Shown here piece after piece: positions 1 to 64,000 of a DNA stretch of 64,000 nt. Location: the NCBI GenBank assembly GCA_020725865.1, contig DYEC01000001.1, positions 124,001 through 188,000 on the forward strand, in the 5' to 3' direction. Position numbers and translations under genes: made by a program. This DNA comes from Anaerolinea sp. GTDB lineage: Bacteria > Chloroflexota > Anaerolineae > Anaerolineales > Anaerolineaceae. Every line of letters starts with the position of its first letter. Position 1 is the stretch's first letter. Below the pieces are notes generated by a model. It had not been told where the DNA came from, ran no database searches, and saw only the letters and a list, made by a program, of their open reading frames with translations.

Positions 1-866
1 CCTGGCGGCAGATTAATTAGATTGGGCACATTCCCCGGGATTACTTCCAACCGTTTCTGTGTCTTACCCAAAATCGGAATGGAGCCGATCAGTCCGTGCG
101 TGTAAGGGTGCAGTGGCGCATCGAAAAGCCGCTGGACATCTGTTTGTTCTACGATACGACCCGCATACATGACCGCCACCCGGTCAGCCATTTCAGCGAT
201 AATCCCCAAATCGTGAGTGATTAGAATAACAGCCGTACCAAGTTGTTCGCGCAACTTGCGAATCAGATCCAAGATTTGCGCCTGAATGGTCACATCCAGT
301 GCAGTCGTGGGTTCGTCGGCAATAAGCAATTTAGGCTTGAGTGCCAATGCCATAGCAATCATTACGCGCTGCGCCTGACCACCAGACATTTCATGCGGAT
401 AGGCGAATGCTTTTCTCTCTGCATCGGGAATACCAACCAGACGGAAGAGCTCGACCGCTTCCGTCCAGGCTTTTTGGCGGGCGAGTTTTTCGTGAATTTC
501 AAACACCTCGCCCACCTGATCGCCGACGCGGAAAACAGGGTTAAGGCTGGATTGTGGCTGCTGGAAAATCATCGAAATGCGGTCGCCGCGAATTTTAGTC
601 ATCTCTTCCTCATTCAATTGAAGCAGATCGCGTCCTTCAAAGTGGATGGATCCCTGGATGATTCTGCCGGGAAATGAGACTAGACGCAGAATGGAGAAGG
701 AGGTAACGCTCTTGCCGCAGCCGGATTCGCCCACCAACCCCAACACCTCGCCTGGATAAACGTCAAAATCCACACCATCTACTGCTTTGACAACACCATC
801 TTCGGTGTAAAAATACGTTTTCAGATCACGCACTTCAAGCAAGGGTTGAGGGGGCTGATCAATCAT
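1..866 (-). CDS. Oligopeptide/dipeptide ABC transporter ATP-binding protein (OppD/DppD type), 3' end outside the window
   Basis: This is the cytoplasmic ATPase that powers peptide import. The reading frame runs leftward from ATG at 866 and is still open at base 1, so the C-terminal end is missing. Walker A (GESGCGKS) lies at residues 46-53, followed by the signature MSGGQAQR and Walker B ([12 protein letters not shown]), then an H-loop ITHDLG. The last visible part contains the HPYT...IPG pattern of the oligopeptide-type C-terminal extension, which separates OppD/DppD from other ATPases. The start is preceded by AGGTG five bases upstream. It is divergent from the peptide-binding protein and permeases at 1229-5037 and probably serves them. 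A second ATPase (OppF/DppF) may follow beyond the left edge; that is inference. Confidence 0.93.
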
Positions 867-888
867 TGAACACCTCATCATTCAAATA

Positions 889-916
889 AAGCCCTACCGG
901 GCTTGTAATAATTATA
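889..916 (-). promoter_or_regulatory. Possible -10 element and leader hairpin of the leftward ATPase gene
   Basis: Read leftward, TATAAT lies at 916-911. It is followed at once by a 6-bp stem (AAGCCC/GGGCTT, arms 904-899 and 894-889, loop of four) and a U-rich stretch, which resembles a small attenuator. I see no good -35 box, so the promoter call is weak. Confidence 0.3.
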
Positions 917-979
917 CTTGATGGTGAGGCATAGAGCGGAAAAAATCAGATTAAAAAGTGGTTTATGTGCCGAAACCGG

Positions 980-1007
980 TTGACATCTCAATCAAATGTC
1001 TTATAAT
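980..1007 (+). promoter_or_regulatory. Sigma-A-type promoter of the peptide-binding protein gene
   Basis: TTGACA at 980-985 and TATAAT at 1002-1007 are separated by 16 bases. Both hexamers match the consensus exactly. Transcription would start near 1014, leaving a leader of about 215 bases before the ATG at 1229. I see no further gene or known riboswitch in 1008-1228, only an extra AAGGAGGTG at about 1142 that is not followed by a convincing start. Confidence 0.75.
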
Positions 1008-1228
1008 CTTACAAAACCAGCTGCATATCAGAAAAATTGAAAACAGGATAAAAGTGCCAGTCTTGTTCAATACCCCTTTGAAGCAAGAAATTAAACGGGC
1101 GCTTTAGCTGTATGCGTTTGAAATTTGCAGTTGAAGGTCCAAAGGAGGTGTCAAGGAACGATAAATTCTGGAATTAATTCAAGCTTCAGTATTCACAATC
1201 AAAGGTTTATTCTAGTAAGGAGGAGAAC

Positions 1229-2944
1229 ATGAAACACAAATTCTATACTTTTATGGGGATCATCTTGTTGCTCAGTATGGCTCTGGCTGCTTGCCAGCCG
1301 GCAGCAACGCCCGCACCGGAAAAACCTGCTGAGCCAACCAAAGCCCCCGAAGCACCAGCTGAGCCGACTAAGGCTCCTGAGGCCCCGGCCGCTTTTGAGG
1401 GGATGAAAGTTGAAGCACCCAACTGCGATTACGGCGGCGAGTTCAAATCCATTGAAGCTGTGGATGCCAAGACGGTAAAGTTCACTCTTTGCTATCCAGA
1501 CCCGGCTTTTCCGCAAAAGGTGGCTTTCTCGGTGTTCTCAATTCAAGATAAAGAATATCTGGATGCCAATGGCGGTGACTCGGTCAAGATGAGCGATAAC
1601 GTGAATGGTACTGGTCCGTACAAGGTCAAGGAATGGAAACGCGGCGACAGCATCATCTTTGAAGCCAATCCAGACTACTGGGGCGAGAAAGCCAAGATTC
1701 CAACGTTGATTTTCCGCTGGTCTGAGCAGTCTGCTCAGCGTTTGTTGGAGTTGCAATCGGGTACGGTGGATGGGATTGATAATCCGGCGCCAGAGGATTT
1801 CGCCACCATCGAGGGTGATGCAAATCTGAAACTATATCCACGCCCGGCGCTAAACATCTTTTACATTGGCTTCAATAACAAAATCAAGCCTTTTGACGAC
1901 GTTAACGTTCGCAAGGCGTTTGCTATGGCGATTGACCGTCAGCGCATTGTGGATCAGTTCTATCCTGAGGGATCGCGGGTGGCAGATGTTTTTGTTCCAC
2001 CTCTGCTCAAACCCGGATATTCTGAAGGACAGAAGTGGTATGACTATAATCCTGAAGAAGCTAAAAAATTACTCGAACAGGCTGGCTACAAAGATGGACT
2101 TGAGGTTACTCTCTCATTCCGCAATGTTGTTCGCGGTTATCTGCCAACCCCAGATAAGGTCGCTCAGGAAATTCAAGCGCAGCTGAAGGAAATCGGTGTC
2201 AATGTCAAGATAGAAGAGATGGAATCCGCAGCATTCATCGACGCTACCGCTGCTGGCCAAAAAGGCTTCTATCTCTTGGGCTGGACAGGGGATTATCCGG
2301 ATGCGACCAATTTCTATGATTACCACTTTGCCAATGCGAACAACCTGCAATTTGGTGATCTCTTCCCAGATGTTGTTGAAGCCCTTAAGGCTGCTGGACA
2401 GACTGCGGACGAAGCCAAGCGCCAGCAATATTATGACACTGCAAACAAACTGATCAAAGAGTATGTTCCGATGATCCCGGTTGCACATGGTGCTTCTGCT
2501 GTGGCATTCAAAGCCAATTTTGAGGGTGCTCATGCCAGCCCGCTGGGCAACGAATACTTTGCTGTGGTTAGCGCCAGCGGCGTGGACCAACTGGTCTGGA
2601 TGCAAAATGGCGAGCCGGCTGTGTTATGGTGCTCCGACGAAACAGACGGCGAGACCCTGCGTGCTTGCGAACAGGTCTATGAGACATTGTTGGCTTTTGA
2701 GGTTGGCGGTGTCGGGGTTGAGCCCAAGTTGGCTGAGAAATACGAAGCCAACGACGATGCCACCGAGTGGGTCTTTACTCTGCGCGAGGGTGTGAAATTC
2801 TTCAACGGCGCTACGCTGGATGCCAATGATGTGGTCGCCACGTTTGTATCTCAGTGGGATGCCAAAGACCCGAACCACAAGGGACGCACGACGACCTTTG
2901 AGTATTTCGGCGCCTTCTTCGGCTCCTTCCTCAATGCTGAATAA
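1229..2944 (+). CDS. Peptide ABC transporter substrate-binding lipoprotein (SBP family 5), apparently circularly permuted
   Basis: This is an extracytoplasmic peptide- or nickel-type binding protein of 571 residues. The signal peptide ends in the lipobox LAAC (Cys22) and is followed by a PAEPTKAPE-type repetitive spacer to about residue 55. The order of the mature domain is unusual. Residues 72-450 match the part of family 5 proteins that normally begins about 100 residues in: KSIEAVDAKTVKF, then GTGPYKVKEW, ANPDYWG, and FNNKIKPFDDVNVRKAFAMA. Residues 453-571 match the usual N-terminus: VYETLLAF, EPKLAEKYEANDD, FTLREGVKFFNGATLDANDV. Joining the C-terminal end (EYFGAFFGSFLNAE) to FKSIEAVD restores the canonical order, so the frame reads as a clean circular permutation. 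SD AAGGAGGAG precedes the ATG. The two permeases follow. Confidence 0.9.
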   Translation: MKHKFYTFMGIILLLSMALAACQPAATPAPEKPAEPTKAPEAPAEPTKAPEAPAAFEGMKVEAPNCDYGGEFKSIEAVDAKTVKFTLCYPDPAFPQKVAFSVFSIQDKEYLDANGGDSVKMSDNVNGTGPYKVKEWKRGDSIIFEANPDYWGEKAKIPTLIFRWSEQSAQRLLELQSGTVDGIDNPAPEDFATIEGDANLKLYPRPALNIFYIGFNNKIKPFDDVNVRKAFAMAIDRQRIVDQFYPEGSRVADVFVPPLLKPGYSEGQKWYDYNPEEAKKLLEQAGYKDGLEVTLSFRNVVRGYLPTPDKVAQEIQAQLKEIGVNVKIEEMESAAFIDATAAGQKGFYLLGWTGDYPDATNFYDYHFANANNLQFGDLFPDVVEALKAAGQTADEAKRQQYYDTANKLIKEYVPMIPVAHGASAVAFKANFEGAHASPLGNEYFAVVSASGVDQLVWMQNGEPAVLWCSDETDGETLRACEQVYETLLAFEVGGVGVEPKLAEKYEANDDATEWVFTLREGVKFFNGATLDANDVVATFVSQWDAKDPNHKGRTTTFEYFGAFFGSFLNAE

Positions 2945-2957
2945 AATTCATTAGTTA

Positions 2958-2993
2958 GGGTGGGGTGGTCCGCGCCTGAGGAACACCCCACCC
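2958..2993 (+). promoter_or_regulatory. Intercistronic hairpin between binding-protein and permease genes
   Basis: The arms GGGTGGGGTG (2958-2967) and CACCCCACCC (2984-2993) form a perfect 10-bp stem, with TCC/GGA continuing after one mismatch. No U tract follows, so it is unlikely to be a full terminator. It more likely protects the binding-protein mRNA or reduces read-through into the permeases. Confidence 0.6.
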
Positions 2994-3003
2994 AAGTGTT
3001 GCC

Positions 3004-4080
3004 ATGATACAGTTTATCACTCGACGTTTGTTACTTCTTTTACCGGTTGTGATTGGCATTTTGCTGGTCACGTTTACGATTGTCCGCCTGATACCTGGTG
3101 ATCCATGTGTGGTCATGTTGGGGGAGAAAGCAACCAGAGAAAAATGTGACGAATTTATGGCGCGTTATGGGATGGATAAACCCATCCCCGTGCAGTTTGT
3201 CCGCTATCTGAGTAATTTGGCGCAGGGGGATTTTGGCAACTCACTGCGTTTTGGACGACCGGTTGTTGACCTGATTGCTGAGCGCCTTCCGATGACCATT
3301 GAGTTGACCATAGGTGCGATGTTGTTTTCAACGTTTTTTGGTATCCTGCTTGGTATTATCTCGGCACTCAAACGGAATACCATTATTGATACCGTAACGA
3401 TGATTCTGGCAAATATTGGCATTTCCATGCCGGTGTTCTGGCTGGGTTTGATGCTGGCTTATGTTTTTGCGCTGCTGCTTAAAGATACGCCGTTTTTCAT
3501 TCCTCCCTCGGCGCGGTTTTCAGCCGGCATGACGCTGACTTCGCTTGCCAAGTACTGGGGGCTGGAAAATGTCAGTGGATTGCAAAAATTTATCCTTGAT
3601 TTTATGTCTAACTCTGTCATTATTAATGTGATCTTTACGGGGAACTGGAAAATCCTTAAAGATGCCGCTTGGCACTTGATTCTGCCATCGGTAGCAGTTG
3701 GCACAATTCCACTGGCGATCATTGCGCGCATGACGCGTTCCAGCCTGTTGGAAGTGCTGGGGCTGGAATATATCCGCACGGCGCGTGCCAAAGGGTTGAT
3801 TGAGCGGCTGGTTATAGCCAAACACGCGATGCGCAATGCCATGATCCCGATTGTGACCATCATTGGCATAGAAACCGGCGCATTGCTTTCGGGCGCGGTA
3901 TTGACCGAGACAGTTTTTACCCTGCCCGGCGTTGGAACAGCACTCAAAGATGCCATTTTAGGGAGGGATTATCCGGTGGTTCAGGGCTTTACGCTGGTCA
4001 TTGCCCTGATTTTTGTGTTCGTCAATCTGGTGGTGGATATTTCTTATGCATATTTGGATCCGCGCATTCGGCTGGAGTGA
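3004..4080 (+). CDS. Peptide ABC transporter permease, DppB/OppB type
   Basis: This is an integral membrane subunit of a peptide importer, 358 residues, a little longer than the usual 305-340. The N-terminus (FITRRLLLLLPVVIGILLVT) is the family's first membrane helix. It is followed by the conserved extracytoplasmic RLIPGDP and the YGMDKPIPVQFVRYL region. The cytoplasmic EAA loop (EYIRTARAKGLIERLVIAKH) that contacts the ATPase is near residue 255, followed by the last helices and the terminal DPRIRLE. The ATG at 3004 has only a weak ribosome binding site and lies 11 bases after the intercistronic hairpin. The gene is 19 bases ahead of the DppC-type permease. Confidence 0.93.
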   Translation: MIQFITRRLLLLLPVVIGILLVTFTIVRLIPGDPCVVMLGEKATREKCDEFMARYGMDKPIPVQFVRYLSNLAQGDFGNSLRFGRPVVDLIAERLPMTIELTIGAMLFSTFFGILLGIISALKRNTIIDTVTMILANIGISMPVFWLGLMLAYVFALLLKDTPFFIPPSARFSAGMTLTSLAKYWGLENVSGLQKFILDFMSNSVIINVIFTGNWKILKDAAWHLILPSVAVGTIPLAIIARMTRSSLLEVLGLEYIRTARAKGLIERLVIAKHAMRNAMIPIVTIIGIETGALLSGAVLTETVFTLPGVGTALKDAILGRDYPVVQGFTLVIALIFVFVNLVVDISYAYLDPRIRLE

Positions 4081-4098
4081 AACGAAAGGGAAAAAATC

Positions 4099-5037
4099 AT
4101 GTCTGAAACTCTTAAACCAATCGCGGAAAATAATCAGGAACAATATACAAGACACTCCCCGGCACAGGAGGCGTTCCGCAGACTATTGCGCCATCGCTCG
4201 GCTCAGGCAGGGATGATTATGCTGGGTATCCTGGTCTTTATTGCTATTTTCGCGGAATGGATTGCCCCTTATGATCCAATTGCTCTAATCAAAACGGTTA
4301 AGCGCAGAGAACCGCCTTGTGTTCATCTTCTAGGGTGTCCCAAGGATAAAGAACAACACATATTCGGCATTGACGGCAATAGCCGGGATTTGTTCTCACG
4401 GGTGATTTTCGGCTCGCGGCTTTCTTTACAGGTTGGACTGGCAACCATTTCATTTGCAATTATTGTGGGTGGGCTGATCGGCGCGATTTCGGGTTTTCTT
4501 GGCGGCTGGGTAGACAACATCATCATGCGCATCATGGATGTGCTGATGGCGTTTCCCAGTTTATTACTTGCCATTGCTATCGTTGCTGTGCTGGGGATTG
4601 GGCTGATCAATGCCTTGCTGGCGATCGGTATAGTTTCCATTCCTCGGTTTGCGCGCCTAATACGCTCCACGGTTCTGTCCGTTAAGGAACTGGATTATGT
4701 ACAGGCGTCGCGCGCCTTAGGTGCATCACCACTTCATATCCTGTTTAACCGCGTACTGCCAAATGCGATTTCACCGTTGATTGTGCAGGGCACGCTGGGA
4801 ATTGCCACAGCCATTCTAGATGCTGCGGCACTTTCGTTTCTGGGGTTAGGGGCAGAGAAACCTCGTCCGGAATGGGGCTTAATGTTGGGGGAAGAGCGTA
4901 ATAGCGTGTTTAATGCACCGCATCTAGTATTCTTCCCGGGTATCGCCATCATGTTTACTGTGCTTTCGTTCAACCTGCTCGGTGATGGGTTGCGGGATGT
5001 ATTAGACCCGCGTTTACGAGGCTCAACGCGAGGATGA
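4099..5037 (+). CDS. Peptide ABC transporter permease, DppC/OppC type
   Basis: This is the second permease of the peptide importer, 312 residues. It opens with a hydrophilic N-terminal tail and then RRLLRHRSAQAGMIMLGILV, the usual OppC-type first helix, followed by WIAPYDP. HIFGIDGNSRDLFSRVIFGS matches the family's periplasmic loop. The EAA loop is DYVQASRALGASPLHILFNR near residue 200, and the end (GDGLRDVLDPRLRG) is the standard OppC/DppC C-terminus. An insertion containing PPCVHLLGCPKDKEQ precedes GIDGNSRD. It carries two cysteines and is longer than in E. coli homologues. The gene is the last of the operon; a terminator follows at 5060. Confidence 0.94.
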   Translation: MSETLKPIAENNQEQYTRHSPAQEAFRRLLRHRSAQAGMIMLGILVFIAIFAEWIAPYDPIALIKTVKRREPPCVHLLGCPKDKEQHIFGIDGNSRDLFSRVIFGSRLSLQVGLATISFAIIVGGLIGAISGFLGGWVDNIIMRIMDVLMAFPSLLLAIAIVAVLGIGLINALLAIGIVSIPRFARLIRSTVLSVKELDYVQASRALGASPLHILFNRVLPNAISPLIVQGTLGIATAILDAAALSFLGLGAEKPRPEWGLMLGEERNSVFNAPHLVFFPGIAIMFTVLSFNLLGDGLRDVLDPRLRGSTRG

Positions 5038-5059
5038 AAGTCAGAGCTTGAAAAATTTG

Positions 5060-5091
5060 ACCGACGGGGAACTACCCGTCGGTTTCTTTTT
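5060..5091 (+). terminator. Rho-independent terminator after the peptide transporter genes
   Basis: ACCGACGGG (5060-5068), a six-base loop and CCCGTCGGT (5075-5083) form a 9-bp perfect stem followed by TTTCTTTTT. Confidence 0.9.
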
Positions 5092-5100
5092 GGGTGATGT

Positions 5101-5109
5101 TGGTATAAT
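5101..5109 (+). promoter_or_regulatory. Extended -10 promoter of the alpha-2-macroglobulin-like gene
   Basis: TGG followed directly by TATAAT (5104-5109) forms an extended -10 element. The -35 region overlaps the preceding terminator and is poor. The leader would be about 30 bases, with the ribosome site at 5134-5139. Confidence 0.5.
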
Positions 5110-5146
5110 GAAATTGTTAGCGTAACCTGCTGACAGGAGCGTAGTG

Positions 5147-8100
5147 ATGATCAGAGCTTCAGTCTGGCATGTCAAGAAAGCACTGATGTTTTTGCTCATG
5201 GTTTTTATTCTGTTCAGCCTTACATGTCGCATTGCGCCCACGCTGGAAACAACACCAGAGGTGATGCCGGTAGCCACCATTGTGACAGAGCCTTCGGCGC
5301 AGGCACAACCTGCTGTGCCGTTGCCGCCATCGGTGGTAGAGACGCTCCCGGTGGATGGCGGCGAAATTAATAGTGTCGAAGGTATCAGATTTTATTTTAA
5401 CCAGCCGATGAAAACCGATACTGTGCAAGCAGCTCTGACCATTGAGCCACATCTGTCAGGCATTTTTGAATGGCTAGACAATAATCGCACACTGCACTTT
5501 CAGCCGAGTGCCCCTCTTCTACCTGCTATGTCGGTCAGGATTACATTGAAGACCAGTGCGCAGGCTGAGAACAATCTTCAATTGACAGGTGAGCAAACAT
5601 TTCATTTTCGAACCCCTGAAAGCCTACACATTGTTGAGCGAATCCCTGAGCCGGGCAGTGAAGGTCAGAATCCATCCAACGCAATCTCGGTTGCGTTCAA
5701 TCAACCTATAGTGCCTTTGGGCGGTGATCCATCCGCTTCACCCCCTGCCTTTTCCTTGTTACCTGAGGTTTCTGGAAAAGGCGAATGGTTAAACTCCAAC
5801 ACATATGTTTTCTATCCCGAACCTGCATTATCCGGCGGTACAGAGTACACCGTGACCATCAATTCGGCTCTGCTGAGTGTTTCGGGAATGTCGTTTGTGG
5901 AAGATGCAGAGGATGAGCTGAGCTGGGTATTTACTACTGCCCAGCCCGAGATCATTGCCTGCGAACCATCGGGTGGATGGCAACGGATGGCAATAGATAC
6001 CCCCTTTGTTATTGATTTCAACCAGCCGATGGATACTGCCAGTGTAGAACAGAATTTGACCTTGCTTGGACCCGGAGGCGTAAGAGTTGAGGGCACTTTT
6101 CAATGGGAGAATAATGCCAGTAGAGTAATCTTCCAGCCTGACCGTCTATTGCAGCGCGATACAACTTATACGTTAACGGTGCCCAAAGAGACACTCAGTC
6201 TTGGTGGTTCGCCGCTGAGCAAAGATTTCCGTAGAGAATTTCTTACCGTGGGACCCTTAAAGTTGGTTAAGACAATTCCAGCCTCGGGCAGGCCACTCAA
6301 AAGCGGATATAACAGTTTTGCGCTTGAGTTCAACGTCCCGCTTGGAGAGCAAAGCCTGGAGAGCTTAATTGAGATTCAACCGGAGATTACTGATCTAACA
6401 GTTTCTCTCAGCAATGACCGAAAGATGGTATATGTGAGCGGTTTTTATGAACCGAACCTAGTCTATACCATTACACTATCGGCTGATTTGCAGGATCGCT
6501 GGGGACGTCCTTTTGGAGAAGCACAAAGAGCAATTTTACGCGTTTTACCAGCCGAGCCATCTTTGACTATTCCAATGTTGCAGTTTGGTCCGCCAGCGCT
6601 CTTTATCTTGCCAGATGACCCTTATGTCACCGCTCAAGCTACCAACGTGCAGGCTGTTCAGGTGTCTTCGGCGTCGATCTCATTTGATACTTTCACCGCT
6701 CTGATCAAACAATATATTGAGAGAAAGACTCTCAGCATCAACATGGTGCCTACCCAGGAAACCTGGATGCACGCCCTCCAACTTGAACCGAACCGAAATA
6801 CGACGGTTGAGATTCCTCTTTCAAGCGAAAGGACAACACTGCCAACCGGATTATATTATTTTGAGTTTGATGTTCCTGAGCTAAACGCCAACCGTTATCT
6901 TAATGGCCCGGTTATGGGTGTCGTGAGCCGAATTAATCTGACCGTAAAACGTAATGGCAACGAGATGTATATCTGGGCAACCAATCTGGAAAACTTGCAG
7001 CCAGTGTCTGACACGAGTCTCACGGTTTACGATGATCAGAATGTCCCTGTGGCGACTGTAAAAACCGATCAAAACGGTCTGGCATGGATCTCGCTGCCAG
7101 AAAGCGCAAGCTGGCGAGTGATGTACTATGTGTTGATGGGAGAGCCCGGCGATTTGGACTTTGCGCTGGGATTGACTTCCTGGACGGCGGGCTTGAACGG
7201 GCGGGATTTTGGCTTGCCTACAAACTTGAGGTCCCAAACCAGTCAGCTCTTTACATATCTTTACTCAGATCGTCCCATTTACCGCCCGGGGCAAACGGTG
7301 CATGTGCGCGCAATTTTGCGGCGGGCAGAGAACGGACGATACTTTCCAAGTCCTATCGACCAGGTGACACTGCAACTCCTTGGTGATTACGCACCAGGGA
7401 CCGACGAGCGTCCTTTGCTGGCTACATTGTCGCTACCAGTTTCCAGTTATGGCACTGCAAGCGGCTCATTTACCTTGCCAGAAAATGCTCCGCCCGGTGT
7501 CTATACTTTGCAGACGTCTCATGAACCAACTACCAGCCTGACATTCCAGGTGGCTGAATACCGTAAACCAGAAATAGAACTGCTGGTACACTTTGATTCG
7601 TCTGAGAAACAGAAAGGACAGGACATTCTAGCAACCGTTCAAGCAAGTTACTACTTTGGGGCGCCGGCCAGTAATTTGCCGGTTCACTGGACGCTATACG
7701 CCGAAAGAGATTATTTTCATCTGCCAAACAATTATCAAAGCGGGACAATCGCTGCATTTTGGGATAATTCTCTGGACTATTATTTGTCGCCAGGTATGTT
7801 TCTAACAGAGGGAGATGCAAAAACTGATACGGGCGGCAACCTGTCATTGTCTTTTTCGGCAGATACGCTTAAGAGGCTGAATCAGATTGAGGGGCGTCAA
7901 AGGTTAATATTGGAGGTGACGGCTCAGGATCAAAGCGAATACCCGGTGAGCAACCGTACCAGTCTGATCATTCATCCGGCAGATTTTTATATTGGTGTTC
8001 GTCCTGATCACTGGAATGGTCAGGTTGGGCAGGAAATCGGGTATGTGATCCAGACTGTAGATTGGGCTAAGAAGCCATCGCCAATGCATGCACTGCGGGC

Positions 8101-11080
8101 AGACTTCTTCAAGTTAACCTGGAAACAGCGCTCGCCGGAGGAAATATCTGCCGATGCAGGACGCCTGATACCCGAATATTCTCTGTTGAGCAGCAGTGAT
8201 TTTAAGACAGATGCACGCGGTCAGGCACGTCTGGCATTTATTCCACCGCAACCCGGCCTCTACTTGTTAGAGGTCAGTGGAAATGGCGCTGTGACACAGT
8301 TGATGACTTGGGTTGGGGGAGCTGGCGATGCTGTTTGGCCAGATTTACCAGATCAACATCTCATACTGAGCCGGGATGCGGAAACGTATCAACCAGGTCA
8401 GATAGCACATATTCTGATACCCAATCCATTTAACGGCCGTGCACTGGCGCTGGTGGCGACAGAACGCGGCAGAGTCATGCATACTCCTCAATTGCTGACC
8501 ATTGATGGCTCAAGTCTCGAACTTGAACTTTCGGTTGCAGATGAAGACGCGCCTAATATTTATCTTTCGGTGATTTTATTAGGGAGAACCTCCGAAGGCA
8601 CTCCAGATTTTCGCGCCGGTTATATCGAGATTCCAGTTATTCCTTCTGCTTATACGCTCAATGTGACGCTGATGCCACAACCCAGCCGCACAATGCCGGG
8701 TGGGGAAGTGTCTTACAAAGTCAGTGTAACCGATTCAAACGGTAAGCCTGTTCAGGGTGAGTTCTCACTGGCGATTGTAGATAAAGCCATTCTTGCGCTT
8801 ACCGAACCTAACTCATCCAGTATTATTGAGGCTTTTTACTCTTCACAGCCGCTGGGTCTGGAAACTAGTCTATCACTTGCAGGATATGCAAAGCGAATTG
8901 CTTTATTATCCCAGGCGGGGGAGTTAGGAGGCGGCAAACCAGTTGCACCGCCGCTTGCCTTACGCGAAAAGCTTGCTGATACGGCTTACTGGCAGGCAAA
9001 GATCGAAACAGACGTTAATGGGCAGGCTGAAATCACTTTGAAACTTCCGGATAATTTAACCACGTGGGTGGCTACTTTGCGAGGACTGACCAAGGATACA
9101 TTGGTAGGAGAAACGACTGCAGAGGTTGTGACCGGAAAAGACTTGATGATTCGGCCGGTGACGCCGGCTTTCCTGGTAAGCGGTGACCATATTGAGCTTG
9201 CTGCGGTGGTTCGTAATAACACAAAGAACACCCTGCTGGTAGATGTCAGCTTGCAGTCAGCTGGTTTTACCCTGGATGAACCGGGGCAGATGTTGCAGCG
9301 CATTACGTTGTCTGCCGGCGAACAACGGCGGGTAAGCTGGTGGGGAGTTGTGCAGGATACTGAACAGGTAGAGTTGGTTTTCAGTGCTAAATCCGACAAC
9401 CTGCAAGATTCAGCGCGTCCGGAACAGGGCAAGATTCCAGTATTACGTTATAGCGTGCCTCAAATGCTGGGAGTGAGTGGTGTGTTGAGCAAAGGCGGTG
9501 AGAAGCTGGAAGTAGTCAGCCTGCCGCGCTCATATACCCCCACAAGCGGGCAATTGAGGATCGAGGTATCGCCTTCGTTAGCTGCCTCGTTGCTGAGTGA
9601 CCTGAAAGCCATAAAACACTATCCACAGGATTTTACCGAACCAAAAGTCTCTGCATTGCTCGCGAATGTGCAGATGCTTCGTGCTTTACAGGAATTGGGA
9701 ATGGACTCCCCATCCCTAAAATCGGACTTTGAAACGGCGGTTGCTGACGAGCTAAACGGCCTGACTAGTCGTCAGAATCTGGATGGTGGCTGGGGCTGGA
9801 AGTCTGGTGAGAAGAGCGACTTGCATACAAGCGCATACGTGTTGTATGGATTAAGTCTCACAACTCAATCTGGTTTTGTGGTTGAACAGACCGTTTTTCG
9901 GAAGGCTCAGGATTATGTACTAAATGTTTTGCAAGCTGGATCAATGGATTCGTTAAGCCCAGACGAACTGGCATTTGAATATTATGTCTTACAACAATCG
10001 GGGCGTACAGATATTACTCCACAGGGGTTATATGAGCTGCGCGAACAAATGAATCCATGGGCAAAAGCCCTGCTGGCATTGACATTACAAGCCATAGATG
10101 TAGCAGATATGCGAGTAATAAATTTGCTTTCAGAGCTTAAAGGCGGCGCATCTCATTCTCCGACGGGTGTTTATTGGGAAAGCACTGTAGGTAGTGATGA
10201 TGGGCGGGCTAGCAACAATCTCACAACTGCTATGGTGATGCTGGCATTGAGTGAATTGGAACCGCAGTCACCGCTTGTAGCGGACGCCATGCGCTACCTG
10301 ACCGCAAATCGTCGTCTGAGCGGTGGGTGGCAGTCCAGTTATGAGACAGCTTGGGTGATCCGGGCACTTACCAATACCCTGAGAAAAAGCGGTGACCTGC
10401 AGGCAGATTACAGTTTTTCCGCCTCGCTTAATGATGTATTGGTTCTGAACGGCGTGGCGGGAGGGGATGCAGCCCTGACTCCTATCAGCACCAGCATACC
10501 AATCAGCAATTTGAAATCGGATGAACCAAATGCCCTGCGTTTTTTACGGGACGGAGAGACAGGCAATCTGTATTACCGGGCTTATTTGCAGTTGTACCGC
10601 CCTGTGGATAGTGCACTGCCGATCGGCACGGACATCTTATTAACCCGCCAGTATTATCTTAATGATTCAGGATGCCGGTTTGAATCCTGTCTGCCAGTTA
10701 ATAAAGTTCGTTTGAGTGACCATAAATCAGTTTGGGTGCATTTGACACTAACCGTACCCAAAACCATAAACTATTTGGTAGTTGAAGATTATATTCCGGC
10801 GGGCAGCGAAATCCTGAACCGGCAACTAAAAACCACTGCAAAGGGAGAAACCATCTTTGCACAAGGACAAAGCTTGTGGTATTTTACATCCCCCAAGGTT
10901 TATGCGGATCATATCTGCTGGATGGCGCAAAATGCTCCGCCGGGTGTCTATGAATTGATATATGAACTTGTACCGATTCAAGCGGGAGAGTTCCATGTCC
11001 TGCCTGCGCACGCGTATGCATACTACTTCCCTGAGGTGGAGGGCAGCAGTGGTGGCAGTCTATTTACTATCGAACCGTAA
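5147..11080 (+). CDS. Alpha-2-macroglobulin-like surface protein without a thioester
   Basis: This is a very large (1977 residues) exported protein of the bacterial alpha-2-macroglobulin family, which traps proteases or guards the envelope. A basic N-terminus and one hydrophobic segment (FLLMVFILFSLTC) act as a signal or anchor. The FSLTC sequence is a poor lipobox. About four Ig-like repeats follow, each with FNQPM-type strands (residues about 85-460). Then come the macroglobulin domains with SDRPIYRPGQTVHVRAI near 710, the A2M middle domain with LKLPDNLTTW near 1305, and the alpha/alpha toroid with GGWGWKSGEKSD near 1545. Where active members have YGCTEQ, this protein has HYPQDFTEPK (about 1491-1500), so the Cys-Gln thioester cannot form. 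The C-terminal PPGVYELIYELVPIQAGEF matches the receptor-binding-like end. I chose the ATG at 5147 over the GTG at 5144 for better spacing from CAGGAG. Confidence 0.88.
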   Translation: MIRASVWHVKKALMFLLMVFILFSLTCRIAPTLETTPEVMPVATIVTEPSAQAQPAVPLPPSVVETLPVDGGEINSVEGIRFYFNQPMKTDTVQAALTIEPHLSGIFEWLDNNRTLHFQPSAPLLPAMSVRITLKTSAQAENNLQLTGEQTFHFRTPESLHIVERIPEPGSEGQNPSNAISVAFNQPIVPLGGDPSASPPAFSLLPEVSGKGEWLNSNTYVFYPEPALSGGTEYTVTINSALLSVSGMSFVEDAEDELSWVFTTAQPEIIACEPSGGWQRMAIDTPFVIDFNQPMDTASVEQNLTLLGPGGVRVEGTFQWENNASRVIFQPDRLLQRDTTYTLTVPKETLSLGGSPLSKDFRREFLTVGPLKLVKTIPASGRPLKSGYNSFALEFNVPLGEQSLESLIEIQPEITDLTVSLSNDRKMVYVSGFYEPNLVYTITLSADLQDRWGRPFGEAQRAILRVLPAEPSLTIPMLQFGPPALFILPDDPYVTAQATNVQAVQVSSASISFDTFTALIKQYIERKTLSINMVPTQETWMHALQLEPNRNTTVEIPLSSERTTLPTGLYYFEFDVPELNANRYLNGPVMGVVSRINLTVKRNGNEMYIWATNLENLQPVSDTSLTVYDDQNVPVATVKTDQNGLAWISLPESASWRVMYYVLMGEPGDLDFALGLTSWTAGLNGRDFGLPTNLRSQTSQLFTYLYSDRPIYRPGQTVHVRAILRRAENGRYFPSPIDQVTLQLLGDYAPGTDERPLLATLSLPVSSYGTASGSFTLPENAPPGVYTLQTSHEPTTSLTFQVAEYRKPEIELLVHFDSSEKQKGQDILATVQASYYFGAPASNLPVHWTLYAERDYFHLPNNYQSGTIAAFWDNSLDYYLSPGMFLTEGDAKTDTGGNLSLSFSADTLKRLNQIEGRQRLILEVTAQDQSEYPVSNRTSLIIHPADFYIGVRPDHWNGQVGQEIGYVIQTVDWAKKPSPMHALRADFFKLTWKQRSPEEISADAGRLIPEYSLLSSSDFKTDARGQARLAFIPPQPGLYLLEVSGNGAVTQLMTWVGGAGDAVWPDLPDQHLILSRDAETYQPGQIAHILIPNPFNGRALALVATERGRVMHTPQLLTIDGSSLELELSVADEDAPNIYLSVILLGRTSEGTPDFRAGYIEIPVIPSAYTLNVTLMPQPSRTMPGGEVSYKVSVTDSNGKPVQGEFSLAIVDKAILALTEPNSSSIIEAFYSSQPLGLETSLSLAGYAKRIALLSQAGELGGGKPVAPPLALREKLADTAYWQAKIETDVNGQAEITLKLPDNLTTWVATLRGLTKDTLVGETTAEVVTGKDLMIRPVTPAFLVSGDHIELAAVVRNNTKNTLLVDVSLQSAGFTLDEPGQMLQRITLSAGEQRRVSWWGVVQDTEQVELVFSAKSDNLQDSARPEQGKIPVLRYSVPQMLGVSGVLSKGGEKLEVVSLPRSYTPTSGQLRIEVSPSLAASLLSDLKAIKHYPQDFTEPKVSALLANVQMLRALQELGMDSPSLKSDFETAVADELNGLTSRQNLDGGWGWKSGEKSDLHTSAYVLYGLSLTTQSGFVVEQTVFRKAQDYVLNVLQAGSMDSLSPDELAFEYYVLQQSGRTDITPQGLYELREQMNPWAKALLALTLQAIDVADMRVINLLSELKGGASHSPTGVYWESTVGSDDGRASNNLTTAMVMLALSELEPQSPLVADAMRYLTANRRLSGGWQSSYETAWVIRALTNTLRKSGDLQADYSFSASLNDVLVLNGVAGGDAALTPISTSIPISNLKSDEPNALRFLRDGETGNLYYRAYLQLYRPVDSALPIGTDILLTRQYYLNDSGCRFESCLPVNKVRLSDHKSVWVHLTLTVPKTINYLVVEDYIPAGSEILNRQLKTTAKGETIFAQGQSLWYFTSPKVYADHICWMAQNAPPGVYELIYELVPIQAGEFHVLPAHAYAYYFPEVEGSSGGSLFTIEP

Positions 11081-11086
11081 GGTGCG

Positions 11087-11614
11087 TTAGCCTTGCGACC
11101 GTTGCAGCTCATTGAGCTCCTGCTCTAGAAGCTCGATTTTCTTAATCAACAATTGAATTTCTTCGAAGCTGACCTCTTCTTCTTCGCCTTGTGAATTTTG
11201 GGTCAAAGAGGGATCGAGAACCAGCGTTTCCAGCCGTTGGCGTTCTTCAGATGATAGTATTCCCCTGTTGGTCAGCAAATCCAGACGTCTGCGTATTTCG
11301 CTCTCGATATATCCTTGGGGGTCTAAAAAGGTGTGAATGGCTTCGCGTAGTCCGCCAAGTGTGCTGTCACCAGCGCGGATCAGACGAGAAAGGATTACTT
11401 GGGGCAACAATCCGCCAATTTTCTTTTCCTGTTCAAAGATCACTTGTGCGAGGGTAACAGCAGTGAGATCTGTACCGGTATCGTGGTCAATGACACGTAC
11501 GTCTTCACCAAGACGAATCATTTCGGCAATGTCGTTCAAGGTGACATATTGGCTTGTTTCGCTATTATAAAGTTTTCGGTTGGAATAACGCTTAATTAAA
11601 GGCATAGCAGACAT
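11087..11614 (-). CDS. phaR: PhaR-type polyhydroxyalkanoate synthesis regulator
   Basis: The N-terminus MPLIKRYSNRKLYNSETSQY is the PHA-accumulation regulator DNA-binding domain. In other bacteria it represses granule-associated phasin genes and binds polymer. The rest, about 110 residues, is predicted helical and Glu-rich, ending in a leucine-rich stretch LLIKKIELLEQELNELQ that looks like a coiled coil for oligomerisation. The length is 175 residues from ATG 11614; a TTG nine bases further upstream is also in frame. The gene converges on the macroglobulin gene with only six bases between stop codons. No PHA synthase or phasin gene is visible in the window, so it may regulate something else here. 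Confidence 0.8.
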   Translation of the reverse strand: MSAMPLIKRYSNRKLYNSETSQYVTLNDIAEMIRLGEDVRVIDHDTGTDLTAVTLAQVIFEQEKKIGGLLPQVILSRLIRAGDSTLGGLREAIHTFLDPQGYIESEIRRRLDLLTNRGILSSEERQRLETLVLDPSLTQNSQGEEEEVSFEEIQLLIKKIELLEQELNELQRSQG

Positions 11615-11747
11615 CCCGTTCAAGTGATTTGATATTCATATTTTACTTTACATTGGATATCCTGGAATGCGCGCCATGGTGGAATGAATCCCAAGGGTGT
11701 TTTGCATTAAGCTCATTATCTTAAGGGCAAATTGGTTCAAAAACTGA

Positions 11748-11776
11748 TTGACTTTTGAGCTGGAAATCCTTATAAT
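11748..11776 (+). promoter_or_regulatory. Sigma-A-type promoter of the GntR-regulated carbohydrate locus
   Basis: TTGACT (11748-11753) and TATAAT (11771-11776) are separated by 17 bases. The predicted start falls inside the palindrome at 11785-11802. Confidence 0.8.
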
Positions 11777-11784
11777 GATTTGCA

Positions 11785-11802
11785 GTAATGTTATAACATT
11801 AC
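11785..11802 (+). promoter_or_regulatory. Operator: perfect 18-bp palindrome over the transcription start
   Basis: GTAATGTTATAACATTAC is its own reverse complement and begins eight bases after the -10 box. Its core GTTATAAC fits the GT-N-TA-N-AC pattern known for HutC-subfamily GntR regulators, which is the subfamily of the gene encoded 22 bases downstream. Autorepression is the likely use. Confidence 0.7.
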
Positions 11803-11824
11803 AACAAATTTTCTAAAGGTTACT

Positions 11825-12553
11825 ATGTACCATCTGGATCGACGTTCTTTTATCCCCCTGTATCACCAGTTGAAAGAGAAACTCATTGAAGAAATTGAGA
11901 GCGGCACAATTGGCGTGGGTCAACCGTTGCCAACCGAGATGGAATTGATTGGGCGCTATGCGGTTAGCCGCACGACAGTGCGTCAGGCGATGCAGGAGCT
12001 GGAGCATGACGGTTATATCACGCGTACTCCTGGCAAAGGTACTTTTGTGATTCGTACCAAGCTCAGCCGCGGGCTGACCCGTCTGACCAGTTTCACAGAG
12101 GATATGCTGGCGCGCGGCATGGAGGTCACCTCTTCAATTCTTGAATTCAAACAAACCAAAGCCTCTGCAATTTGTGACAGGTTGGGTATTCCTCGCGATA
12201 CACCGTTGTTGTACGTATATCGTTTACGCCACGCAAATGGCATCCCGGTTGCCATCAACGCCTCCTACATCAATACATTGCTGAATGTTTCAATCACTAA
12301 GGAAGAGCTTGAACTGGTTGGGTCGCTGTATGCTTTATATGACCGCAAAGGGATTCCTCCCCTCGAGTCAGATAAAACGATTCAGGCGGTCGCTGCCAGT
12401 GAGGAGTGGAGTCGCTTATTACACCTTTCTGTCGGTTCGCCGTTGCTGTTGGTCGAAGGTGTTGTTTACACCTATAATCACCAACCGCTTGAGTATCACC
12501 AGGTGATCAGTGGAGGTGACCGTTATAAATATACCCTTCATCTCCAGCGGTGA
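11825..12553 (+). CDS. GntR family transcriptional regulator, HutC/UTRA subfamily
   Basis: This is a DNA-binding repressor of 242 residues. The N-terminal winged helix (residues about 8-75) has YHQLKEKLIEEIESG, LPTEMELIGRYAVSRTTVRQ and the wing TPGKGTFV. The C-terminal UTRA domain (about 95-240) binds a small-molecule effector, usually a sugar phosphate or similar metabolite, and contains TPLLYVYRLRHANGIPVAI. The start is supported by AAAGGT upstream. It is the first gene after the promoter and the 18-bp palindrome, and it lies directly before a sugar-type transporter and catabolic genes. It therefore most likely controls itself and those genes. The effector is unknown. Confidence 0.92.
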   Translation: MYHLDRRSFIPLYHQLKEKLIEEIESGTIGVGQPLPTEMELIGRYAVSRTTVRQAMQELEHDGYITRTPGKGTFVIRTKLSRGLTRLTSFTEDMLARGMEVTSSILEFKQTKASAICDRLGIPRDTPLLYVYRLRHANGIPVAINASYINTLLNVSITKEELELVGSLYALYDRKGIPPLESDKTIQAVAASEEWSRLLHLSVGSPLLLVEGVVYTYNHQPLEYHQVISGGDRYKYTLHLQR

Positions 12554-12590
12554 GATTAGGTCGTTTGTAAATCTCTTGGTCTTTTTTTTT
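12552..12590 (+). terminator. Weak terminator or attenuator after the GntR gene
   Basis: GAGATT (12552-12557) pairs with AATCTC (12570-12575), and a run of nine to ten T follows from 12582 after a short gap. The six-base stem is weak, so partial read-through to the transporter genes is plausible. Confidence 0.35.
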
Positions 12591-12657
12591 GATTTGTCAA
12601 GGAGGTGATAGCTATAAGCGAATTGTTAAGAAGTTTCAAGTCTGTCTATTTGGGGCT

Positions 12658-12701
12658 GTTCAGGAGGGAGTAAGAGAAGTCTCTGAGAAGGTCTCCTGAA
12701 C
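12658..12701 (+). promoter_or_regulatory. Inverted repeat in the leader of the sugar-binding protein gene
   Basis: GTTCAGGAG (12658-12666) and CTCCTGAAC (12693-12701) form a 9-bp perfect stem enclosing a smaller AGAG/CTCT hairpin. No U tract follows. It lies 68 bases before the next start codon. It could be a leader structure or a protein site; the role is unknown. The rest of 12591-12768 shows only an AAGGAGGTGATA sequence with no convincing gene. Confidence 0.4.
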
Positions 12702-12768
12702 GCGAACAACCCGGCAACAAAACCCGGATTGTAGAAATTGGATTATTTTAGAAGAAAAGGAGAAAACC

Positions 12769-14151
12769 ATGCATACCAAAATCTTCCGCACGATTTCAAT
12801 GTTAATCTTACTTATGGTGATGTTTGTGAGCCTGTTGGGATGTGCACCAGCAGCAACAGAGGCACCCAAGCCTGCCGAACCCACAAAACCCGCCGAGCCT
12901 ACAAAAGCGCCTGAAAAACCGGCAGAGCCGACCAAGGCAGCTGAACAGCCCGCCGCTAAGCCTTTTGAGGGGGTGGAGTTAACCCTGGCGTCTATGACAG
13001 ATCAGTACGTTACCGCTTTTCGTTACTTGATTCCTATATTCAAGCAAGAGACCGGCATTGACATCACGCTGGATGAGCTGGGCTACGTGGACCTGTACCA
13101 GAAATTGACAGCGGATTTTGTTGGTAAGACCGCACAGTATGACCTGATGACGGTTGATATTGTTTGGTCAGGTGAGTACGCTAAGAACCAGTATACACTG
13201 CCGCTGGACGACTTCATGGCGCGCGATAAAGATCAATTGCAACTGGATGACATTATGCCGGTTTCGTGGACGCTCGGTGAGTGGGAGGGTAAGCACTGGG
13301 CTTATCCGTTGGCGGGCTATGCAAATGTACTAAACTATCGAAAGGATGTTCTGGAGGAGGCAGGAATTAAACCCCCCGCCACACAGGAAGAGTTGTTGGA
13401 AGCGGCTAAGAAGCTGACCAAACCGGATGGAAGCATGTATGGCATTGCGTTGCTTGGCGCAAAGGGTCCGGCAGTTGCACAGGACTATATGGCTTGGGTG
13501 CAGCAGCATGGCGGCTCGATTCTGGACAAAGATGGTAAGGTTGCTATCAACACACCTCAGAATGTAGAAATCCTTAAATTCTTCGGCGAACTGTTTAAAT
13601 ATGCACCTCCAGGAGCAACAGACTACTGGTGGGATCAGCGCGAGACCGCTTTCCGCGATGGACAGGTGGCTATGATGGAGGGTTGGAGTATCGCCCGCGC
13701 TGGCTATGAAAACCCCGAAATTTCGAAGATTGTTGGCAAGGTGGATATTACCGTTGCTCCGGTCTCTAAAGGTATGGAACCCAAATATGGCTTTGGTGGT
13801 TGGGGCATTGGCATCAATGCTGCTTCTGATCCCAAGAAACAGGAAGCTGCTTGGGAATTCATCAAATGGCTGACTTCCCCCGAAATCCAGAAGGAATGGA
13901 TTCGCCACGACGGTGCACCTATTCGCCGCAGTACATTGGAAGACCCGGAATTGAACAAAGAATACCCCTGGTTCCCGGTCTTGCTGAAGTCTTTTGAGAA
14001 GGGTGATGGAGACTATCGCCCGCGCATTCCGGAGTATAGCATCATTCAGGATGCCCTTGGCACCTACGTGAACGCCTATCTGGTAGGGCAGGAGACTGCT
14101 GAAAGCGCGCTGGAGAAGGCACAGGCACAAGTCGAAGCGAATATGAAGTAA
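12769..14151 (+). CDS. Carbohydrate ABC transporter substrate-binding lipoprotein (family 1, CUT1 type)
   Basis: This is the extracytoplasmic sugar receptor of the locus, 460 residues. The signal peptide ends with lipobox LLGC (Cys25) and is followed by a long repetitive PAEPTK spacer (to about residue 65), similar to the one in the peptide-binding protein at 1229. The mature part has the family 1 fold: FKQETGIDITLDEL, QYDLMTVDIVWSGEY, then WAYPLAGYANVLNYRKDVL and a C-terminal WEFIKWLTSPEIQKEW. SD AAGGAGA precedes the ATG. A hairpin follows the gene and then come two permeases, so the binding protein is probably produced in excess. The substrate cannot be read from the sequence; the neighbouring kinase and aldolase suggest a sugar or polyol. 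Confidence 0.93.
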   Translation: MHTKIFRTISMLILLMVMFVSLLGCAPAATEAPKPAEPTKPAEPTKAPEKPAEPTKAAEQPAAKPFEGVELTLASMTDQYVTAFRYLIPIFKQETGIDITLDELGYVDLYQKLTADFVGKTAQYDLMTVDIVWSGEYAKNQYTLPLDDFMARDKDQLQLDDIMPVSWTLGEWEGKHWAYPLAGYANVLNYRKDVLEEAGIKPPATQEELLEAAKKLTKPDGSMYGIALLGAKGPAVAQDYMAWVQQHGGSILDKDGKVAINTPQNVEILKFFGELFKYAPPGATDYWWDQRETAFRDGQVAMMEGWSIARAGYENPEISKIVGKVDITVAPVSKGMEPKYGFGGWGIGINAASDPKKQEAAWEFIKWLTSPEIQKEWIRHDGAPIRRSTLEDPELNKEYPWFPVLLKSFEKGDGDYRPRIPEYSIIQDALGTYVNAYLVGQETAESALEKAQAQVEANMK

Positions 14152-14168
14152 AATTTATACAGATTTGG

Positions 14169-14201
14169 AAGGGATGCTTGCAAACTTTGCGGGCATCCCT
14201 T
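14169..14201 (+). promoter_or_regulatory. Intercistronic hairpin between the sugar-binding protein and first permease
   Basis: AAGGGATGC (14169-14177) and GCATCCCTT (14193-14201) form a perfect 9-bp stem without a U tract. It has the same position and form as the hairpin after the peptide-binding protein gene at 2958. Confidence 0.6.
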
Positions 14202-14243
14202 CATCCGCAATTGGGTCTTCTGCTCACCAGTTGGAGGTTCAAT

Positions 14244-15149
14244 TTGAACAAATCCATTGCTCTGTCTATTCGAAGATTTTTTATTGAGGATGGCGCTTAT
14301 TTGGTGATGCTTGCGCCGTTGCTTATTTTTGTGGTTCTTGTAGCAATTTACCCGTTGCTTTTTTCTTTCCGCATCAGTTTGTTTGAATATCGCTTGACCG
14401 ATCCAAACCAAACACAAACTTTTGTGGGGCTTCAGAATTTTGTACGCGCATTTTCAGACCAGGTAGTCATAAGTTCGCTTAAGACTACACTGGTTTATGT
14501 AGCCGGCACTGTTTCACTTGAACTCTTGTTGGGCCTCGGCTTGGCGCTTTTATTAGGAGCGGAAACCCAAATTGCGCGTGTGATTCGATCTTTCTTGCTG
14601 ATGCCAATGGCTTTACCGCCGCTGGTGGTTGGGCTGGTCTGGAAAGCGTTATACAATGCAGATTTCGGGGTAATCCCTTATTATCTTAAGCTGGCGGGTT
14701 TTAATGTGGGGCGTGGACCTCTAGCAGAGTTGAATCTGGCGATGCCGGCGGTAATTCTGATAGATGTTTGGCAGTGGACACCCTTGTTGATGGTTATTTT
14801 TCTGGCTGGGTTGAAGAGCTTGCCAACCGAGCCTTATGAGGCTGCGATCGTAGATGGCGCTTCTCGCTGGCAATCCTTTTTCTATATAACATTACCCCTA
14901 TTGAAGCCAACATTTCTGATTGCCTTGCTTCTGCGCACGATGCAATCCTTTAAGGTATTTGATACAATCTATGCAACCACTGGCGGGGGACCTGGCTCGC
15001 AAACGACCGTGCTTAATTTTCATATTTATACGGTGGGCATGACCTTCTTCCAAATGGGTTATGCGGCTGCGCTGGCGAATATCCTGCTGGTTGTGGTCGC
15101 CATTCTGTCTATCCTGTATATCATGGTACTTGAGCGTCAGCAGTTATAA
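14244..15149 (+). CDS. Carbohydrate ABC transporter permease, MalF/UgpA type
   Basis: This is a membrane subunit of the CUT1 importer, about six helices. I chose TTG at 14244 because GGAGG sits six bases upstream; the longer frame would start inside the intercistronic hairpin. This gives 301 residues. The N-terminus LVMLAPLLIFVVLVAIYPLL is the first helix. QTFVGLQNFVRAF is the usual periplasmic motif, and the EAA loop is EPYEAAIVDGASRWQSFFYI near residue 200, followed by LPLLKP. GGGPGSQTTVL near residue 250 is typical of MalF/UgpA-like proteins. It pairs with the next permease. No ATPase gene is in this operon. Confidence 0.92.
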   Translation: MNKSIALSIRRFFIEDGAYLVMLAPLLIFVVLVAIYPLLFSFRISLFEYRLTDPNQTQTFVGLQNFVRAFSDQVVISSLKTTLVYVAGTVSLELLLGLGLALLLGAETQIARVIRSFLLMPMALPPLVVGLVWKALYNADFGVIPYYLKLAGFNVGRGPLAELNLAMPAVILIDVWQWTPLLMVIFLAGLKSLPTEPYEAAIVDGASRWQSFFYITLPLLKPTFLIALLLRTMQSFKVFDTIYATTGGGPGSQTTVLNFHIYTVGMTFFQMGYAAALANILLVVVAILSILYIMVLERQQL

Positions 15150-15161
15150 GGAGCCGGCGTT

Positions 15162-15989
15162 ATGAAGAAGACATTACTGGAAAAGATTATTCTTACGGTG
15201 TTGACCATTTTAGTTGTTTTGTTCTTTATGATACCCATTTATTGGTTAATTACAACTTCATTCAAATTTGGGCGGGAAGCCTTTGCTATTCCACCGAAAT
15301 GGTTTGTTTTCGATTTTACGTTGAAAAATTACTATGAAGCACTAACGCAGGTGAAGACAACGCGCTTTATCTTAAACAGTGTCATTATCACCACCGGGGC
15401 GACGTTGCTTTCGCTGGTGCTGGGTGTGCCTGCTGGTTATGCAATTGCGCGTTCAAGATCGCGTCTCCTGAATATTTCTTCGTATTTCTTTTTGCTCTTG
15501 CTGATGGTCCCGCCGGTGGCAATGTTGATCCCGTTTTACCTTATTATGCGGGATGTGCAATTGCTTGGTACGTATGCTGCAGTAATTATTCTGGATACCG
15601 TTTTTGATGCCTCTTTTGTTGTCTGGATGATGCGCAGTTACTTTTCAGATGTGCCTAGGGAGATGGAAGAAGCAGCCCTAGTGGATGGTGCTTCTCATTT
15701 GGGTGCGTTCTTGAAAGTAGCCTTGCCACTCTCGGTGCCGGGAATCGTGGCTTCGGCGCTCTATGTCATTATCTATTCGTGGAACGACTTTCTATTTGCT
15801 TTGATGCTCACTTCGCCAAAGACCAAGACAATACCTTTAGGTATCCTGGCTTCCTTCAGTGCAGTGGAAATCGGCTGGGGACGCATGGCGGCAATGTCTG
15901 TGTTTGCGATTATTCCAGCTGTTATTATTTCCCTTTTCCTTAACCGGTACTTTGTTCAGGGACTTACATTAGGAGCAACGAAAGGCTAA
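15162..15989 (+). CDS. Carbohydrate ABC transporter permease, MalG/UgpE type
   Basis: This is the second permease of the CUT1 importer, 275 residues with six predicted helices. It begins with a helix (ILTVLTILVVLFFMIPIYWL) and the characteristic ITTSFKFGREAFAIPPKW loop. The EAA loop is EMEEAALVDGASHLGAFLKV, followed by LPLSVPGI, and YSWNDFLFALMLT is the MalG-family motif. The end RYFVQGLTLGATKG is the normal C-terminus of the family. SD AAGGAG lies before the ATG and 12 bases separate it from the previous gene. Confidence 0.93.
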   Translation: MKKTLLEKIILTVLTILVVLFFMIPIYWLITTSFKFGREAFAIPPKWFVFDFTLKNYYEALTQVKTTRFILNSVIITTGATLLSLVLGVPAGYAIARSRSRLLNISSYFFLLLLMVPPVAMLIPFYLIMRDVQLLGTYAAVIILDTVFDASFVVWMMRSYFSDVPREMEEAALVDGASHLGAFLKVALPLSVPGIVASALYVIIYSWNDFLFALMLTSPKTKTIPLGILASFSAVEIGWGRMAAMSVFAIIPAVIISLFLNRYFVQGLTLGATKG

Positions 15990-15995
15990 TTGTTT

Positions 15996-17180
15996 ATGTC
16001 ATCGCGAATCTGTTTTCGTCCATCTATGATGCTGATCGGTGAGGAATTGGAGCTGGTCAAAGATCAATCATTGATCGTCGCTGATGGAACGATTGAAGCG
16101 ATTGGTGAACCTGACTGGAGCTGTCGTCAGGTTGAGCTCAGAGATATTTTATTAGCTCCAATGTTTATTGACGCGCACACGCATGTTGGTGATACCGGCG
16201 CCAAGGAGCTTTGCACGGGCTTGCCATTGGAGCAGGCAGTAATCCCCCCTCATGGCTTAAAGCATCGTTTTCTGGCTTCCCTAGATACTGCTACACATAT
16301 CGCTATGATGCGGCATGGGTTATTGGAGATGCTATCGAATGGAATCATTGCCTGTGCTGATTTCCGTGAACAGGGGCTTTCAGGGGTTCGTAATTTACGC
16401 CGGGCGGCGGAAGGACTCCCCATCCGTGTCCGTATTCTCGGAAGGATGGATGAAAAACTGCAAGGTGAGGCTTTGTACGCTGAAGCAAGTGCATTGCTGG
16501 AAGAAGTAGACGGTTTGGGGGTTCGTGATGCATGTTGTTATGATTCTTCTATATTAGCGCGACTGACTAAAGAGTATGCTGGTACAAAAATCTTTGCTGT
16601 TCATGTATCTGAAGACCGTCAGTCTGAAATAACTTGTTTTGAACAAAATAAACGGTCGCAAACACAAATGGCTTTGGACTGGGGAGCGCAAATTCTCGTT
16701 CATCTTGTTCATGCCAGCGATGAAGACTTGCGATTGGCAGTACGTAACGGCGTGTTTGGCGTTTCATGTCCGCGCAGCAACAGCATTTTGGGAGATGGGT
16801 TGCCGCGATTATCGGTATGGGAACAGGTTGGTTTACCGTTTGGCTTGGGAAGCGATAACGTTATGCTTTCTTCGCCGGATATGTTACGGGAGATGGATTA
16901 TGCTTCTCGCATAACGCGCGGGATGTCTGAAGAACCCACCGCGATTAACAGCTTAACGTTGCTTAAAGCCGCAACAATTACCGGAGCGCGCGCCTTGCGA
17001 CTGGATCACGAATTGGGCAGTCTTTCACAAGGCAAGGAAGCCAGTTTTATTGCCTTTAATTTGAATTCGCTTAACCTTACTTACATCAATGACCCTATTA
17101 GCGCGCTGGTGCACCGCGCATTGGTGGCGGATATTGCCGGAATTTATATTCGCGGCGAACTATGGAAACAAAGCTTTTGA
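15996..17180 (+). CDS. Amidohydrolase superfamily enzyme, TRZ/ATZ-like
   Basis: This is a cytoplasmic metal-dependent hydrolase, 394 residues from ATG 15996 (an in-frame TTG at 15990 abuts the previous stop). The metal-binding set is visible: HxH in DAHTHVGD, a His in AVHVSED, another in LVHLVHASDED, and the catalytic Asp in GLGSDNVM. The N-terminal beta-sandwich carries LIVADGTIEAIGEP. Family members deaminate or hydrolyse C-N bonds in bases, guanidines and related rings. The substrate here is unknown. Its place between sugar permeases and a zinc dehydrogenase is unusual and suggests the imported compound carries an amide or amine group, or that a cyclic intermediate is opened. That is inference. 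Confidence 0.85.
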   Translation: MSSRICFRPSMMLIGEELELVKDQSLIVADGTIEAIGEPDWSCRQVELRDILLAPMFIDAHTHVGDTGAKELCTGLPLEQAVIPPHGLKHRFLASLDTATHIAMMRHGLLEMLSNGIIACADFREQGLSGVRNLRRAAEGLPIRVRILGRMDEKLQGEALYAEASALLEEVDGLGVRDACCYDSSILARLTKEYAGTKIFAVHVSEDRQSEITCFEQNKRSQTQMALDWGAQILVHLVHASDEDLRLAVRNGVFGVSCPRSNSILGDGLPRLSVWEQVGLPFGLGSDNVMLSSPDMLREMDYASRITRGMSEEPTAINSLTLLKAATITGARALRLDHELGSLSQGKEASFIAFNLNSLNLTYINDPISALVHRALVADIAGIYIRGELWKQSF

Positions 17181-17202
17181 TTTCATTAAGGAGATATACC
17201 GA

Positions 17203-18237
17203 ATGACTGAAATGATGCGTGTCATGTGGTGTGAAAAACCAAATGAACTAGAATTGCGTATGATCCCAGTTCATCAACCTGGGGATGATGATGTTTTGGT
17301 AAAAGTGGCTTATACGGGGATCTGTCCATGGGATGTGCGGGCGTTTTCTGGCCTTTCCTCTTCGGTTGCATTTCCTCGTATTCTCGGCCATGAAGTTGCA
17401 GGCTGGGTGGCTGGTTTTGGTAAAAATGTCAAGGACTTAACTGTTGGACAGTCAGTTGCACCGGATATGATTATCAAATGTGGTGTTTGTAAAGCATGTC
17501 GCACAGGACGTTCTAATCGCTGCCAGAATCCAACTTACCTGCAATTCGGCGGGGGCTATGCTGATTATGTTTGCGTTCCACGGCGAAATATCCATACTTT
17601 AAAATCTGAAACTAGCCTGAAAGCAGCTGCTTTCATGGAGCCGCTGGCATGTGTGGTTCGCGGACAGGATATGATGCGATTATATCCCGGCGAGATTGAG
17701 CTGGTGGTTGGACTGGGTCCGATTGGCTTGATGCATTTGCAAGTCGCACGCGCCTTTGGTGCTCAAGTCATTGCATCCGATCCGGTTGCTGAGCGCCTTG
17801 CCAAAGCCAGAGAGCTGGGGGCTGAGTGGACGGTAAACCCAGCTGAAAGTGATGTGGTCCAGTTTGTCAGGGAAGTGACAGGTGGATGGGGAGTAGATGC
17901 GGCTGTGGTCACTGTGGGTTCCGCTCGTCTGGTTGAGCAGATCATTCCCACGCTGGCACCAGGCGGGCGGCTAAACATCTTTGCGGGTATTTATCCGAAA
18001 GATCAGATTCATCTTGATCCTAACCAGATTCACTACGGAGAGTTTATCCTTACCGGTTCCTCGGACAGCACGCCGGAAAACATGCAGCGCGCATTAAGCT
18101 TTATCGAGAATGGTCAAGTTAACACAGAAGCGTTAATCAGCCACTTACTTCCTCTTGAGGACCTTGGCAAGGGCTTGGAGATGGTCAAAAGTCGCCAGGG
18201 TTTGAAAATCATGATTCAAGTGAATGAAGAAGCGTGA
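17203..18237 (+). CDS. Zinc-dependent medium-chain alcohol/polyol dehydrogenase
   Basis: This NAD(P)-dependent dehydrogenase of the sorbitol/threonine dehydrogenase type has 344 residues. The start ATG 17203 follows AAGGAGATA; a longer frame overlapping the previous gene lacks such a site. The catalytic zinc ligands are seen in TGICPWDV (Cys) and GHE. The four structural-zinc cysteines are in CGVCKACRTGRSNRC. The Rossmann motif is GLGPIGLMHLQVARAFGA, followed by an acidic residue (SDP) that suggests NAD use. It probably oxidises a polyol or sugar alcohol to a ketone, which the following kinase could phosphorylate. Its stop overlaps the region of the next start. Confidence 0.9.
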   Translation: MTEMMRVMWCEKPNELELRMIPVHQPGDDDVLVKVAYTGICPWDVRAFSGLSSSVAFPRILGHEVAGWVAGFGKNVKDLTVGQSVAPDMIIKCGVCKACRTGRSNRCQNPTYLQFGGGYADYVCVPRRNIHTLKSETSLKAAAFMEPLACVVRGQDMMRLYPGEIELVVGLGPIGLMHLQVARAFGAQVIASDPVAERLAKARELGAEWTVNPAESDVVQFVREVTGGWGVDAAVVTVGSARLVEQIIPTLAPGGRLNIFAGIYPKDQIHLDPNQIHYGEFILTGSSDSTPENMQRALSFIENGQVNTEALISHLLPLEDLGKGLEMVKSRQGLKIMIQVNEEA

Positions 18238-18242
18238 GGGAG

Positions 18243-19715
18243 ATGAATAAGCCTTTTGCCCTGACGGCGGATGTCGGTACATCATCACTGAAAGCGGTGC
18301 TATATGATGTTGCTGGCAAAATCATCGCCACGGTGACCAGCCGTTATGAATACCACAGTCCACAGCCCGACTGGGCTGAGGCAAATCCAGAAGATTGGTG
18401 GAATGCGCTCGTAGATGCTATCCGGCAGTTGCAGGCAAAGCACATAGATCTCGGTGAGATACAGGCGCTTGCGCTGACCGGTCAAATGCACACGGCAGTG
18501 TTGCTGGATGAACGGCTTGTACCGCTTGCCCCAACTATTTTGTGGTTGGATCGTCGCGCGGCACGGGAGACGGCTGAGTTGCAACAGAGCCTGCATATGC
18601 CATCCTATCAACTCAATTCGACTTACACCTTACCCAAGTTGTTATGGTTAGTCCGTAATAAGCCGGAAGTTATCTCCCGCGCCCGGTGGTTGCTCTGGCC
18701 TAAGGATTATCTCCGCTTCCGTCTAACCGGGCGTATCCTGACAGATATTACAGAAGCAGGTGGCGCAGCGTTGTTGGATTGGGAAACACTTACGTGGGCT
18801 GAAGAGCGTTTATCCCGAATTGGGATTTCCCCTTCCATTTTACCGCCGTTATGCCGTCCAGAAGATGATGCAGGATCTTTGTTGCCAGAAGTAGCAGATG
18901 CACTGGGGTTATCCTCAGGCGTTAAGGTTATTGTTGGAGCTGGTGATGTTCTGGCGCTAATTTCCAGCGCGCCCCCGTTTCCTGGAAGGGTTACCTGCTG
19001 TTTGGGCAGTTCTTCTATGGTGTACTATCCACTGGCAGAAGATCAAGATGTGTCTGATCCACTTGGCCGCTTGTATGTGTACCCGTTGTTGCCTTATCGG
19101 CTGTTGGGTGGTGTTTCTTCCACCACAGGTGCTTCGCTTCAATGGGCATGGCGGACACTATTTCCTCCAGATATGTCGTTTGAGCATGCAGTCAAAACAG
19201 CTTTGCAGTCTCCACCGGGCGCTCATAAGCTAATCTTTTTACCCTTTCTTTCTGGTGAACGAAGTCCTTACTGGTCGGATGACTTGAGAGGGGCTTTTTA
19301 CGGTCTGAATCTTTCGCACACCATTTATGATATGCTGCGCTCTGTGATGGAAGGCGTTGCATTTAGTTTGCGTTATTTGTTAACTATCTATGATGAACTC
19401 GGAATCAAGGTTGACGAGATTGCGCTTGCCGGAGGCGGCGTGAACACGCCGGGCTGGTCGCAAATTATCGCTGACGTTTGCCACCTGCCGGTCAGTGTTT
19501 TCTGTGGCGGGGATACTGTCACGCGGGCTTTATATGCCTATATTTGTCAGGCCTTAGATAGTACGCCGGATGCTTTTAAGCCGGCTTTATTAAGGACGTT
19601 TGGTTCGGCAAACATGGTATTGCCTCAGCTTGGGGTAGAAAAGGTATATGATCTTTTATTCGAGCGCTATCGCAGATTGGCGGATTTCTTACATCAACAC
19701 TTTTCAGAAGGTTAA
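18243..19715 (+). CDS. FGGY-family carbohydrate kinase, xylulokinase-like
   Basis: This is a cytoplasmic ATP-dependent sugar kinase, 490 residues from ATG 18243; a GTG nine bases upstream overlaps the preceding stop. The N-terminal domain has the phosphate motif TADVGTSSLKAVLYD, then ALTGQMHTAVLLDE and ILWLDRRA, as in xylulokinases. GAGDVLALI and LPFLSGERSPYWSDDLRGAF follow, and the C-terminal ATP-binding LAGGGVNTPGW is intact. FGGY substrates range from xylulose and glycerol to autoinducer-2, so the exact sugar is not proven. It acts between the dehydrogenase and the aldolase in the gene order. Confidence 0.9.
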   Translation: MNKPFALTADVGTSSLKAVLYDVAGKIIATVTSRYEYHSPQPDWAEANPEDWWNALVDAIRQLQAKHIDLGEIQALALTGQMHTAVLLDERLVPLAPTILWLDRRAARETAELQQSLHMPSYQLNSTYTLPKLLWLVRNKPEVISRARWLLWPKDYLRFRLTGRILTDITEAGGAALLDWETLTWAEERLSRIGISPSILPPLCRPEDDAGSLLPEVADALGLSSGVKVIVGAGDVLALISSAPPFPGRVTCCLGSSSMVYYPLAEDQDVSDPLGRLYVYPLLPYRLLGGVSSTTGASLQWAWRTLFPPDMSFEHAVKTALQSPPGAHKLIFLPFLSGERSPYWSDDLRGAFYGLNLSHTIYDMLRSVMEGVAFSLRYLLTIYDELGIKVDEIALAGGGVNTPGWSQIIADVCHLPVSVFCGGDTVTRALYAYICQALDSTPDAFKPALLRTFGSANMVLPQLGVEKVYDLLFERYRRLADFLHQHFSEG

Positions 19716-19739
19716 AATAATTATTATAGGAGGTCTATC

Positions 19740-20483
19740 ATGGTAGGAAAGGCACGTCGGCTGGGCCGGCTGTTTGTAGGAAAGGAGAAGCGCTGTTTGT
19801 TATCACCGCTGGATCATGGTGGTTGGCTTGGCCCAGTGAAGGGCTTGCACCGTCCTCGGTGGATTGTTGAACAGGTGGTTACAGGCGGGGCAAATGCTTT
19901 GCTGATTTCCCCGGGTTTCTATAGGGAAGTAGCTCCAATTCTTTCACCAAATACAGGGATCATTTTACGTGTGAGCGTGACTGCTGGGTTGAGCAAAAAG
20001 AGCACCCAGGAAACCCCAATCGCTACACTGGACACCGCTCTGCGGATGGATGCGGATGCAGTGGCGGTCTCAGTGTTCTTTGGGCGTGAGGGGGATATTG
20101 AGATCTATCGCTGGTTAGCTGATTTGATTGATGCTTGCCAGACTTATGAGATGCCTGTGCTGGCAGAGATGATGCCTCCTGAGGATAAATCCTTCGATCC
20201 GACAGCAATTGCCCACGCAGCGCGGATTGGCATGGAAATTGGGGCTGATATTATCAAGACGAACTACGGAGGAACCGTTGAAGCTTTTAGAGAGGTGGTT
20301 CAATCGGTTCCGTTACCGATCATTATTGCCGGAGGTCCCAAAAAGGATGATACAACACCGGAGGGATTGGTTAGAGATGCTATTTTGGCTGGGGCAGCAG
20401 GAGTGGCAATTGGCCGTCGTGTCTGGCAATCAGAAGATCCGGCTGCTGTCACCCGTAAAATAGCTTCTATTCTCTGGCAATAA
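19740..20483 (+). CDS. DhnA/LsrF-type class I aldolase
   Basis: This is a TIM-barrel Schiff-base aldolase of the DhnA (archaeal-type fructose-bisphosphate aldolase, LsrF, ADTH synthase) family, 247 residues. The visible motifs are LLSPLDHGGWLGP near residue 22, ADAVAVSVFFG near 102, the catalytic lysine region GADIIKTNYGG near 163, IIAGGPKK near 198, and GVAIGRRVW at the phosphate site. SD AGGAGG precedes the ATG. The kinase-aldolase pair predicts that a phosphorylated ketose is cleaved or transferred here. The same pairing (FGGY with DhnA) occurs in the Lsr autoinducer-2 pathway, but LsrG and the Lsr transporter type are absent, so Lsr is not supported. Confidence 0.9.
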   Translation: MVGKARRLGRLFVGKEKRCLLSPLDHGGWLGPVKGLHRPRWIVEQVVTGGANALLISPGFYREVAPILSPNTGIILRVSVTAGLSKKSTQETPIATLDTALRMDADAVAVSVFFGREGDIEIYRWLADLIDACQTYEMPVLAEMMPPEDKSFDPTAIAHAARIGMEIGADIIKTNYGGTVEAFREVVQSVPLPIIIAGGPKKDDTTPEGLVRDAILAGAAGVAIGRRVWQSEDPAAVTRKIASILWQ

Positions 20484-20564
20484 AATCCAGCAAAAATGTA
20501 AGTCTTCTAATCTTAAGGCTCCGTTCCAATACTTGACATAGTTTATTTCTGGCAATACAATCCA
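20473..20564 (+). repeat. Imperfect 17-bp direct repeat around the aldolase stop and next promoter
   Basis: TCTGGCAATAAAATCCA at 20473-20489 recurs as TCTGGCAATACAATCCA at 20548-20564, 16 of 17 identical and 75 bases apart. The first copy spans the aldolase stop codon and the second contains the -10 box of the corrinoid operon. Confidence 0.6.
20533..20561 (+). promoter_or_regulatory. Sigma-A-type promoter of the corrinoid uptake operon
   Basis: TTGACA (20533-20538) and TACAAT (20556-20561) are separated by 17 bases. The predicted start is about 20 bases before the riboswitch aptamer. Confidence 0.75.
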
Positions 20565-20585
20565 ATAAACAATTGAATAAGTAAC

Positions 20586-20715
<130 letters not shown>

Positions 20716-20779
20716 AAGGTGTTCTCAAAGCCTCGTGGAAAGGAGGTGGGAGCGTTTTCTCAATTACAACTCTTCATCA

Positions 20780-20808
20780 CCCCTGTCCAAGATGGGCAGG
20801 GGTTTTTT
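20780..20808 (+). terminator. Riboswitch expression-platform terminator
   Basis: CCCCTGTCC (20780-20788) and GGGCAGGGG (20794-20802) form a nine-pair stem with one G-U pair, followed by six T. It lies 65 bases after the aptamer and 56 before btuF, so the switch probably works by premature termination. Confidence 0.88.
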
Positions 20809-20863
20809 CATGAAAGACGTTTTCCATTTATGGACTTTCAAGAGGAATTGTACGGAGGAAAGA

Positions 20864-21835
20864 ATGTTTCGCAAATTATTATCTGGGCTGTTTATTTTCG
20901 GGTTACTTTTTGGAGCCTGTACGTCCGCGGTTCCTCGGTCGCCTGAATCGAACACTGGAGCATCTCCTGTTTCATCTGCCACATCAACTTCTGTTCTTGT
21001 CCTGACTGACGGGTTTGGCCGAGAAGTCAGGCTTACAAAGGCTGCACAGCGAGTTGTTTCATTGGCACCCTCATTGACCGAAATATTGTTTGCAGTTGGC
21101 GCAGGTGGTCAGGTGGTCGGACGGGATGACTTTTCGGATTATCCTGCGAATGCCAGATTAGTTCCCAGCATTGGTTCAACCTACCAGACTTTGAATACTG
21201 AGGCAATTCTTGCCTTAAAGCCTGATTTAATTGTGGCTACTGGCATTAACACTCCTGAACAGATCAAAGCTCTTGAGGATGTTGGTTTAACGGTTTATTA
21301 CTTTAGTAATCCCACCGATTTTCCCGCAATGTATGGCGATTTGCTAACCATGGGTAAGTTAACTGGCCACGAGCAAGAAGCCGCCGCGCTGGTTGTCTCA
21401 CTTCAAAAGCGGGTGGAGGTTGTCGAGCAAAAAGTGGCTAACTTAACCGAAAAACCTTCCGTGTTTTATGAAATTGATGCCATGCAGGATCCTGCTAAAC
21501 CTTGGACGACCGGTCCTGGTACATTCATGGATACTATGATTGGTATGGCGGGTGGGGTAAATATTGGTGCAGTATTAGAAGAGCCTTGGGCACAAATCAG
21601 TTTGGAGGAGTTAATCAGGCAGGACCCGCAAATTATCATTCTGGGTGATGCAAAGTGGGGAGCTACCCCTGAATCGGTGGCTCAGCGTCCTGGTTGGGAC
21701 GGACTCACCGCAGTAAAAACCGGTGCGATTTTTACCTTCGATGATGATCTTGCTAGTCGTCCGGGTCCGCGTCTGGTAGATGGTCTGGAAACTTTGTTTG
21801 ATATTTTGCATGTTCAATTCACAGCTATTCAATGA
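20864..21835 (+). CDS. btuF: Corrinoid ABC transporter substrate-binding lipoprotein (BtuF-like)
   Basis: This is the extracytoplasmic receptor for cobalamin or cobinamide, 323 residues. The start ATG 20864 follows GGAGG; the frame extends upstream into the riboswitch but that is not coding. The signal peptide ends in lipobox LFGAC, followed by a Ser/Thr-rich spacer. The mature domain has the class III binding-protein pattern: RVVSLAPSLTEILFAVGAGG, LKPDLIVATG, EQIKALEDVGLTV, and WAQISLEELIRQDPQIIIL. Control by the cobalamin riboswitch and the following permease and ATPase genes support corrinoid rather than iron-siderophore transport. Confidence 0.92.
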   Translation: MFRKLLSGLFIFGLLFGACTSAVPRSPESNTGASPVSSATSTSVLVLTDGFGREVRLTKAAQRVVSLAPSLTEILFAVGAGGQVVGRDDFSDYPANARLVPSIGSTYQTLNTEAILALKPDLIVATGINTPEQIKALEDVGLTVYYFSNPTDFPAMYGDLLTMGKLTGHEQEAAALVVSLQKRVEVVEQKVANLTEKPSVFYEIDAMQDPAKPWTTGPGTFMDTMIGMAGGVNIGAVLEEPWAQISLEELIRQDPQIIILGDAKWGATPESVAQRPGWDGLTAVKTGAIFTFDDDLASRPGPRLVDGLETLFDILHVQFTAIQ

Positions 21836-21952
21836 TGGATTTTTTCGGATGAGCAGGTTTTTGTTTGTAGAGCATGGAAGTCTGTATGGTGCCAATTGGT
21901 GGGCGTATGGCTCTCAACTGGGTCCACGTTGTTTTTCCCGGCAGGCGAGAGA

Positions 21953-22948
21953 ATGTCTCGATATTCAAATGTAATTATCTTGATAGCTTTAGTTGTAGCA
22001 CTGGCGCTCAGTCTGGCAATTGGATCTGTATCTTTACCGCTTTCCGAATTGCTTAAAGCCCTCACAGGGCATGGGAACGAACTGGCAGATTCCATCGTAT
22101 GGAAGATCCGCCTCCCGCGCACAGTTTTGATTGCGCTGACAGGCATGGCTCTGGGTGGTAGTGGGGCAACGTATCAGGGGTTGTTTCGCAATCCATTGGC
22201 TGATCCTTACCTGATCGGGGTCGCTTCGGGGGCAGGGCTTGGCGCAGTGGTCGCAATGAGCCTGCATTGGCCTTATTCTCTCTGGGGTATGATGGCTGTT
22301 CCGGTTGCAGCGTTTGGCGGGGCGCTATTAACGGTAACTGTGGTGTATATGCTGGCGCGGGTTGGAAAAACTGCACCGCCTACAACATTGATACTGGCGG
22401 GTGTGGCAATTTCATCCTTTGCGACTTCGCTGACCTCTTTTCTGATGTTGCGGTCTGAAGGTGAATTGCACCGTGCCATGTCCTGGTTGATGGGAGGCTC
22501 CATTCAATTGGGTTGGATACCCGTGCTTGCCATTTTACCTTATCTCATGATTGGTCTCACCATACTTGCCCTGAGTGGTCATGCGCTCAACCTGTTTCAA
22601 TTTGGTGATGAGCAGGCGCAACAGCTCGGCTTGAATGTGGTTTACGTTAGAAAAGTTTTATTGGCTGCTGCTTCATTAACAACTGCTGCTGCGGTATCAT
22701 TTTCGGGCATTATTGGTTTTATTGGCTTGATTGTGCCGCATATGATGCGGCTGTGGTTTGGCGAGGATTATCGTCGACTCGTAACGCTCTCGATCCTTGG
22801 CGGTGCAAGTGCACTGCTGGTGTCCGACGTGTTAGCACGCATTGTTTTATCACCTCAGGAGATCCCGGTGGGGATTGTAACGGCGCTGGCTGGGGCGCCT
22901 TTTTTCCTGTGGATTTTACGTCGAGTCAAAAGCCAGGAAGCGGGCTGA
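21953..22948 (+). CDS. btuC: Corrinoid ABC transporter permease (BtuC, FecCD family)
   Basis: This is a polytopic inner-membrane permease of 331 residues. I chose ATG 21953 (MSRYSNVIILIALVV) because the longer frame from GTG 21896 adds a hydrophilic stretch with no family match. Family motifs are WKIRLPRTVLIALTGMALGG, YQGLFRNPLADPYLIGVASG, and near the C-terminus GFIGLIVPHMMRLWFGEDYR. These are followed by the ATPase-contact region and SPQEIPVGIVTALAGAPFFLWIL. About ten membrane helices are expected. It is between btuF and btuD and is part of the riboswitch-controlled operon. Confidence 0.93.
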   Translation: MSRYSNVIILIALVVALALSLAIGSVSLPLSELLKALTGHGNELADSIVWKIRLPRTVLIALTGMALGGSGATYQGLFRNPLADPYLIGVASGAGLGAVVAMSLHWPYSLWGMMAVPVAAFGGALLTVTVVYMLARVGKTAPPTTLILAGVAISSFATSLTSFLMLRSEGELHRAMSWLMGGSIQLGWIPVLAILPYLMIGLTILALSGHALNLFQFGDEQAQQLGLNVVYVRKVLLAAASLTTAAAVSFSGIIGFIGLIVPHMMRLWFGEDYRRLVTLSILGGASALLVSDVLARIVLSPQEIPVGIVTALAGAPFFLWILRRVKSQEAG

Positions 22949-22959
22949 TTGGAGATACT

Positions 22960-23742
22960 ATGTTAAAAATTCGCAGTCTTTCTGTTCAATACGGAGAACG
23001 TCCAGTGTTGCGGGAGGTTTCTCTAGACCTCAAACGCGGCGAGGTTCTTGCATTGATTGGTCCGAATGGTTCGGGAAAATCGACACTGGTACGTGCGGTC
23101 AGCGGGGTCATTCCTGTTGCACATGGCTACATCCGGGTTGATGGGCAGGATGTCACACATCTGTCACCGATGCAGCGTGCCAGAAAAATCGCAGTTGTTC
23201 CTCAAGCAATTTCACTTCCACCTGCTTTTACTGTCTGGCAGACGGTCTTAATGGGTCGAACTCCATATCTAAACTTTCTTGGACAACTTTCACAACGAGA
23301 TAAGGAAATTGTCAATCAGGCTTTGACGCGTGTTCAAGCGTTACATTTGGCACAACGGCAAGTTGGTGATCTTTCGGGCGGTGAGGCACAACGTATTTTG
23401 TTGGCACGCGCGTTGGCACAGTCTACCCCTATCTTGTTAATGGATGAACCCACTGCGCATCTAGACTTGAAATACCAAGTGAGTATGTTACACATGATTC
23501 GCGAGCTGGCGCACCATGACGGTTTAGCTATTTTACTCGTCCTGCACGATCTAAATCTAGCGGCTGAGTATGCTGATCGTCTGGCACTGCTGGCAGAAGG
23601 ACAAATCACCGCTATCGGATCAGCCGGTGAGGTGCTTGTTGCGGACTTAATCAGCCCGACATATGGTTTACCGGTGCAGGTTGTGTCCCATCCATTGCAT
23701 GGACGTCCTTTTGTGACCGCACTAGGTGCGCCTCAGGTTTAG
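22960..23742 (+). CDS. btuD: Corrinoid ABC transporter ATP-binding protein (BtuD/FecE type)
   Basis: This is the ATPase of the corrinoid importer, 260 residues from ATG 22960 with GGAGA five bases upstream. Walker A is GPNGSGKST near residue 38, the Q-loop is VPQ, the signature is LSGGEAQR, Walker B is ILLMDEPTAHLD, and the H-loop is LVLHDLN. The C-terminal tail after the ATPase core resembles FecE/BtuD-family proteins. The stop is two bases before the next gene's ATG, so the genes are probably translated together. Confidence 0.93.
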   Translation: MLKIRSLSVQYGERPVLREVSLDLKRGEVLALIGPNGSGKSTLVRAVSGVIPVAHGYIRVDGQDVTHLSPMQRARKIAVVPQAISLPPAFTVWQTVLMGRTPYLNFLGQLSQRDKEIVNQALTRVQALHLAQRQVGDLSGGEAQRILLARALAQSTPILLMDEPTAHLDLKYQVSMLHMIRELAHHDGLAILLVLHDLNLAAEYADRLALLAEGQITAIGSAGEVLVADLISPTYGLPVQVVSHPLHGRPFVTALGAPQV

Positions 23743-23744
23743 CA

Positions 23745-24566
23745 ATGAATGAGAAAGTTTTCCTTTATTGTGACGCTCTTGGGCGTTATGTTGGCGTTCC
23801 AGAATATCCTCAGCGGATTGTCAGTCTAGTATCTTCGCTGACCGAAACGCTTTTCGAAATTGGTGTAGGAGACCGGGTAGTAGGAGTTTCAAGTTACTGT
23901 GGACGTTATGTTGACAACTTGGTTGCCCCAATCGTTGGCGATTACCTTTACGTGGCAGAAGATAAACTGAAGGAAGTCAAACCTGACCTAATTTTGACCA
24001 CAACCGGTGTTCAGCGAAATCTGGGGCGAAAGCTGGCAGATCAGGGTTTTCCGGTCTTCAGCTTTCCTTTGCCCAACAGCTTGCATGGGATTCTGGAAAA
24101 TGTGGTCACTTTAGGTGGTCTGGTGGGAGAGGTGAAAACTGCGCGTGAACTGGCATCTCGCTGGCAACGTGTTTTTGTGGAAATGGAAGCAGGAGCACTA
24201 AAGCCGAAGCCTCTCGTCTATGCAGAATGCTGGTTGGGAAGACATGCTCGTACCCCCGGTAGTTTGACATTTATCCATGATCTTATCACTGTTGCGGGTG
24301 GCGAAAACATCTTTGGCACAGAATGTCAGGGGTATCTTCCTCTTAACCTTGACGAAGTAATCCGCCGTAAGCCAGACGTAATGATCTTGTTCACCGAGCC
24401 AGAGTATCCTTTGAGAGCAAATGACCTGCTGAAGGAGCGTGGTTGGGAGGGGTTACCAGTGATTGAATCTACCGTCCGGCGCGGTGAAAACATTATTCAT
24501 GATGGACCTTCTATGATGGCAACTGCTACATGGCTAAAGGCACAACTGTTGCAGGTATTGAGATGA
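23745..24566 (+). CDS. BtuF-like corrinoid-binding protein without a signal peptide
   Basis: This protein of 273 residues has the same class III binding-protein fold as BtuF: RIVSLVSSLTETLFEIGVGD, VKPDLILTTTG, then GYLPLNLDEVIRRKPDVMIL. Its N-terminus (MNEKVFLYCDALGRYVGVPE) has no hydrophobic segment or lipobox, and no better start lies upstream because btuD ends two bases before. It should therefore stay in the cytoplasm. It lies between btuD and the adenosyltransferase gene, which it overlaps by four bases (ATGA). A role as an intracellular corrinoid carrier or sensor is a reasonable inference. A glycine-poor ACWLGRH-type segment (AECWLGRHARTPGS) offers a cysteine and histidine that could contact cobalt. 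Confidence 0.85.
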   Translation: MNEKVFLYCDALGRYVGVPEYPQRIVSLVSSLTETLFEIGVGDRVVGVSSYCGRYVDNLVAPIVGDYLYVAEDKLKEVKPDLILTTTGVQRNLGRKLADQGFPVFSFPLPNSLHGILENVVTLGGLVGEVKTARELASRWQRVFVEMEAGALKPKPLVYAECWLGRHARTPGSLTFIHDLITVAGGENIFGTECQGYLPLNLDEVIRRKPDVMILFTEPEYPLRANDLLKERGWEGLPVIESTVRRGENIIHDGPSMMATATWLKAQLLQVLR

Positions 24567-25084
24567 GGGAAGGTTTATTTATTGTTCATACAGGTGATGG
24601 AAAAGGAAAATCTACAGCCGCTTTTGGTACGCTATTGCGTGCTTGGGGGCGAGGAATGCGGGTATGTGTCATTCAGTTTCTCAAAGACAGCACGGGGCAG
24701 TGGGGTGAGATCAAAGCGGCGAGACGACTCGGCATTGAGTGGTACACCAGTGGTGATGGTTTTACCTGGCTTTCTAAAGATTTGAACGAGGCGGCAGAAC
24801 ATGCTTGTTGGGGCTGGAAACTTGCTAAGGAAAAGATAGCCAGTGGGAATTATGATTTGATTATTCTGGATGAATTTACTTATCCATTAATCTACCGGTG
24901 GGTAGATGTAAATGAAGTAATAGATTGGCTTGTTTATCACCGCCCAAAGGATTTGCATCTCATAGTTACAGGGCGATCTGCGCCTAAAGAACTGATTGCT
25001 CAGGCTGATCTGGTAACAGAGATGAAACAGATCAAGCATCCTTATCAGCGGGGTATACCTGGACAGGCGGGGATAGAATTTTAG
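24563..25084 (+). CDS. cobO: Cob(I)yrinic acid a,c-diamide adenosyltransferase (CobA/BtuR type)
   Basis: This enzyme transfers the adenosyl group of ATP to Co(I) corrinoids, making coenzyme B12 forms from scavenged corrinoid. It has 173 residues from ATG 24563, whose ATGA overlaps the preceding stop; an ATG at 24530 is possible but would overlap by 37 bases. The P-loop is HTGDGKGKST near residue 8, followed by CVIQFLK, a Walker-B-like LIILDEFTYPLIY, and the conserved C-terminal HPYQRGIPGQAGIEF. It closes the riboswitch-controlled uptake operon. A user of the product, lysine 2,3-aminomutase-type chemistry excluded, is not in the window. Confidence 0.92.
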   Translation: MREGLFIVHTGDGKGKSTAAFGTLLRAWGRGMRVCVIQFLKDSTGQWGEIKAARRLGIEWYTSGDGFTWLSKDLNEAAEHACWGWKLAKEKIASGNYDLIILDEFTYPLIYRWVDVNEVIDWLVYHRPKDLHLIVTGRSAPKELIAQADLVTEMKQIKHPYQRGIPGQAGIEF

Positions 25085-25166
25085 AAGAAATTGCACTTTT
25101 TGTCTGTCTTTCAATCAAACATACTCGAAAGATTGTAAGGCGAGTTTTGCAACATCCGTCTTTTGG

Positions 25167-25172
25167 TATACT
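25167..25172 (+). promoter_or_regulatory. Possible -10 box giving a leaderless or near-leaderless mRNA
   Basis: TATACT ends six bases before the ATG at 25179, so the transcript would begin at or near the start codon. No ribosome binding site is seen. The -35 region (TTTTGC at 25145) is weak. Confidence 0.35.
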
Positions 25173-25178
25173 TGGCTT

Positions 25179-25859
25179 ATGCCTTATACCATGCTTTTCT
25201 TTGACCTGGATGATACGCTTTACCCGCGCGATTGCGGCTTGTGGCCTGCAATTTATGAGCGGATCAGCTTATATATGCATGAGCGAGTTGGGCTGCCTTG
25301 GGAGTTGATTCCGCCTTTGCGAAAGCGTTTGTTTCAGCAGTATGGTACAACAATGCGTGGACTGGTGGTTGAGTATGGCATAGATGAACAGGATTATCTA
25401 GCTTTTGTGCATGATCTGCCGCTTCAAAATTTCATTCAACCTGATCCGGCGATCCGCGCCATGCTGAAACGGTACTCGCAGCCAAAAGCAATTTTTACGA
25501 ACGCGGATCGAAATCATGCCCGACGCGTTTTGCGTATGCTTGACTTAGAAGATAGTTTTGATTTCATTATTGATATTCTGGATATGTCTCCCTACTGTAA
25601 GCCTATGCCTGAGGCTTTTGGCATTGCATTGCATAAAACGGGGAACCCTGATCCTGTCAATTGTGTGTTGATTGATGACATGCCTGCAAATCTTGCAACA
25701 GCCCGCTGGTTGGGATTCTATACCATCCGGGTTGGTGATGTGACACCTGGTTCACAATATCATACGGCGATCTTAAAGTTGAGTGACTTACCGAGTATCT
25801 TGGATAATCTGCTGGATGGAAAAAGTTCATCCGTGCATTTGGCGCTTCAACAGGAGTGA
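25179..25859 (+). CDS. HAD-family hydrolase, pyrimidine 5'-nucleotidase-like
   Basis: This is a cytoplasmic phosphatase of 226 residues. Motif I is FFDLDDTLYP near residue 9 with the nucleophilic Asp. Motif II is AIFTNADR, motif III the lysine of CKPMPEAFGIAL, and motif IV LIDDMPANLATARWLG. The DDTLYP and YCKPMPEAF sequences resemble the SDT1/YjjG-type group that removes phosphate from nucleotides or sugar phosphates. The cap is the helical type between motifs I and II. The gene seems to have its own promoter very close to the ATG. The next small gene is eight bases from its stop region. Confidence 0.88.
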   Translation: MPYTMLFFDLDDTLYPRDCGLWPAIYERISLYMHERVGLPWELIPPLRKRLFQQYGTTMRGLVVEYGIDEQDYLAFVHDLPLQNFIQPDPAIRAMLKRYSQPKAIFTNADRNHARRVLRMLDLEDSFDFIIDILDMSPYCKPMPEAFGIALHKTGNPDPVNCVLIDDMPANLATARWLGFYTIRVGDVTPGSQYHTAILKLSDLPSILDNLLDGKSSSVHLALQQE

Positions 25860-25863
25860 TGAT

Positions 25864-26109
25864 GTGTCAACGACCGGCTGGCTTGTTCTAATTGGCTTGA
25901 TCATTCTTATTGTGGTGATTAATTTTGGGCTGTGGCGCACCCTCAAAGGCGGACGATTTTTTACAGATACGACCATGCTCCACAAGGTGAGCCGCACTTT
26001 ACGCTATCCCTGGCATGATGAAGAAGAACAATTTTCCGAACTTGCCCGGCGCGTGGAGGATCTAAAAAAAATATCCCCACCTAAAGAGCAAAAGAACTCT
26101 CCAAGGTGA
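25864..26109 (+). CDS. Small single-span membrane protein of unknown function
   Basis: The frame gives 81 residues from GTG 25864, with CAGGAG seven bases upstream at the end of the HAD gene. Residues about 6-26 (WLVLIGLIILIVVINFGLW) form one membrane helix. The rest is charged, with a predicted helix EEEQFSELARRVEDLKK and a basic, Pro-rich tail. I do not recognise a family. It is likely co-transcribed with the HAD phosphatase. Confidence 0.6.
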   Translation: MSTTGWLVLIGLIILIVVINFGLWRTLKGGRFFTDTTMLHKVSRTLRYPWHDEEEQFSELARRVEDLKKISPPKEQKNSPR

Positions 26110-26193
26110 TTTTTTAAAAAACCGCGGCCTATCTTTCGCTAAATTTTCTTATGGGATGCTTGCACAAAAACAAGGTGATATTCTAGGAGGTTT

Positions 26194-27447
26194 ATGAAAA
26201 ATCCTAAGACTGTTTTACTGGTTGCTTGGAGCTTAATCATTCTTCTGGCTGCGTTTTCAGCAGGTGTGCTGGTTGGCTGGGCGATGCCCGGTAACCCTGG
26301 TTTTGTTTTGCCAGTCAACATTTTTTCTTCACAAGTAAATCAACAGACAACTTCCACCGAAGACCGCGACAGGCTTTTTACGCCTTTCTGGGAAGCCTGG
26401 GATATTGTTAAGACACAATATGTTCAGCAGCCTGTTGATGAAATTGAGATGATGCGCGGGGCAATCCGCGGCATGTTGGAATCTTTGGGGGATGAGTATA
26501 CATCTTACATGGACCCGGATCAATACCGCCAGCAGAATGCCCCACTGCAAGGGGAATATGAGGGGATTGGAGCATGGGTGGACATTACAGGCGAGTACCT
26601 TAAAATTATTGCGCCAATGCCGGGATCGCCTGCTGAGAAAGCCGGTTTGCAGCCGGATGATCTGGTCATCGCGGTGGATGGTGAAGATATGACGGGCGTG
26701 GATGGTAATCTGGTTCTGCGCCGCATTTTGGGGCCCGCAGGTACTGAAGTAACCCTGACCATTCAGCGCTCTTCGGTTGCGGAGCCTTTTGATGTGACGA
26801 TTAAACGTGCAAAGATTACCATTCCCAGTGTTAAGGGTGAAATGTTAAAAGATGAGATTGCTTATGTGCAGTTGCTCACCTTTGGTGATGATACGGCTGA
26901 AGAATTGGATAAGACTTTAGAAGAGCTTCTCTCCAAGAATCCGAAGGGGATGATTCTGGACTTGCGCAACAATGGCGGTGGATATCTCAACACGGCGGTC
27001 AAGGTTGTTTCGGAGTTTATTCCTGCCAATAAGGTGGTTTTGATAGAAGAGTTTGGCGACGGGACTCGACAGACTTATAAAACAGAGAAACACGGGATTG
27101 CCAGAGATATACCGCTAGTAGTACTGGTCAATGAAGGAACAGCTTCGGCGTCTGAAATCACGGCGGGGGCGATTCAAGATTATGGGCGCGGTAAACTTGT
27201 CGGAACCAGGACGTACGGAAAGGGATCTGTTCAGAATTGGGTGCCGCTGGCAAACGATCAGGGTGCAGTGCGCGTCACAATTGCCCGCTGGCTAACGCCA
27301 AAGGAACGACAAATCAACAAAGCTGGTCTTGAGCCAGATGTTGTAGTGGAATTCACCGAAGAGGATATTCAAGCTCGCAAGGATGTGCAACTTGAGAAAG
27401 CTATTGATGTTTTAAAAAATTATAGTGCAGCAGGGTCTTCAGATTAG
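26194..27447 (+). CDS. ctpA: S41-family C-terminal processing peptidase
   Basis: This is an exported serine protease of the CtpA/Prc family, 417 residues. An N-terminal hydrophobic segment (LVAWSLIILLAAFSAGVLVGW) is a signal anchor. A PDZ domain follows with GAWVDITGEYLKI, PMPGSPAEKAGLQPDDLVIAVDG near residue 150, and then the S41 core. The catalytic Ser is in NEGTASASEITAGA and the Lys in TRTYGKGSVQ. The C-terminal part has ARWLTPKERQINKAGLEPDV. It acts outside the membrane on misfolded or precursor protein tails. SD AGGAGG precedes the ATG. Confidence 0.94.
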   Translation: MKNPKTVLLVAWSLIILLAAFSAGVLVGWAMPGNPGFVLPVNIFSSQVNQQTTSTEDRDRLFTPFWEAWDIVKTQYVQQPVDEIEMMRGAIRGMLESLGDEYTSYMDPDQYRQQNAPLQGEYEGIGAWVDITGEYLKIIAPMPGSPAEKAGLQPDDLVIAVDGEDMTGVDGNLVLRRILGPAGTEVTLTIQRSSVAEPFDVTIKRAKITIPSVKGEMLKDEIAYVQLLTFGDDTAEELDKTLEELLSKNPKGMILDLRNNGGGYLNTAVKVVSEFIPANKVVLIEEFGDGTRQTYKTEKHGIARDIPLVVLVNEGTASASEITAGAIQDYGRGKLVGTRTYGKGSVQNWVPLANDQGAVRVTIARWLTPKERQINKAGLEPDVVVEFTEEDIQARKDVQLEKAIDVLKNYSAAGSSD

Positions 27448-27532
27448 AACATTAAAGCGGCCTTAAGAAAACTGTAGTAAAACGCTTTACGGCGGTTGTT
27501 TTTTTACCTGTTCTGCGCTACACTCATAACAA

Positions 27533-28300
27533 ATGGATGCAGTGTCAATGACATTTTTGGGTGTTGTGCATTCTAGCGGGCGAGATGGATTCACGTTTGC
27601 GGCGCTGGATGATGAGCATAAACTACTGGCACTAGCAACGGGAAAGTTGCAGGATGTATTGGCTTTTGCGGCCGGGCAGGGCACCTGTGTAGCGGCGATT
27701 AATCTGCCAGCGCGCCCAAACCAGGGGGTGTTCCGACAACTTGCAGCTCAACAGCAACTTTTTTCTAATATAGCTGAAGAAAAATGGATGGATATGCGTC
27801 TGGCAGAATACGAATTGCGACAGCAAGGAATTCATGTATCTGCGACTCCCTCTTCCATTGTTGATTGTCCACACTGGATGCAAAGAGGTTTTACTCTCTT
27901 TGCGCAATTGCAAACATTGGGCTACGAGCCATACCCAACTGAAGGTGCTGAGCGGCAATGGCTGGAAACAAACTCCGAAGCAGGTTTCTGGTACCTGCTG
28001 GGTTTAAAGCCTTTTGAGCCGCGCTCTCTGGAAGGACGGTTACAGCGGCAATTGATATTATTTGAACGTGACCTGCCTGTAACAGACCCACTCCGCTTTT
28101 TTGAGGAAGTAACCCGGCATAAGCTTCTCAGTGGCGTTTTGCCTTTACACGGCATTCTCTCTTCAGTGGAACTGGATGCATTGTTGGCAGCAGAGGTAGC
28201 CTGGTTGACAAAATTTCATCCGGATCGACTAATTAAATTCGGCGCTCCAGAAGAGGGTCAAATATATTTGGTAGCAGGGGATACCAGGGCATCACGCTGA
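27533..28300 (+). CDS. DUF429-like predicted RNase H-fold protein
   Basis: This 255-residue protein resembles the DUF429 family (predicted RNase H-like nuclease fold). It shows an N-terminal FLGVVHSSGRDGFTFAALD, an AAINLPARPNQG strand with the usual proline, RLAEYELRQQGIHVSATP near residue 92, and MQRGFTLFAQLQTLGYEPYPTE near 118, which matches the family's GxxLxxxL and E-x-YP region. The first acidic residue of an RNase H site is replaced by His (VVHSSG), so activity is uncertain. ATG 27533 is used; a second ATG lies six codons in. The function is unknown. Confidence 0.6.
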   Translation: MDAVSMTFLGVVHSSGRDGFTFAALDDEHKLLALATGKLQDVLAFAAGQGTCVAAINLPARPNQGVFRQLAAQQQLFSNIAEEKWMDMRLAEYELRQQGIHVSATPSSIVDCPHWMQRGFTLFAQLQTLGYEPYPTEGAERQWLETNSEAGFWYLLGLKPFEPRSLEGRLQRQLILFERDLPVTDPLRFFEEVTRHKLLSGVLPLHGILSSVELDALLAAEVAWLTKFHPDRLIKFGAPEEGQIYLVAGDTRASR

Positions 28301-28330
28301 ACGAAAGCCCTTTACAAGACGAAAATACGC

Positions 28331-28359
28331 TTGCAAACATCATCCTTTGGGGGTAAACT
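28331..28359 (+). promoter_or_regulatory. Possible promoter of the UbiA gene
   Basis: TTGCAA (28331-28336) and TAAACT (28354-28359) are separated by 17 bases. The match is moderate. Confidence 0.35.
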
Positions 28360-28402
28360 ATATTTTGTTTTAAATTATCATAATAATTTAGAGGATTGAG
28401 AG

Positions 28403-29392
28403 ATGAATCTTACAATGTGGATCAAGGCTTTACGTGTCATCCCGCGCGTGGAAAAAGAAGAATGGGAGCGGTTGGACGTAATCTCAAAGTGGTTGATTTC
28501 TACCCGCGCGGCAGTACTGATTATGACATTCATTTCGGCGGCTATTGCGGGTTTACTTGCAGCGCGTGCTGGCATGTTCGATTGGGGACGCTGGATATTG
28601 CTGACAATTGGTCTGGTCTTTGCCCACGCGATGAACAATCTGATGAATGATATTACTGACTATGAGAAAGGGGTAGATAAAGATAATTATTTTCGCACTC
28701 AATACGGCCCACAACCGCTTGAACAGGGATTGATGAGCAAGCGCCAGATTTTGATGTATGCTGCTGTTACGGGGCTGATTGCCCTAGCGGCGGGTGTCCC
28801 GCTGGTTATCTTTGGCGGCTGGCTGGCGCTGGGGTTGTTACTGGCTGGCGTTTTCTTTGTCTTTTTTTATACATATCCATTGAAATACATTGGTCTGGGC
28901 GAGATTGCAGTAATCATTGTCTGGGGTCCTCTGATGATAGGAGGCGGGTACTATGTCATCACCGGTCAATGGGATTGGAATGTAGTCATTGCCAGTCTGC
29001 CCTATGCATTAGGTCCGACAACTGTCATTTTTGGCAAACACATTGATAAGTTGGAGCAAGACAAAGCAAAAGGGATCCGAACCCTGCCTGTCCTGTTGGG
29101 GGAAACGGCGGCGCGTTATGTAGCACTGGTGATGATGGCACTGCAGTATTTACTGGTATTTTATCTAATAGCGATTGGGTATCTACCGTGGGTAATGGTG
29201 CTGGTTTTATTGGGGCTATACACCGTGCCGCGCGTGCTACCAATTTTTCTTAAACCCAAGCCGGCTGACTGTCCCCCGAATTATAGCCGGGATGTCTGGC
29301 CCCTGTGGTATGTTGCGGCTGCGTTTTATCAGAATCGGGCGTACGGACTGGCATTGTTATTAGGGCTGATTACCAGTGTGGTCTTCTTTTAG
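28403..29392 (+). CDS. UbiA-family prenyltransferase, MenA-like
   Basis: This is an integral membrane prenyltransferase of 329 residues with eight or nine helices. The first prenyl-diphosphate/Mg site is NNLMNDITDYEKGVDKDN near residue 77. The second is HIDKLEQDKAKGIRTLPVLLG near residue 215. This arrangement and HAMNNLMND resemble 1,4-dihydroxy-2-naphthoate polyprenyltransferase, which makes menaquinone, though other UbiA members (haem O, chlorophyll, tetraether-type lipids) cannot be excluded. No other menaquinone genes are near. SD AGAGG precedes the ATG. Its 3' end overlaps the convergent gene by four bases. Confidence 0.85.
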   Translation: MNLTMWIKALRVIPRVEKEEWERLDVISKWLISTRAAVLIMTFISAAIAGLLAARAGMFDWGRWILLTIGLVFAHAMNNLMNDITDYEKGVDKDNYFRTQYGPQPLEQGLMSKRQILMYAAVTGLIALAAGVPLVIFGGWLALGLLLAGVFFVFFYTYPLKYIGLGEIAVIIVWGPLMIGGGYYVITGQWDWNVVIASLPYALGPTTVIFGKHIDKLEQDKAKGIRTLPVLLGETAARYVALVMMALQYLLVFYLIAIGYLPWVMVLVLLGLYTVPRVLPIFLKPKPADCPPNYSRDVWPLWYVAAAFYQNRAYGLALLLGLITSVVFF

Positions 29393-30159
29393 CAATTCTT
29401 GCTGACTGCAATACCTTCAACTTCCAGCCAGACGTCTTCGGATGTTTCTAGTGTTCCTGCTCGAAGCGCTCCATCCGGTGTAAAAGCAAGGTATTGATTA
29501 TCAATCCAGATGACCAGCCCCAGTTTTCCACGCGGCACGATCGCGGTTTCAAAATAGAGCCGATTGTCAACATAAAAATTTACCGCTGTCTTTCGGCATT
29601 CGAGCCGGTAAAAGTGCCAGCACGTAAGGTCAATATCTGTCCTGCCTGCATCATCAGCGATGATTAGCTGGGCCAGACGGCGCAGAAGGCGAGCTGCAGG
29701 GCGAATCAAAAACAGTGGTAATGTAAAGATACCGGGAAACAGCAAGGGCGTTGGTAATCTCCAGGAAGAAAACGAAGCCATCAACATCCCTTGTGCCGGG
29801 TGGGTATCCCGCAGGGCAAGGTAATTGGGTGGTGAAGCGTAGAAAAACCATGCCGCCTGTGGCAAAGATGGTAAGCGGCGCACCGTTCCTTTAGTAAGTC
29901 TCAAACTTGTTGAAAAAGGATCATTCCAGAAGCCAAAGCCCCAAGTACCCGGTATATCATGTGTGGATATGCGCGCTCTTAATGTTAGATAAAATGGTAT
30001 TTCCCAATAAAAATGCTCACGGCGCAAGTTCAGATAGTCGTCCAGTTGCGCCCAGCGGTACTGTCCAGCCGGACCCGCGTCAATCCATAAGCGCCAGCGA
30101 TCATTAGTTATTCTATTTACACGAGCGTGAGCTGATTGGCGGATTTTTAATTCGATCAT
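29389..30159 (-). CDS. Hypothetical protein with a possible concanavalin-like fold
   Basis: I do not recognise this family. The 256 residues contain two regions resembling the beta-sandwich of lectin- or GH16-like proteins: an early FYLTLRARISTHDIPGTWGFGFWND and a late CRKTAVNFYVDNRLYFETAI followed by GKLGLVIWIDNQYL. No signal peptide is seen; residues about 150-165 are hydrophobic (LFPGIFTLPLFLI) and may form a membrane segment or core. It is followed within 14 bases by the upstream-placed DUF456 gene in the same direction, so the order serS, DUF456, this gene may be one leftward transcript. Confidence 0.6.
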   Translation of the reverse strand: MIELKIRQSAHARVNRITNDRWRLWIDAGPAGQYRWAQLDDYLNLRREHFYWEIPFYLTLRARISTHDIPGTWGFGFWNDPFSTSLRLTKGTVRRLPSLPQAAWFFYASPPNYLALRDTHPAQGMLMASFSSWRLPTPLLFPGIFTLPLFLIRPAARLLRRLAQLIIADDAGRTDIDLTCWHFYRLECRKTAVNFYVDNRLYFETAIVPRGKLGLVIWIDNQYLAFTPDGALRAGTLETSEDVWLEVEGIAVSKNC

Positions 30160-30172
30160 TTTTGGTCTTCTG

Positions 30173-30682
30173 CTACCCCATCGGCAGATAAAACGAAGCG
30201 ATCACCCAAATCAGTACCATAAGACAGCCGATACCAAATCGAACAAATGCTGAGGAGCCGCAGCCAATTGCCATACTGGTTGTTGAGTTTAGAGCTTTGC
30301 GCCAATCGCGCAGGCGAAGGATTTCAACGATGAAAATTCCTAACAGCGCCAGTAACAAACCGCCAATTGGTGTCATGAAGATGCTTCCTAAGACTCCAGC
30401 TAGTAATGCAATGCCGATTCCCAGCCAGCTAGCTCCGCTCATGCGGGCACTGGCACCCATTAGAATATTGTCAATCACGCTTCCAACGATCATTAAGATA
30501 GTCAGAATAGCAAAAGCGACCCAGGTAATCCAAGTAAAACCGGTGGCGATCCAGTATACCAGTGCTGCTAACCAAATCATTACCAGCCCTGGTAATACAG
30601 GAATAATCAATCCTGCCAGTCCCAGCAACATCACGAAGATGATGACTGCCAGGAATGCTGTTTGGGTCCAATTCTCTATCAT
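30173..30682 (-). CDS. DUF456-family small membrane protein
   Basis: This protein of 169 residues has about four membrane helices. The first segment has GLAGLIIPVLPGLVMIWLAAL, and the central GASARMSGASWLGIGIALLAG followed by GSIFMTPIGGLLLALLGIF is typical of DUF456. The start ATG 30682 is one base after the serS stop, so translation is probably coupled. The longer frame runs into serS and is not credible. Function is unknown. Confidence 0.85.
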   Translation of the reverse strand: MIENWTQTAFLAVIIFVMLLGLAGLIIPVLPGLVMIWLAALVYWIATGFTWITWVAFAILTILMIVGSVIDNILMGASARMSGASWLGIGIALLAGVLGSIFMTPIGGLLLALLGIFIVEILRLRDWRKALNSTTSMAIGCGSSAFVRFGIGCLMVLIWVIASFYLPMG

Positions 30683-30683
30683 G

Positions 30684-31958
30684 CTATGCTGCCTGTATTC
30701 TTTCGATGTTACACATCCATGGACGAAGTACTTCCGGTACAATGATTGAGCCATCGGGTTGCTGATAGTTTTCAAGCACGGCGATTAATGTACGCGGCAA
30801 ACCCAAACCGGAGCCGTTCAGTGTGTGTACAAAACGCGTACCTTTTCCTTCGGCAGGACGATAACGGATAGCGGCGCGGCGTGCTTGAAAATCACCCACG
30901 TTGGAGACCGTAGAGACCTCAAGCCATTCGCCAACCCCGGGCGCCCAGACCTCAATATCGTAGGCAATGCGTGCATTGAAACTCAGATCTCCTGTACAAA
31001 TTTGGACTACGCGATAAGTCAACCCCAGTTCAGCGCAGGTTTGTTCGGCATCTGCCAGCATTTTTGCCAGTTCGGCAGACGATTCCTCTGGTTTGCAGAA
31101 GGTATACATTTCCACTTTATCGAATTGATGACCCCGCTTTATACCACGTACATCTCGACCGGCGCTCATTTTTTCGCGTCGAAAACATGGGGTATAGGCA
31201 GTATAACGGAGCGGCAGGTCTTTCTCTTCAAGAATTTCGTCCATGTGTAAACCGGTAAGTGGCACCTCGGCAGTAGGTACCATCCATAAGTCTTCCTCAT
31301 GGTCCTTGTAAAGATTATCGGCAAATTTTGGTAACTGGCCAGAAGCAAAGAGCGTTTCACTGCGCACCATAAAGGGTGGGTACTTTTCCAGATAGCCCTG
31401 GCGGATGTGAAGGTCAAGCATCCAGGCGATCAGTGCGCGCTGCAAGCGTGCGCCGGCGCCACTGAGGACGTAGAAACGTGATCCGGTGAGCTTTACCCCG
31501 CGATCAAAATCTATGATACCCAGTTTAACACCAAGGTCCCAATGCGGCTGAGGAGCAAAGTCGAGTGTGGGAATATCTCCCACTTGCTTAATGACTATAT
31601 TATCATGTTCACTTTCACCTATAGGAACAGAAGGGTCAGGCAGGTTCGGAATACCTGATAAAGTAGCCTGCAATTCTGCTTCTACCTGTCGTACCTCTTC
31701 GTCAAGTGCGGCAATGCGATCACCCAGACCTCGCATGGCTTCAATTTTTGCCTGACGTTCAGTCGGGTCTTTCATCTTGCCAATCTCGCGCGAAACAGTA
31801 TTTCGCTCGGCTTTAAGCGATTCAACTTCCATGAGCAAACTGCGTCTCCGCTGGTCAAACGTCAATGTTGCATCAACAATGGACGGATCCATTTGACGGC
31901 TGCGTAGTGCCTGACGGACCAGTTCAGGTTCCTGACGGATGAGATTGATGTCGAACAT
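30684..31958 (-). CDS. serS: Seryl-tRNA synthetase
   Basis: This enzyme charges tRNA-Ser with serine in the cytoplasm, 424 residues. I chose ATG 31958 because AGGAGG sits just upstream; a TTG start 18 bases earlier would place that site inside the gene. The N-terminal long coiled-coil arm (residues about 30-100) is present. Class II motif 2 is [21 protein letters not shown] (quoted in part: [12 protein letters not shown]), preceded by [15 protein letters not shown], and motif 3 is [20 protein letters not shown] near residue 380. Expression is controlled by the T-box leader at 31977-32250. Confidence 0.97.
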
Positions 31959-31976
31959 AGCGCCTCCTGGTTTCAA

Positions 31977-32250
31977 TCAATAACCCCTTCGTCATAGCAG
32001 GACGAAGGGGCAAATTCGTGGTGCCACCTGCCTTCGCCGACGGTTTAAAAGAGCCAACCGGCAGCCTCGTGAGAAAGATAACGGTTTCGCCGATCCTCTT
32101 ACAATGGTCGTTATAAAACCATTCCTGCGAGGACAGTCCGCCTGCAACAGGCAATCAGGGGGGAATTCATCGGTTAGTTTACCGGCTCGCACCAGACGCA
32201 GGCTCTCTGAAAAGCATCCGATGATTAGTCCTGAGTTGACTTTTTAATTT
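31977..32250 (-). ncRNA. T-box leader of serS
   Basis: Read leftward, the leader has AGAGAG (32208-32203) and GGTGCGAG (32193-32186) of Stem I, a candidate serine codon TCC (32164-32162), and the T-box AGGTGGCACCACG (32029-32017). Its TGGC bulge pairs with a GCCA tRNA end, which fits the G discriminator of tRNA-Ser. Uncharged tRNA-Ser should prevent termination and allow serS expression. The exact specifier position is my estimate. Confidence 0.9.
31984..32010 (-). terminator. T-box terminator hairpin before serS
   Basis: CCCCTTCGTC and GACGAAGGGG form a perfect 10-bp stem with a seven-base loop, followed leftward by TTATTGATTG. It competes with the antiterminator formed around the T-box. 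Confidence 0.8.
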
Positions 32251-32256
32251 GCTGGG

Positions 32257-32284
32257 ATTATACGACGATATAAGGTAATGTCAA
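32257..32284 (-). promoter_or_regulatory. Sigma-A-type promoter of serS
   Basis: Read leftward, TTGACA (32284-32279) and TATAAT (32262-32257) are separated by 16 bases. Both match the consensus, and the start would be at about 32250. Confidence 0.85.
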
Positions 32285-32319
32285 GAATTTCTCTATTTGA
32301 GCGAACGTCTTCCAGTCCT

Positions 32320-33006
32320 CTAATGTCTGGAAAGCGCTGGTTCAGATTCAATGTCCAGACGATAACCGACCCCGCGCACGGTCTTGACAAAACGTGGGTG
32401 GCGGGGGTCTTCTTCGAGCGCCTGACGTAGCCAGCTAATATGGACATCCAGAGTGCGGGTATCACCTGTATAGGCAGTGTCCCAAACAAGTTTGAACAAT
32501 TCTTCGCGTTCAATGACTTCACCAGGATGTTCCATAAGTACTTTCAGCAAGGTGACCAGGCGAGGTGTAAGACTAATCTGACGATTGTGATAACGCACCC
32601 AGCGTTGTTCGACATCTAGATTGAGAGGTCCAGCAATCAGGACATTTTTGTTTTCGGCCGGTAGCAGCGGACGAAGACGATTGAGCAGTTTTTGCAAGGT
32701 GAAAGGTTGTACTAAAATGACATCCGCATCGAGTTTTCCTTCACTTTGTTCTTTGTTGACAATTGCCAGAATGGGTAAATTTGGTGTGTGCTCACGAATC
32801 GATTGGCATATTCGCTTTCCACTGGTGCGCATGGATGCTGCGTCAATCAAGATGACATGCGGTGAGTGCTGTTCAAGAAAGGCGAGTGCAGCGTTACCGC
32901 TTGAAACGCTATGCACTTCAAACCCCTTTTTAGTCAGTCCTGGGAAGAAAGAAGGATGGTTTGACCGTTTCCCTTCTATGAGTAATATCGTCGCCCTAAC
33001 TGGCAT
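32320..33006 (-). CDS. OmpR-type DNA-binding protein with degenerate receiver domain
   Basis: This is a transcription regulator of 228 residues. The C-terminal winged helix (about 125-222) is intact: LTPRLVTLLKVLMEHPGEVI, REELFKLVW, TRTLDVHISWLRQALEED and VKTVRGVGYRLD. The N-terminal receiver keeps the fold and a possible phosphoacceptor Asp in VILIDAAS. However, the usual acidic pair is EG in ILLIEGKR and the invariant Lys before Pro-Phe is Gln (LVQPFTLQ). Phosphorylation control is therefore doubtful. The start is uncertain; I used ATG 33006, while ATG 33033 is possible. No histidine kinase gene is adjacent. Confidence 0.85.
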   Translation of the reverse strand: MPVRATILLIEGKRSNHPSFFPGLTKKGFEVHSVSSGNAALAFLEQHSPHVILIDAASMRTSGKRICQSIREHTPNLPILAIVNKEQSEGKLDADVILVQPFTLQKLLNRLRPLLPAENKNVLIAGPLNLDVEQRWVRYHNRQISLTPRLVTLLKVLMEHPGEVIEREELFKLVWDTAYTGDTRTLDVHISWLRQALEEDPRHPRFVKTVRGVGYRLDIESEPALSRH

Positions 33007-33206
33007 GTATCTTTTACTCACTTTCTCAATCATGATTGACACAAAAATACCCCACCGTCTGCAATACAGACCCGATTTAGACAGAGTAGTACACACCCTG
33101 TCCTGCAACGTTGGGAAAAACCCTGTTTCTTGCACCCGCCTGGATTTATCCCATTGGGTGAAAAGGAGTTAAGTATCTATCTAACCGTATTTCTAGCTGT
33201 TTTTTT

Positions 33207-33234
33207 ATTATACACGAATCTTAAGAAAAGTGAA
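33207..33234 (-). promoter_or_regulatory. Promoter of the OmpR-type regulator gene
   Basis: Read leftward, TTCACT (33234-33229) and TATAAT (33212-33207) are separated by 16 bases. A palindromic TCTTAAGA (33219-33226) sits in the spacer. Confidence 0.55.
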
Positions 33235-33260
33235 GTGAAATCCTGTTATTTTCTTAAGAA
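33219..33260. promoter_or_regulatory. Pair of TCTTAAGA palindromes three helical turns apart
   Basis: TCTTAAGA at 33219-33226 and TTCTTAAGAA at 33251-33260 have centres 33 bp apart. The longer shared arms TCTTAAGAAAA and TTTTCTTAAGA are exact inverted copies. They lie in the 430-bp region between the leftward regulator and the rightward hydrogenase operon. I see no confident promoter for the hydrogenase operon in 33261-33436; TATTAT at 33342 is a weak candidate. Confidence 0.5.
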
Positions 33261-33436
33261 TCGGTAATGATACTCTGGGATAGTTTCTCCTATAAGGAGA
33301 ATTTACCCTAACTTTTTGTGATTTCAGGAAGGATAACCTGATATTATGTGATAAGTTTCACATGACAAAGATAATACTTTGTTGTATAAGCTATAGTGGT
33401 GTGCTTGTTTCCAACCTTATATGGAGGAGGCAGTTC

Positions 33437-33928
33437 ATGGCATGGTTTATCCTGATCATGGCGGGTATGTTGATTTGTGCTGCCATGGCAGTGGTGGCAA
33501 AGCGGTTGCTGGTTTCAGCTATCTGGTTGGCAATCGCCAGTGCTTTACTTGCTTTGTTGATCTATCTGCTGGGAGCACCAGAGCTGGCTGTGATTGAGTT
33601 AAGTGTTGGCGCAGGTCTGGTTACGGTGCTTTTTGTGTTTGCAATCAGCATTGCCGGTGAAGAAGGACACATTCACCAATCCCTGCTGCCCAAATGGTTG
33701 GCAGGGATTGTTATTGCGGTTTCTGTGGGGTTAATAGGCTGGTTGTGTTTGCCCGATCTGGGTTTTGAGATGCCGCAGTTGGTACCAACCCGGTTATCCA
33801 CCGTCTTGTGGGAATTGCGTGGCGCAGATGTCATTTTGCAAGTTATCCTGATCTTTGCCGGTGTGCTGGGAGTGCTTGGACTTCTTTCGGGTGAACAATC
33901 AACGATTTCAAAGGAGCCGGACGCATGA
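33437..33928 (+). CDS. Hydrogenase membrane subunit, MbhD/NuoJ-like
   Basis: This is the first gene of the hydrogenase operon, 163 residues with about five helices. I chose ATG 33437 with GGAGG upstream; the extra frame to 33362 is not membrane-like. VSAIWLAIASALLALLIYLLG and PELAVIELSVGAGLVTVLFV match the DUF4040/MbhD part of Mrp-type modules and the NuoJ region of complex I. Such subunits line the ion path between antiporter-like subunits. It overlaps the next gene by four bases. Confidence 0.8.
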   Translation: MAWFILIMAGMLICAAMAVVAKRLLVSAIWLAIASALLALLIYLLGAPELAVIELSVGAGLVTVLFVFAISIAGEEGHIHQSLLPKWLAGIVIAVSVGLIGWLCLPDLGFEMPQLVPTRLSTVLWELRGADVILQVILIFAGVLGVLGLLSGEQSTISKEPDA

Positions 33929-34236
33929 CGCTTTCGTTAGTGAGTCTTACCTTTATTGCAGTTATTGGGTTGCTGGCAATCGGTTTATATGCGTTGCTGG
34001 TAGTCCACAACTTGATCAAGGTGGTCGTTGCTTTGCAAATTCTGGCAAAGGGCGCTATTTTGGGGTTTATCCTGGCTGGGCGGATCAATGGCCAGATCGG
34101 CCTTGCGGAAAGTCTGGCATTGACGGTCATCATTGTGGATACGATTGTTGCAGTGATCGGGCTTTCGTTGGCTGTCCAAATTCGCCATCACATGGGCACG
34201 CTGGACGTCAGTGCGCTTACCCGGTTGAGGAGGTGA
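33925..34236 (+). CDS. NuoK/MrpC-like membrane subunit
   Basis: This is a small hydrophobic subunit of 103 residues with three helices, the standard NuoK/MrpC size. ALLVVHNLIKVVVALQILAKGAIL is the first conserved region. IGLAESLALTVIIVDTIVAVIGLSLA contains the acidic residues expected in NuoK/MrpC (ESLALT and IIVD). It overlaps the previous gene by four bases and precedes the antiporter-like subunit by three. Confidence 0.88.
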   Translation: MTLSLVSLTFIAVIGLLAIGLYALLVVHNLIKVVVALQILAKGAILGFILAGRINGQIGLAESLALTVIIVDTIVAVIGLSLAVQIRHHMGTLDVSALTRLRR

Positions 34237-34239
34237 ATA

Positions 34240-35988
34240 ATGGCGAATGTTTTGATCCTCCTCATCCTTGGTTTACCTTGGTTGGGTGCCTTGCTGGTCT
34301 GGTGGGTGGGTGATCAGCGCTCCAAAGCACAGATCGTATTGGCAATTCTTTTCTCGGTACTTGCAGGTGTTGCGAGTCTGGTATTGATTCCGTTTGCTAG
34401 TAACTCGGTTGCCTTGAACATCCCTCTTGGCGGCGCGTTTGGTGATTTTACATTTGTTGCTGATGGGCTTGGGATTTATCTGGCAGCAATTGCGACTATT
34501 ATCGGGAGTCTGGCAGTGATCTTCTCTGTGGATTACATGCGGGGGGAGGCCCAACTTGGGCGTTATTATGCACTGGTGCTTTTCTTCATCGGCGGCATGG
34601 CAGGGTTAGTACTGACCAGCAATCTGCTGTTGATGTTTGTATTCTGGGAGATCACAGCTCTGTGCTCATATGCTCTGATTTCATTTCACAGCGACGATCC
34701 CAAAGCGGTTTATGGTGGTATCAAAGCTCTGATTGTGACTCAATTCGGTGGGATCGGGTTGCTTGCAGGGGCTTTGCTAATTTACGCCTATTCTGGCAGT
34801 TACGATCTTCAGGCTTTTATTGCCAACCCGCAAATTCTTCCCCCGGGTGTGCTGGCGGTTACAGCTTTTGGGTTTCTGGTTGCAGCAGCAGCCAAGTCAG
34901 CACAGTTTCCTTTTCAGACCTGGTTGCCAGATGCAATGGAAGCTCCTACACCAATCAGCGCTTTGATCCATGCGGCGACGATGGTCAATGCAGGTGTTTA
35001 TCTGCTGGCGCGTTTTTATCCTGCTTTTGAGCGTGTTCCCGGCTGGCGTGAAGCAGTGGTTGTTGTTGGGGTAGTGACCGCCCTGATGGCGGCGCTGATG
35101 GCTTTGGTCAGCAACGACCTGAAGCGCGTACTGGCATACTCTACCGTTAGCCAGTTAGGGTATATGGTGTATGCGATCGGTACAGGAGGCGTTTTTGCCA
35201 GCCAGTTCCATCTTATGAGTCATTCTGTGTTCAAGGCGTTGCTCTTTCTGGCGGCTGGTGCGGTGATCCACAGTATCGGTACCCGCGATATACGCCAGAT
35301 GGGTGGATTGGGTGCACAAATGCCTCTTGTACGCACTGTATTTGCGATTGGGGCGCTTTCCCTGGCGGGCATTCCCATTCTAAATGGCTTTTGGAGTAAA
35401 GAGCTGATTCTGGAATCCGGCTCAGCTCACGGTCCGCTTTGGGCCTGGGTTATGATGGTCATTTGCGCCGGGTTGACTGCTTTATATACTTTCCGCTGTT
35501 TCTGGCTTGTGTTTGCCGGTGAGCCGCGTAGCCATTTACACGGTCATGATGCCGGTACAGCAATGAAAGTGGCGCTTATTCCACTGGCAGTCGGGGCTTT
35601 CCTGACCGAATTACTGGCTGGACCGTTTGCGTACATCCTGGAACACACAGTGCCATTGATGGAGATTGAAGTTGGAACGACTCTGTCGATTTTGGAAGAA
35701 GTGGTTACTACACCGTTGACGCTAGTTGCGCTAGCTGTAGTTGCACTGGGATTGGCTGTCTGGTGGTGGCGAGAAAAACTTTCTGGTTTATCCGAGGCTC
35801 TAGCAGGGATAGGGCGGGTAGCTGCGGACAGTTTTGGTTTTGAGGCGATTAACCGTGGCATAGTGAATTCCACAAATTGGCTGTCAGAAAAACTGCGCCG
35901 TACACAAACAGGGCTGCTCAACTGGAATATTTTTGGCATCACCGCTGGTTTTCTGCTGGTCTTGATCATCCTGGTCATTGGAGGGTAA
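34240..35988 (+). CDS. Antiporter-like proton-translocating subunit (NuoL/MrpD type) 1
   Basis: This is a large membrane subunit of 582 residues with about 14-16 helices. The ion-pumping features are the Glu in FVFWEITALCSYALI, the Lys in AAKSAQFPFQTWLPDAM and PTPISALIHAATMVNAGVYL. A further lysine is in SNDLKRVLAYSTVSQLGYM and a His/Lys region in HLMSHSVFKALLFLAAG. The C-terminal 100 residues are less conserved and may form the distal helices. It belongs to the ion-pumping module of the hydrogenase. Confidence 0.93.
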   Translation: MANVLILLILGLPWLGALLVWWVGDQRSKAQIVLAILFSVLAGVASLVLIPFASNSVALNIPLGGAFGDFTFVADGLGIYLAAIATIIGSLAVIFSVDYMRGEAQLGRYYALVLFFIGGMAGLVLTSNLLLMFVFWEITALCSYALISFHSDDPKAVYGGIKALIVTQFGGIGLLAGALLIYAYSGSYDLQAFIANPQILPPGVLAVTAFGFLVAAAAKSAQFPFQTWLPDAMEAPTPISALIHAATMVNAGVYLLARFYPAFERVPGWREAVVVVGVVTALMAALMALVSNDLKRVLAYSTVSQLGYMVYAIGTGGVFASQFHLMSHSVFKALLFLAAGAVIHSIGTRDIRQMGGLGAQMPLVRTVFAIGALSLAGIPILNGFWSKELILESGSAHGPLWAWVMMVICAGLTALYTFRCFWLVFAGEPRSHLHGHDAGTAMKVALIPLAVGAFLTELLAGPFAYILEHTVPLMEIEVGTTLSILEEVVTTPLTLVALAVVALGLAVWWWREKLSGLSEALAGIGRVAADSFGFEAINRGIVNSTNWLSEKLRRTQTGLLNWNIFGITAGFLLVLIILVIGG

Positions 35989-35992
35989 CAAC

Positions 35993-37510
35993 ATGGAAGC
36001 AACAACTGGTGTGATCTGGTTGATCGTAACGCCGTTCGCGACTGCCTTTATCGTGTATCTGATTGGGCGTATTTTGGCACGACGGTCTGGCGCTAAACTA
36101 GCTAATCGAATATCAGCCTGGCTAGCAGCTCTGGGATTACTGATTTCCGCCTATCCGCTTTATCTAGAAGATCAGATTGTTTTATCCAATAAGGTGGTCT
36201 TGTTTAAGCAAGGGGGTATTATTTTCTACCTGGATGGTATCAGCGTTTTGCTGGCGGTAGTTGTTTTGTTGCTGGGGTTACTGGTGGTCATTTTCTCAGC
36301 TCGTTACATGAGTTCTGAGGTGGGCGCAGAGAAGTATTATGCCCTACTGCTGGCAATGATTGGTGGTATTCTGGGGTTAGGTTGTTCAGCAGACCTATTC
36401 ACCTTGTGGGTTTGGTTTGAGGTTATGGCAATTACCTCGTATATGCTGGTTGCTTTTTATCGGAATCAGCCTGCTTCTCTGGAAGCTGGTTTTAAGTATC
36501 TTGTTCAAAGCGCAGCCGGTTCAGTATTTGTGCTGATCGGTATATTTATCGTCTTTGCCTGGAATGGCACACTCGATATGATGCGCATCCGTTATTTTCT
36601 CCAACCGCCCTTGCCACCCATTCTGCTGGTAGCAGGAGGGTGTTTTCTGATTGGATTTGGTGTCAAAGCCGCGCTTGTGCCATTACATACCTGGTTACCT
36701 GATGCACACTCGCAGGCACCCAGTGGCATCAGCGCCATGCTTTCGGGGATTGTCATTGAGGCGGGGTTGATTGCTTTGTTACGGGTAACCTCTATAATGG
36801 GGGCTGCCAGCGAGCTTTGGGGGAATCTAATGCTTGGGGTAGGGGCTCTCAATATGCTATTGGGTAATTTGATGGCATTGCGCCAGACGCAAGTTAAGCG
36901 TCTTCTGGCTTATTCTAGCATTGGTCATATGGGATACATGATGTTCGGTCTGGGGGTGATTTATCGTTTTGGTATTCTTAATGGAGCGGGTGGGGCATTC
37001 TTTCATCTCTTCAATCATGCCATGATGAAAGGACTGGCTTTTCTTGCCGCTGGGGTGCTTTTATATGTTCTGTATATTGCCAAAGGTGATCATGGCACAT
37101 TGACCTTGGATGACTTGAATGGAGCTTCAAAACGCTATCCATTAACTGTGTTTACATTAAGCGTGGCGTTGCTAGGATTAGGCGGCTTGCCCCCTCTGGC
37201 GGGTTTCATGTCAAAATGGCAGATTTTTGTCGCTGGTTTTCAAACCCAAGATACGGTGGCAATGCTGCTGGTTGTCTTTGCCGCATTGAATAGCGTACTT
37301 TCACTTGGATACTATGCTCCATTAGTTAACCGCATGTATCGTCTACAACCTTCGGTTGCGGTGGAAAATGGGGCTGCAGTGCCCAAGACGATGGTTGTTC
37401 CGCTGGTTGTGTTAACCTTGCTAATCGTTGTATTGGGCTTCTATCCTTCGTTGTTGAACTGGTTGACTGAGCCAGCCGCTGGTATTTTGTTCTTATTCAT
37501 CAGAGGATAG
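35993..37510 (+). CDS. Antiporter-like proton-translocating subunit (NuoM/NuoN/MrpD type) 2
   Basis: This second antiporter-like subunit has 505 residues and about 14 helices. The ATG at 35993 follows GGAGGG, five bases after the previous stop. Key elements are LWVWFEVMAITSYMLVAFY (Glu), GFGVKAALVPLHTWLPDAHS (Lys), APSGISAMLSGIVIEAGLIA, TQVKRLLAYSSIGHMGYMMF and FHLFNHAMMKGLAFLAAG. Two such subunits in one operon suggest more than one ion path, as in complex I and Hyf-type hydrogenases. Confidence 0.93.
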   Translation: MEATTGVIWLIVTPFATAFIVYLIGRILARRSGAKLANRISAWLAALGLLISAYPLYLEDQIVLSNKVVLFKQGGIIFYLDGISVLLAVVVLLLGLLVVIFSARYMSSEVGAEKYYALLLAMIGGILGLGCSADLFTLWVWFEVMAITSYMLVAFYRNQPASLEAGFKYLVQSAAGSVFVLIGIFIVFAWNGTLDMMRIRYFLQPPLPPILLVAGGCFLIGFGVKAALVPLHTWLPDAHSQAPSGISAMLSGIVIEAGLIALLRVTSIMGAASELWGNLMLGVGALNMLLGNLMALRQTQVKRLLAYSSIGHMGYMMFGLGVIYRFGILNGAGGAFFHLFNHAMMKGLAFLAAGVLLYVLYIAKGDHGTLTLDDLNGASKRYPLTVFTLSVALLGLGGLPPLAGFMSKWQIFVAGFQTQDTVAMLLVVFAALNSVLSLGYYAPLVNRMYRLQPSVAVENGAAVPKTMVVPLVVLTLLIVVLGFYPSLLNWLTEPAAGILFLFIRG

Positions 37511-37530
37511 AGAGGAGAATTAAACTAACC

Positions 37531-37842
37531 ATGGAAGTAATCCTGACTCCTCCTGTAGCGTTTTTACTGTATATTCCGTTGGTATTGGTGTTTCTTGGCT
37601 TTGGGAAATTACTGGCAGGTCCGGAAAAGCCATCAGACACCAAATTGAGTGTTTATGGCAGTGGTGAGGCGCCACCAACCGGAGCTGCTGCGCCCGGTTA
37701 TCGGCCATTTTTCTTGATTGCCTTTTTCTTTGCCATTCTGCATTTGGGAGTGCTGGTTCTTGGGACAGCTGAATTGACAGTGCTGAGTGCCGTTTTTTTG
37801 ATTGGTTTAATGGTTGCGTTGGTGGCTTTAATTTTGGGTTAG
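37531..37842 (+). CDS. NuoA-like membrane subunit
   Basis: This protein of 103 residues has three helices and resembles NuoA (subunit 3). After the first helix, the loop KPSDTKLSVYGSGEAPPTGA matches the K-x-x-x-Y-x-x-GE pattern, and FFLIAFFFAILHLGVLVL is the second helix. The loop is shorter than in full complex I and lacks the typical Cys. Such subunits sit at the junction of the membrane and hydrogenase modules. Confidence 0.75.
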   Translation: MEVILTPPVAFLLYIPLVLVFLGFGKLLAGPEKPSDTKLSVYGSGEAPPTGAAAPGYRPFFLIAFFFAILHLGVLVLGTAELTVLSAVFLIGLMVALVALILG

Positions 37843-37857
37843 GAGAGGTGTTTTGAA

Positions 37858-38370
37858 ATGACAAATCTAAAGCTGGATTCTAACTGGCAAAGAATACTGG
37901 ACAAGATTCGCACCTGGGCACGAGTGAATTCGCCTTGGGCTATCCATTTTAACAGTGGCTCATGTAATGGTTGTGACATTGAAATTCTAGCAACGCTGAC
38001 CCCGCGCTATGATGTGGAACGTTTTGGCATCAAGCTGCAGGGTAGTCCGCGTCATGCAGATGTGTTGATTTGCACTGGTCCGGTGACCCTGCAAGCGCGT
38101 GATCGCTTGATCCGCATTTATGAACAAATGCCAGAGCCGAAGTTTGTGATTGCGGTTGGTTCGTGTGGACTTTCGGGTGGCGTGTTTCACGGCTGTTACA
38201 ATGTGGTAGGCAGTATTGATGAGGTTCTACCTGTAAATGTATATATTCCAGGCTGTCCACCCCGACCTGAGGCAATCATCTATGGTGTGGTGCAGCTACT
38301 TAATAGCCTGAAATCAGGCGTGTCAAAAGTGGGAACTGTTGCCGAGCTGGTGGAAAAACAGGAGGCTTAA
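37858..38370 (+). CDS. Group 4 [NiFe] hydrogenase small subunit (NuoB-like)
   Basis: This is the electron-transfer subunit of 170 residues carrying one [4Fe-4S] cluster. The ligands are Cys36 and Cys39 in GSCNGCDIE, Cys103 in AVGSCGLSGG, and Cys133 in PGCPPRPE. The C-x-x-C spacing is that of group 4 hydrogenases (MbhJ, HycG, EchC); respiratory complex I has adjacent cysteines. SD GGAGAGG precedes the ATG. It hands electrons to the nickel site in the large subunit at 38907. Confidence 0.93.
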   Translation: MTNLKLDSNWQRILDKIRTWARVNSPWAIHFNSGSCNGCDIEILATLTPRYDVERFGIKLQGSPRHADVLICTGPVTLQARDRLIRIYEQMPEPKFVIAVGSCGLSGGVFHGCYNVVGSIDEVLPVNVYIPGCPPRPEAIIYGVVQLLNSLKSGVSKVGTVAELVEKQEA

Positions 38371-38372
38371 TA

Positions 38373-38897
38373 ATGAGTAGCCAGACTGCGTTGCAAACTG
38401 CTGAAGAACTGCTAAAACCTTATGCGATGGAAATGATTAAGCAAGAAGAAGATTTTCGTCTGGATGTCCTGTTAAGTCCTGATCAACTCCATGAGGCTGT
38501 TAAAGCGCTGCATGATGCCCGATGGGGATATCTTTCTGCAATTGCTGGCGTGGATCATCCAGCACCAGTAATTGGTGAAGACGCCAACGCTTCTGGCACA
38601 GTTCAAGAGAAAGGGAAAGAAAGTCAAGTCGAGGTTTTATATGTATTTTGTCAGGGCGCAGCAGTACTGGTGTTGCGGTTAAAAGTTCCATATACTCATG
38701 CTGAATTACCAACAGTATGCGACCTGATTCCCTCTGCGACATTGTATGAGCGGGAGTTAATGGAAATGTTTGGTGTCGAAATTCATGGAACGCCGGTGAA
38801 GGATCGTTTGCTTCTGCCAGATGAATGGCCGGAAGGTGTTTATCCTTTGAGAAAAGCAACAATTATCGGTACTACTCGTTCAGGTTCAGAAGAGTGA
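38373..38897 (+). CDS. Hydrogenase 30-kDa-like subunit (NuoC/HycE-N type)
   Basis: This peripheral scaffolding subunit has 174 residues. WGYLSAIAGVDHP near residue 50 and the C-terminal DLIPSATLYERELMEMFGVEIHG match the NuoC family, as does LLPDEWPEGVYPLRK. The gene is separate from the large subunit, unlike HycE of E. coli where the two are fused. It starts two bases after the small-subunit stop. Confidence 0.92.
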   Translation: MSSQTALQTAEELLKPYAMEMIKQEEDFRLDVLLSPDQLHEAVKALHDARWGYLSAIAGVDHPAPVIGEDANASGTVQEKGKESQVEVLYVFCQGAAVLVLRLKVPYTHAELPTVCDLIPSATLYERELMEMFGVEIHGTPVKDRLLLPDEWPEGVYPLRKATIIGTTRSGSEE

Positions 38898-38906
38898 GGT
38901 GTAGAG

Positions 38907-40088
38907 ATGGAAACCCGAAAATCCAGTGAGAAGTTTGTAGTTCCAATTGGACCACAACACCCGGCATTAAAAGAACCCGGCCATTTTGAGTTCACGGTGG
39001 ATGGCGAAATTGTAACCGGGGCTTCTGTACGTTTGGGGTATGTGCATCGAGGAATTGAAAAAGGTGCTGAAGACCGTACCTGGACACAGAACATCTACCT
39101 GTTAGAGCGCATCTGTGGTATTTGCTCGCATGTCCATGCCACTGCTTATGTTTTAGGTGTTGAAAAGTTGGCGGGTGTATCTGCGCCGCCGCGCGCCCAG
39201 GCAATCCGGACAGTTACCGCTGAGCTCGAGCGTATTCACAGCCACTTGCTCTGGCTGGGTGTCGCAGCACATGAGGGCGGTTTTGATACTTTATTTATGT
39301 ACTCCTGGCGCGATCGGGAAACCGTCATGGATTTGTTGGAACTGATCAGCGGCAACCGCGTTCATTACTCTACCAATGTACTGGGCGGAGTTAAGTATGA
39401 TCTGGATACGGAAAAGATGGATGCTATTCGGCGCGGGCTGGATTTTCTGGAAGAGCGGACACATCATTACATGAAGGTTGTCACTACCGATGAAACTTTT
39501 CTAGCGCGTACACGCGGTGTTGGACTGATGACGCGTGAGCAGGCAGAAGCGCTTGGGGCAGTGGGTCCCACGGCGCGAGCCTCCAGTGTTCGGCGGGATA
39601 TTCGCATAGATGCACCCTATGCTGCCTACCCTGACTTTCCGGTTAAGTTAATTACCGATGATGGTGGGGACTTGCTGGCGCGTTTTGTTGTGCGCTTGAA
39701 AGAGCTTTTTGAGAGCTATCGAGTGATCCGGGCAATTCTGGACCAAATGCCGGAAGGGGAACTGACAACACGAGTGCCTCGCCGTATACCTGCGGGAGAG
39801 GTGATCAGCCGGGTCGAAGCGCCGCGGGGTGAATTGTTTTATTACATCAAGAGCAACGGCGGCGAAAAACCTGAACGGATTAAAGTCCGTACTCCTTCTT
39901 TATGTAATTGGGGAACAGTTGTTAGTGTGGCAGTTGGGCATAAACTAGCCGATATGCCTATGTTGCTGGCAGGGATAGATCCATGTTTTTCGTGCAATGA
40001 TCGCATGGTGCGCATCAATCGTGGCCAAGGTGCTCAGTTCTGGTCTTGGGAAAACTTACGCCAATATGGGATTGAATACTACCGATGA
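38907..40088 (+). CDS. Group 4 [NiFe] hydrogenase large (catalytic) subunit
   Basis: This catalytic subunit has 393 residues and is related to NuoD but keeps the NiFe site. Both metal motifs are intact: RICGICSHVH (Cys70, Cys73) and DPCFSC (Cys360, Cys363). The N-terminal IGPQHPALKEPGHFEFTVDG and LGYVHRGIEKGAE are typical of the family. After NDR the protein continues for 27 residues. In E. coli HycE, the protease HycI cleaves after the Arg in the same position, so this tail is probably removed during nickel insertion by the product of 41421-41918. It overlaps the next gene by four bases. It should evolve or take up H2 at the cytoplasmic face. Confidence 0.95.
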   Translation: METRKSSEKFVVPIGPQHPALKEPGHFEFTVDGEIVTGASVRLGYVHRGIEKGAEDRTWTQNIYLLERICGICSHVHATAYVLGVEKLAGVSAPPRAQAIRTVTAELERIHSHLLWLGVAAHEGGFDTLFMYSWRDRETVMDLLELISGNRVHYSTNVLGGVKYDLDTEKMDAIRRGLDFLEERTHHYMKVVTTDETFLARTRGVGLMTREQAEALGAVGPTARASSVRRDIRIDAPYAAYPDFPVKLITDDGGDLLARFVVRLKELFESYRVIRAILDQMPEGELTTRVPRRIPAGEVISRVEAPRGELFYYIKSNGGEKPERIKVRTPSLCNWGTVVSVAVGHKLADMPMLLAGIDPCFSCNDRMVRINRGQGAQFWSWENLRQYGIEYYR

Positions 40089-41014
40089 ACACGACACTTC
40101 TCTCTATTCTTGCACTTCTCATATTTCCTGGTGGATTGTTTCTCTTAGGGTATGGACTGGCTTATGAATATGTAGATCGTAAGCTGGTGGCGCGTTTTCA
40201 GAACCGGGTAGGACCGCGCTGGTTTCAACCGCTGGCAGATGTGGTCAAATTGCTTGCCAAGGAAGAAATTGTTCCGCATGGTGTGCAACGAGGTTTGTTC
40301 ATCTTCCTGCCGGTGGCGGCGTTAGCTGCTGCCCTGACAGCGGCATTGTACGTGCCGATGGCTGGTCAGGTACCTTCCTACTCGTTCAATGGAGACCTGA
40401 TCGTCACCATATATCTCTTGAGCTTGTTGACAATCTGCATGGGGCTGGCAGGGGCAAATACAATTGATCGCTTTTCGGTGGTTGGAGCCACGCGGGTTTT
40501 GACACAGCTTTTCTCATATGAAGCGCCTTTCCTTCTGGCTTTGTTGTCACCGGCAATTATGGCAAAAAGTTGGCAAATCAGTGAGATCAACATCTATACC
40601 CATAATAACCTGTGGTTTGTCTTGACCCAGCCGATCGGTTTTCTCGTGGCATTGGTTGGGTTGATGGGCAAACTTGAGTTACCACCATTTGATGCGCCCG
40701 AAGCTGAAACCGAAATTGTTTCCGGTGCGTTAACCGAGTACAGCGGGCGAGGTCTGGCGTTATTCCGCCTAGGCAAGGACGTCGAGCTGGTAATTGGGCT
40801 GACTTTGGTAGCAGCTTTTTATCTGGGTGGGATTGCCAATCCACTTGAGTTTGTGCTGAAGACCCTCGCATTGTTGGTAGTTGTTGCTGGATTACAATCC
40901 CTGTTTGCGCGGCTGCGCATTGATCAGACAGTTGGTCTTTGGTGGCGGCTTGGTGCAATACTGGGGCTGGCGCAAATACTCTTTGTAATTTTCTGGCGCC
41001 TTGTATTGAGGTGA
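40085..41014 (+). CDS. NuoH/HycD/MbhM-like membrane subunit
   Basis: This is the membrane anchor joining the hydrogenase arm to the ion pump, 309 residues with eight helices. YVDRKLVARFQNRVGPRWFQ is the cytoplasmic loop conserved in NuoH, and KLLAKEEIVPHG follows. LELPPFDAPEAETEIVSGALTEYSG is the acidic E-channel region. The gene starts with ATGA overlap to the large subunit. Confidence 0.95.
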   Translation: MNTTLLSILALLIFPGGLFLLGYGLAYEYVDRKLVARFQNRVGPRWFQPLADVVKLLAKEEIVPHGVQRGLFIFLPVAALAAALTAALYVPMAGQVPSYSFNGDLIVTIYLLSLLTICMGLAGANTIDRFSVVGATRVLTQLFSYEAPFLLALLSPAIMAKSWQISEINIYTHNNLWFVLTQPIGFLVALVGLMGKLELPPFDAPEAETEIVSGALTEYSGRGLALFRLGKDVELVIGLTLVAAFYLGGIANPLEFVLKTLALLVVVAGLQSLFARLRIDQTVGLWWRLGAILGLAQILFVIFWRLVLR

Positions 41015-41017
41015 TCT

Positions 41018-41458
41018 ATGACAATTGGTGTGATGTTGCGTGATGTATTGAAGTCTTTGTTCAAGCGACCGGTGACAGAACTGTACCCATTTGAGCGTAA
41101 AACAGTTCCTTTGGAGCTGCGCGCTGAATTAACATGGGATCCAACCAAGTGTTCGGGTTGCCAGCTTTGCATTAAAGACTGTCCTGCCGGGGCGATTGAG
41201 CTGGTGGTTCTGGATAAAGTGAACAAGCGCTTTGTCATGCGTTATCATAGGGACCGCTGTGTATATTGTGCCCAATGCGTGCAAAGCTGTCGTTTCAACT
41301 GCCTGAATATGACTAATGAGCAGTGGGAACATGCGGCTTTGAGTAAAGAGCCTTTTGTTGTTCATTATGGCAGGGATGAGGATGTCCAATTTCTCCTGGA
41401 GAAGGCTGCTAAGGAAGGCGTTGAAGAATGCCCGGATCAGCCGACGGACCCTAACTAA
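41018..41458 (+). CDS. Ferredoxin-like subunit with two [4Fe-4S] sites (NuoI/MbhN type)
   Basis: This is a peripheral electron-entry subunit of 146 residues. Two cluster motifs are visible: CSGCQLCIKDCPAG near residue 45 and CVYCAQCVQSCRF near residue 80. The N-terminal LKSLFKRPVTELYPFE resembles NuoI. No NADH-oxidising (NuoEFG) or formate-oxidising gene is in the operon, so reduced ferredoxin is the likely donor. That is inference from group 4 enzymes. Its 3' end overlaps the protease gene. Confidence 0.93.
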   Translation: MTIGVMLRDVLKSLFKRPVTELYPFERKTVPLELRAELTWDPTKCSGCQLCIKDCPAGAIELVVLDKVNKRFVMRYHRDRCVYCAQCVQSCRFNCLNMTNEQWEHAALSKEPFVVHYGRDEDVQFLLEKAAKEGVEECPDQPTDPN

Positions 41459-41918
41459 CACAAAATCATCCTCTTTCCTGGCAATTCTTGGTCTTGGCAA
41501 TGAATTTAACGGTGATGATGCAGCAGGGGTGTGTGTCGCACGCGCCTTGCAAGAACGTGTTCCAGCATCCTCGCGAGTTCTAATCATTGATGCGGGGCTT
41601 GCGCCGGAGAACTTTACCGCCACTCTGCGCCGCTTTCACCCTGCGTTAGTAATCATGGTGGATGCTGTTGATATGGGAGAAATTCCTGGTTCTATTGCCT
41701 GCCTGCAGTGGTGGGAAGGAAAGGGCTGGAGCGGTTCGACACACACCCTGCCTCCAAACGTATTGGCGGAGTTTCTTATCCGAGAGTTGGGTTGCCGCAT
41801 ATTGTTGCTGGCTATTCAGGTCTCGCAAACAGCTTTTGATACGCCGCTTTCTGAACCGGTGAAAAAAGCTGTCGAGACAGTTGTGAGGGAGCTATCAGGT
41901 TGGATAAGTGAGCAATGA
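41421..41918 (+). CDS. HycI-type hydrogenase maturation endopeptidase
   Basis: This cytoplasmic nickel-dependent protease trims the C-terminal tail of the hydrogenase large subunit after nickel is inserted. ILGLGNEFNGDDAAGVCVARAL near residue 20 has the metal-binding Glu/Asp region, LVIMVDAVDMGEIPGS follows, and HTLPPNVLAEFL carries the His. I favour TTG 41421 (AAGGAAGG upstream, 165 residues); ATG 41382 is possible and would lengthen the overlap with the previous gene. It is the last gene of the hydrogenase operon and matches the predicted tail on the large subunit. The hyp maturation genes are not in the window. Confidence 0.9.
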   Translation: MKNARISRRTLTNTKSSSFLAILGLGNEFNGDDAAGVCVARALQERVPASSRVLIIDAGLAPENFTATLRRFHPALVIMVDAVDMGEIPGSIACLQWWEGKGWSGSTHTLPPNVLAEFLIRELGCRILLLAIQVSQTAFDTPLSEPVKKAVETVVRELSGWISEQ

Positions 41919-42065
41919 TTTTTCCCCACACACTGTACAATGGTTAGGTGAATCAGTTTTGGATTTAGGAAGGAAAACACTATCATAAAGTGACATACTT
42001 CCTGATAATATCTACCAGATAGGATAAAATAACATACAAAACGGACAATATATTGTGAGCTGAGG

Positions 42066-43226
42066 ATGGATACTTCTTTCATTGAGTTATCAGCAGAAAG
42101 AGAAAAAACCTGGGCAGCGTTGACCTCTGTGGTCGCTGCGGTGGGTTTAACGAGTTTTAAGATTGTCGTTGGCATTGCCACCGGTAGTCTTGGTATTCTG
42201 GCTGAAGCAGCCCATTCCGGGTTAGACTTGGTGGCAGCATTAGTGACGTTCCTAGCGGTACGTCTTTCAGGTAAGCCGGCAGATCAAGAGCATCGTTATG
42301 GTCATGGCAAAATTGAAAACCTATCTGCCTTATTTGAGACCTTCCTGTTGTTGATAACCTGTGTATGGATTATTTACGAGGCTATCAACCGATTGTTTTT
42401 CAAGGAAGTGATGGTTGAGGCTTCTATTTGGGCTTTTATTGTTATGGTGGTGTCCATTATTATTGATTTCTCGCGTTCGCGGGTGCTTTATCGTGCCGCT
42501 AGAAAACACAATAGCCAGGCTTTAGAGGCAGATGCGCTTCATTTTTCAACTGATATTTGGAGTTCTTCGGTAGTTATTCTGGGATTGATTGGTGTTTTGA
42601 TTGCCAGAAAAGTTCCTGGTTTGCAATATCTGACTAAGGCAGATGCAGTGGCAGCTCTTGGGGTGGCGCTAATTGTAATTTATGTCAGCGTAAAGCTTGG
42701 GTTACGGACAATCCACGGATTGCTGGATACAGCGCCAGAAGGAATGGCAGAAAAAGTCAAGCAGGTTGTAGAGGCGCTACCCGGGGTGGTGGATTGCCAC
42801 AATATCCGAATGCGTTATTCCGGACCTTACTTATTTGTGGATGTACATGTATTGCTGGAAGGAGGACAAACACTGGAAGAAGCCCACGCTTTGACAGAGG
42901 CGATTGAAAAAGCTATTTGCCAAGCGTTACCGGCTTCGGATGTAACCGTGCATCCTGAACCGGTATTACAAGCGGATGCGCCGCACATCGCAGAGCAAAT
43001 TACCGATGCTGTGGAAGCACTGCCGGGTGTGAAAGATTGCCATGAGGTGCAAGCGCATTATCATGGTTCCAAGTTGTATATCAGTGCGCATGTCCTGCTG
43101 GATGGCGACCAGAACCTGAATGATGCACATGCGATCACTGAGAGTATTGAGAAAACCATCCTGAACCTGATGCCGGATGCAGAAGTGAGCATTCATCCAG
43201 AGCCAGCATTGATATCAGCGGAGTGA
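42066..43226 (+). CDS. Cation diffusion facilitator with duplicated C-terminal domain
   Basis: This is a divalent metal exporter (CDF family) of 386 residues with six helices. The metal site is formed by AEAAHSGLDLVAAL (helix 2: H and D) and EADALHFSTDIWSS (helix 5: D, H, D), with HRYGHGKIENLSAL between. Two cytosolic ferredoxin-like domains follow in tandem: VVEALPGVVDCHNIRMRYSG and AVEALPGVKDCHEVQAHYHG mark the start of each, and both end in a HPEP motif. Most CDF proteins have one such domain. The metal is likely Zn, Fe or Mn; the sequence does not decide. Confidence 0.92.
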   Translation: MDTSFIELSAEREKTWAALTSVVAAVGLTSFKIVVGIATGSLGILAEAAHSGLDLVAALVTFLAVRLSGKPADQEHRYGHGKIENLSALFETFLLLITCVWIIYEAINRLFFKEVMVEASIWAFIVMVVSIIIDFSRSRVLYRAARKHNSQALEADALHFSTDIWSSSVVILGLIGVLIARKVPGLQYLTKADAVAALGVALIVIYVSVKLGLRTIHGLLDTAPEGMAEKVKQVVEALPGVVDCHNIRMRYSGPYLFVDVHVLLEGGQTLEEAHALTEAIEKAICQALPASDVTVHPEPVLQADAPHIAEQITDAVEALPGVKDCHEVQAHYHGSKLYISAHVLLDGDQNLNDAHAITESIEKTILNLMPDAEVSIHPEPALISAE

Positions 43227-43241
43227 AGACACTTAAAATTT

Positions 43242-44129
43242 TTAGACCTTTAATTGTTCTCCAGCTAGCATTTCGATAATCCCAATCACGGCGGAATTGT
43301 CTAATTCGCCCATGCCTGCCTGAACCATCGCTTTGAACAATTGGGTGTGAAGCGAGGCGGATGGCAGGGGAATCCCGTATTCCTGTGCTGTTTCCATAAT
43401 GATCCCCATGTCTTTTGACTGCATATAGGCTTTAAATTGAGCTGTTCGATTGCCAGCAAATAACCTTTGGGGTTTGACATCCAGTGTCCAGCATTGAGCG
43501 GCGCCGCCTTGAATGGCTTCAACCACTTTGCGGGGGTCAGCTCCAGCCTTTTGGGCAAAGATGAGCAACTCGCCCATAGCAACCATCTGCGCGGCGACCA
43601 TAATCTGATTGGCTGCTTTTGCGATTTGTCCGGCACCAGTGTCACCTACGTGGGTAATGGTTTTCCCAATTGCTTCCAGTATTGGGCGCACTTCCTCCAG
43701 GACGTCAGCAGATCCGCCGACCATGATTGTCAAGGTTCCTTGTTCCGCGCCGATCTTGCCGCCGCTGACCGGCGCATCCAGGAATCGAATTCCTCGTTCT
43801 GCCAGACGGGCAGCAATATGACGGGCGGTGGCTGGCTTGATGGTGGAGTTGTCCACATAAATCAGGCCCTCATGCCCGCCAGCAATAATCCCATTGTCGC
43901 CAAGTGACACCTTTTCTACGTCAGGAGAATCTGGCAAGTTAGTGAATATTACATCCACCTGAGCGGCTACTTCGGCGGGCGTGGAAGCCGATTTTGCTCC
44001 CATAGCCACCAGTTCCTCAACTGCCGCCTTACTGCGATTATGAACCGTTAAAGGAAAACCGGCTTTCAGAATGTTTCTCGCCATCGGTTTTCCCATTAAT
44101 CCCAGACCAATGTATCCAACACGTTTCAT
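43242..44129 (-). CDS. Beta-hydroxyacid dehydrogenase (2-hydroxy-3-oxopropionate reductase-like)
   Basis: This NAD(P)-dependent enzyme of the 3-hydroxyisobutyrate dehydrogenase/GarR family has 295 residues. The ATG at 44129 follows GAGGAGG. The Rossmann motif is VGYIGLGLMGKPMARNIL, the following NRSK (Asn-Arg) favours NADP, the substrate loop is FLDAPVSGGKIGAEQGTLTI, and the catalytic Lys region is GAGQIAKAANQI near residue 168. AGADPRKVVEAI lies in the C-terminal helical domain. The substrate may be tartronate semialdehyde, 3-hydroxyisobutyrate or a similar acid. It follows the kinase gene in the same direction, after a strong hairpin. Confidence 0.93.
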   Translation of the reverse strand: MKRVGYIGLGLMGKPMARNILKAGFPLTVHNRSKAAVEELVAMGAKSASTPAEVAAQVDVIFTNLPDSPDVEKVSLGDNGIIAGGHEGLIYVDNSTIKPATARHIAARLAERGIRFLDAPVSGGKIGAEQGTLTIMVGGSADVLEEVRPILEAIGKTITHVGDTGAGQIAKAANQIMVAAQMVAMGELLIFAQKAGADPRKVVEAIQGGAAQCWTLDVKPQRLFAGNRTAQFKAYMQSKDMGIIMETAQEYGIPLPSASLHTQLFKAMVQAGMGELDNSAVIGIIEMLAGEQLKV

Positions 44130-44152
44130 AAAAACCTCCTCGTTTATCAATT

Positions 44153-44178
44153 TTCACGCCGCCAAACGGCGGCGTGAA
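44153..44178 (-). promoter_or_regulatory. Hairpin between the kinase gene and the dehydrogenase gene
   Basis: TTCACGCCGCC (44153-44163) and GGCGGCGTGAA (44168-44178) form a perfect 11-bp stem with a four-base loop. Read leftward it is followed by AAATTGATAAA and not by a U run, so it may be an mRNA boundary or processing site more than a full terminator. Confidence 0.55.
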
Positions 44179-44204
44179 GGTATTAAAGAAATTTTTGATG
44201 AATC

Positions 44205-46634
44205 TTAAGGCGCCACGAGCAGGACATCGTCAAACTCAAACACAGCCGATTCGCCTGCATTGCTGATTCCGGCAAACAATGCAGTAATGCCACCACTTAG
44301 ACGGCTGTCATCCAATGTATAGACAGTGGCGCCATTGATTTCAAAGGTGTACCGTTTTTGTCTGGCGATCATGGTAAGGGTGTTCCAGTTGTTTGGCTGA
44401 ATGGCAGTAGATTTCGTACTATTCTTTAGGGTGGTCCAATTATTGTCTATCCAGACGTAGACGGAGTAGGTTTGAGGGACATCATCTACCTGAAATACAT
44501 AGAATTCTTCATTGTCTTCGTTATACCGAAACACAAAGCCATATTGGGCATTTTGTGTCCCGCTAGCACGGCGGAACTCTGCGCTGAAGCCGAATTGTTC
44601 CAATGAAGGTGCGTCAGAGTATATGAAATCGTAGTGAATAAACCCCTTATTCGCTTTTAGCTCCCAAATCAGTTTACCATCCTCTATTCGCTTTTTCTGA
44701 TAATTCCACTCATCTTCTTGTTCACCAAGGGGAATAATTTGATCGCGCTCAAAGTTATCACAGTAATATGGTTTCATATTTAGTTTTGCCAGGCTCGCGG
44801 AATTGATTTGACGGGCGCAGGCGTTTAATTCGTCGGCTATTTGTTGAGCAGTCTTAACAGTCACGTTGTAGATGGTAGTTATAGTACCAGCTTGAAAATC
44901 TGACTCGCCGTCATTGATTGGTTTGAGGAAAGTTGTCGTCTGAGTGATGGTATATTTTCCTGCCTTCCAGTCTTTCAGTAAAAGGTGACGGGTATGGCAT
45001 TGCAACGATTCCTGTGTGGTGTACTGTCCAAACACGATGGATGGATCTACATTTCTGCCATTTATTGCGAAAACAATCTGCATATTAGATAGGTTGCTGT
45101 CAAGAATTTCTCTGGTTGTAGCACACCAGCCGTAATTGACAAAAGCCCGGTCGTTTTCCTTAAGCGTCACTGTATAGGTAAGCTTGCTCCCAACTCGATT
45201 GCGCTCTTCATAAGAGTAGCTTTCTTCTGCCAGAGCTCGTAAATTGGACACATCTTCATAAAGAGCATTGTTTGTTTCGTTGTAATCTGCAATTACCGGT
45301 CCTTCGACTGGCTCAGTCGCTAAAGATGCCTCGCGGGTTGGTGTTGCGATGACGGGTTGGGTTTTTGTCGAAGTGGTTACCATGACAATTGGTGCTGTTG
45401 CAGTGGCAGACTGTGGGAATAGCGGGATCAAGGCGCCCGCACCAATACATACTAGGGCGATTAGTGCAATCCCTCCCACAATACCGCCGATGACCAGCCA
45501 GAGGGTAAAATTTTTTCTCTTTGTTTCCTGAAGCTGGGGAGGGGCTTTCATGACCGGTTGTGAGGGTGTAGGAGCAAAAGCGGGTGGCGGGGGTGGCGCA
45601 AGGGGTTGTTGTTCCGGAATAATATATGGGGAAGATGGTGTCCTAACAGGTTGTGAGGGGGTTTCCGAAAGTGCGGGCGCAGAGGGTATTGATGACGGTT
45701 GTGGTTTCACAGGGGGTGGCGGAAAAACTGGCTGAGGCGTGGTTTGAGTGATGGTTGCTTCGAGCGCTTTGTCTTTCTTGATAGTCATTTGCTCGGTTTC
45801 AACCCGTGCCTGATAGAGAATTTTTTCCAAAGCTTTAGCAAAGGTTGCCATGTCCTGATAACGGTCCTCAGGTCTCTTTGCCAGAGCTTTAAAGATAATA
45901 TTCTCTATTTCGACGGGAAGTTCAGGGACATATGTTGTCGGGCGCGGCAGAGGTTCTGTGATATGCTTGATGACCACTGCCATTGGTGTATCTGCTTGAA
46001 AGGGACGGCGTCCGGTGATCAATTCGTAGAAAACCACACCTAAAGCATAGATGTCAGCCCGTCGGTCAACCGGTAACCCCTGTCCCTGTTCCGGCGCCAT
46101 GTATTCCGGTGTGCCAATTCCAACCCCTGTACCTGTCAATTGCAATTGACTGTCTGCTTCAAGGATTTTGGCAATACCGAAGTCAGTAAGCATGGGCTGC
46201 CCAGACTCATTGAGCAGGATATTGGCTGGTTTTACATCCCGATGAACAATATTCAGGTTATGAGCATAATCCAATGCCTGAGCAATCGGTAAGATTAATT
46301 TGATAGCTTCGGGCCAGGGCATGGGTTTTCCAAGTTTCGCTTTCAATGTGCCGCCTGGAAGATATTCCATTACCAGGTATGGCAAACCCCCTTCCTCGCC
46401 ATAGTCATGCACTTTAACAATATTGGGGTGCGAAAGACGTGCCAGAGCTTTCGCTTCCCGCTCAAAACGCAAGAGGAACATCTCTTTATCATATTGACCA
46501 AAGGTGATGACTTTGATGGCAACGAAACGCTCCAGCCGAGTGTCAAATGCTTTATAGACGGCTGCCATTCCCCCTTCGCCGAGCTGTTCAATGATGTGAT
46601 AGCGGCCCAGGTCCTTGCCTGTTAGATTCGCCAT
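44205..46634 (-). CDS. Transmembrane Ser/Thr protein kinase with lectin-like extracellular domain
   Basis: This PknB-type eukaryotic-like kinase has 809 residues. The kinase domain (about 10-275) has YHIIEQLGEGGMAAVYKAFD, the ATP lysine in VAIKVI, HRDVKPANILL, DFGIAKI and GTPEYMAPEQ, all intact. A Pro-rich cytoplasmic linker (about 305-385) leads to one membrane helix (LWLVIGGIVGGIALIALVCIG). The outer part has a region with CATTREI and QCHTRHLLL, which may form a disulfide, and a C-terminal beta-sandwich (about 640-805): FGFSAEFRRASGTQNAQYGF, NWNTLTMIARQKRYTFEING. That part resembles LamG/DUF1080-type lectin folds and may sense a glycan or surface ligand. Confidence 0.93.
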   Translation of the reverse strand: MANLTGKDLGRYHIIEQLGEGGMAAVYKAFDTRLERFVAIKVITFGQYDKEMFLLRFEREAKALARLSHPNIVKVHDYGEEGGLPYLVMEYLPGGTLKAKLGKPMPWPEAIKLILPIAQALDYAHNLNIVHRDVKPANILLNESGQPMLTDFGIAKILEADSQLQLTGTGVGIGTPEYMAPEQGQGLPVDRRADIYALGVVFYELITGRRPFQADTPMAVVIKHITEPLPRPTTYVPELPVEIENIIFKALAKRPEDRYQDMATFAKALEKILYQARVETEQMTIKKDKALEATITQTTPQPVFPPPPVKPQPSSIPSAPALSETPSQPVRTPSSPYIIPEQQPLAPPPPPAFAPTPSQPVMKAPPQLQETKRKNFTLWLVIGGIVGGIALIALVCIGAGALIPLFPQSATATAPIVMVTTSTKTQPVIATPTREASLATEPVEGPVIADYNETNNALYEDVSNLRALAEESYSYEERNRVGSKLTYTVTLKENDRAFVNYGWCATTREILDSNLSNMQIVFAINGRNVDPSIVFGQYTTQESLQCHTRHLLLKDWKAGKYTITQTTTFLKPINDGESDFQAGTITTIYNVTVKTAQQIADELNACARQINSASLAKLNMKPYYCDNFERDQIIPLGEQEDEWNYQKKRIEDGKLIWELKANKGFIHYDFIYSDAPSLEQFGFSAEFRRASGTQNAQYGFVFRYNEDNEEFYVFQVDDVPQTYSVYVWIDNNWTTLKNSTKSTAIQPNNWNTLTMIARQKRYTFEINGATVYTLDDSRLSGGITALFAGISNAGESAVFEFDDVLLVAP

Positions 46635-46802
46635 AATCTGCTCCTAAATTTATCAAAACGATAAGCCCAGTACAAAATTATTATACACTCAAGACATCCG
46701 AAAAATCATTCTGTTCAAGGACTACCTCATGGTTAATCTTCTGAAAAATGATTTGTTTCACTTTGCCCATGTTACAATCATCAAAAAAGTTAAGGATCAA
46801 AA

Positions 46803-48512
46803 ATGGAGAGAAAAGTTCCCACGACTGCCTCAGAAGAAATTGAGCTGTATTTGCGAACAATTTATTCGTTGTTACGCTCAACGACAGACGTGCAGATTCG
46901 TACCTTAGAAGAGGTGCATACAGCCACAAATTCTTTGTTGCATCCTGGAGCGCGTAGCGAGCAGCCGGATGTTTCTGCCCTGATATATACATGGCTGCGT
47001 TTGCCGGACATTGTGCATGAGGTGCGGTCGGTCGTTATGGGGCAAAGCACGCAGGTTTTCGCCCGACATGGTTTTGTAGATGTTGAAAATTGGTGTGAAA
47101 CACCGGCGCGTGCTCGAAGACGGCGCTTTTTGTTCGATGGACGGGATACACTGGCTTGTTTTATTGCCAGTCGTTCGGACATTGATGATCTGGTACCCTC
47201 TCTAACTGCTTACCAAATCGAATGGAATAAGCTGCACTGGCTGTTGAAGCAATGCCCACCGCGGTTGTTGCAGGAAAATCATCAGGTGGATTCGGAAGAG
47301 TTTATCGCGCTTGCGGAACATCTGAAAATGTCTTTGGATGACCTGACGCGATTACAAACAGTTTGGGGTAAAGATTTTCAAAAGTGGTTGTTGTTGATTG
47401 CCAAGAAGAAGATGGATTTGCGAATTCGGTTGCTCGAGGGATCATTGACCGAGTACTGGCGTGCGACGCGCGCCTGGCTGGATAACATTGAGCGCGAGTG
47501 CCCCGGATTGACTGAACGACCGGTGTACTTTATCTCCAGTAATACTCACAGTGTGGTCAATCTGTTGACTGGTTTTGCAGCGCAAAACCAAGCAAAGCTA
47601 ATTCGCTTCCTGGAGCATAGCGATGACCGTGACCTGCTTCAGGAGTGGAATGATATTCAGAAAAATCAGGTGCCATCTAGCGCAAGCAATTTTTTATACT
47701 ACGTACTTAAAAAATACCAGCAGACCCCTGAGGGGCAGAGCTTGATCATTGCTCAACGAGACTATGAGCGGGAACATGGCATCAAACGCGTGGCAAGTGT
47801 TCATACCCTGGATATTGAGGCTCAGGTCATTGATCTTTGTTGTCTGGATCCGCAGATGATTGACCCTCGTTTATCGCAGGATGATTTTGAGTTTCTGCGC
47901 GGGAGCGATGCATTGATCTTCAATATTGACTATCCCCTTGGCCTGGCTGCTTATAACATCTTGGCAAAAGTTGCTGAGCACTTTGGGCCAATTCTTGGGG
48001 TTTATGTTATGGGAAAAGCAGCCACAATGAATGGGCGAATTGGGGATGTAATGGTCCCAAATGTTGTACAAGATGAGCATTCATTAAACACCTATCTTTT
48101 TCAAAATGCTTTCACAGGGGCTGATGTATCGCCTTATCTGGTTTATGGGACGGTATTGGACAATCAAAAAACACTCAGCGTTCTTGGGACGTTTCTGCAG
48201 AATGCCGAAATTATGGATGTGATGTACCGAGAAGGGTATACCGATATTGAGATGGAGGCTGGACCTTACCTTTCGGCTGTGTATGAGATGTACCGTCCAA
48301 AACGACATCCCGTTAATGAAATTGTCAACCTGTATGGGGTACCATTTGATATTGGGATTTTGCATTATGCTTCAGATAAACCGCTTAGTAAAGGCAAGAA
48401 CCTTGGTGCAGGGACGCTATCCTATTTTGGAATGGACTCAACTTACGCCTGTTCAGTGGCGATACTGAAAAGGATCGTTGAAAAGGAGCGTCAGCGGTTG
48501 AAAAGATTGTAA
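46803..48512 (+). CDS. Uncharacterised protein with nucleoside-phosphorylase-like C-terminal region
   Basis: I do not recognise a characterised family for this 569-residue protein; it may belong to a DUF known in Chloroflexota. The N-terminal 320 residues look helical and charged, without a signal peptide or zinc motif. The C-terminal part (about 335-560) resembles purine/uridine phosphorylases: GPILGVYVMGKAATMNGRIG followed by GDVMVPNVVQDEHS, and YTDIEMEAGPYLSAVYEM in place of the usual EMEaaal strand. LGAGTLSYFGMDSTYACS is near the end. A phosphorylase or nucleosidase activity is inferred, not shown. It is divergent from the membrane kinase. Confidence 0.75.
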   Translation: MERKVPTTASEEIELYLRTIYSLLRSTTDVQIRTLEEVHTATNSLLHPGARSEQPDVSALIYTWLRLPDIVHEVRSVVMGQSTQVFARHGFVDVENWCETPARARRRRFLFDGRDTLACFIASRSDIDDLVPSLTAYQIEWNKLHWLLKQCPPRLLQENHQVDSEEFIALAEHLKMSLDDLTRLQTVWGKDFQKWLLLIAKKKMDLRIRLLEGSLTEYWRATRAWLDNIERECPGLTERPVYFISSNTHSVVNLLTGFAAQNQAKLIRFLEHSDDRDLLQEWNDIQKNQVPSSASNFLYYVLKKYQQTPEGQSLIIAQRDYEREHGIKRVASVHTLDIEAQVIDLCCLDPQMIDPRLSQDDFEFLRGSDALIFNIDYPLGLAAYNILAKVAEHFGPILGVYVMGKAATMNGRIGDVMVPNVVQDEHSLNTYLFQNAFTGADVSPYLVYGTVLDNQKTLSVLGTFLQNAEIMDVMYREGYTDIEMEAGPYLSAVYEMYRPKRHPVNEIVNLYGVPFDIGILHYASDKPLSKGKNLGAGTLSYFGMDSTYACSVAILKRIVEKERQRLKRL

Positions 48513-48526
48513 CCGCACAAATAAGT

Positions 48527-48563
48527 GGTCAGGGACCACCTGTTTGACACGCAGTCCCTGACC
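48527..48563. terminator. Hairpin between convergent genes
   Basis: GGTCAGGGAC (48527-48536) and GTCCCTGACC (48554-48563) form a perfect 10-bp stem with a 17-base loop between the 46803 gene and valS. Flanking U runs are short on both strands, so it is only a likely two-way terminator. Confidence 0.45.
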
Positions 48564-48586
48564 CTCTTAAAATCTTCTCGTTATCT

Positions 48587-51289
48587 CTACAAATTTTTTA
48601 TTTGATTATCCAGTCTTTCAGCGCTTTGGCGATAGGTTACCAGTTTTTCACGTTCTTTTTCCACAACGGCTGGGGGAGCTTTTTGTGCGAAGGGTGAGTT
48701 GAGTAATTGCTCTAGACGGGCAATCTGCCCCCGAATTTCTTCAAGTTCTTTTTCCAGCCGAACACGTTCAGCTGTGGTATCCACCATGCCCGCCAATGGC
48801 AAATAAATTTCAACTCCAGCGACAACCAGAGTAGCCGCTTCTTGTGGTTTTTCGGATAGTACTTCCTCAAGTTGGAAAGTATTCGCATCTAGATGTGCCA
48901 GCGCCTGAATAGTCTTTTGCTGCGCCTTAAGGACGTCTAATTTGTTGCCAGCAGCGATTAATGCGGGGATTTTCTTGCCCGGTGAAACTTTCTTCTCAGC
49001 GCGCAGGTTGCGAACAGCGCGCACGATGTCTTGAACGAGCGCGAATTCGGTCATCTTTTGCTCTTCCCAGCCTTCAGGCGGGTTGGCTTCGGGCCAGCGG
49101 GCAAGTATTAAGGCTTCTTCCCAGCCATGTTTGGGAGCAAAGCGATTCGAACGGGATTGCGCAGCTCGCTTAAGGTGCCCCCACAGTTCTTCTGTGACGT
49201 AGGGAGTATAAGGGTGTAATAGGCGCAAACAGGTATCCAGCACACGTACAAGAGTGTAGGCAGTGTAGTGAGCGCGATCACCGCCTTCAGCGAGCTGAAG
49301 CTTCGCAATCTCCACATACCAATCAGCAAATTCACTCCAGAAGAATTCGTAAATCTGCCGTCCAGCTTCGCCATACTGGTAGTTTCCAAACAATCGTTCA
49401 ACATCCCGAACCAATGATTGCAACCTTGCCCAAATCCAGGAATCCGCCAATGTCCACTGTGGTTCGCTTTGTGGTTCTTGCGGTGCCTGCTCGATGGCAC
49501 CGATGACGAATCGTCCAGCATTCCAGATTTTGTTTGCAAAATTACGATTAGCTTCGACTTTCTTGACGCTCAGGTTCATGTCATTGCCCGGCGTCGAACC
49601 AACCAACAGTGTGAAACGTAATGCGTCCGTCCCCAGTTCGTTCATAACTTCCAGAGGATCAATGACGTTGCCTTTGGTTTTGCTCATCTTCTGTCCATGT
49701 TCGTCGCGAATTAAGCCATGCAAGTAAACCGTATGGAATGGCACCTGACCGGTAAATTCCAATCCAGCCATAATCATGCGGGCTACCCAAAAGAATAGAA
49801 TGTCATAGCCTGTTTCGAGCACGGAGGTTGGGTAAAAGTATCTCAAATCGGGTGTTTCTTCGGGCCAGCCCAAGGTAGAGAATGGCCAAAGGCCAGAGGA
49901 AAACCATGTATCCAACACATCTTCATCTTGATGGATTGCTTGACTGCCGCAATTCTGGCAGTGGGTTGGGTCGGTACGCATAACAGTCATCTCACCGCAG
50001 TCATTGCAGTACCAGACCGGGATACGATGTCCCCACCATAACTGGCGACTGATACACCAGTCCTGGATGTTTTCCAACCAGTTGTAGTACACTTTGGTGA
50101 AACGGTCTGGAATGATGCGAATACGCCCATCTCGAACAGCAGCCAGAGCTGCTTCTGCCAGGGGCTTAATGCGCACAAACCACTGAGTGGAAACCATCGG
50201 CTCGACAATCTCGCCGCCTCGTTGCGAGCGGGGTACGTTGAGCATATAAGGCTCTTCTCTAATAGCCAGACCTGCAGCGCGCATATCTTCCCAGATTTTC
50301 TTGCGGCACTCGAAGCGGTCAAGACCGGCATAGGGTCCACCGTTTTGGTTAATGCGGGCATATTCATCGAGGACACTGATAACTTCTAGTCCATGCACCT
50401 GCCCGATTCTGTAATCATTAGGATCATGACCGGGTGTGATTTTGAGCGCGCCGGTGCCAAATTCACGGTCTACATATTCATCTGCAATAACTGGGATTTG
50501 ACGTCCCAGAATTGGAACAATCACCTTGCGCCCCAGATATTTTTGGTAACGCTCATCTTCGGGATGAATGGCGACGGCCGTATCACCCAGGATAGTTTCG
50601 GGGCGAACGGTTGCCACAGGGATATATTCACCAGGTTCATCTGCCAGCATGTATTTGAAATAATACAATGTGCCCGGCTCCTGGCTGTATTCAACTTCCA
50701 GGTCAGAAACGGCGGTCCGCAGACCCGGCGACCAGTTGATCATACGCGGTCCGCGATAAATCAATCCCTTTTCATACAGGCGCACGAAGGCTTCCCGCAC
50801 CGCTTTTGAGAGACCCTCGTCAAGCGTAAAGCGGGTGCGTTCCCAATCACAAGATGCACCTAGGCGGCGTATCTGCTGAAAGATGATTCCGCCATACTTT
50901 TCTTTCCACTGCCAGGCGCGCTTGAGAAACTCTTCGCGCCCAATCTGCTCACGAGTGAGCCCTTCTTTTGCTAGAGCGCGCTCGACCTGCAGTTGTGTGG
51001 CAATTCCGGCATGGTCAGAGCCGGGAACCCAGAGAGTAGGGATACCCTTCATGCGGTGGTAGCGGATCATCAAGTCTTCCATTGCAACGAACATGGCATG
51101 GCCAAGGTGTAACTCGCCGGTGACATTTGGCGGAGGAATGGATATGACAAACGGCTTTTTGCTGGGATCAAAATCTGGTTTATTGGGATCGTTGGAGGGA
51201 CGGAAGAAGCCGCTTTTTTCCCACCACTCATAAAGACGTTGCTCAGTGGATTTGAAATCGTAAGTTTTTGGCAATGAAAATTCAGACAT
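48587..51289 (-). CDS. valS: Valyl-tRNA synthetase
   Basis: This enzyme charges tRNA-Val, with editing of threonine, 900 residues. Class I motifs are intact: PPPNVTGELHLGHAM (HIGH type) near residue 50 and KMSKTKGNVIDP (KMSKS type) near residue 530. The editing domain contains TVRPETILGDTAVAIHPED. The zinc-like CNDCGEMT...CQNCG pair is near residue 425. The C-terminal coiled coil (EKELEEIRGQIARLEQLL) is typical. Two adjacent ATG codons exist; the second (51289) is better spaced from GGAGG. It is controlled by the T-box leader upstream. Confidence 0.97.
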   Translation of the reverse strand: MSEFSLPKTYDFKSTEQRLYEWWEKSGFFRPSNDPNKPDFDPSKKPFVISIPPPNVTGELHLGHAMFVAMEDLMIRYHRMKGIPTLWVPGSDHAGIATQLQVERALAKEGLTREQIGREEFLKRAWQWKEKYGGIIFQQIRRLGASCDWERTRFTLDEGLSKAVREAFVRLYEKGLIYRGPRMINWSPGLRTAVSDLEVEYSQEPGTLYYFKYMLADEPGEYIPVATVRPETILGDTAVAIHPEDERYQKYLGRKVIVPILGRQIPVIADEYVDREFGTGALKITPGHDPNDYRIGQVHGLEVISVLDEYARINQNGGPYAGLDRFECRKKIWEDMRAAGLAIREEPYMLNVPRSQRGGEIVEPMVSTQWFVRIKPLAEAALAAVRDGRIRIIPDRFTKVYYNWLENIQDWCISRQLWWGHRIPVWYCNDCGEMTVMRTDPTHCQNCGSQAIHQDEDVLDTWFSSGLWPFSTLGWPEETPDLRYFYPTSVLETGYDILFFWVARMIMAGLEFTGQVPFHTVYLHGLIRDEHGQKMSKTKGNVIDPLEVMNELGTDALRFTLLVGSTPGNDMNLSVKKVEANRNFANKIWNAGRFVIGAIEQAPQEPQSEPQWTLADSWIWARLQSLVRDVERLFGNYQYGEAGRQIYEFFWSEFADWYVEIAKLQLAEGGDRAHYTAYTLVRVLDTCLRLLHPYTPYVTEELWGHLKRAAQSRSNRFAPKHGWEEALILARWPEANPPEGWEEQKMTEFALVQDIVRAVRNLRAEKKVSPGKKIPALIAAGNKLDVLKAQQKTIQALAHLDANTFQLEEVLSEKPQEAATLVVAGVEIYLPLAGMVDTTAERVRLEKELEEIRGQIARLEQLLNSPFAQKAPPAVVEKEREKLVTYRQSAERLDNQIKNL

Positions 51290-51292
51290 CAT

Positions 51293-51607
51293 ACCTCCAG
51301 TGATTCGGATTCATCTTGCGAAATAGTGAAATAAAAAGCTCTTTCTTCCTTGAGGACGAAAGAGCTTTTCCGCGGTACCACCTCATTTCGCCGGATTCTC
51401 GGCGCACTCTTTCCCGAACAGCCATTCGGGATAAGCGATAACGGGCTTTCCCGTGCCGTTCTACTCTCCAGTTTGGATTTCTTCGGCAATCTCGTCAAGC
51501 GACTTCAGACAGTTCTACACTTTGGAGGCTTTCAGCCTTTTGGCCTCCTTCTCTGTCAGTCGAATTGCTGTCTTACTCCTCTTGACCTTTTCTCTTTATA
51601 AATTGTT
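51293..51607 (-). ncRNA. T-box leader of valS
   Basis: Read leftward, a Stem I region with ACAGAGAAGG is followed by a candidate valine codon GTC (51503-51501). The T-box AATGAGGTGGTACCGCGG lies at 51388-51370. The TGGT bulge fits a tRNA ending in ACCA, the expected end of tRNA-Val. The terminator follows. The specifier assignment is tentative. Confidence 0.9.
51334..51369 (-). terminator. T-box terminator before valS
   Basis: AAAAGCTCTTTC and GAAAGAGCTTTT form a 12-bp stem followed leftward by TTTATTTC. Its left arm can also be taken up by the antiterminator beside the T-box. Confidence 0.88.
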
Positions 51608-51613
51608 GTCTCG

Positions 51614-51642
51614 ATTATACGGAGAATGAGCAAAGGTGTCAA
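51614..51642 (-). promoter_or_regulatory. Sigma-A-type promoter of valS
   Basis: Read leftward, TTGACA (51642-51637) and TATAAT (51619-51614) are separated by 17 bases, a perfect consensus pair. It lies eight bases from the insertion sequence end at 51650. Confidence 0.88.
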
Positions 51643-51649
51643 TTGCCAC

Positions 51650-52516
51650 ATTCTCTGAACTCCGGACATGAGTTAGGAGATCAGGGTAAAAAAGGAGCCT
51701 CACAGCTGATAAGCATGATTTGGTCCAAACTATATCGGCAGGAGGCTCCCAACTAAGAAGCATCCCCATCATCTTCCCTTCATGTGCATTTATTTGATAA
51801 GCAACCTTCCCTCAAACGAGCGACTGAAATTGGACGGGCGATCCTGGCAGCGCTTGACCAGGATAGCTGCCAAAATGTGCGGCAGAGCGGCGCCGCCAGT
51901 GACAAGTGTATCCAGCTCGAAAGTCATCGCTGCCGGTCTGGATTCGCAGAACCTCAGTTATTTTCGCGCCTTTGCCAGGCTGAAAAACCTGCTGGGCGAA
52001 CGTCCCCTGGCGCTCGACCGGGAGTTCGGTTACCTGGAGTTGTTGCCCAACCTGGTTGCAGAAGGGGGCAATTTCGTTATCCGTCTCAACCTCGGCGCTC
52101 AGCCGCTTAAATTTGGGATGCGGATGGAAAGGAGGTGGTTCCTTCCATCCCGCGTGGCGAAACCGTGATCTAGAATCAGGTTTGGTTCAAGGATAAAGTC
52201 TGCGTGAACCTGATTGGTGTATGGAACACGGGCTTCTCGTATGCACTCTGGATTATGACCAATCTGGATTCTGAGACCGCCCTGCGCATCTATCGTTGCC
52301 GCATGAAAATTCTATTCCTCAAGAAATCGGCAGGCCAGCGCCTGTCCAATCCCAAAAGGGCAACAAGTGAAGGTGTTATTCGGGCTTGTCCACCTTACTC
52401 TATCAGAAATGGTCGCTGCCACTCGCTGAGTGGCGACTAATCCTTGCCAACGCTTTAGCGGTTTTCATTACCATCGTTCAGGCTACTGTCCCACTCATGT
52501 CCGAAGATCAGAGAAT
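51650..52516. mobile_element. Degenerate insertion sequence, 867 bp, with terminal inverted repeats
   Basis: The left end ATTCTCTGA-A-CT-C-CGGACATGAGT (51650-51673) and the reverse complement of the right end (52493-52516) match at 22 of 24 positions. The interior holds transposase fragments in changing frames. Full-length relatives would need about 1.3-1.5 kb, so an internal deletion is likely. I see no clear target duplication next to the ends. The element lies between the valS promoter and the promoter of the next gene. Confidence 0.8.
51784..52440 (+). pseudogene. DDE transposase remnant (IS4-like), frameshifted and shortened
   Basis: Pieces of a DDE transposase appear in two frames. The N-terminal piece is HLFDKQPSLKRATEIGRAIL in the frame of 51784. 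The middle piece is YFRAFARLKNLLGERPLALD, then REFGYLELLPNLVAEGGNFV, in the frame of 51782. The C-terminal piece is VWNTGFSYALWIMTNLD followed by ETALRIYRCRMKI, back in the first frame. The last piece matches the Y-x2-R-x3-E signature up to the point where the catalytic Glu should follow and is then lost. At least two frameshifts mean no active enzyme. Confidence 0.8.
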
Positions 52517-52522
52517 CAAAGC

Positions 52523-52552
52523 TTGACAATCTGTCTTTACAGAGTATATAAT
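52523..52552 (+). promoter_or_regulatory. Sigma-A-type promoter of the nicotinate phosphoribosyltransferase-like gene
   Basis: TTGACA (52523-52528) and TATAAT (52547-52552) are separated by 18 bases. The -35 box starts only seven bases after the insertion sequence ends. GTGTAATAATAACAC just downstream (52555-52569) is an imperfect inverted repeat and a possible operator. Confidence 0.75.
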
Positions 52553-52592
52553 AGTGTAATAATAACACAAATTGATCTCAGGAGAACTCTCG

Positions 52593-53936
52593 ATGAGTAT
52601 CTTTGATCGACAGCGTTTGACCAATGCAACTTTCAAACTTGATGTCTCCCGCATGAGAAAAGGCTGGTACACAGACAAATATTTTGTTAACATTGCCTAT
52701 ATGCTTACTGCCTTAGCTCGGCTAGGTTATACCTATCAGGGTCATGGCAGCCAGCTCCCGCCCGGAATTTCATCAGAAGGAGTTCATTGTGGCGACATCG
52801 AAGTTGAAATGCAATGGTTTACCCGTCGTGCGGGCAAAACCATTGTCGTGGGAGTGGATAAGGCTCTGACAATGCTCAAAGAATGCACCGGCTATTTTGA
52901 GGGCGATCAGTTTCATAATACCGCCGACCAGTTAGAAGTTTGGGCTGTGCATGATGGGTGTATTGTCGAAGGTAACGGCGATCCGATGAATGTCCAGCCA
53001 GTGATAAAAGTACGCGGACGTTACCGCGATTTTGCCATGCTTGAAACTCCTACACTGGGCATTCTCACCCGCGCCAGCCGCGTTGCGACTAATGTATATG
53101 AAACACTCAAAGCTGCCAATGGTAAACCCGTTCTTTTCTTTCCGGCGCGTTTCGACCTTCATGAGGTTCAGGCGGCTGACGGTTACGCGTATAACATTGC
53201 TGTTCAACGCTTTAACATGGATTACGCCAGTAAATTGGGACCTTTCGTCTCCACCGATGCTCAAGGTGACTGGTGGGGAGGTGCCGGCGGTGGAACCGTC
53301 GCTCACGCCGCCATTGCTGCCTTTCTGGGTGATACGGCAGAAGCCATGCTGGCTTTTGCCCAGATACTTCCCCCTCATATTCCACGCATTGCTCTGGTGG
53401 ATTTCAATAACGACTGTGTTAGAGATTCCCTTTTGACTTGCAAAGCCATGTTTGACCGTTACGCCAGTTTGGTTGATGCAGGACAGCCAGAAGAGGCAGA
53501 GCGTTACAAATTTTACGGCGTTCGCCTGGATACAAGCGGTTCTCTGCGCGATGTTTCCGTCCCCCCGCTTGGCGACCCGGCGCTCGATTTGGGTGTCAAC
53601 CCGCGTTTGGTGTTTCTGGTCCGCCAGGCACTCGACACTGCCTGGGAAAGCTGGGATATTCCTGCACGCTGGCGTGAGAGAGCGCGAGAGTATTGCCAAA
53701 ATGTCAAAATAGTAGTTTCCGGCGGATTCACTCCCGAAAAAATTGCCCGCTTCGAGAAATTACGCGTCCCGGCGGATATTTACGCGGTGGGTTCGGCACT
53801 GTTTGACAATCATGGCCCGACGGTGACGGACTTCACCGCCGATGTGGTGCGAATCAAAGTACATGGTGAATGGGTGGATATGGCAAAAGTGGGTCGTCGA
53901 GCATGTGATAATCCAGACCTGGAACGAGTATGGTGA
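52593..53936 (+). CDS. Nicotinate phosphoribosyltransferase-family protein
   Basis: This cytoplasmic enzyme of NAD salvage has 447 residues. The ATG at 52593 (MSIFDRQRLTNATFKLD) follows CAGGAG; the frame extends seven codons upstream without support. FKLDVSRMRKGWYTDKYFV matches the family N-terminus. HEVQAADGYAYNIAVQRFN is in the middle, GGGTVAHAAIAAFLGDTAEA near residue 235 is the phosphoribosyl-site region, and KIVVSGGFTPEKI with ADIYAVGSALF near residue 375 matches the barrel end. It is close to but not identical with classical PncB, so nicotinate or a related base is a family-level call. Confidence 0.85.
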   Translation: MSIFDRQRLTNATFKLDVSRMRKGWYTDKYFVNIAYMLTALARLGYTYQGHGSQLPPGISSEGVHCGDIEVEMQWFTRRAGKTIVVGVDKALTMLKECTGYFEGDQFHNTADQLEVWAVHDGCIVEGNGDPMNVQPVIKVRGRYRDFAMLETPTLGILTRASRVATNVYETLKAANGKPVLFFPARFDLHEVQAADGYAYNIAVQRFNMDYASKLGPFVSTDAQGDWWGGAGGGTVAHAAIAAFLGDTAEAMLAFAQILPPHIPRIALVDFNNDCVRDSLLTCKAMFDRYASLVDAGQPEEAERYKFYGVRLDTSGSLRDVSVPPLGDPALDLGVNPRLVFLVRQALDTAWESWDIPARWRERAREYCQNVKIVVSGGFTPEKIARFEKLRVPADIYAVGSALFDNHGPTVTDFTADVVRIKVHGEWVDMAKVGRRACDNPDLERVW

Positions 53937-54857
53937 TTACCCATTACGGGAATAAACAAGCACTACCCAATCTTCAATATTTTGTTTTTCAATCAGCACC
54001 ATTCCATATTGCTCGGCGGCGCGTCCAACATCCGACGCCTGTTCATCTAGTATACCTGAAAGTACCAATCTTCCGCCTGCAGCTACCAGATGCGCCAACC
54101 CGGCTTCAAACAAACGCAGGATTACCGGTGCCAGAATATTGACAAGCACCACAGGCGCGCTGGCAATGGAAAACCGCTCCTGAATAATTTCTGCAACGGA
54201 GCCTGACCCACACTCTAACCTCTCCATCACCTCATTTGTAGCAGCATTTTCCAGCGTGGAACGAATAGCAAGTTCATCAATATCCACCGCAAGAGCATGC
54301 CTTGCTCCTAGTTTAAGAGCCGCGATGGACAAAATCCCTGAACCACACCCAATATCAATGACATCCTCGCCAGGGCTCAAGTACTTTTCCAGCATTTGCA
54401 AACAAAGTTGGGTTGTCGGATGGGTACCTGTGCCAAATGCCATGCTTGGGTCAATCTTAACCGCAATCCGCTCAGGCGGGGTTTGTTGTATCCAGGCAGG
54501 CAGAATCAACAATCGTTCGCCGATTAAGATGGGGTGATAATGCTGTTTCCATGCTGTCATCCAATCTTCGTCTGCAATGGTACGGTAGGTGGGGGATGGC
54601 AATTCTTGAATCTGACTCAGATGCCAGAGTGCTTCAGTGAGACGCTGGCGTTTTTCTTCAAGCCTAGCGTCAACAGGCAAATATCCATATACACGCACCG
54701 GACCTACAGGTGTGCCTTCATCCTCTGCATCGTTGTAAACCACACCGCTTTCCACCACCACTCCATTAGCAACAAAGCGAGCCATCACTTCTGCCACCGC
54801 CTCAGCCAGCTCACTGTTCAATGTTATGGAAACTTCTAGCCAGCGAGCCTCATCCAC
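53937..54857 (-). CDS. prmA: Ribosomal protein L11 methyltransferase
   Basis: This SAM-dependent enzyme trimethylates ribosomal protein L11; 306 residues. The C-terminal Rossmann domain has the diagnostic [19 protein letters not shown] near residue 150, then the SAM motif [20 protein letters not shown], the acidic VDID, and [12 protein letters not shown] (the NILA/NPP-type motif). The start is GTG with GAGGTG upstream, overlapping dnaJ by eight bases. Placing prmA after dnaJ is common in Gram-positive lineages and makes it part of the heat-shock operon here. Confidence 0.95.
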
Positions 54858-55974
54858 CCAGCACCTCTTTCAAACGATCCAGAAAACTCTTTTCTGCCGG
54901 CATAACCTCACTGCCCAGCGTAGAAGCCAGTTGTTGAAACAATGAACGTTGCTCGGCTGTTAGATGAGTGGGTATCTGGACATTCACAATGACCAGTTGA
55001 TCACCTCTCCCATTACCCCGCAAACTGGGAACACCCTTTCCTTTGAGTGTGAAAATCTTGCCCGGCTGAGTTCCTGCAGGGATTTTCAGTTTTGCTGTTC
55101 CATCCACCGTTGGTACGTCAATCTCTGCACCCAGTGCTGCCTGGGCCACATTAATGGTCAAATCAAGCAAAATATCATTCTGTTTGCGGCGGAAAAATTT
55201 ATGCGGACGGACGCGAATCTCAAAATAAAGATTCCCGTTTGGCCCGCCATTAACTCCCGGCTGTCCCTCACCAGCCAGGCGAATCTGAGTACCATTATCC
55301 ACACCGGCAGGTACCGGCACAATCTTGCGCACCGTGCGCCGTTCTAACCCACGCCCGCCACAAGTTCGACAAGGTGTTGTGATGACTTCTCCTTTACCAT
55401 TACAGGTCGGACAGGTCATTACCTGTACCATCGAACCCAGTAATGTCTGGCGAACTGTTTTGACCTCACCCAACCCACCGCAATTCACACAGCGAGAGGG
55501 AGAAGTTCCCGGTTCAGCACCACTTCCTTTACAAACGGAACACAACTCATCACGTGTAATCTCAACCTCTTTGTCAACCCCAAAGATTGCCTCTTCGAAT
55601 TCCAGATTAAGCACGTAAGAAAGATCAGCACCACGGCGAGGTGCGTTTCGCGAACGCCGCCGGCTGCTCCCACCAAAACCGGCAAACCCAAATAAATCTT
55701 CAAAGAGATCGGCAAAGTCCATGGTTGTAAAATCTGGCACTCCACCCATCCCATTAATGCCTGCATGGCCAAAACGGTCATAGGCAGCGCGTTTTTCCGG
55801 ATCAGAAAGCACAGCATACGCCTCGTTAATTTCCTTGAAGCGCTCCTCCGCATCTGGTTCTTTATTCACATCAGGGTGATACTTGCGCGCCAAATTGCGG
55901 AATGCCGTTTTCAATTCGTCTGGTGAGGCATTGCGGCTCACACCCAATACTTCATAATAATCGCGCTTTGCCAT
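54850..55974 (-). CDS. dnaJ: Chaperone DnaJ (type I)
   Basis: This co-chaperone stimulates DnaK ATPase and delivers unfolded proteins; 374 residues from ATG 55974 ([12 protein letters not shown]). A longer frame of nine codons has no family match. The J domain has HPD in KYHPDVN near residue 34. A Gly/Phe region follows, then four zinc-binding CxxCxGxG repeats: [24 protein letters not shown] and CRTCGGRG. The C-terminal substrate domains follow. It lies after dnaK with a strong hairpin between them. Confidence 0.97.
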
Positions 55975-56011
55975 GTTGGTTTTATCATTCCGTTCCGACA
56001 ATAAAATTTTC

Positions 56012-56043
56012 AGACATCCGAGGCTGTGCAGCCTCGGATGTCT
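56012..56043 (-). terminator. Strong hairpin between dnaK and dnaJ
   Basis: AGACATCCGAGGCT and AGCCTCGGATGTCT form a perfect 14-bp stem with a four-base loop. Read leftward it is followed by GAAAATTTTATT. It probably reduces dnaJ-prmA transcription relative to dnaK or stabilises the dnaK message. Confidence 0.6.
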
Positions 56044-56069
56044 CTATCGCCTTACAACTCTTTAAGGCC

Positions 56070-57965
56070 TCAAGCGTTACGAAACTCTCCATCGACCACA
56101 TCTTCACCACCAGGCGAACCGCCCTGCTGTCCGGGAGCACCACCAACACCCGGTCCTCCAGACGGTTGTTGATACATGCTAGCGCCCAGTTGCTGAATCT
56201 CACGATTAAGCTCATCCGTCGCCCGGCGAATGGCATTCAGATCATCGCCGTTCATAATGTCTTTAAGTTTCTTGATAGCTTCTTCTGTGCGGCTTTTTGC
56301 ATCTGCGGGAATTTTATCGCCGCTATCGCGCAAGAGTTTCTCTGCCGTATAAACGGCGTTATCAGCGTGATTGCGAGCCTCGATCAACTCCTTACGGCGA
56401 CGGTCTTCTTCAGCATGGAGTTCTGCCTCCCGGCGCATGCGCTCAATCTCTGCTTCAGTCAGCCCGGAGGACGCCGTAATGGTGATGTGCTGGCTGCGAC
56501 CGGTAGCTTTATCCTGGGCAGTCACTTTGAGGATGCCGTTTGCATCAATATCAAACGTTACCTCAATTTGCGGTACACCGCGCGGGGCTGGTGGAATCCC
56601 ATCCAGAATGAACCGCCCCAGGGATTTATTGTCCGCCGCCATCGGACGTTCCCCTTGCAAAACATGAATTTCAACCTGCGATTGACCGTCGGAAGCGGTA
56701 GAGAAAATCTCACTCTTGCGCGCCGGAATAGTAGTATTGCGCGGGATGAGCGGCGTCGCCACGCCTCCCAAAGTCTCCACTGAAAGGGTCAAAGGGGTAA
56801 CGTCCAGCAACAAAATATCTTTAACCTCTCCACCCAGTACGCCAGCCTGAATAGCAGCGCCAATTGCCACAACCTCATCCGGATTGACGCCCTTATGCGG
56901 CTCTTTGCCAAACAGACGGCGAACTGCTTCCTGTACTGCAGGCATACGGGTCATGCCGCCTACCAATACAACCTCGTTCACGTCCGAAGGTTTCAAGCCA
57001 GCATCGGAAAGCGCCCGATGTACCGGCTCCAATGTTCGCTCAATCAGATCACTGGTTAGTTGTTCCAACTTGGCTCGCGTCAAGGTCATCACTAGGTGCT
57101 TGGGTCCACTTGCGTCTGCTGTCAAATATGGCAGGTTGATTTCAGTCTGCATCACGCTGGAAAGTTCAATTTTCGCCTTTTCAGCGGCCTCTTTCAAACG
57201 TTGCAAAGCCTGGCGGTCCTGACGCAGATCAATCCCGTGCTCTTTCTTAAATTCTTCAATCAGATAATCCATAACCCGCTGGTCAAAGTCATCACCGCCT
57301 AAAAATGTATCACCTGCAGTGGATTTCACTTGGAAGACCCCTTCGCCGACATCCAGGATCGAGATATCAAAGGTACCACCGCCCAGGTCATACACTGCGA
57401 TGACTTCATTTTTCTTTTTATCCAGCCCATAAGCCAAGGAAGAAGCCGTCGGCTCATTGATAATGCGCATCACCTCCAGACCAGCAATTTTGCCAGCGTC
57501 TTTCGTCGCATTGCGTTGAGCATCATTGAAGTAAGCGGGCACAGTGATCACTGCCTGTGTGACAGGCTCACCCAGGAATGCTTCGGCATCTGCTTTTAGC
57601 TTCGCCAGAATCATGGCAGAGATTTCCGGCGGTGAATACTCGCGCTCATCCAGCACGACCCGCACGTCACCATTCGGCGCTTTGGTCACTCTATAGGGAA
57701 TGCGCTGCAATGCACGCTGGACACTGGGATCATCATAACGGCGTCCCATGAAGCGCTTAATTGAAAAGATAGTGTTTTCTGGATTAATGATCGCCTGATT
57801 GCGTGCTACGCGACCAACCAAACGTTCGTGATTTTTATTCACTGCTACTACTGAAGGACACAGACGTTCTCCTTCAGCAGTGGAGATAACAGTTGGTTCA
57901 CCGCCCAGCATCACGGCGACAACCGAGTTGGTGGTACCCAGGTCAATACCAATGATTTTTCCCAT
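56070..57965 (-). CDS. dnaK: Chaperone DnaK (Hsp70)
   Basis: This ATP-dependent chaperone has 631 residues. The N-terminal ATPase begins [16 protein letters not shown], with [33 protein letters not shown] and [14 protein letters not shown]; the second phosphate loop is [15 protein letters not shown]. The linker [16 protein letters not shown] leads to the peptide-binding domain and helical lid. The tail is Gly/Pro-rich ([16 protein letters not shown]) and ends in [11 protein letters not shown], close to the usual EEVD-like end. SD GGAGG precedes the ATG. Confidence 0.98.
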
Positions 57966-57975
57966 AAAATGCCTC

Positions 57976-58575
57976 CTATCGTGCGACTCTCACCAGCGCC
58001 GGGCGCAACACCCGGTCACCGATTAAATAACCCTGTTGGCAAACCTCAATTACTTCACCACTTTTATGGTCCGGGCTGTCCTCATGTGAAATGGCTTCGT
58101 GTCGGTTCGGATCAAACATCTCGTTCTCCGCCGGGATGCGACTGATGCCTTCTCCTTCCAGAATGCCCTGTAATTTTCGGTAAATCAATTCAATCCCGGC
58201 TGCCCACTCAGCACCATCGCCTTCTGTTGGGCGGGTTTTCAAGGCGCGTTCCATATCGTCTAGAACAACCAGATATTTCTTCAGAATCTCGCCCGCCAGT
58301 GTTTGGGCAAGCATAGCCTGTTCACGCTCAATTCGCTTTTTATAATTGATAAAATCGGCACGTTCTCGCTGCCAGCCCTCAAAATACTCACTGGACTGCT
58401 GGCGCGCCTGCTCTAAAGCCTGTTTCATTTCTTCATACTCCTTTAAAGACACTTCAATCACTTCAGCAGTGCCTTGCTCTTCCCCTGTGGGCGCTTGTGT
58501 TTCTTCCACAGGAGGACTAACCACGGGTTCACCTAACACTTTTTTTGTTCGTGCTTTCTTACTTTCCTTTTCCAT
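57976..58575 (-). CDS. grpE: Nucleotide exchange factor GrpE
   Basis: This cofactor releases ADP from DnaK; 199 residues. An acidic and basic N-terminal tail is followed by the long coiled coil (about 45-100) with [20 protein letters not shown]. The C-terminal beta domain has [36 protein letters not shown] and [17 protein letters not shown], all characteristic. It lies ten bases before dnaK. Confidence 0.96.
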
Positions 58576-58600
58576 TCGACAGTCACCTCGTTATAAATGA

Positions 58601-59629
58601 TCAGTCGCCCAGTGACTCAGCAACCATATCGCTGAGCAAGCTGGCAATAAAACGAACCGTTGAAATGGCTCGTCCATACGACATCCGTATTGGTCCTAAC
58701 ACTCCTAGCGTACCAGTAACCACACCCGGAGCGCCATAGCGCGCCAACACCATTGAACACTGACGCAGCTCATCCCAGGCGCCCTCACCACCGATCAACA
58801 CCTGAACACCGCCAATGTTCGCGTTCAATACAGTACGTGAGAGCAAATCATATAACAATGAACGCTCCTCTAACAGCCGCAGGGCGCGTCGTGCCTCTGA
58901 TGAGGCAGAAAACTCCGGTTCCGCCAGCACGTTGGTTAGACCATCCAGGTATACCTCACCTGAGGTCAGTGAATCAGCCTGATTCATATCTTCAACAACC
59001 CAATCCACCACATCTTCATCCAGCCCATGGAGCTGACCACGCATCTGTGTGACCTCGTCGGCAGTTTTCCCTTGGAGTAACTGTGTAACCCGAGCCGCCG
59101 TTTCAGAAAGCTGTTCTTGCTGAACTGGCTCAGGCAATGTTAACAAACGCTGATGAATACCACCCCCCGCCGTTACCAGCACCATTAACACCTGACGACC
59201 TCTTGTGGAAATTAATTCCAGATGTTTCAAGCGTGCTCGTTCGGGATGTGGTGCGGTCACCAATGAAGCTGCACGGGCTTGATGCGCCAAAACTGAAGCT
59301 GCCAGACGCATCCATTCGTCTATGTCATGCCGTGTCTGATAAAACTGATGACTGATCATGCGACGGGTGGCATCCGGAAGCTCAGTTTCACGCAGCAAAC
59401 GCCCCACGAAATAGCGATAACCCTCCTCCGTCGGTACGCGTCCAGCAGAAGTATGCGGCTGGCGCAAATACCCCAGATCGGTTAATACCGCCATCTCATT
59501 GCGCACAGTGGCCGGGCTCATCTCCAAGTTATATTGCTCAACCAGATTTTTAGAGCCAACCGGCGCAGCTGTTCGGGTATATTCGTGTATTACCAGCGTC
59601 AAAATAAATTTTTGTCGTTCCGTTAACAT
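58601..59629 (-). CDS. hrcA: Heat-inducible transcription repressor HrcA
   Basis: This repressor binds the CIRCE operator; 342 residues. The N-terminal winged helix has LTERQKFILTLVIHEYTRTA, GSKNLVEQYNLEMSPATVRNEM and LGYLRQPHTSAGRVPTEEGYR. The C-terminal domain has GAWDELRQCSMVLARYG and GVLGPIRMSYGRAISTVRFI. It is the first gene of the operon, 16 bases after the CIRCE element, so it represses its own operon. Confidence 0.97.
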   Translation of the reverse strand: MLTERQKFILTLVIHEYTRTAAPVGSKNLVEQYNLEMSPATVRNEMAVLTDLGYLRQPHTSAGRVPTEEGYRYFVGRLLRETELPDATRRMISHQFYQTRHDIDEWMRLAASVLAHQARAASLVTAPHPERARLKHLELISTRGRQVLMVLVTAGGGIHQRLLTLPEPVQQEQLSETAARVTQLLQGKTADEVTQMRGQLHGLDEDVVDWVVEDMNQADSLTSGEVYLDGLTNVLAEPEFSASSEARRALRLLEERSLLYDLLSRTVLNANIGGVQVLIGGEGAWDELRQCSMVLARYGAPGVVTGTLGVLGPIRMSYGRAISTVRFIASLLSDMVAESLGD

Positions 59630-59644
59630 CTTTACCTGTCATTT

Positions 59645-59671
59645 TTAGCACTCTCAATATCAGAGTGCTAA
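59645..59671 (-). promoter_or_regulatory. CIRCE operator
   Basis: TTAGCACTC, nine bases, GAGTGCTAA: a perfect match to the HrcA-binding inverted repeat. It lies just downstream of the -10 box, where bound HrcA would block transcription at normal temperature. Confidence 0.97.
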
Positions 59672-59684
59672 AACTCCGCATTAC

Positions 59685-59713
59685 ATCATACCATGCCTGC
59701 ATCCTTGCGTCAA
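59685..59713 (-). promoter_or_regulatory. Sigma-A-type promoter of the heat-shock operon
   Basis: Read leftward, TTGACG (59713-59708) and TATGAT (59690-59685) are separated by 17 bases. The start would lie at about 59678, next to CIRCE. Confidence 0.88.
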
Positions 59714-59742
59714 GAAACCCTGAATGTTTCTGATAAAATATT

Positions 59743-59770
59743 TATAATCCGCCCGGTCAAATGATTGACC
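59743..59770 (+). promoter_or_regulatory. -10 box and palindrome upstream of kamA
   Basis: TATAAT at 59743-59748 is followed by GGTCAA, ATGA, TTGACC (59755-59770), a 6-bp inverted repeat over the predicted start. It may be an operator. The -35 region is poor, so the promoter is tentative. Confidence 0.4.
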
Positions 59771-59847
59771 CGCCATAGTTTTGCCTATACAATCATATTG
59801 GCTTCCTTATCGGTTGCAATTATTTGACCATCTGAAAGGGAAAATCT

Positions 59848-61191
59848 ATGACCAAAATTCCTTTTCCTTCCAAACGTGCCCCAATTTACCGCGATATTCC
59901 CGATGAGCAATGGAATAACTGGCGCTGGCAGCTTGCCAACCGCTTGAACAGTAGTGAAGATTTTGACAAGGTACTGCAACTGACCGAAAGCGAGCGGAAA
60001 GCCCTTAATACTCAGGGATTGTTTCGGGTAGATATCACGCCATATTTTGTCTCATTGATTGATCCAGAGGATCCCAATGATCCCATTCGAAAGCAAGTCA
60101 TCCCGACCGCTGAAGAAATTGTCCCCTTTACAGGTATGATGGAGGATTCTCTGGCAGAGGACCGTCACTCGCCTGTGCCTGGACTGGTACATCGCTATCC
60201 AGATCGAGTATTGATGCTGGTAACTACGCAGTGCGCTTCTTACTGCCGTTACTGCACCCGCTCACGAATTGTGGGTGACCCCTCTGCTACCTTCTCACGT
60301 GCCGAGTTTGAAGCGCAAATTGAGTACCTTATGCACACTCCACAAGTGCGTGATGTACTACTCTCCGGGGGCGACCCGCTGACACTCGCACCAAAAATCT
60401 TGGAGGAATTGCTTGCAAGACTGCGCGAAATTCCCCATATAGAAATCCTGCGCATTGGTACGCGAGTTCCAGTATTCTTACCCATGCGAATCACCGATGA
60501 GCTTTGCGAGATGCTACAAAAATATCATCCGCTCTGGATGAATGTTCATGTTAATCACCCCAACGAAATCACACAGGAGCTGGCACAAGCCTGTGATAAG
60601 CTGACCCGTGCTGGTATTCCTCTTGGCAATCAGGCAGTATTGCTGGCAGGGGTGAATGATTGTGTTCACATCCAACGTAAACTAGTGCAGGACTTAATCC
60701 GCATCAGGGTGCGCCCTTACTACCTGTACCAGTGCGATTTAGTGGAGGGTGCTGGTCACTTCCGTACTCCGGTTGCAAAGGGCATTGAGATCATCGAGGG
60801 CTTGCGCGGACACACCAGCGGCTTCGCCGTGCCGGCTTACATCATTGATGCACCCGGCGGTGGTGGAAAAATCCCTGTGATGCCCAATTATCAGATTAGC
60901 ATGTCTGATCATAAGATTGTGTTGCGAAATTATGAGGGTTTCATCACCACTTACGAAGAACCTGTTGAATATAAACCTCATGACCCAAAAACCTGCTACT
61001 ATTGCCAGAATAAGCGCCCTGAGCCTGGGCAGGAAGGTGTGCATGGTTTGTTGGACGGTCAAGATATGTTCATCAAACCTGAAGGATTTGATTCACTGCA
61101 TAATCGCGGCGGTGGATTACACCGATTACGTTCAGATCAGCAAAAATGGAAGCCGCTTGGAATAGGTTCTGTTGATGAAGACAACCAATGA
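59848..61191 (+). CDS. kamA: Lysine 2,3-aminomutase
   Basis: This radical-SAM, PLP-dependent enzyme moves the alpha-amino group of lysine to the beta carbon; 447 residues. The cluster motif is CASYCRYC near residue 131. The PLP-lysine region is DAPGGGGKIPVMPNY near residue 340. Asp in LAGVNDCVHIQRKL and in YLYQCDLVEGAGHFRT correspond to the two aspartates that hold lysine's epsilon-amino group, which favours lysine over glutamate. KGIEIIEGLRGHTSGFAVPA is highly conserved. The beta-lysine acetyltransferase or fermentation genes (kamDE, kdd) are not in the window, so the product's fate (osmolyte or energy) is open. Confidence 0.93.
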   Translation: MTKIPFPSKRAPIYRDIPDEQWNNWRWQLANRLNSSEDFDKVLQLTESERKALNTQGLFRVDITPYFVSLIDPEDPNDPIRKQVIPTAEEIVPFTGMMEDSLAEDRHSPVPGLVHRYPDRVLMLVTTQCASYCRYCTRSRIVGDPSATFSRAEFEAQIEYLMHTPQVRDVLLSGGDPLTLAPKILEELLARLREIPHIEILRIGTRVPVFLPMRITDELCEMLQKYHPLWMNVHVNHPNEITQELAQACDKLTRAGIPLGNQAVLLAGVNDCVHIQRKLVQDLIRIRVRPYYLYQCDLVEGAGHFRTPVAKGIEIIEGLRGHTSGFAVPAYIIDAPGGGGKIPVMPNYQISMSDHKIVLRNYEGFITTYEEPVEYKPHDPKTCYYCQNKRPEPGQEGVHGLLDGQDMFIKPEGFDSLHNRGGGLHRLRSDQQKWKPLGIGSVDEDNQ

Positions 61192-61265
61192 GAAATTAAC
61201 GCCAAACCTGCCGAGAAGAGTAAAATAGTTACAAAATACGATAAATAAATAAGGAGAAACTCTTT

Positions 61266-62225
61266 ATGCACTACCGCCGATTGGGACGTTCCGGTTTGAA
61301 AGTCAGCGAAATCTCGCTGGGAGCTTGGGTCACTTTTGGAACGCAAATTGATCAAAATATTGCTTCCAACTTAATTCATGCCGCTTATGATCAGGGTATT
61401 AACTTCTTTGACAACGCTGATGTTTATGCCAATGGTCAAGCAGAAATTATCATGGGTAAAGCTATCCGTGATCTGCCGCGCGAGGCATTGGTAATCTCAA
61501 GCAAGGTTTTCTGGCCCACCATGCCAGGCCCAAACGGGCGTGGTCTTTCGCGTAAGCATGTGGTCGAGTCACTGCATGCATCGCTCAAACGGTTGGAATT
61601 GGATTACCTCGACTTATATTTTTGCCACCGTTTCGATCCCGATACCCCTGTTGAGGAAGTGGTTTATACAATGGATACCTTGATCCGACAAGGCAAAATT
61701 CTGTACTGGGGTACTTCTGAATGGGAAGCTGCTCAGATTGTTCAAGCGTATGGTGTGGCACAGAGATACAATCTCGCTCCTCCCACCATGGAACAGCCCC
61801 AATACAATATGTTTCATCGAAAGCGCGTTGAAATTGAACTTTCTCCAATCTGTAAAGAGTTTGGTCTGGGGCTGACCACCTGGAGTCCGCTCTACTTTGG
61901 AATCCTGTCCGGTAAGTACAATGAGGGTATTCCTGAGGGTAGCCGTGCCTCTTTGGAAGATATGGCATGGATTCGCGACCGGATCACCCCAGATCGAATC
62001 GCTATTGTTCGCCAGCTCACTTCACTGGCGCAAGAATTGGGTGTTACAACTGCCCAACTTGCCATCGCTTGGTTATTGCGCCGTAAGGAAGTCAGCAGTG
62101 TGATCACCGGCGCCACACGTTTGGAGCAACTCGATGAAAATCTGGGTGCAGCCGAAGCCGTGGAACTGCTTACCGATGATGTGCAGGAACAAATAGAACA
62201 GATCTTAGGAAACACCCCAGAGTAG
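61266..62225 (+). CDS. Aldo/keto reductase, voltage-gated K+ channel beta-subunit-like
   Basis: This NADPH-dependent reductase has 319 residues with a TIM-barrel fold. The N-terminus is MHYRRLGRSGLKVSEISLGAW (first 20: the family signature), followed by FFDNADVYANGQAE, the catalytic Lys in VISSKVFW, and His in LYFCHRFDPDTP. The cofactor loop is TTWSPLYFGILSGKYN, and QLAIAWLLRRKEVSSVITGA closes the barrel. The physiological substrate is unknown. SD AAGGAG lies before the ATG. It is followed at 25 bases by the glycosyltransferase gene. Confidence 0.93.
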   Translation: MHYRRLGRSGLKVSEISLGAWVTFGTQIDQNIASNLIHAAYDQGINFFDNADVYANGQAEIIMGKAIRDLPREALVISSKVFWPTMPGPNGRGLSRKHVVESLHASLKRLELDYLDLYFCHRFDPDTPVEEVVYTMDTLIRQGKILYWGTSEWEAAQIVQAYGVAQRYNLAPPTMEQPQYNMFHRKRVEIELSPICKEFGLGLTTWSPLYFGILSGKYNEGIPEGSRASLEDMAWIRDRITPDRIAIVRQLTSLAQELGVTTAQLAIAWLLRRKEVSSVITGATRLEQLDENLGAAEAVELLTDDVQEQIEQILGNTPE

Positions 62226-62250
62226 TCTCACCAAGTCTGGTAACTTTATC

Positions 62251-63900
62251 ATGTCTACACAACAGACGCGGTCCCTGCTTATCATCCTCAGCCTTGGATT
62301 GCTCTACTTTATTACATTCATTCCTGTCAACCTGATGGGTGCCAGGGATGTCAACATGCTGGCGCTGTTTGAGGTAGATGAGTACGCACAGTACCCGCAT
62401 GTTTTGAGGATGCTCCAATCGGGCGAGACCACCTATCAGACCCTGCGCAATTTCTTCATTTACCTGCACTACTTTTACGGCTATCCTTTCTACTTCTTTT
62501 CTGCGTTGGCATTGATGCCCCTCCGATCCAATTTTGGGCCTGGTTGGGAAAATCAAACCCAGCAAATAGTGCTGATTCTTCGACAGCTAATCAATGTTCT
62601 CCCAATGTTGAGCGCAGTGGGGTTGTTGGTGTATCTCCAGACCCGTTTGCGTTCCTGGTGGCGCTCGGCTGGGCTATTCGTTTTCCTGCTGGCTTGCCCG
62701 GCAGTGGTGGTTAATAATCTTTGGTGGCATCCAGACAGCCTGGTGTTCTTCTTCATTGTCTTGACATTCTTCTTCCTTGACCGTGATGATTTACGTTTTG
62801 GTAAGCACTTCTGGCTGGCAGCCGCTGCCTGCGGGCTGGCAATTGGCACAAAGCATTTGGGAGTTTTTTTTGTTCTGGCAGTTCCAGCTTACCTCGTCTC
62901 GGGTATCATTGCAAAACGATTGACCCTGAAAAAAGCAGTACGCAATGGCGCACTTTTTATCCTTGTGATGTTACTGTCCATCGTCATTTCTAACCCACTG
63001 TTGCTTTTACCTCAAGAACGTGCTGCGATCATTTCCACCCAGGTCGCTCAGTTCCGACAAACCTCAGTGGGCATCCTGACCGCAAATACCAGTTCATTCT
63101 TTGAGAAAGGCAGTTATCCGGAAGACTTTCGCATCCATTATGGGGAATGGTTCTTTGTCCTGCTGAGCTTCCTTGCTTTGGGAATTGGCATCGCCCGATC
63201 AGAAAGCCGCCGTCTGAATGTTCTGATACTGGCATGGATCATACCACTGGCGCTGGTTTTGCTTAATGTTGGCACACGCCGTACGCACTACTTTCTGCCG
63301 CTCATTCTGCCACTGTACTCCTCGCTGGTTCATTTTTTTCCTGAAACAATCACTATTCCGAAAAGAAATGCCTGGGTTGCTCTGCGCAGTCGCACCATCC
63401 GCCTGTTACGCTGGCTGATGATCATCCCCGCTATTCCGATGCTTTTTCAATTTGCGCTTTTCATCACAACAGATGTGACAATTTACTCGCGCCATCTATG
63501 GCGCGAACTGACCTCACCCAGCCTAGCATTTTATCAGAGTTTACAAGATGTCTTGAAACCGATGCCTCAGCCCCCGCGAGTTGTTTATCGAGACTGGCGT
63601 ATTTATTATCCGGGACAGCCGGGGCAACAGGTTGAGATGAACTGGGATATGGCAACCTACCCATATATCCGCGACTTGAAACCGGATTTAATCCTGCTGG
63701 AACACGAGAATCTGGCACTGTTTTCCAAGCCTGAAGTAATCGAAAAAGCTGCCAATCCGGGCAATATGCGCCTAATCCATGAGTTCTACCGCGACGCGGC
63801 GCTGGATACCGTCGAAGGTTACCGAACTGTCTATCAGAACAGCTTTGCCAGCGCGCTGATTAGTGAAGCTCTCTTCAACCAATACTTCAAAAATCCTTAA
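62251..63900 (+). CDS. Polytopic GT-C-type glycosyltransferase (GT39/ArnT-like)
   Basis: This membrane protein has 549 residues with about 11-13 helices. The first outer loop carries acidic residues in ALFEVDEYAQYPHVLRML near residue 40, the position of the catalytic Asp/Glu in GT-C enzymes that use lipid-linked sugar donors. NNLWWHPDSLVFFFIVLTFF and GTKHLGVFFVLAVPAYLVS are typical internal segments. The C-terminal 120 residues form a soluble outer domain. It probably modifies a cell-surface polymer or protein. No acceptor can be named. Confidence 0.82.
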   Translation: MSTQQTRSLLIILSLGLLYFITFIPVNLMGARDVNMLALFEVDEYAQYPHVLRMLQSGETTYQTLRNFFIYLHYFYGYPFYFFSALALMPLRSNFGPGWENQTQQIVLILRQLINVLPMLSAVGLLVYLQTRLRSWWRSAGLFVFLLACPAVVVNNLWWHPDSLVFFFIVLTFFFLDRDDLRFGKHFWLAAAACGLAIGTKHLGVFFVLAVPAYLVSGIIAKRLTLKKAVRNGALFILVMLLSIVISNPLLLLPQERAAIISTQVAQFRQTSVGILTANTSSFFEKGSYPEDFRIHYGEWFFVLLSFLALGIGIARSESRRLNVLILAWIIPLALVLLNVGTRRTHYFLPLILPLYSSLVHFFPETITIPKRNAWVALRSRTIRLLRWLMIIPAIPMLFQFALFITTDVTIYSRHLWRELTSPSLAFYQSLQDVLKPMPQPPRVVYRDWRIYYPGQPGQQVEMNWDMATYPYIRDLKPDLILLEHENLALFSKPEVIEKAANPGNMRLIHEFYRDAALDTVEGYRTVYQNSFASALISEALFNQYFKNP

Positions 63901-63906
63901 AAATGG

Positions 63907-63950
63907 AACCGGACGGGGTATAAGAAATGGCCCCATCCGGTTTTGTATTT
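63907..63950. terminator. Terminator between convergent genes
   Basis: AACCGGA-C-GGGG and CCCC-A-TCCGGTT form an 11-pair stem with one mismatch, followed by TTGTATTT rightward. Read leftward it is followed by CCATTTTTAAGG. It could act in both directions. Confidence 0.7.
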
Positions 63951-63955
63951 AATCT

Positions 63956-64000
63956 CTATTGGCTTCTAATTTTCGCACCCAGTTCCTGTTCCAGCCTTCG
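63956..64000 (-). CDS. C-terminal end of a leftward gene, rest outside the window
   Basis: The frame entering from the right edge reads RRLEQELGAKIRSQ and a TAG stop (63958-63956). The short piece looks coding and sits properly against the terminator, but 14 residues are too few to assign a family. Confidence 0.35.
   Translation of the reverse strand, partial: RRLEQELGAKIRSQ

Follow-up and report, generated by a model that had tools for sequence, protein, structure and literature searches.

A group 4-type [NiFe] hydrogenase of Anaerolineae with NuoL- and NuoN-type antiporters, no NuoM type and a short NuoL lateral helix

Introduction

The window analyzed here, a stretch of 64,000 nucleotides from the forward strand of an Anaerolinea sp. 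contig (DYEC01000001.1), holds a cluster of complex-I-like genes at 33437-41918. This locus raised the question whether a hydrogenase or a partial complex I is encoded, and with how many antiporter-like pumps its membrane arm would be built. NuoL of complex I has a lateral helix that extends over the other antiporters, and the number of ions moved per antiporter-like subunit is still debated.

Results

Gene content and class of the enzyme

A sequence-only reading had described the cluster as an eleven-gene operon, and every gene that it named was found at its coordinates on the plus strand. The eleven genes comprise ten structural subunit genes and the gene of a HycI-type maturation protease, in the order J-K-L-N-A-B-C-D-H-I-P, and in Pfam searches every subunit scored above the curated cut-off (A narrowly):

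33437..33928, plus strand: J, MbhD/NuoJ-like membrane subunit, 163 aa; PF13244 (MbhD) 40.4 bits, PF00499 (Oxidored_q3) 36 bits; start at 33437 or at an in-frame ATG upstream at 33362
33925..34236, plus strand: K, NuoK/MrpC-like subunit, 103 aa; PF00420 (Oxidored_q2) 44.7 bits
34240..35988, plus strand: L, NuoL-type antiporter subunit, 582 aa, with a short lateral helix and a C-terminal TM helix; TIGR01974 428.6 (cut-off 407.5), NuoL side of the antiporter tree, AF2 model; key residues E137, K219 and K387
35978..37510, plus strand: N, NuoN-type antiporter subunit, 510 aa; PF00361 (Proton_antipo_M) 227 bits, groups with NuoN in the tree, TM12 Lys and not the Glu of NuoM; start at TTG 35978 or at a later in-frame ATG
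37531..37842, plus strand: A, NuoA-like subunit, 103 aa; PF00507 (Oxidored_q4) 24.8 bits (cut-off 23.3); His71 at the site of the TM2 Asp of complex I; weak matches only in a PDB search
37858..38370, plus strand: B, small subunit, 170 aa, with a single [4Fe-4S] site whose ligands are evident from the sequence itself (SGSCNGC..GSC..PGCP); PF01058 (Oxidored_q6) 117.3 bits
38373..38897, plus strand: C, 30-kDa NuoC-like subunit, 174 aa; PF00329 (Complex1_30kDa) 84 bits
38907..40088, plus strand: D, [NiFe] large subunit, 393 aa, with the motifs CGICSHVH and DPCFSCNDR and a 27-residue C-terminal tail; Complex1_49kDa, NiFeSe_Hases
40085..41014, plus strand: H, NuoH-like membrane subunit, 309 aa; PF00146 (NADHdh) 236.7 bits
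41018..41458, plus strand: I, NuoI-like 2x[4Fe-4S] subunit, 146 aa; Fer4 matches, two CxxCxxCxxxC motifs
41355..41918, plus strand: P, HycI-type [NiFe] maturation protease; PF01750 59.4 (cut-off 23), TIGR00072 95 (cut-off 47.45), TIGR00142 108.8 (below its cut-off of 119.1); the open reading frame overlaps the end of I, and its exact start is uncertain

A sequence motif for B, which matched in 34 of 93 cases, was too strict and was therefore left unused.

The catalytic motifs had been read as complete, and both [NiFe] cysteine motifs of D indeed agree with the group 4 definitions printed in PMC7886697, namely C[GS][ILV]C[AGNS]xxH for L1 and [DE][PL]Cx[AGST]Cx[DE][RL] for L2. The complex-I-like membrane subunits and the maturation system that characterize group 4 are also present; the hyp genes, which the reading had itself named as a test, were found together on contig C20 (hypA, B, F, C, D, and E). 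A partial complex I was ruled out by the intact NiFe cysteines and by separate complex I loci in the genome. Respiratory complex I was rejected as well, as no NuoEFG were seen in or beside the cluster, the NiFe cysteines are present, and D was split from NuoD by a branch with a support of 100/100. The assignment to a group 4-type [NiFe] hydrogenase was thus borne out.

In the tree of large subunits, D does not fall with complex I but is placed among complex-I-like hydrogenases from many different phyla. Near to it are large subunits of taxa printed as 4g (Omnitrophota, Endomicrobium, Bathyarchaeia), and the literature at hand applies the name group 4g to some of the neighboring hydrogenases. 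A 4g kinship of the window enzyme would be one by association only, i.e., by nearness in the tree to these taxa. The best PDB match of D was the Mbh of Pyrococcus (6cfw, group 4d, 283 bits), an enzyme that leads electrons from ferredoxin to H2, and the second was HycE of the E. coli Hyc/Hyf enzymes (group 4a, 270 bits). Group 4d was nevertheless rejected: the cluster is devoid of MbhA, B, C, and F (Mrp) genes and contains a NuoA-like gene and two antiporters (make-up of Mbh in part after PMC7886697), and a grouping with MbhL alone was rejected with an AU p of 0.0116. With Hyc/Hyf the cluster shares the HycI-type protease, but it has separate J, K, and A genes, and by gene content a group 4a formate hydrogenlyase is unlikely, as no linked formate dehydrogenase or HycB-type module was seen in the cluster or its neighbors. 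The best D tree separates the clade of the window enzyme from HycE/HyfG; a forced 4a grouping was not rejected (AU p 0.203), and the placement of the clade is not firm.

The closest described system is Hfo, an 11-subunit complex-I-like (Fpo-like) hydrogenase of Bathyarchaeia that PMC7886697 assigns to subgroup 4g. Both have a [NiFe] large subunit with intact L1 and L2 motifs and a complex-I-like core without a donor module. However, Hfo has its 11 subunits in the Fpo gene order, whereas the window has ten in the order given above, a linked protease and a bacterial host, and its A has a His where the acid of NuoA is retained in L088 and L106, two loci of Bathyarchaeota. As an Hfo has the full set of 11 subunits (A to D and H to N), the absence of the M type places the enzyme outside of Hfo.

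On inspection, neither the cluster nor the neighboring open frames (28-48 kb) showed a module for formate, CO or NADH, in agreement with the earlier reading. Ferredoxin as electron donor is consistent with the gene content, because a full pyruvate:ferredoxin oxidoreductase is encoded on another contig of the genome (1857 bits, cut-off 911). It was obtained in a follow-up search; a search with PF17147 had matched 14 of 14 control genomes.

Conservation of the cluster

D falls into a clade of Chloroflexota that is well supported, was found in 34 of the 346 sampled genomes of the class and includes the cultured Longilinea and Leptolinea. Of the 29 named clade loci, 23 share the gene set of the window cluster and its order (18 with all ten genes separate, five with C to D read through in one open frame), and therefore the cluster is not a product of chance. 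Among the remaining six, L055, L059, L061, and L066 lack genes on the side on which their contig or locus stops, whereas L058 is without an L match and L067 without an A match. In addition, the clade member L037, a draft assembly, has a broken frame. The four NiFe cysteines, the Fe-S ligands and the charged residues of the antiporters are kept; in L059 an H precedes the CGIC of the L1 motif, and the compared clade rows retain the cysteines of L1 and L2.

The group 4g hydrogenases of Omnitrophota and Cloacimonadota are called Mrp-linked in PMC8542988. The Omnitrophota loci compared here, possibly the genes of that paper, have a D that is 52-56% identical to that of the window, and ferredoxin is likewise the presumed donor. 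However, most relatives of this kind have a third antiporter; the gene order L-L-L-J-K-A-B-C-D-H-I was seen in 29 of the 51 named loci outside the clade.

Antiporter types and the length of the NuoL lateral helix

Proton_antipo_M was matched twice in the cluster (L and N) and ten further times in the genome. The antiporter tree and the TM12 residue revealed that the two antiporters are of the NuoL and NuoN types and that the NuoM type is absent, and no third antiporter was found on the cluster strand in any of the 29 named clade loci. The earlier suggestion of a possibly higher ion yield from two pumping subunits is right in comparison with one-antiporter enzymes, but not in comparison with the many relatives that carry three. 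Similarly, "intermediate" between Mbh/Hyf and complex I is an apt description of the composition, but an evolutionary intermediate is not supported, because the NuoL tree shows three or more changes in the presence of M. This claim was dropped, also in view of the conflict about L109/L115, which the L tree groups with the clade at 99, whereas the D tree disagrees (AU p 0.048 against).

The lateral helix of the window NuoL is about 30 residues shorter than in three-antiporter relatives, which is roughly the width of one antiporter. With the w17 rule, the TM15-TM16 gap was 51-64 in all 32 measured two-antiporter loci (33 rows) and at least 80 in 32 of the 34 three-antiporter loci, the exceptions being L094 (33) and L103 (30). 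With the w19 rule, 30 of 32 two-antiporter rows were below 70 (L062 and L064 read 100), and all 32 measured rows of the 34 with three antiporters were at 78 or above; a stricter third setting (w19, 1.9) gave more misread rows and was discarded. L075 was hand-set to two antiporters because its other antiporters sit on the opposite strand. The count leaves out L035, which comes from the genome of L101; L092, which lies at a contig edge; the six rows with a single antiporter (L041 and L043-L047); L048 (819 aa); L039 and L040, which have three antiporters but lack a candidate in the range of 560-740 aa; L112 and L125, in which the L frame is fused or split; the second L094 row; and L042, a counterexample to the rule with two antiporters and a gap of 80; L037 was unmeasurable. 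The one-antiporter loci, with gaps of 54-69, were further exceptions to the rule, and the gap of E. coli HycC, in whose operon only HycC and HycD are listed as membrane subunits, was 69.

The presence of M and the helix length changed concordantly in three of three independent contrasts, a number of pairs with which a sign test cannot reach 0.05. In AF2 models, the lateral helix spans residues 531-554 in the window L and 529-581 in the three-antiporter relative L109, most of the latter with a pLDDT below 50. The same genome contains three-antiporter and four-antiporter (2M) complex I loci, both with longer lateral helices. The NuoL of the four-antiporter complex has 741 aa and a gap of about 113, which was read by hand from the segments; the automatic value was -12 because the last helix had been split.

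For 2M complex I an extended lateral helix is described in PMC9040806 and PMC7117926. There as here the helix length goes with the antiporter number, but there a pump is added to a quinone-linked complex I, whereas here a pump is missing from a hydrogenase. It is tempting, if still tentative, to regard the NuoL lateral helix as a ruler that fixes the number of antiporter modules in complex-I-type machines, and the window hydrogenase as a natural two-pump member.

Discussion

The window probably encodes an energy-converting [NiFe] hydrogenase that is bound to the membrane and follows the plan of complex I. Its ferredoxin-driven H2 evolution would be coupled to the export of ions via N and L, without NuoM; we infer the donor, the ion and the stoichiometry. 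Judged from the conserved ligands and from homology, electrons of reduced ferredoxin would pass via the two [4Fe-4S] clusters of I and the cluster of B to the NiFe center of D, where protons would be converted to H2. By analogy to complex I and Mbh, this reaction would drive ion movement via H, A, J, and K, and then N and L. The missing gene and the short helix, seen in the sequence and supported by models, suggest that the assembled membrane arm would be L-N and not L-M-N. With such an arm, the predicted ion yield per H2 falls between the lower one of one-antiporter enzymes and the higher one of three-antiporter relatives. Anaerobic Anaerolineae likely use the enzyme to dispose of electrons from fermentation in the form of H2, and reversal is possible.

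That the enzyme operates mainly in reverse, with an ion gradient driving the reduction of ferredoxin by H2, seems unlikely. PMC7886697 proposes this mode for Hfo, the nearest named precedent, and the four-antiporter complex I of the genome could build the gradient. However, pyruvate:ferredoxin oxidoreductase can supply reduced ferredoxin, and the cultured relative L. arvoryzae is reported in PMC7736352 as a fermentative producer with H2 as a major product. This H2 need not stem from the window enzyme, because further [NiFe] hydrogenases are present both in the genome of the window and in Longilinea. An [FeFe] hydrogenase was found neither in the former genome nor in that of Longilinea (L049); Leptolinea (L052) has a match.

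Even less probable is a three-pump enzyme that borrows NuoM from elsewhere. The genome does contain further antiporter genes, including a complex I locus on contig C9 and the four-antiporter complex I on C13, which has two M-type subunits by their TM12 Glu. Yet the C13 and C10 loci fit the Chloroflexi 2M layout given in PMC7117926 (nuoLMMN with nuoBCDI apart), and therefore the second M is accounted for. The short lateral helix of the hydrogenase L and the clade-wide lack of a third antiporter in the cluster also argue against borrowing. A non-functional or regulatory remnant might be suspected because frames are broken or genes missing in the draft assemblies of some clade members (L037, L058, L067), but it is very unlikely given the retained cysteines, Fe-S ligands and antiporter charges, the clade-wide gene order and the presence of hyp genes.

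The preferred reading is thus a two-pump hydrogenase that probably evolves H2. What is new, judged from the sequence, is the combination of NuoL and NuoN antiporters without NuoM and with the shortened NuoL lateral helix, i.e., a reduced two-pump variant; a limited literature search did not find this two-antiporter form in print. Complex-I-like hydrogenases with a NuoA-like subunit occur in many bacterial phyla, beyond Bathyarchaeia. A natural relative that is devoid of exactly the middle module and has a matching shorter helix offers a comparison that is independent of engineered deletions, and the two-pump form is present in cultured strains (Longilinea arvoryzae, Leptolinea tardivitalis). 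If the lateral helix is indeed a ruler, a single genome would hold a graded series of machines with two, three and four antiporters and with NuoM as the gained or lost module, and therefore the number of ions per electron pair could be tested against the number of modules.

A Complex I-Like [NiFe] Hydrogenase With Two Antiporter Subunits

The hydrogenase is encoded by a compact cluster, in which neighboring genes overlap or are separated by at most about 20 bases:

33437-41918, + strand: genes for the Nuo-like subunits J and K, two antiporter subunits, A, B, C, D (large subunit), H and I, and a HycI-type protease

Each subunit call was backed by Pfam and NCBIfam. The least secure one is the NuoA-like subunit (24.8 bits, cut-off 23.3), and the position of its gene in the cluster matches that in relatives. 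The large subunit contains the motifs CGICSHVH and DPCFSCNDR and has a 27-residue tail beyond the second motif. Subunit B contains the ligand motifs SGSCNGC, GSC, and PGCP, and subunit I contains two CxxCxxCxxxC motifs, like all 83 I subunits examined. Ligands, motifs, subunit types, gene order and helix length (see below) are evidence at the sequence level.

Distribution and Gene Order in Relatives

At E 1e-90 or better, matches to the large subunit were found in 21 of 301 genomes of the phylum sample and in 57 of 346 genomes of the class sample, 34 of the latter with at least 66% identity and 23 with 43–55%. In a tree of 103 large subunits, 35 rows formed one clade (SH-aLRT 100), and all clade rows with a named phylum belonged to Chloroflexota. 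Omnitrophota, Elusimicrobiota, Bacillota, Planctomycetota, Bathyarchaeota, and others fell outside. A careful 41-row tree again recovered the nine sampled clade rows as monophyletic (100/100) and set complex I apart (100/100).

The scan of named genomes yielded at least 590 confirmed stretches, of which the best 80 were kept. The window gene order was present in 23 of the 29 named clade loci, with ten separate genes in 18 and with a single open frame spanning C and D in five. In four further loci genes were absent toward the contig or locus end, and the remaining exceptions were L058, without an L match, and L067, without an A match. A third antiporter on the cluster strand was found in none of the 29. 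Outside the clade, 29 of 51 named loci had the three-antiporter order L-L-L-J-K-A-B-C-D-H-I. The loci L109 (Caldisericota) and L115 (Elusimicrobia) had J-K-L-M-N-A-B-C-D-H-I, i.e., the window order plus M between L and N.

Two loci from the window genome's family, L039 and L040, encode a different complex I-like hydrogenase with three antiporters and a large subunit about 50% identical to that of the window. It has DLCxAC in place of DPCxxC and lacks the C-terminal tail, and no protease match was found near either locus.

The Missing Antiporter and the Lateral Helix of NuoL

In an 84-row antiporter tree, the first and second window antiporters grouped with NuoL and NuoN, respectively (99 each). 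The subunit encoded between L and N in L109 and L115 grouped with NuoM (97 and 96 on two enclosing branches). Among the rows compared, the TM12 position is Glu in NuoM and Lys in L and N. It is Lys in both window antiporters and Glu in the middle antiporters of L109 and L115.

For the 32 two-antiporter loci that could be measured (33 rows), the gap between the last two TM helices of the NuoL-like subunit was always 51–64 residues. All but two of the 34 three-antiporter loci gave at least 80; those two were misread by this rule and gave 87 and 88 under a second rule. Exceptions were L042, with two antiporters but a gap of 80, the one-antiporter loci (54–69), and HycC (69). In a 19-row NuoL-type tree, calculated with the helix left out, M presence changed no fewer than three times, with a concordant shift in helix length in three of three independent pairs; significance is out of reach because there are only three pairs. 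AlphaFold2 predicted a lateral helix of 24 residues for the window L (531–554, pLDDT about 65–74) and of 53 residues for the L109 L (529–581, pLDDT mostly <50). The best structural matches of the window model were NuoL chains (Z 50.8, rmsd 2.8, 528 aligned).

The same genome encodes related machines with more antiporters. For the ordinary complex I on contig C9, which has L, M, and N, the gap is 93. On contig C13 (L162 = G000:C13:18000-37500, 5126-14213) the order is A-H-J-K-L-M-M-N, with a weak A match (14.5 bits) and a NuoL of 741 residues, whose gap is about 113 by hand reading of the predicted segments. Contig C10 (L029, 7815-10825) carries B, a fused C/D, and I, and no membrane subunits were matched in the examined stretch. 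This split is the layout that PMC7117926 describes for the Chloroflexi 2M complex I, which has two NuoM-type subunits. An extra pump in other complexes is accompanied by a 26-residue lateral-helix insertion, and the NuoL of the Nitrospira 2M complex I has an insertion similar in length and place (PMC9040806). The hydrogenase L, with a gap of 54, carries this relation between helix length and antiporter number downward.

NuoA-Like Subunit, Large-Subunit Tail, and Protease

His71 of the NuoA-like subunit (37741-37743) stands where complex I has the TM2 Asp. Of 86 rows, 77 have H at this position, seven have D, and two have E; among the rows printed, the acid is kept in archaeal and Armatimonadota members and in both complex I rows.

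No protease match was found in the 14 loci with tail-less large subunits, two of which have less than 3 kb downstream, while tails of at least 26 residues were accompanied by a match in 61 of 82 loci, a comparison limited by the single-sequence protease profile and by contig ends. L071 (tail of 7) also has a match. Inside the clade, L068, L069, and L070 have large subunits that stop right past the second cysteine motif, without a nearby protease match (L069 has only 2562 bases downstream). Tail and protease seem to have been lost jointly in these three loci.

Genomic Surroundings and Possible Mechanism

The neighbors of the cluster are presumably, as named by eye from translations, a seryl-tRNA synthetase, a response regulator, a cation-efflux protein, a dehydrogenase, and a protein kinase; the same inspection revealed no donor module among them. 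The genome (26 contigs, 3.12 Mb), assigned to Anaerolineae on the basis of its named relatives, contains the maturation genes hypA-B-F-C-D-E on contig C20. Alongside a pyruvate:ferredoxin oxidoreductase (TIGR02176, 1857 bits, cut-off 911), contig C22 encodes a second 2-oxoacid:ferredoxin oxidoreductase set. A second [NiFe] hydrogenase with a VhuA-like large and a VhuG-like small subunit is located on contig C6 (L032, 8007-12556), accompanied by a NuoG/HoxU-like protein and its own protease. No match to an [FeFe] hydrogenase was found in the genome. Contig C17 (L163, 3816-8450) carries antiporter genes unlinked to the hydrogenase, named MrpA-like (911 aa) and MrpD-like (493 aa) from profile scores and length.

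Electrons would pass from ferredoxin via I and B to the NiFe site, where H2 would be released, and the membrane subunits H, A, J, and K would couple this reaction to N and L. Assuming a ferredoxin potential near -500 mV and an H2 pressure of about 10 Pa, two electrons would have about 0.2 V available, which by our estimate could move about two ions against a gradient of 150–180 mV. This fits a two-pump arm, as an estimate from general values and not as a result. H2 is a major product of Longilinea arvoryzae according to PMC7736352, a table of which also includes a row labeled "Mbh NiFe hydrogenase."

Complex I-like hydrogenases as such are already known, the described precedent being Hfo, the 11-subunit Fpo-like hydrogenase of Bathyarchaeia. 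In the literature searched, we found no M-less, two-antiporter enzyme whose lateral helix is correspondingly short, and we rate this form as new within a known type.
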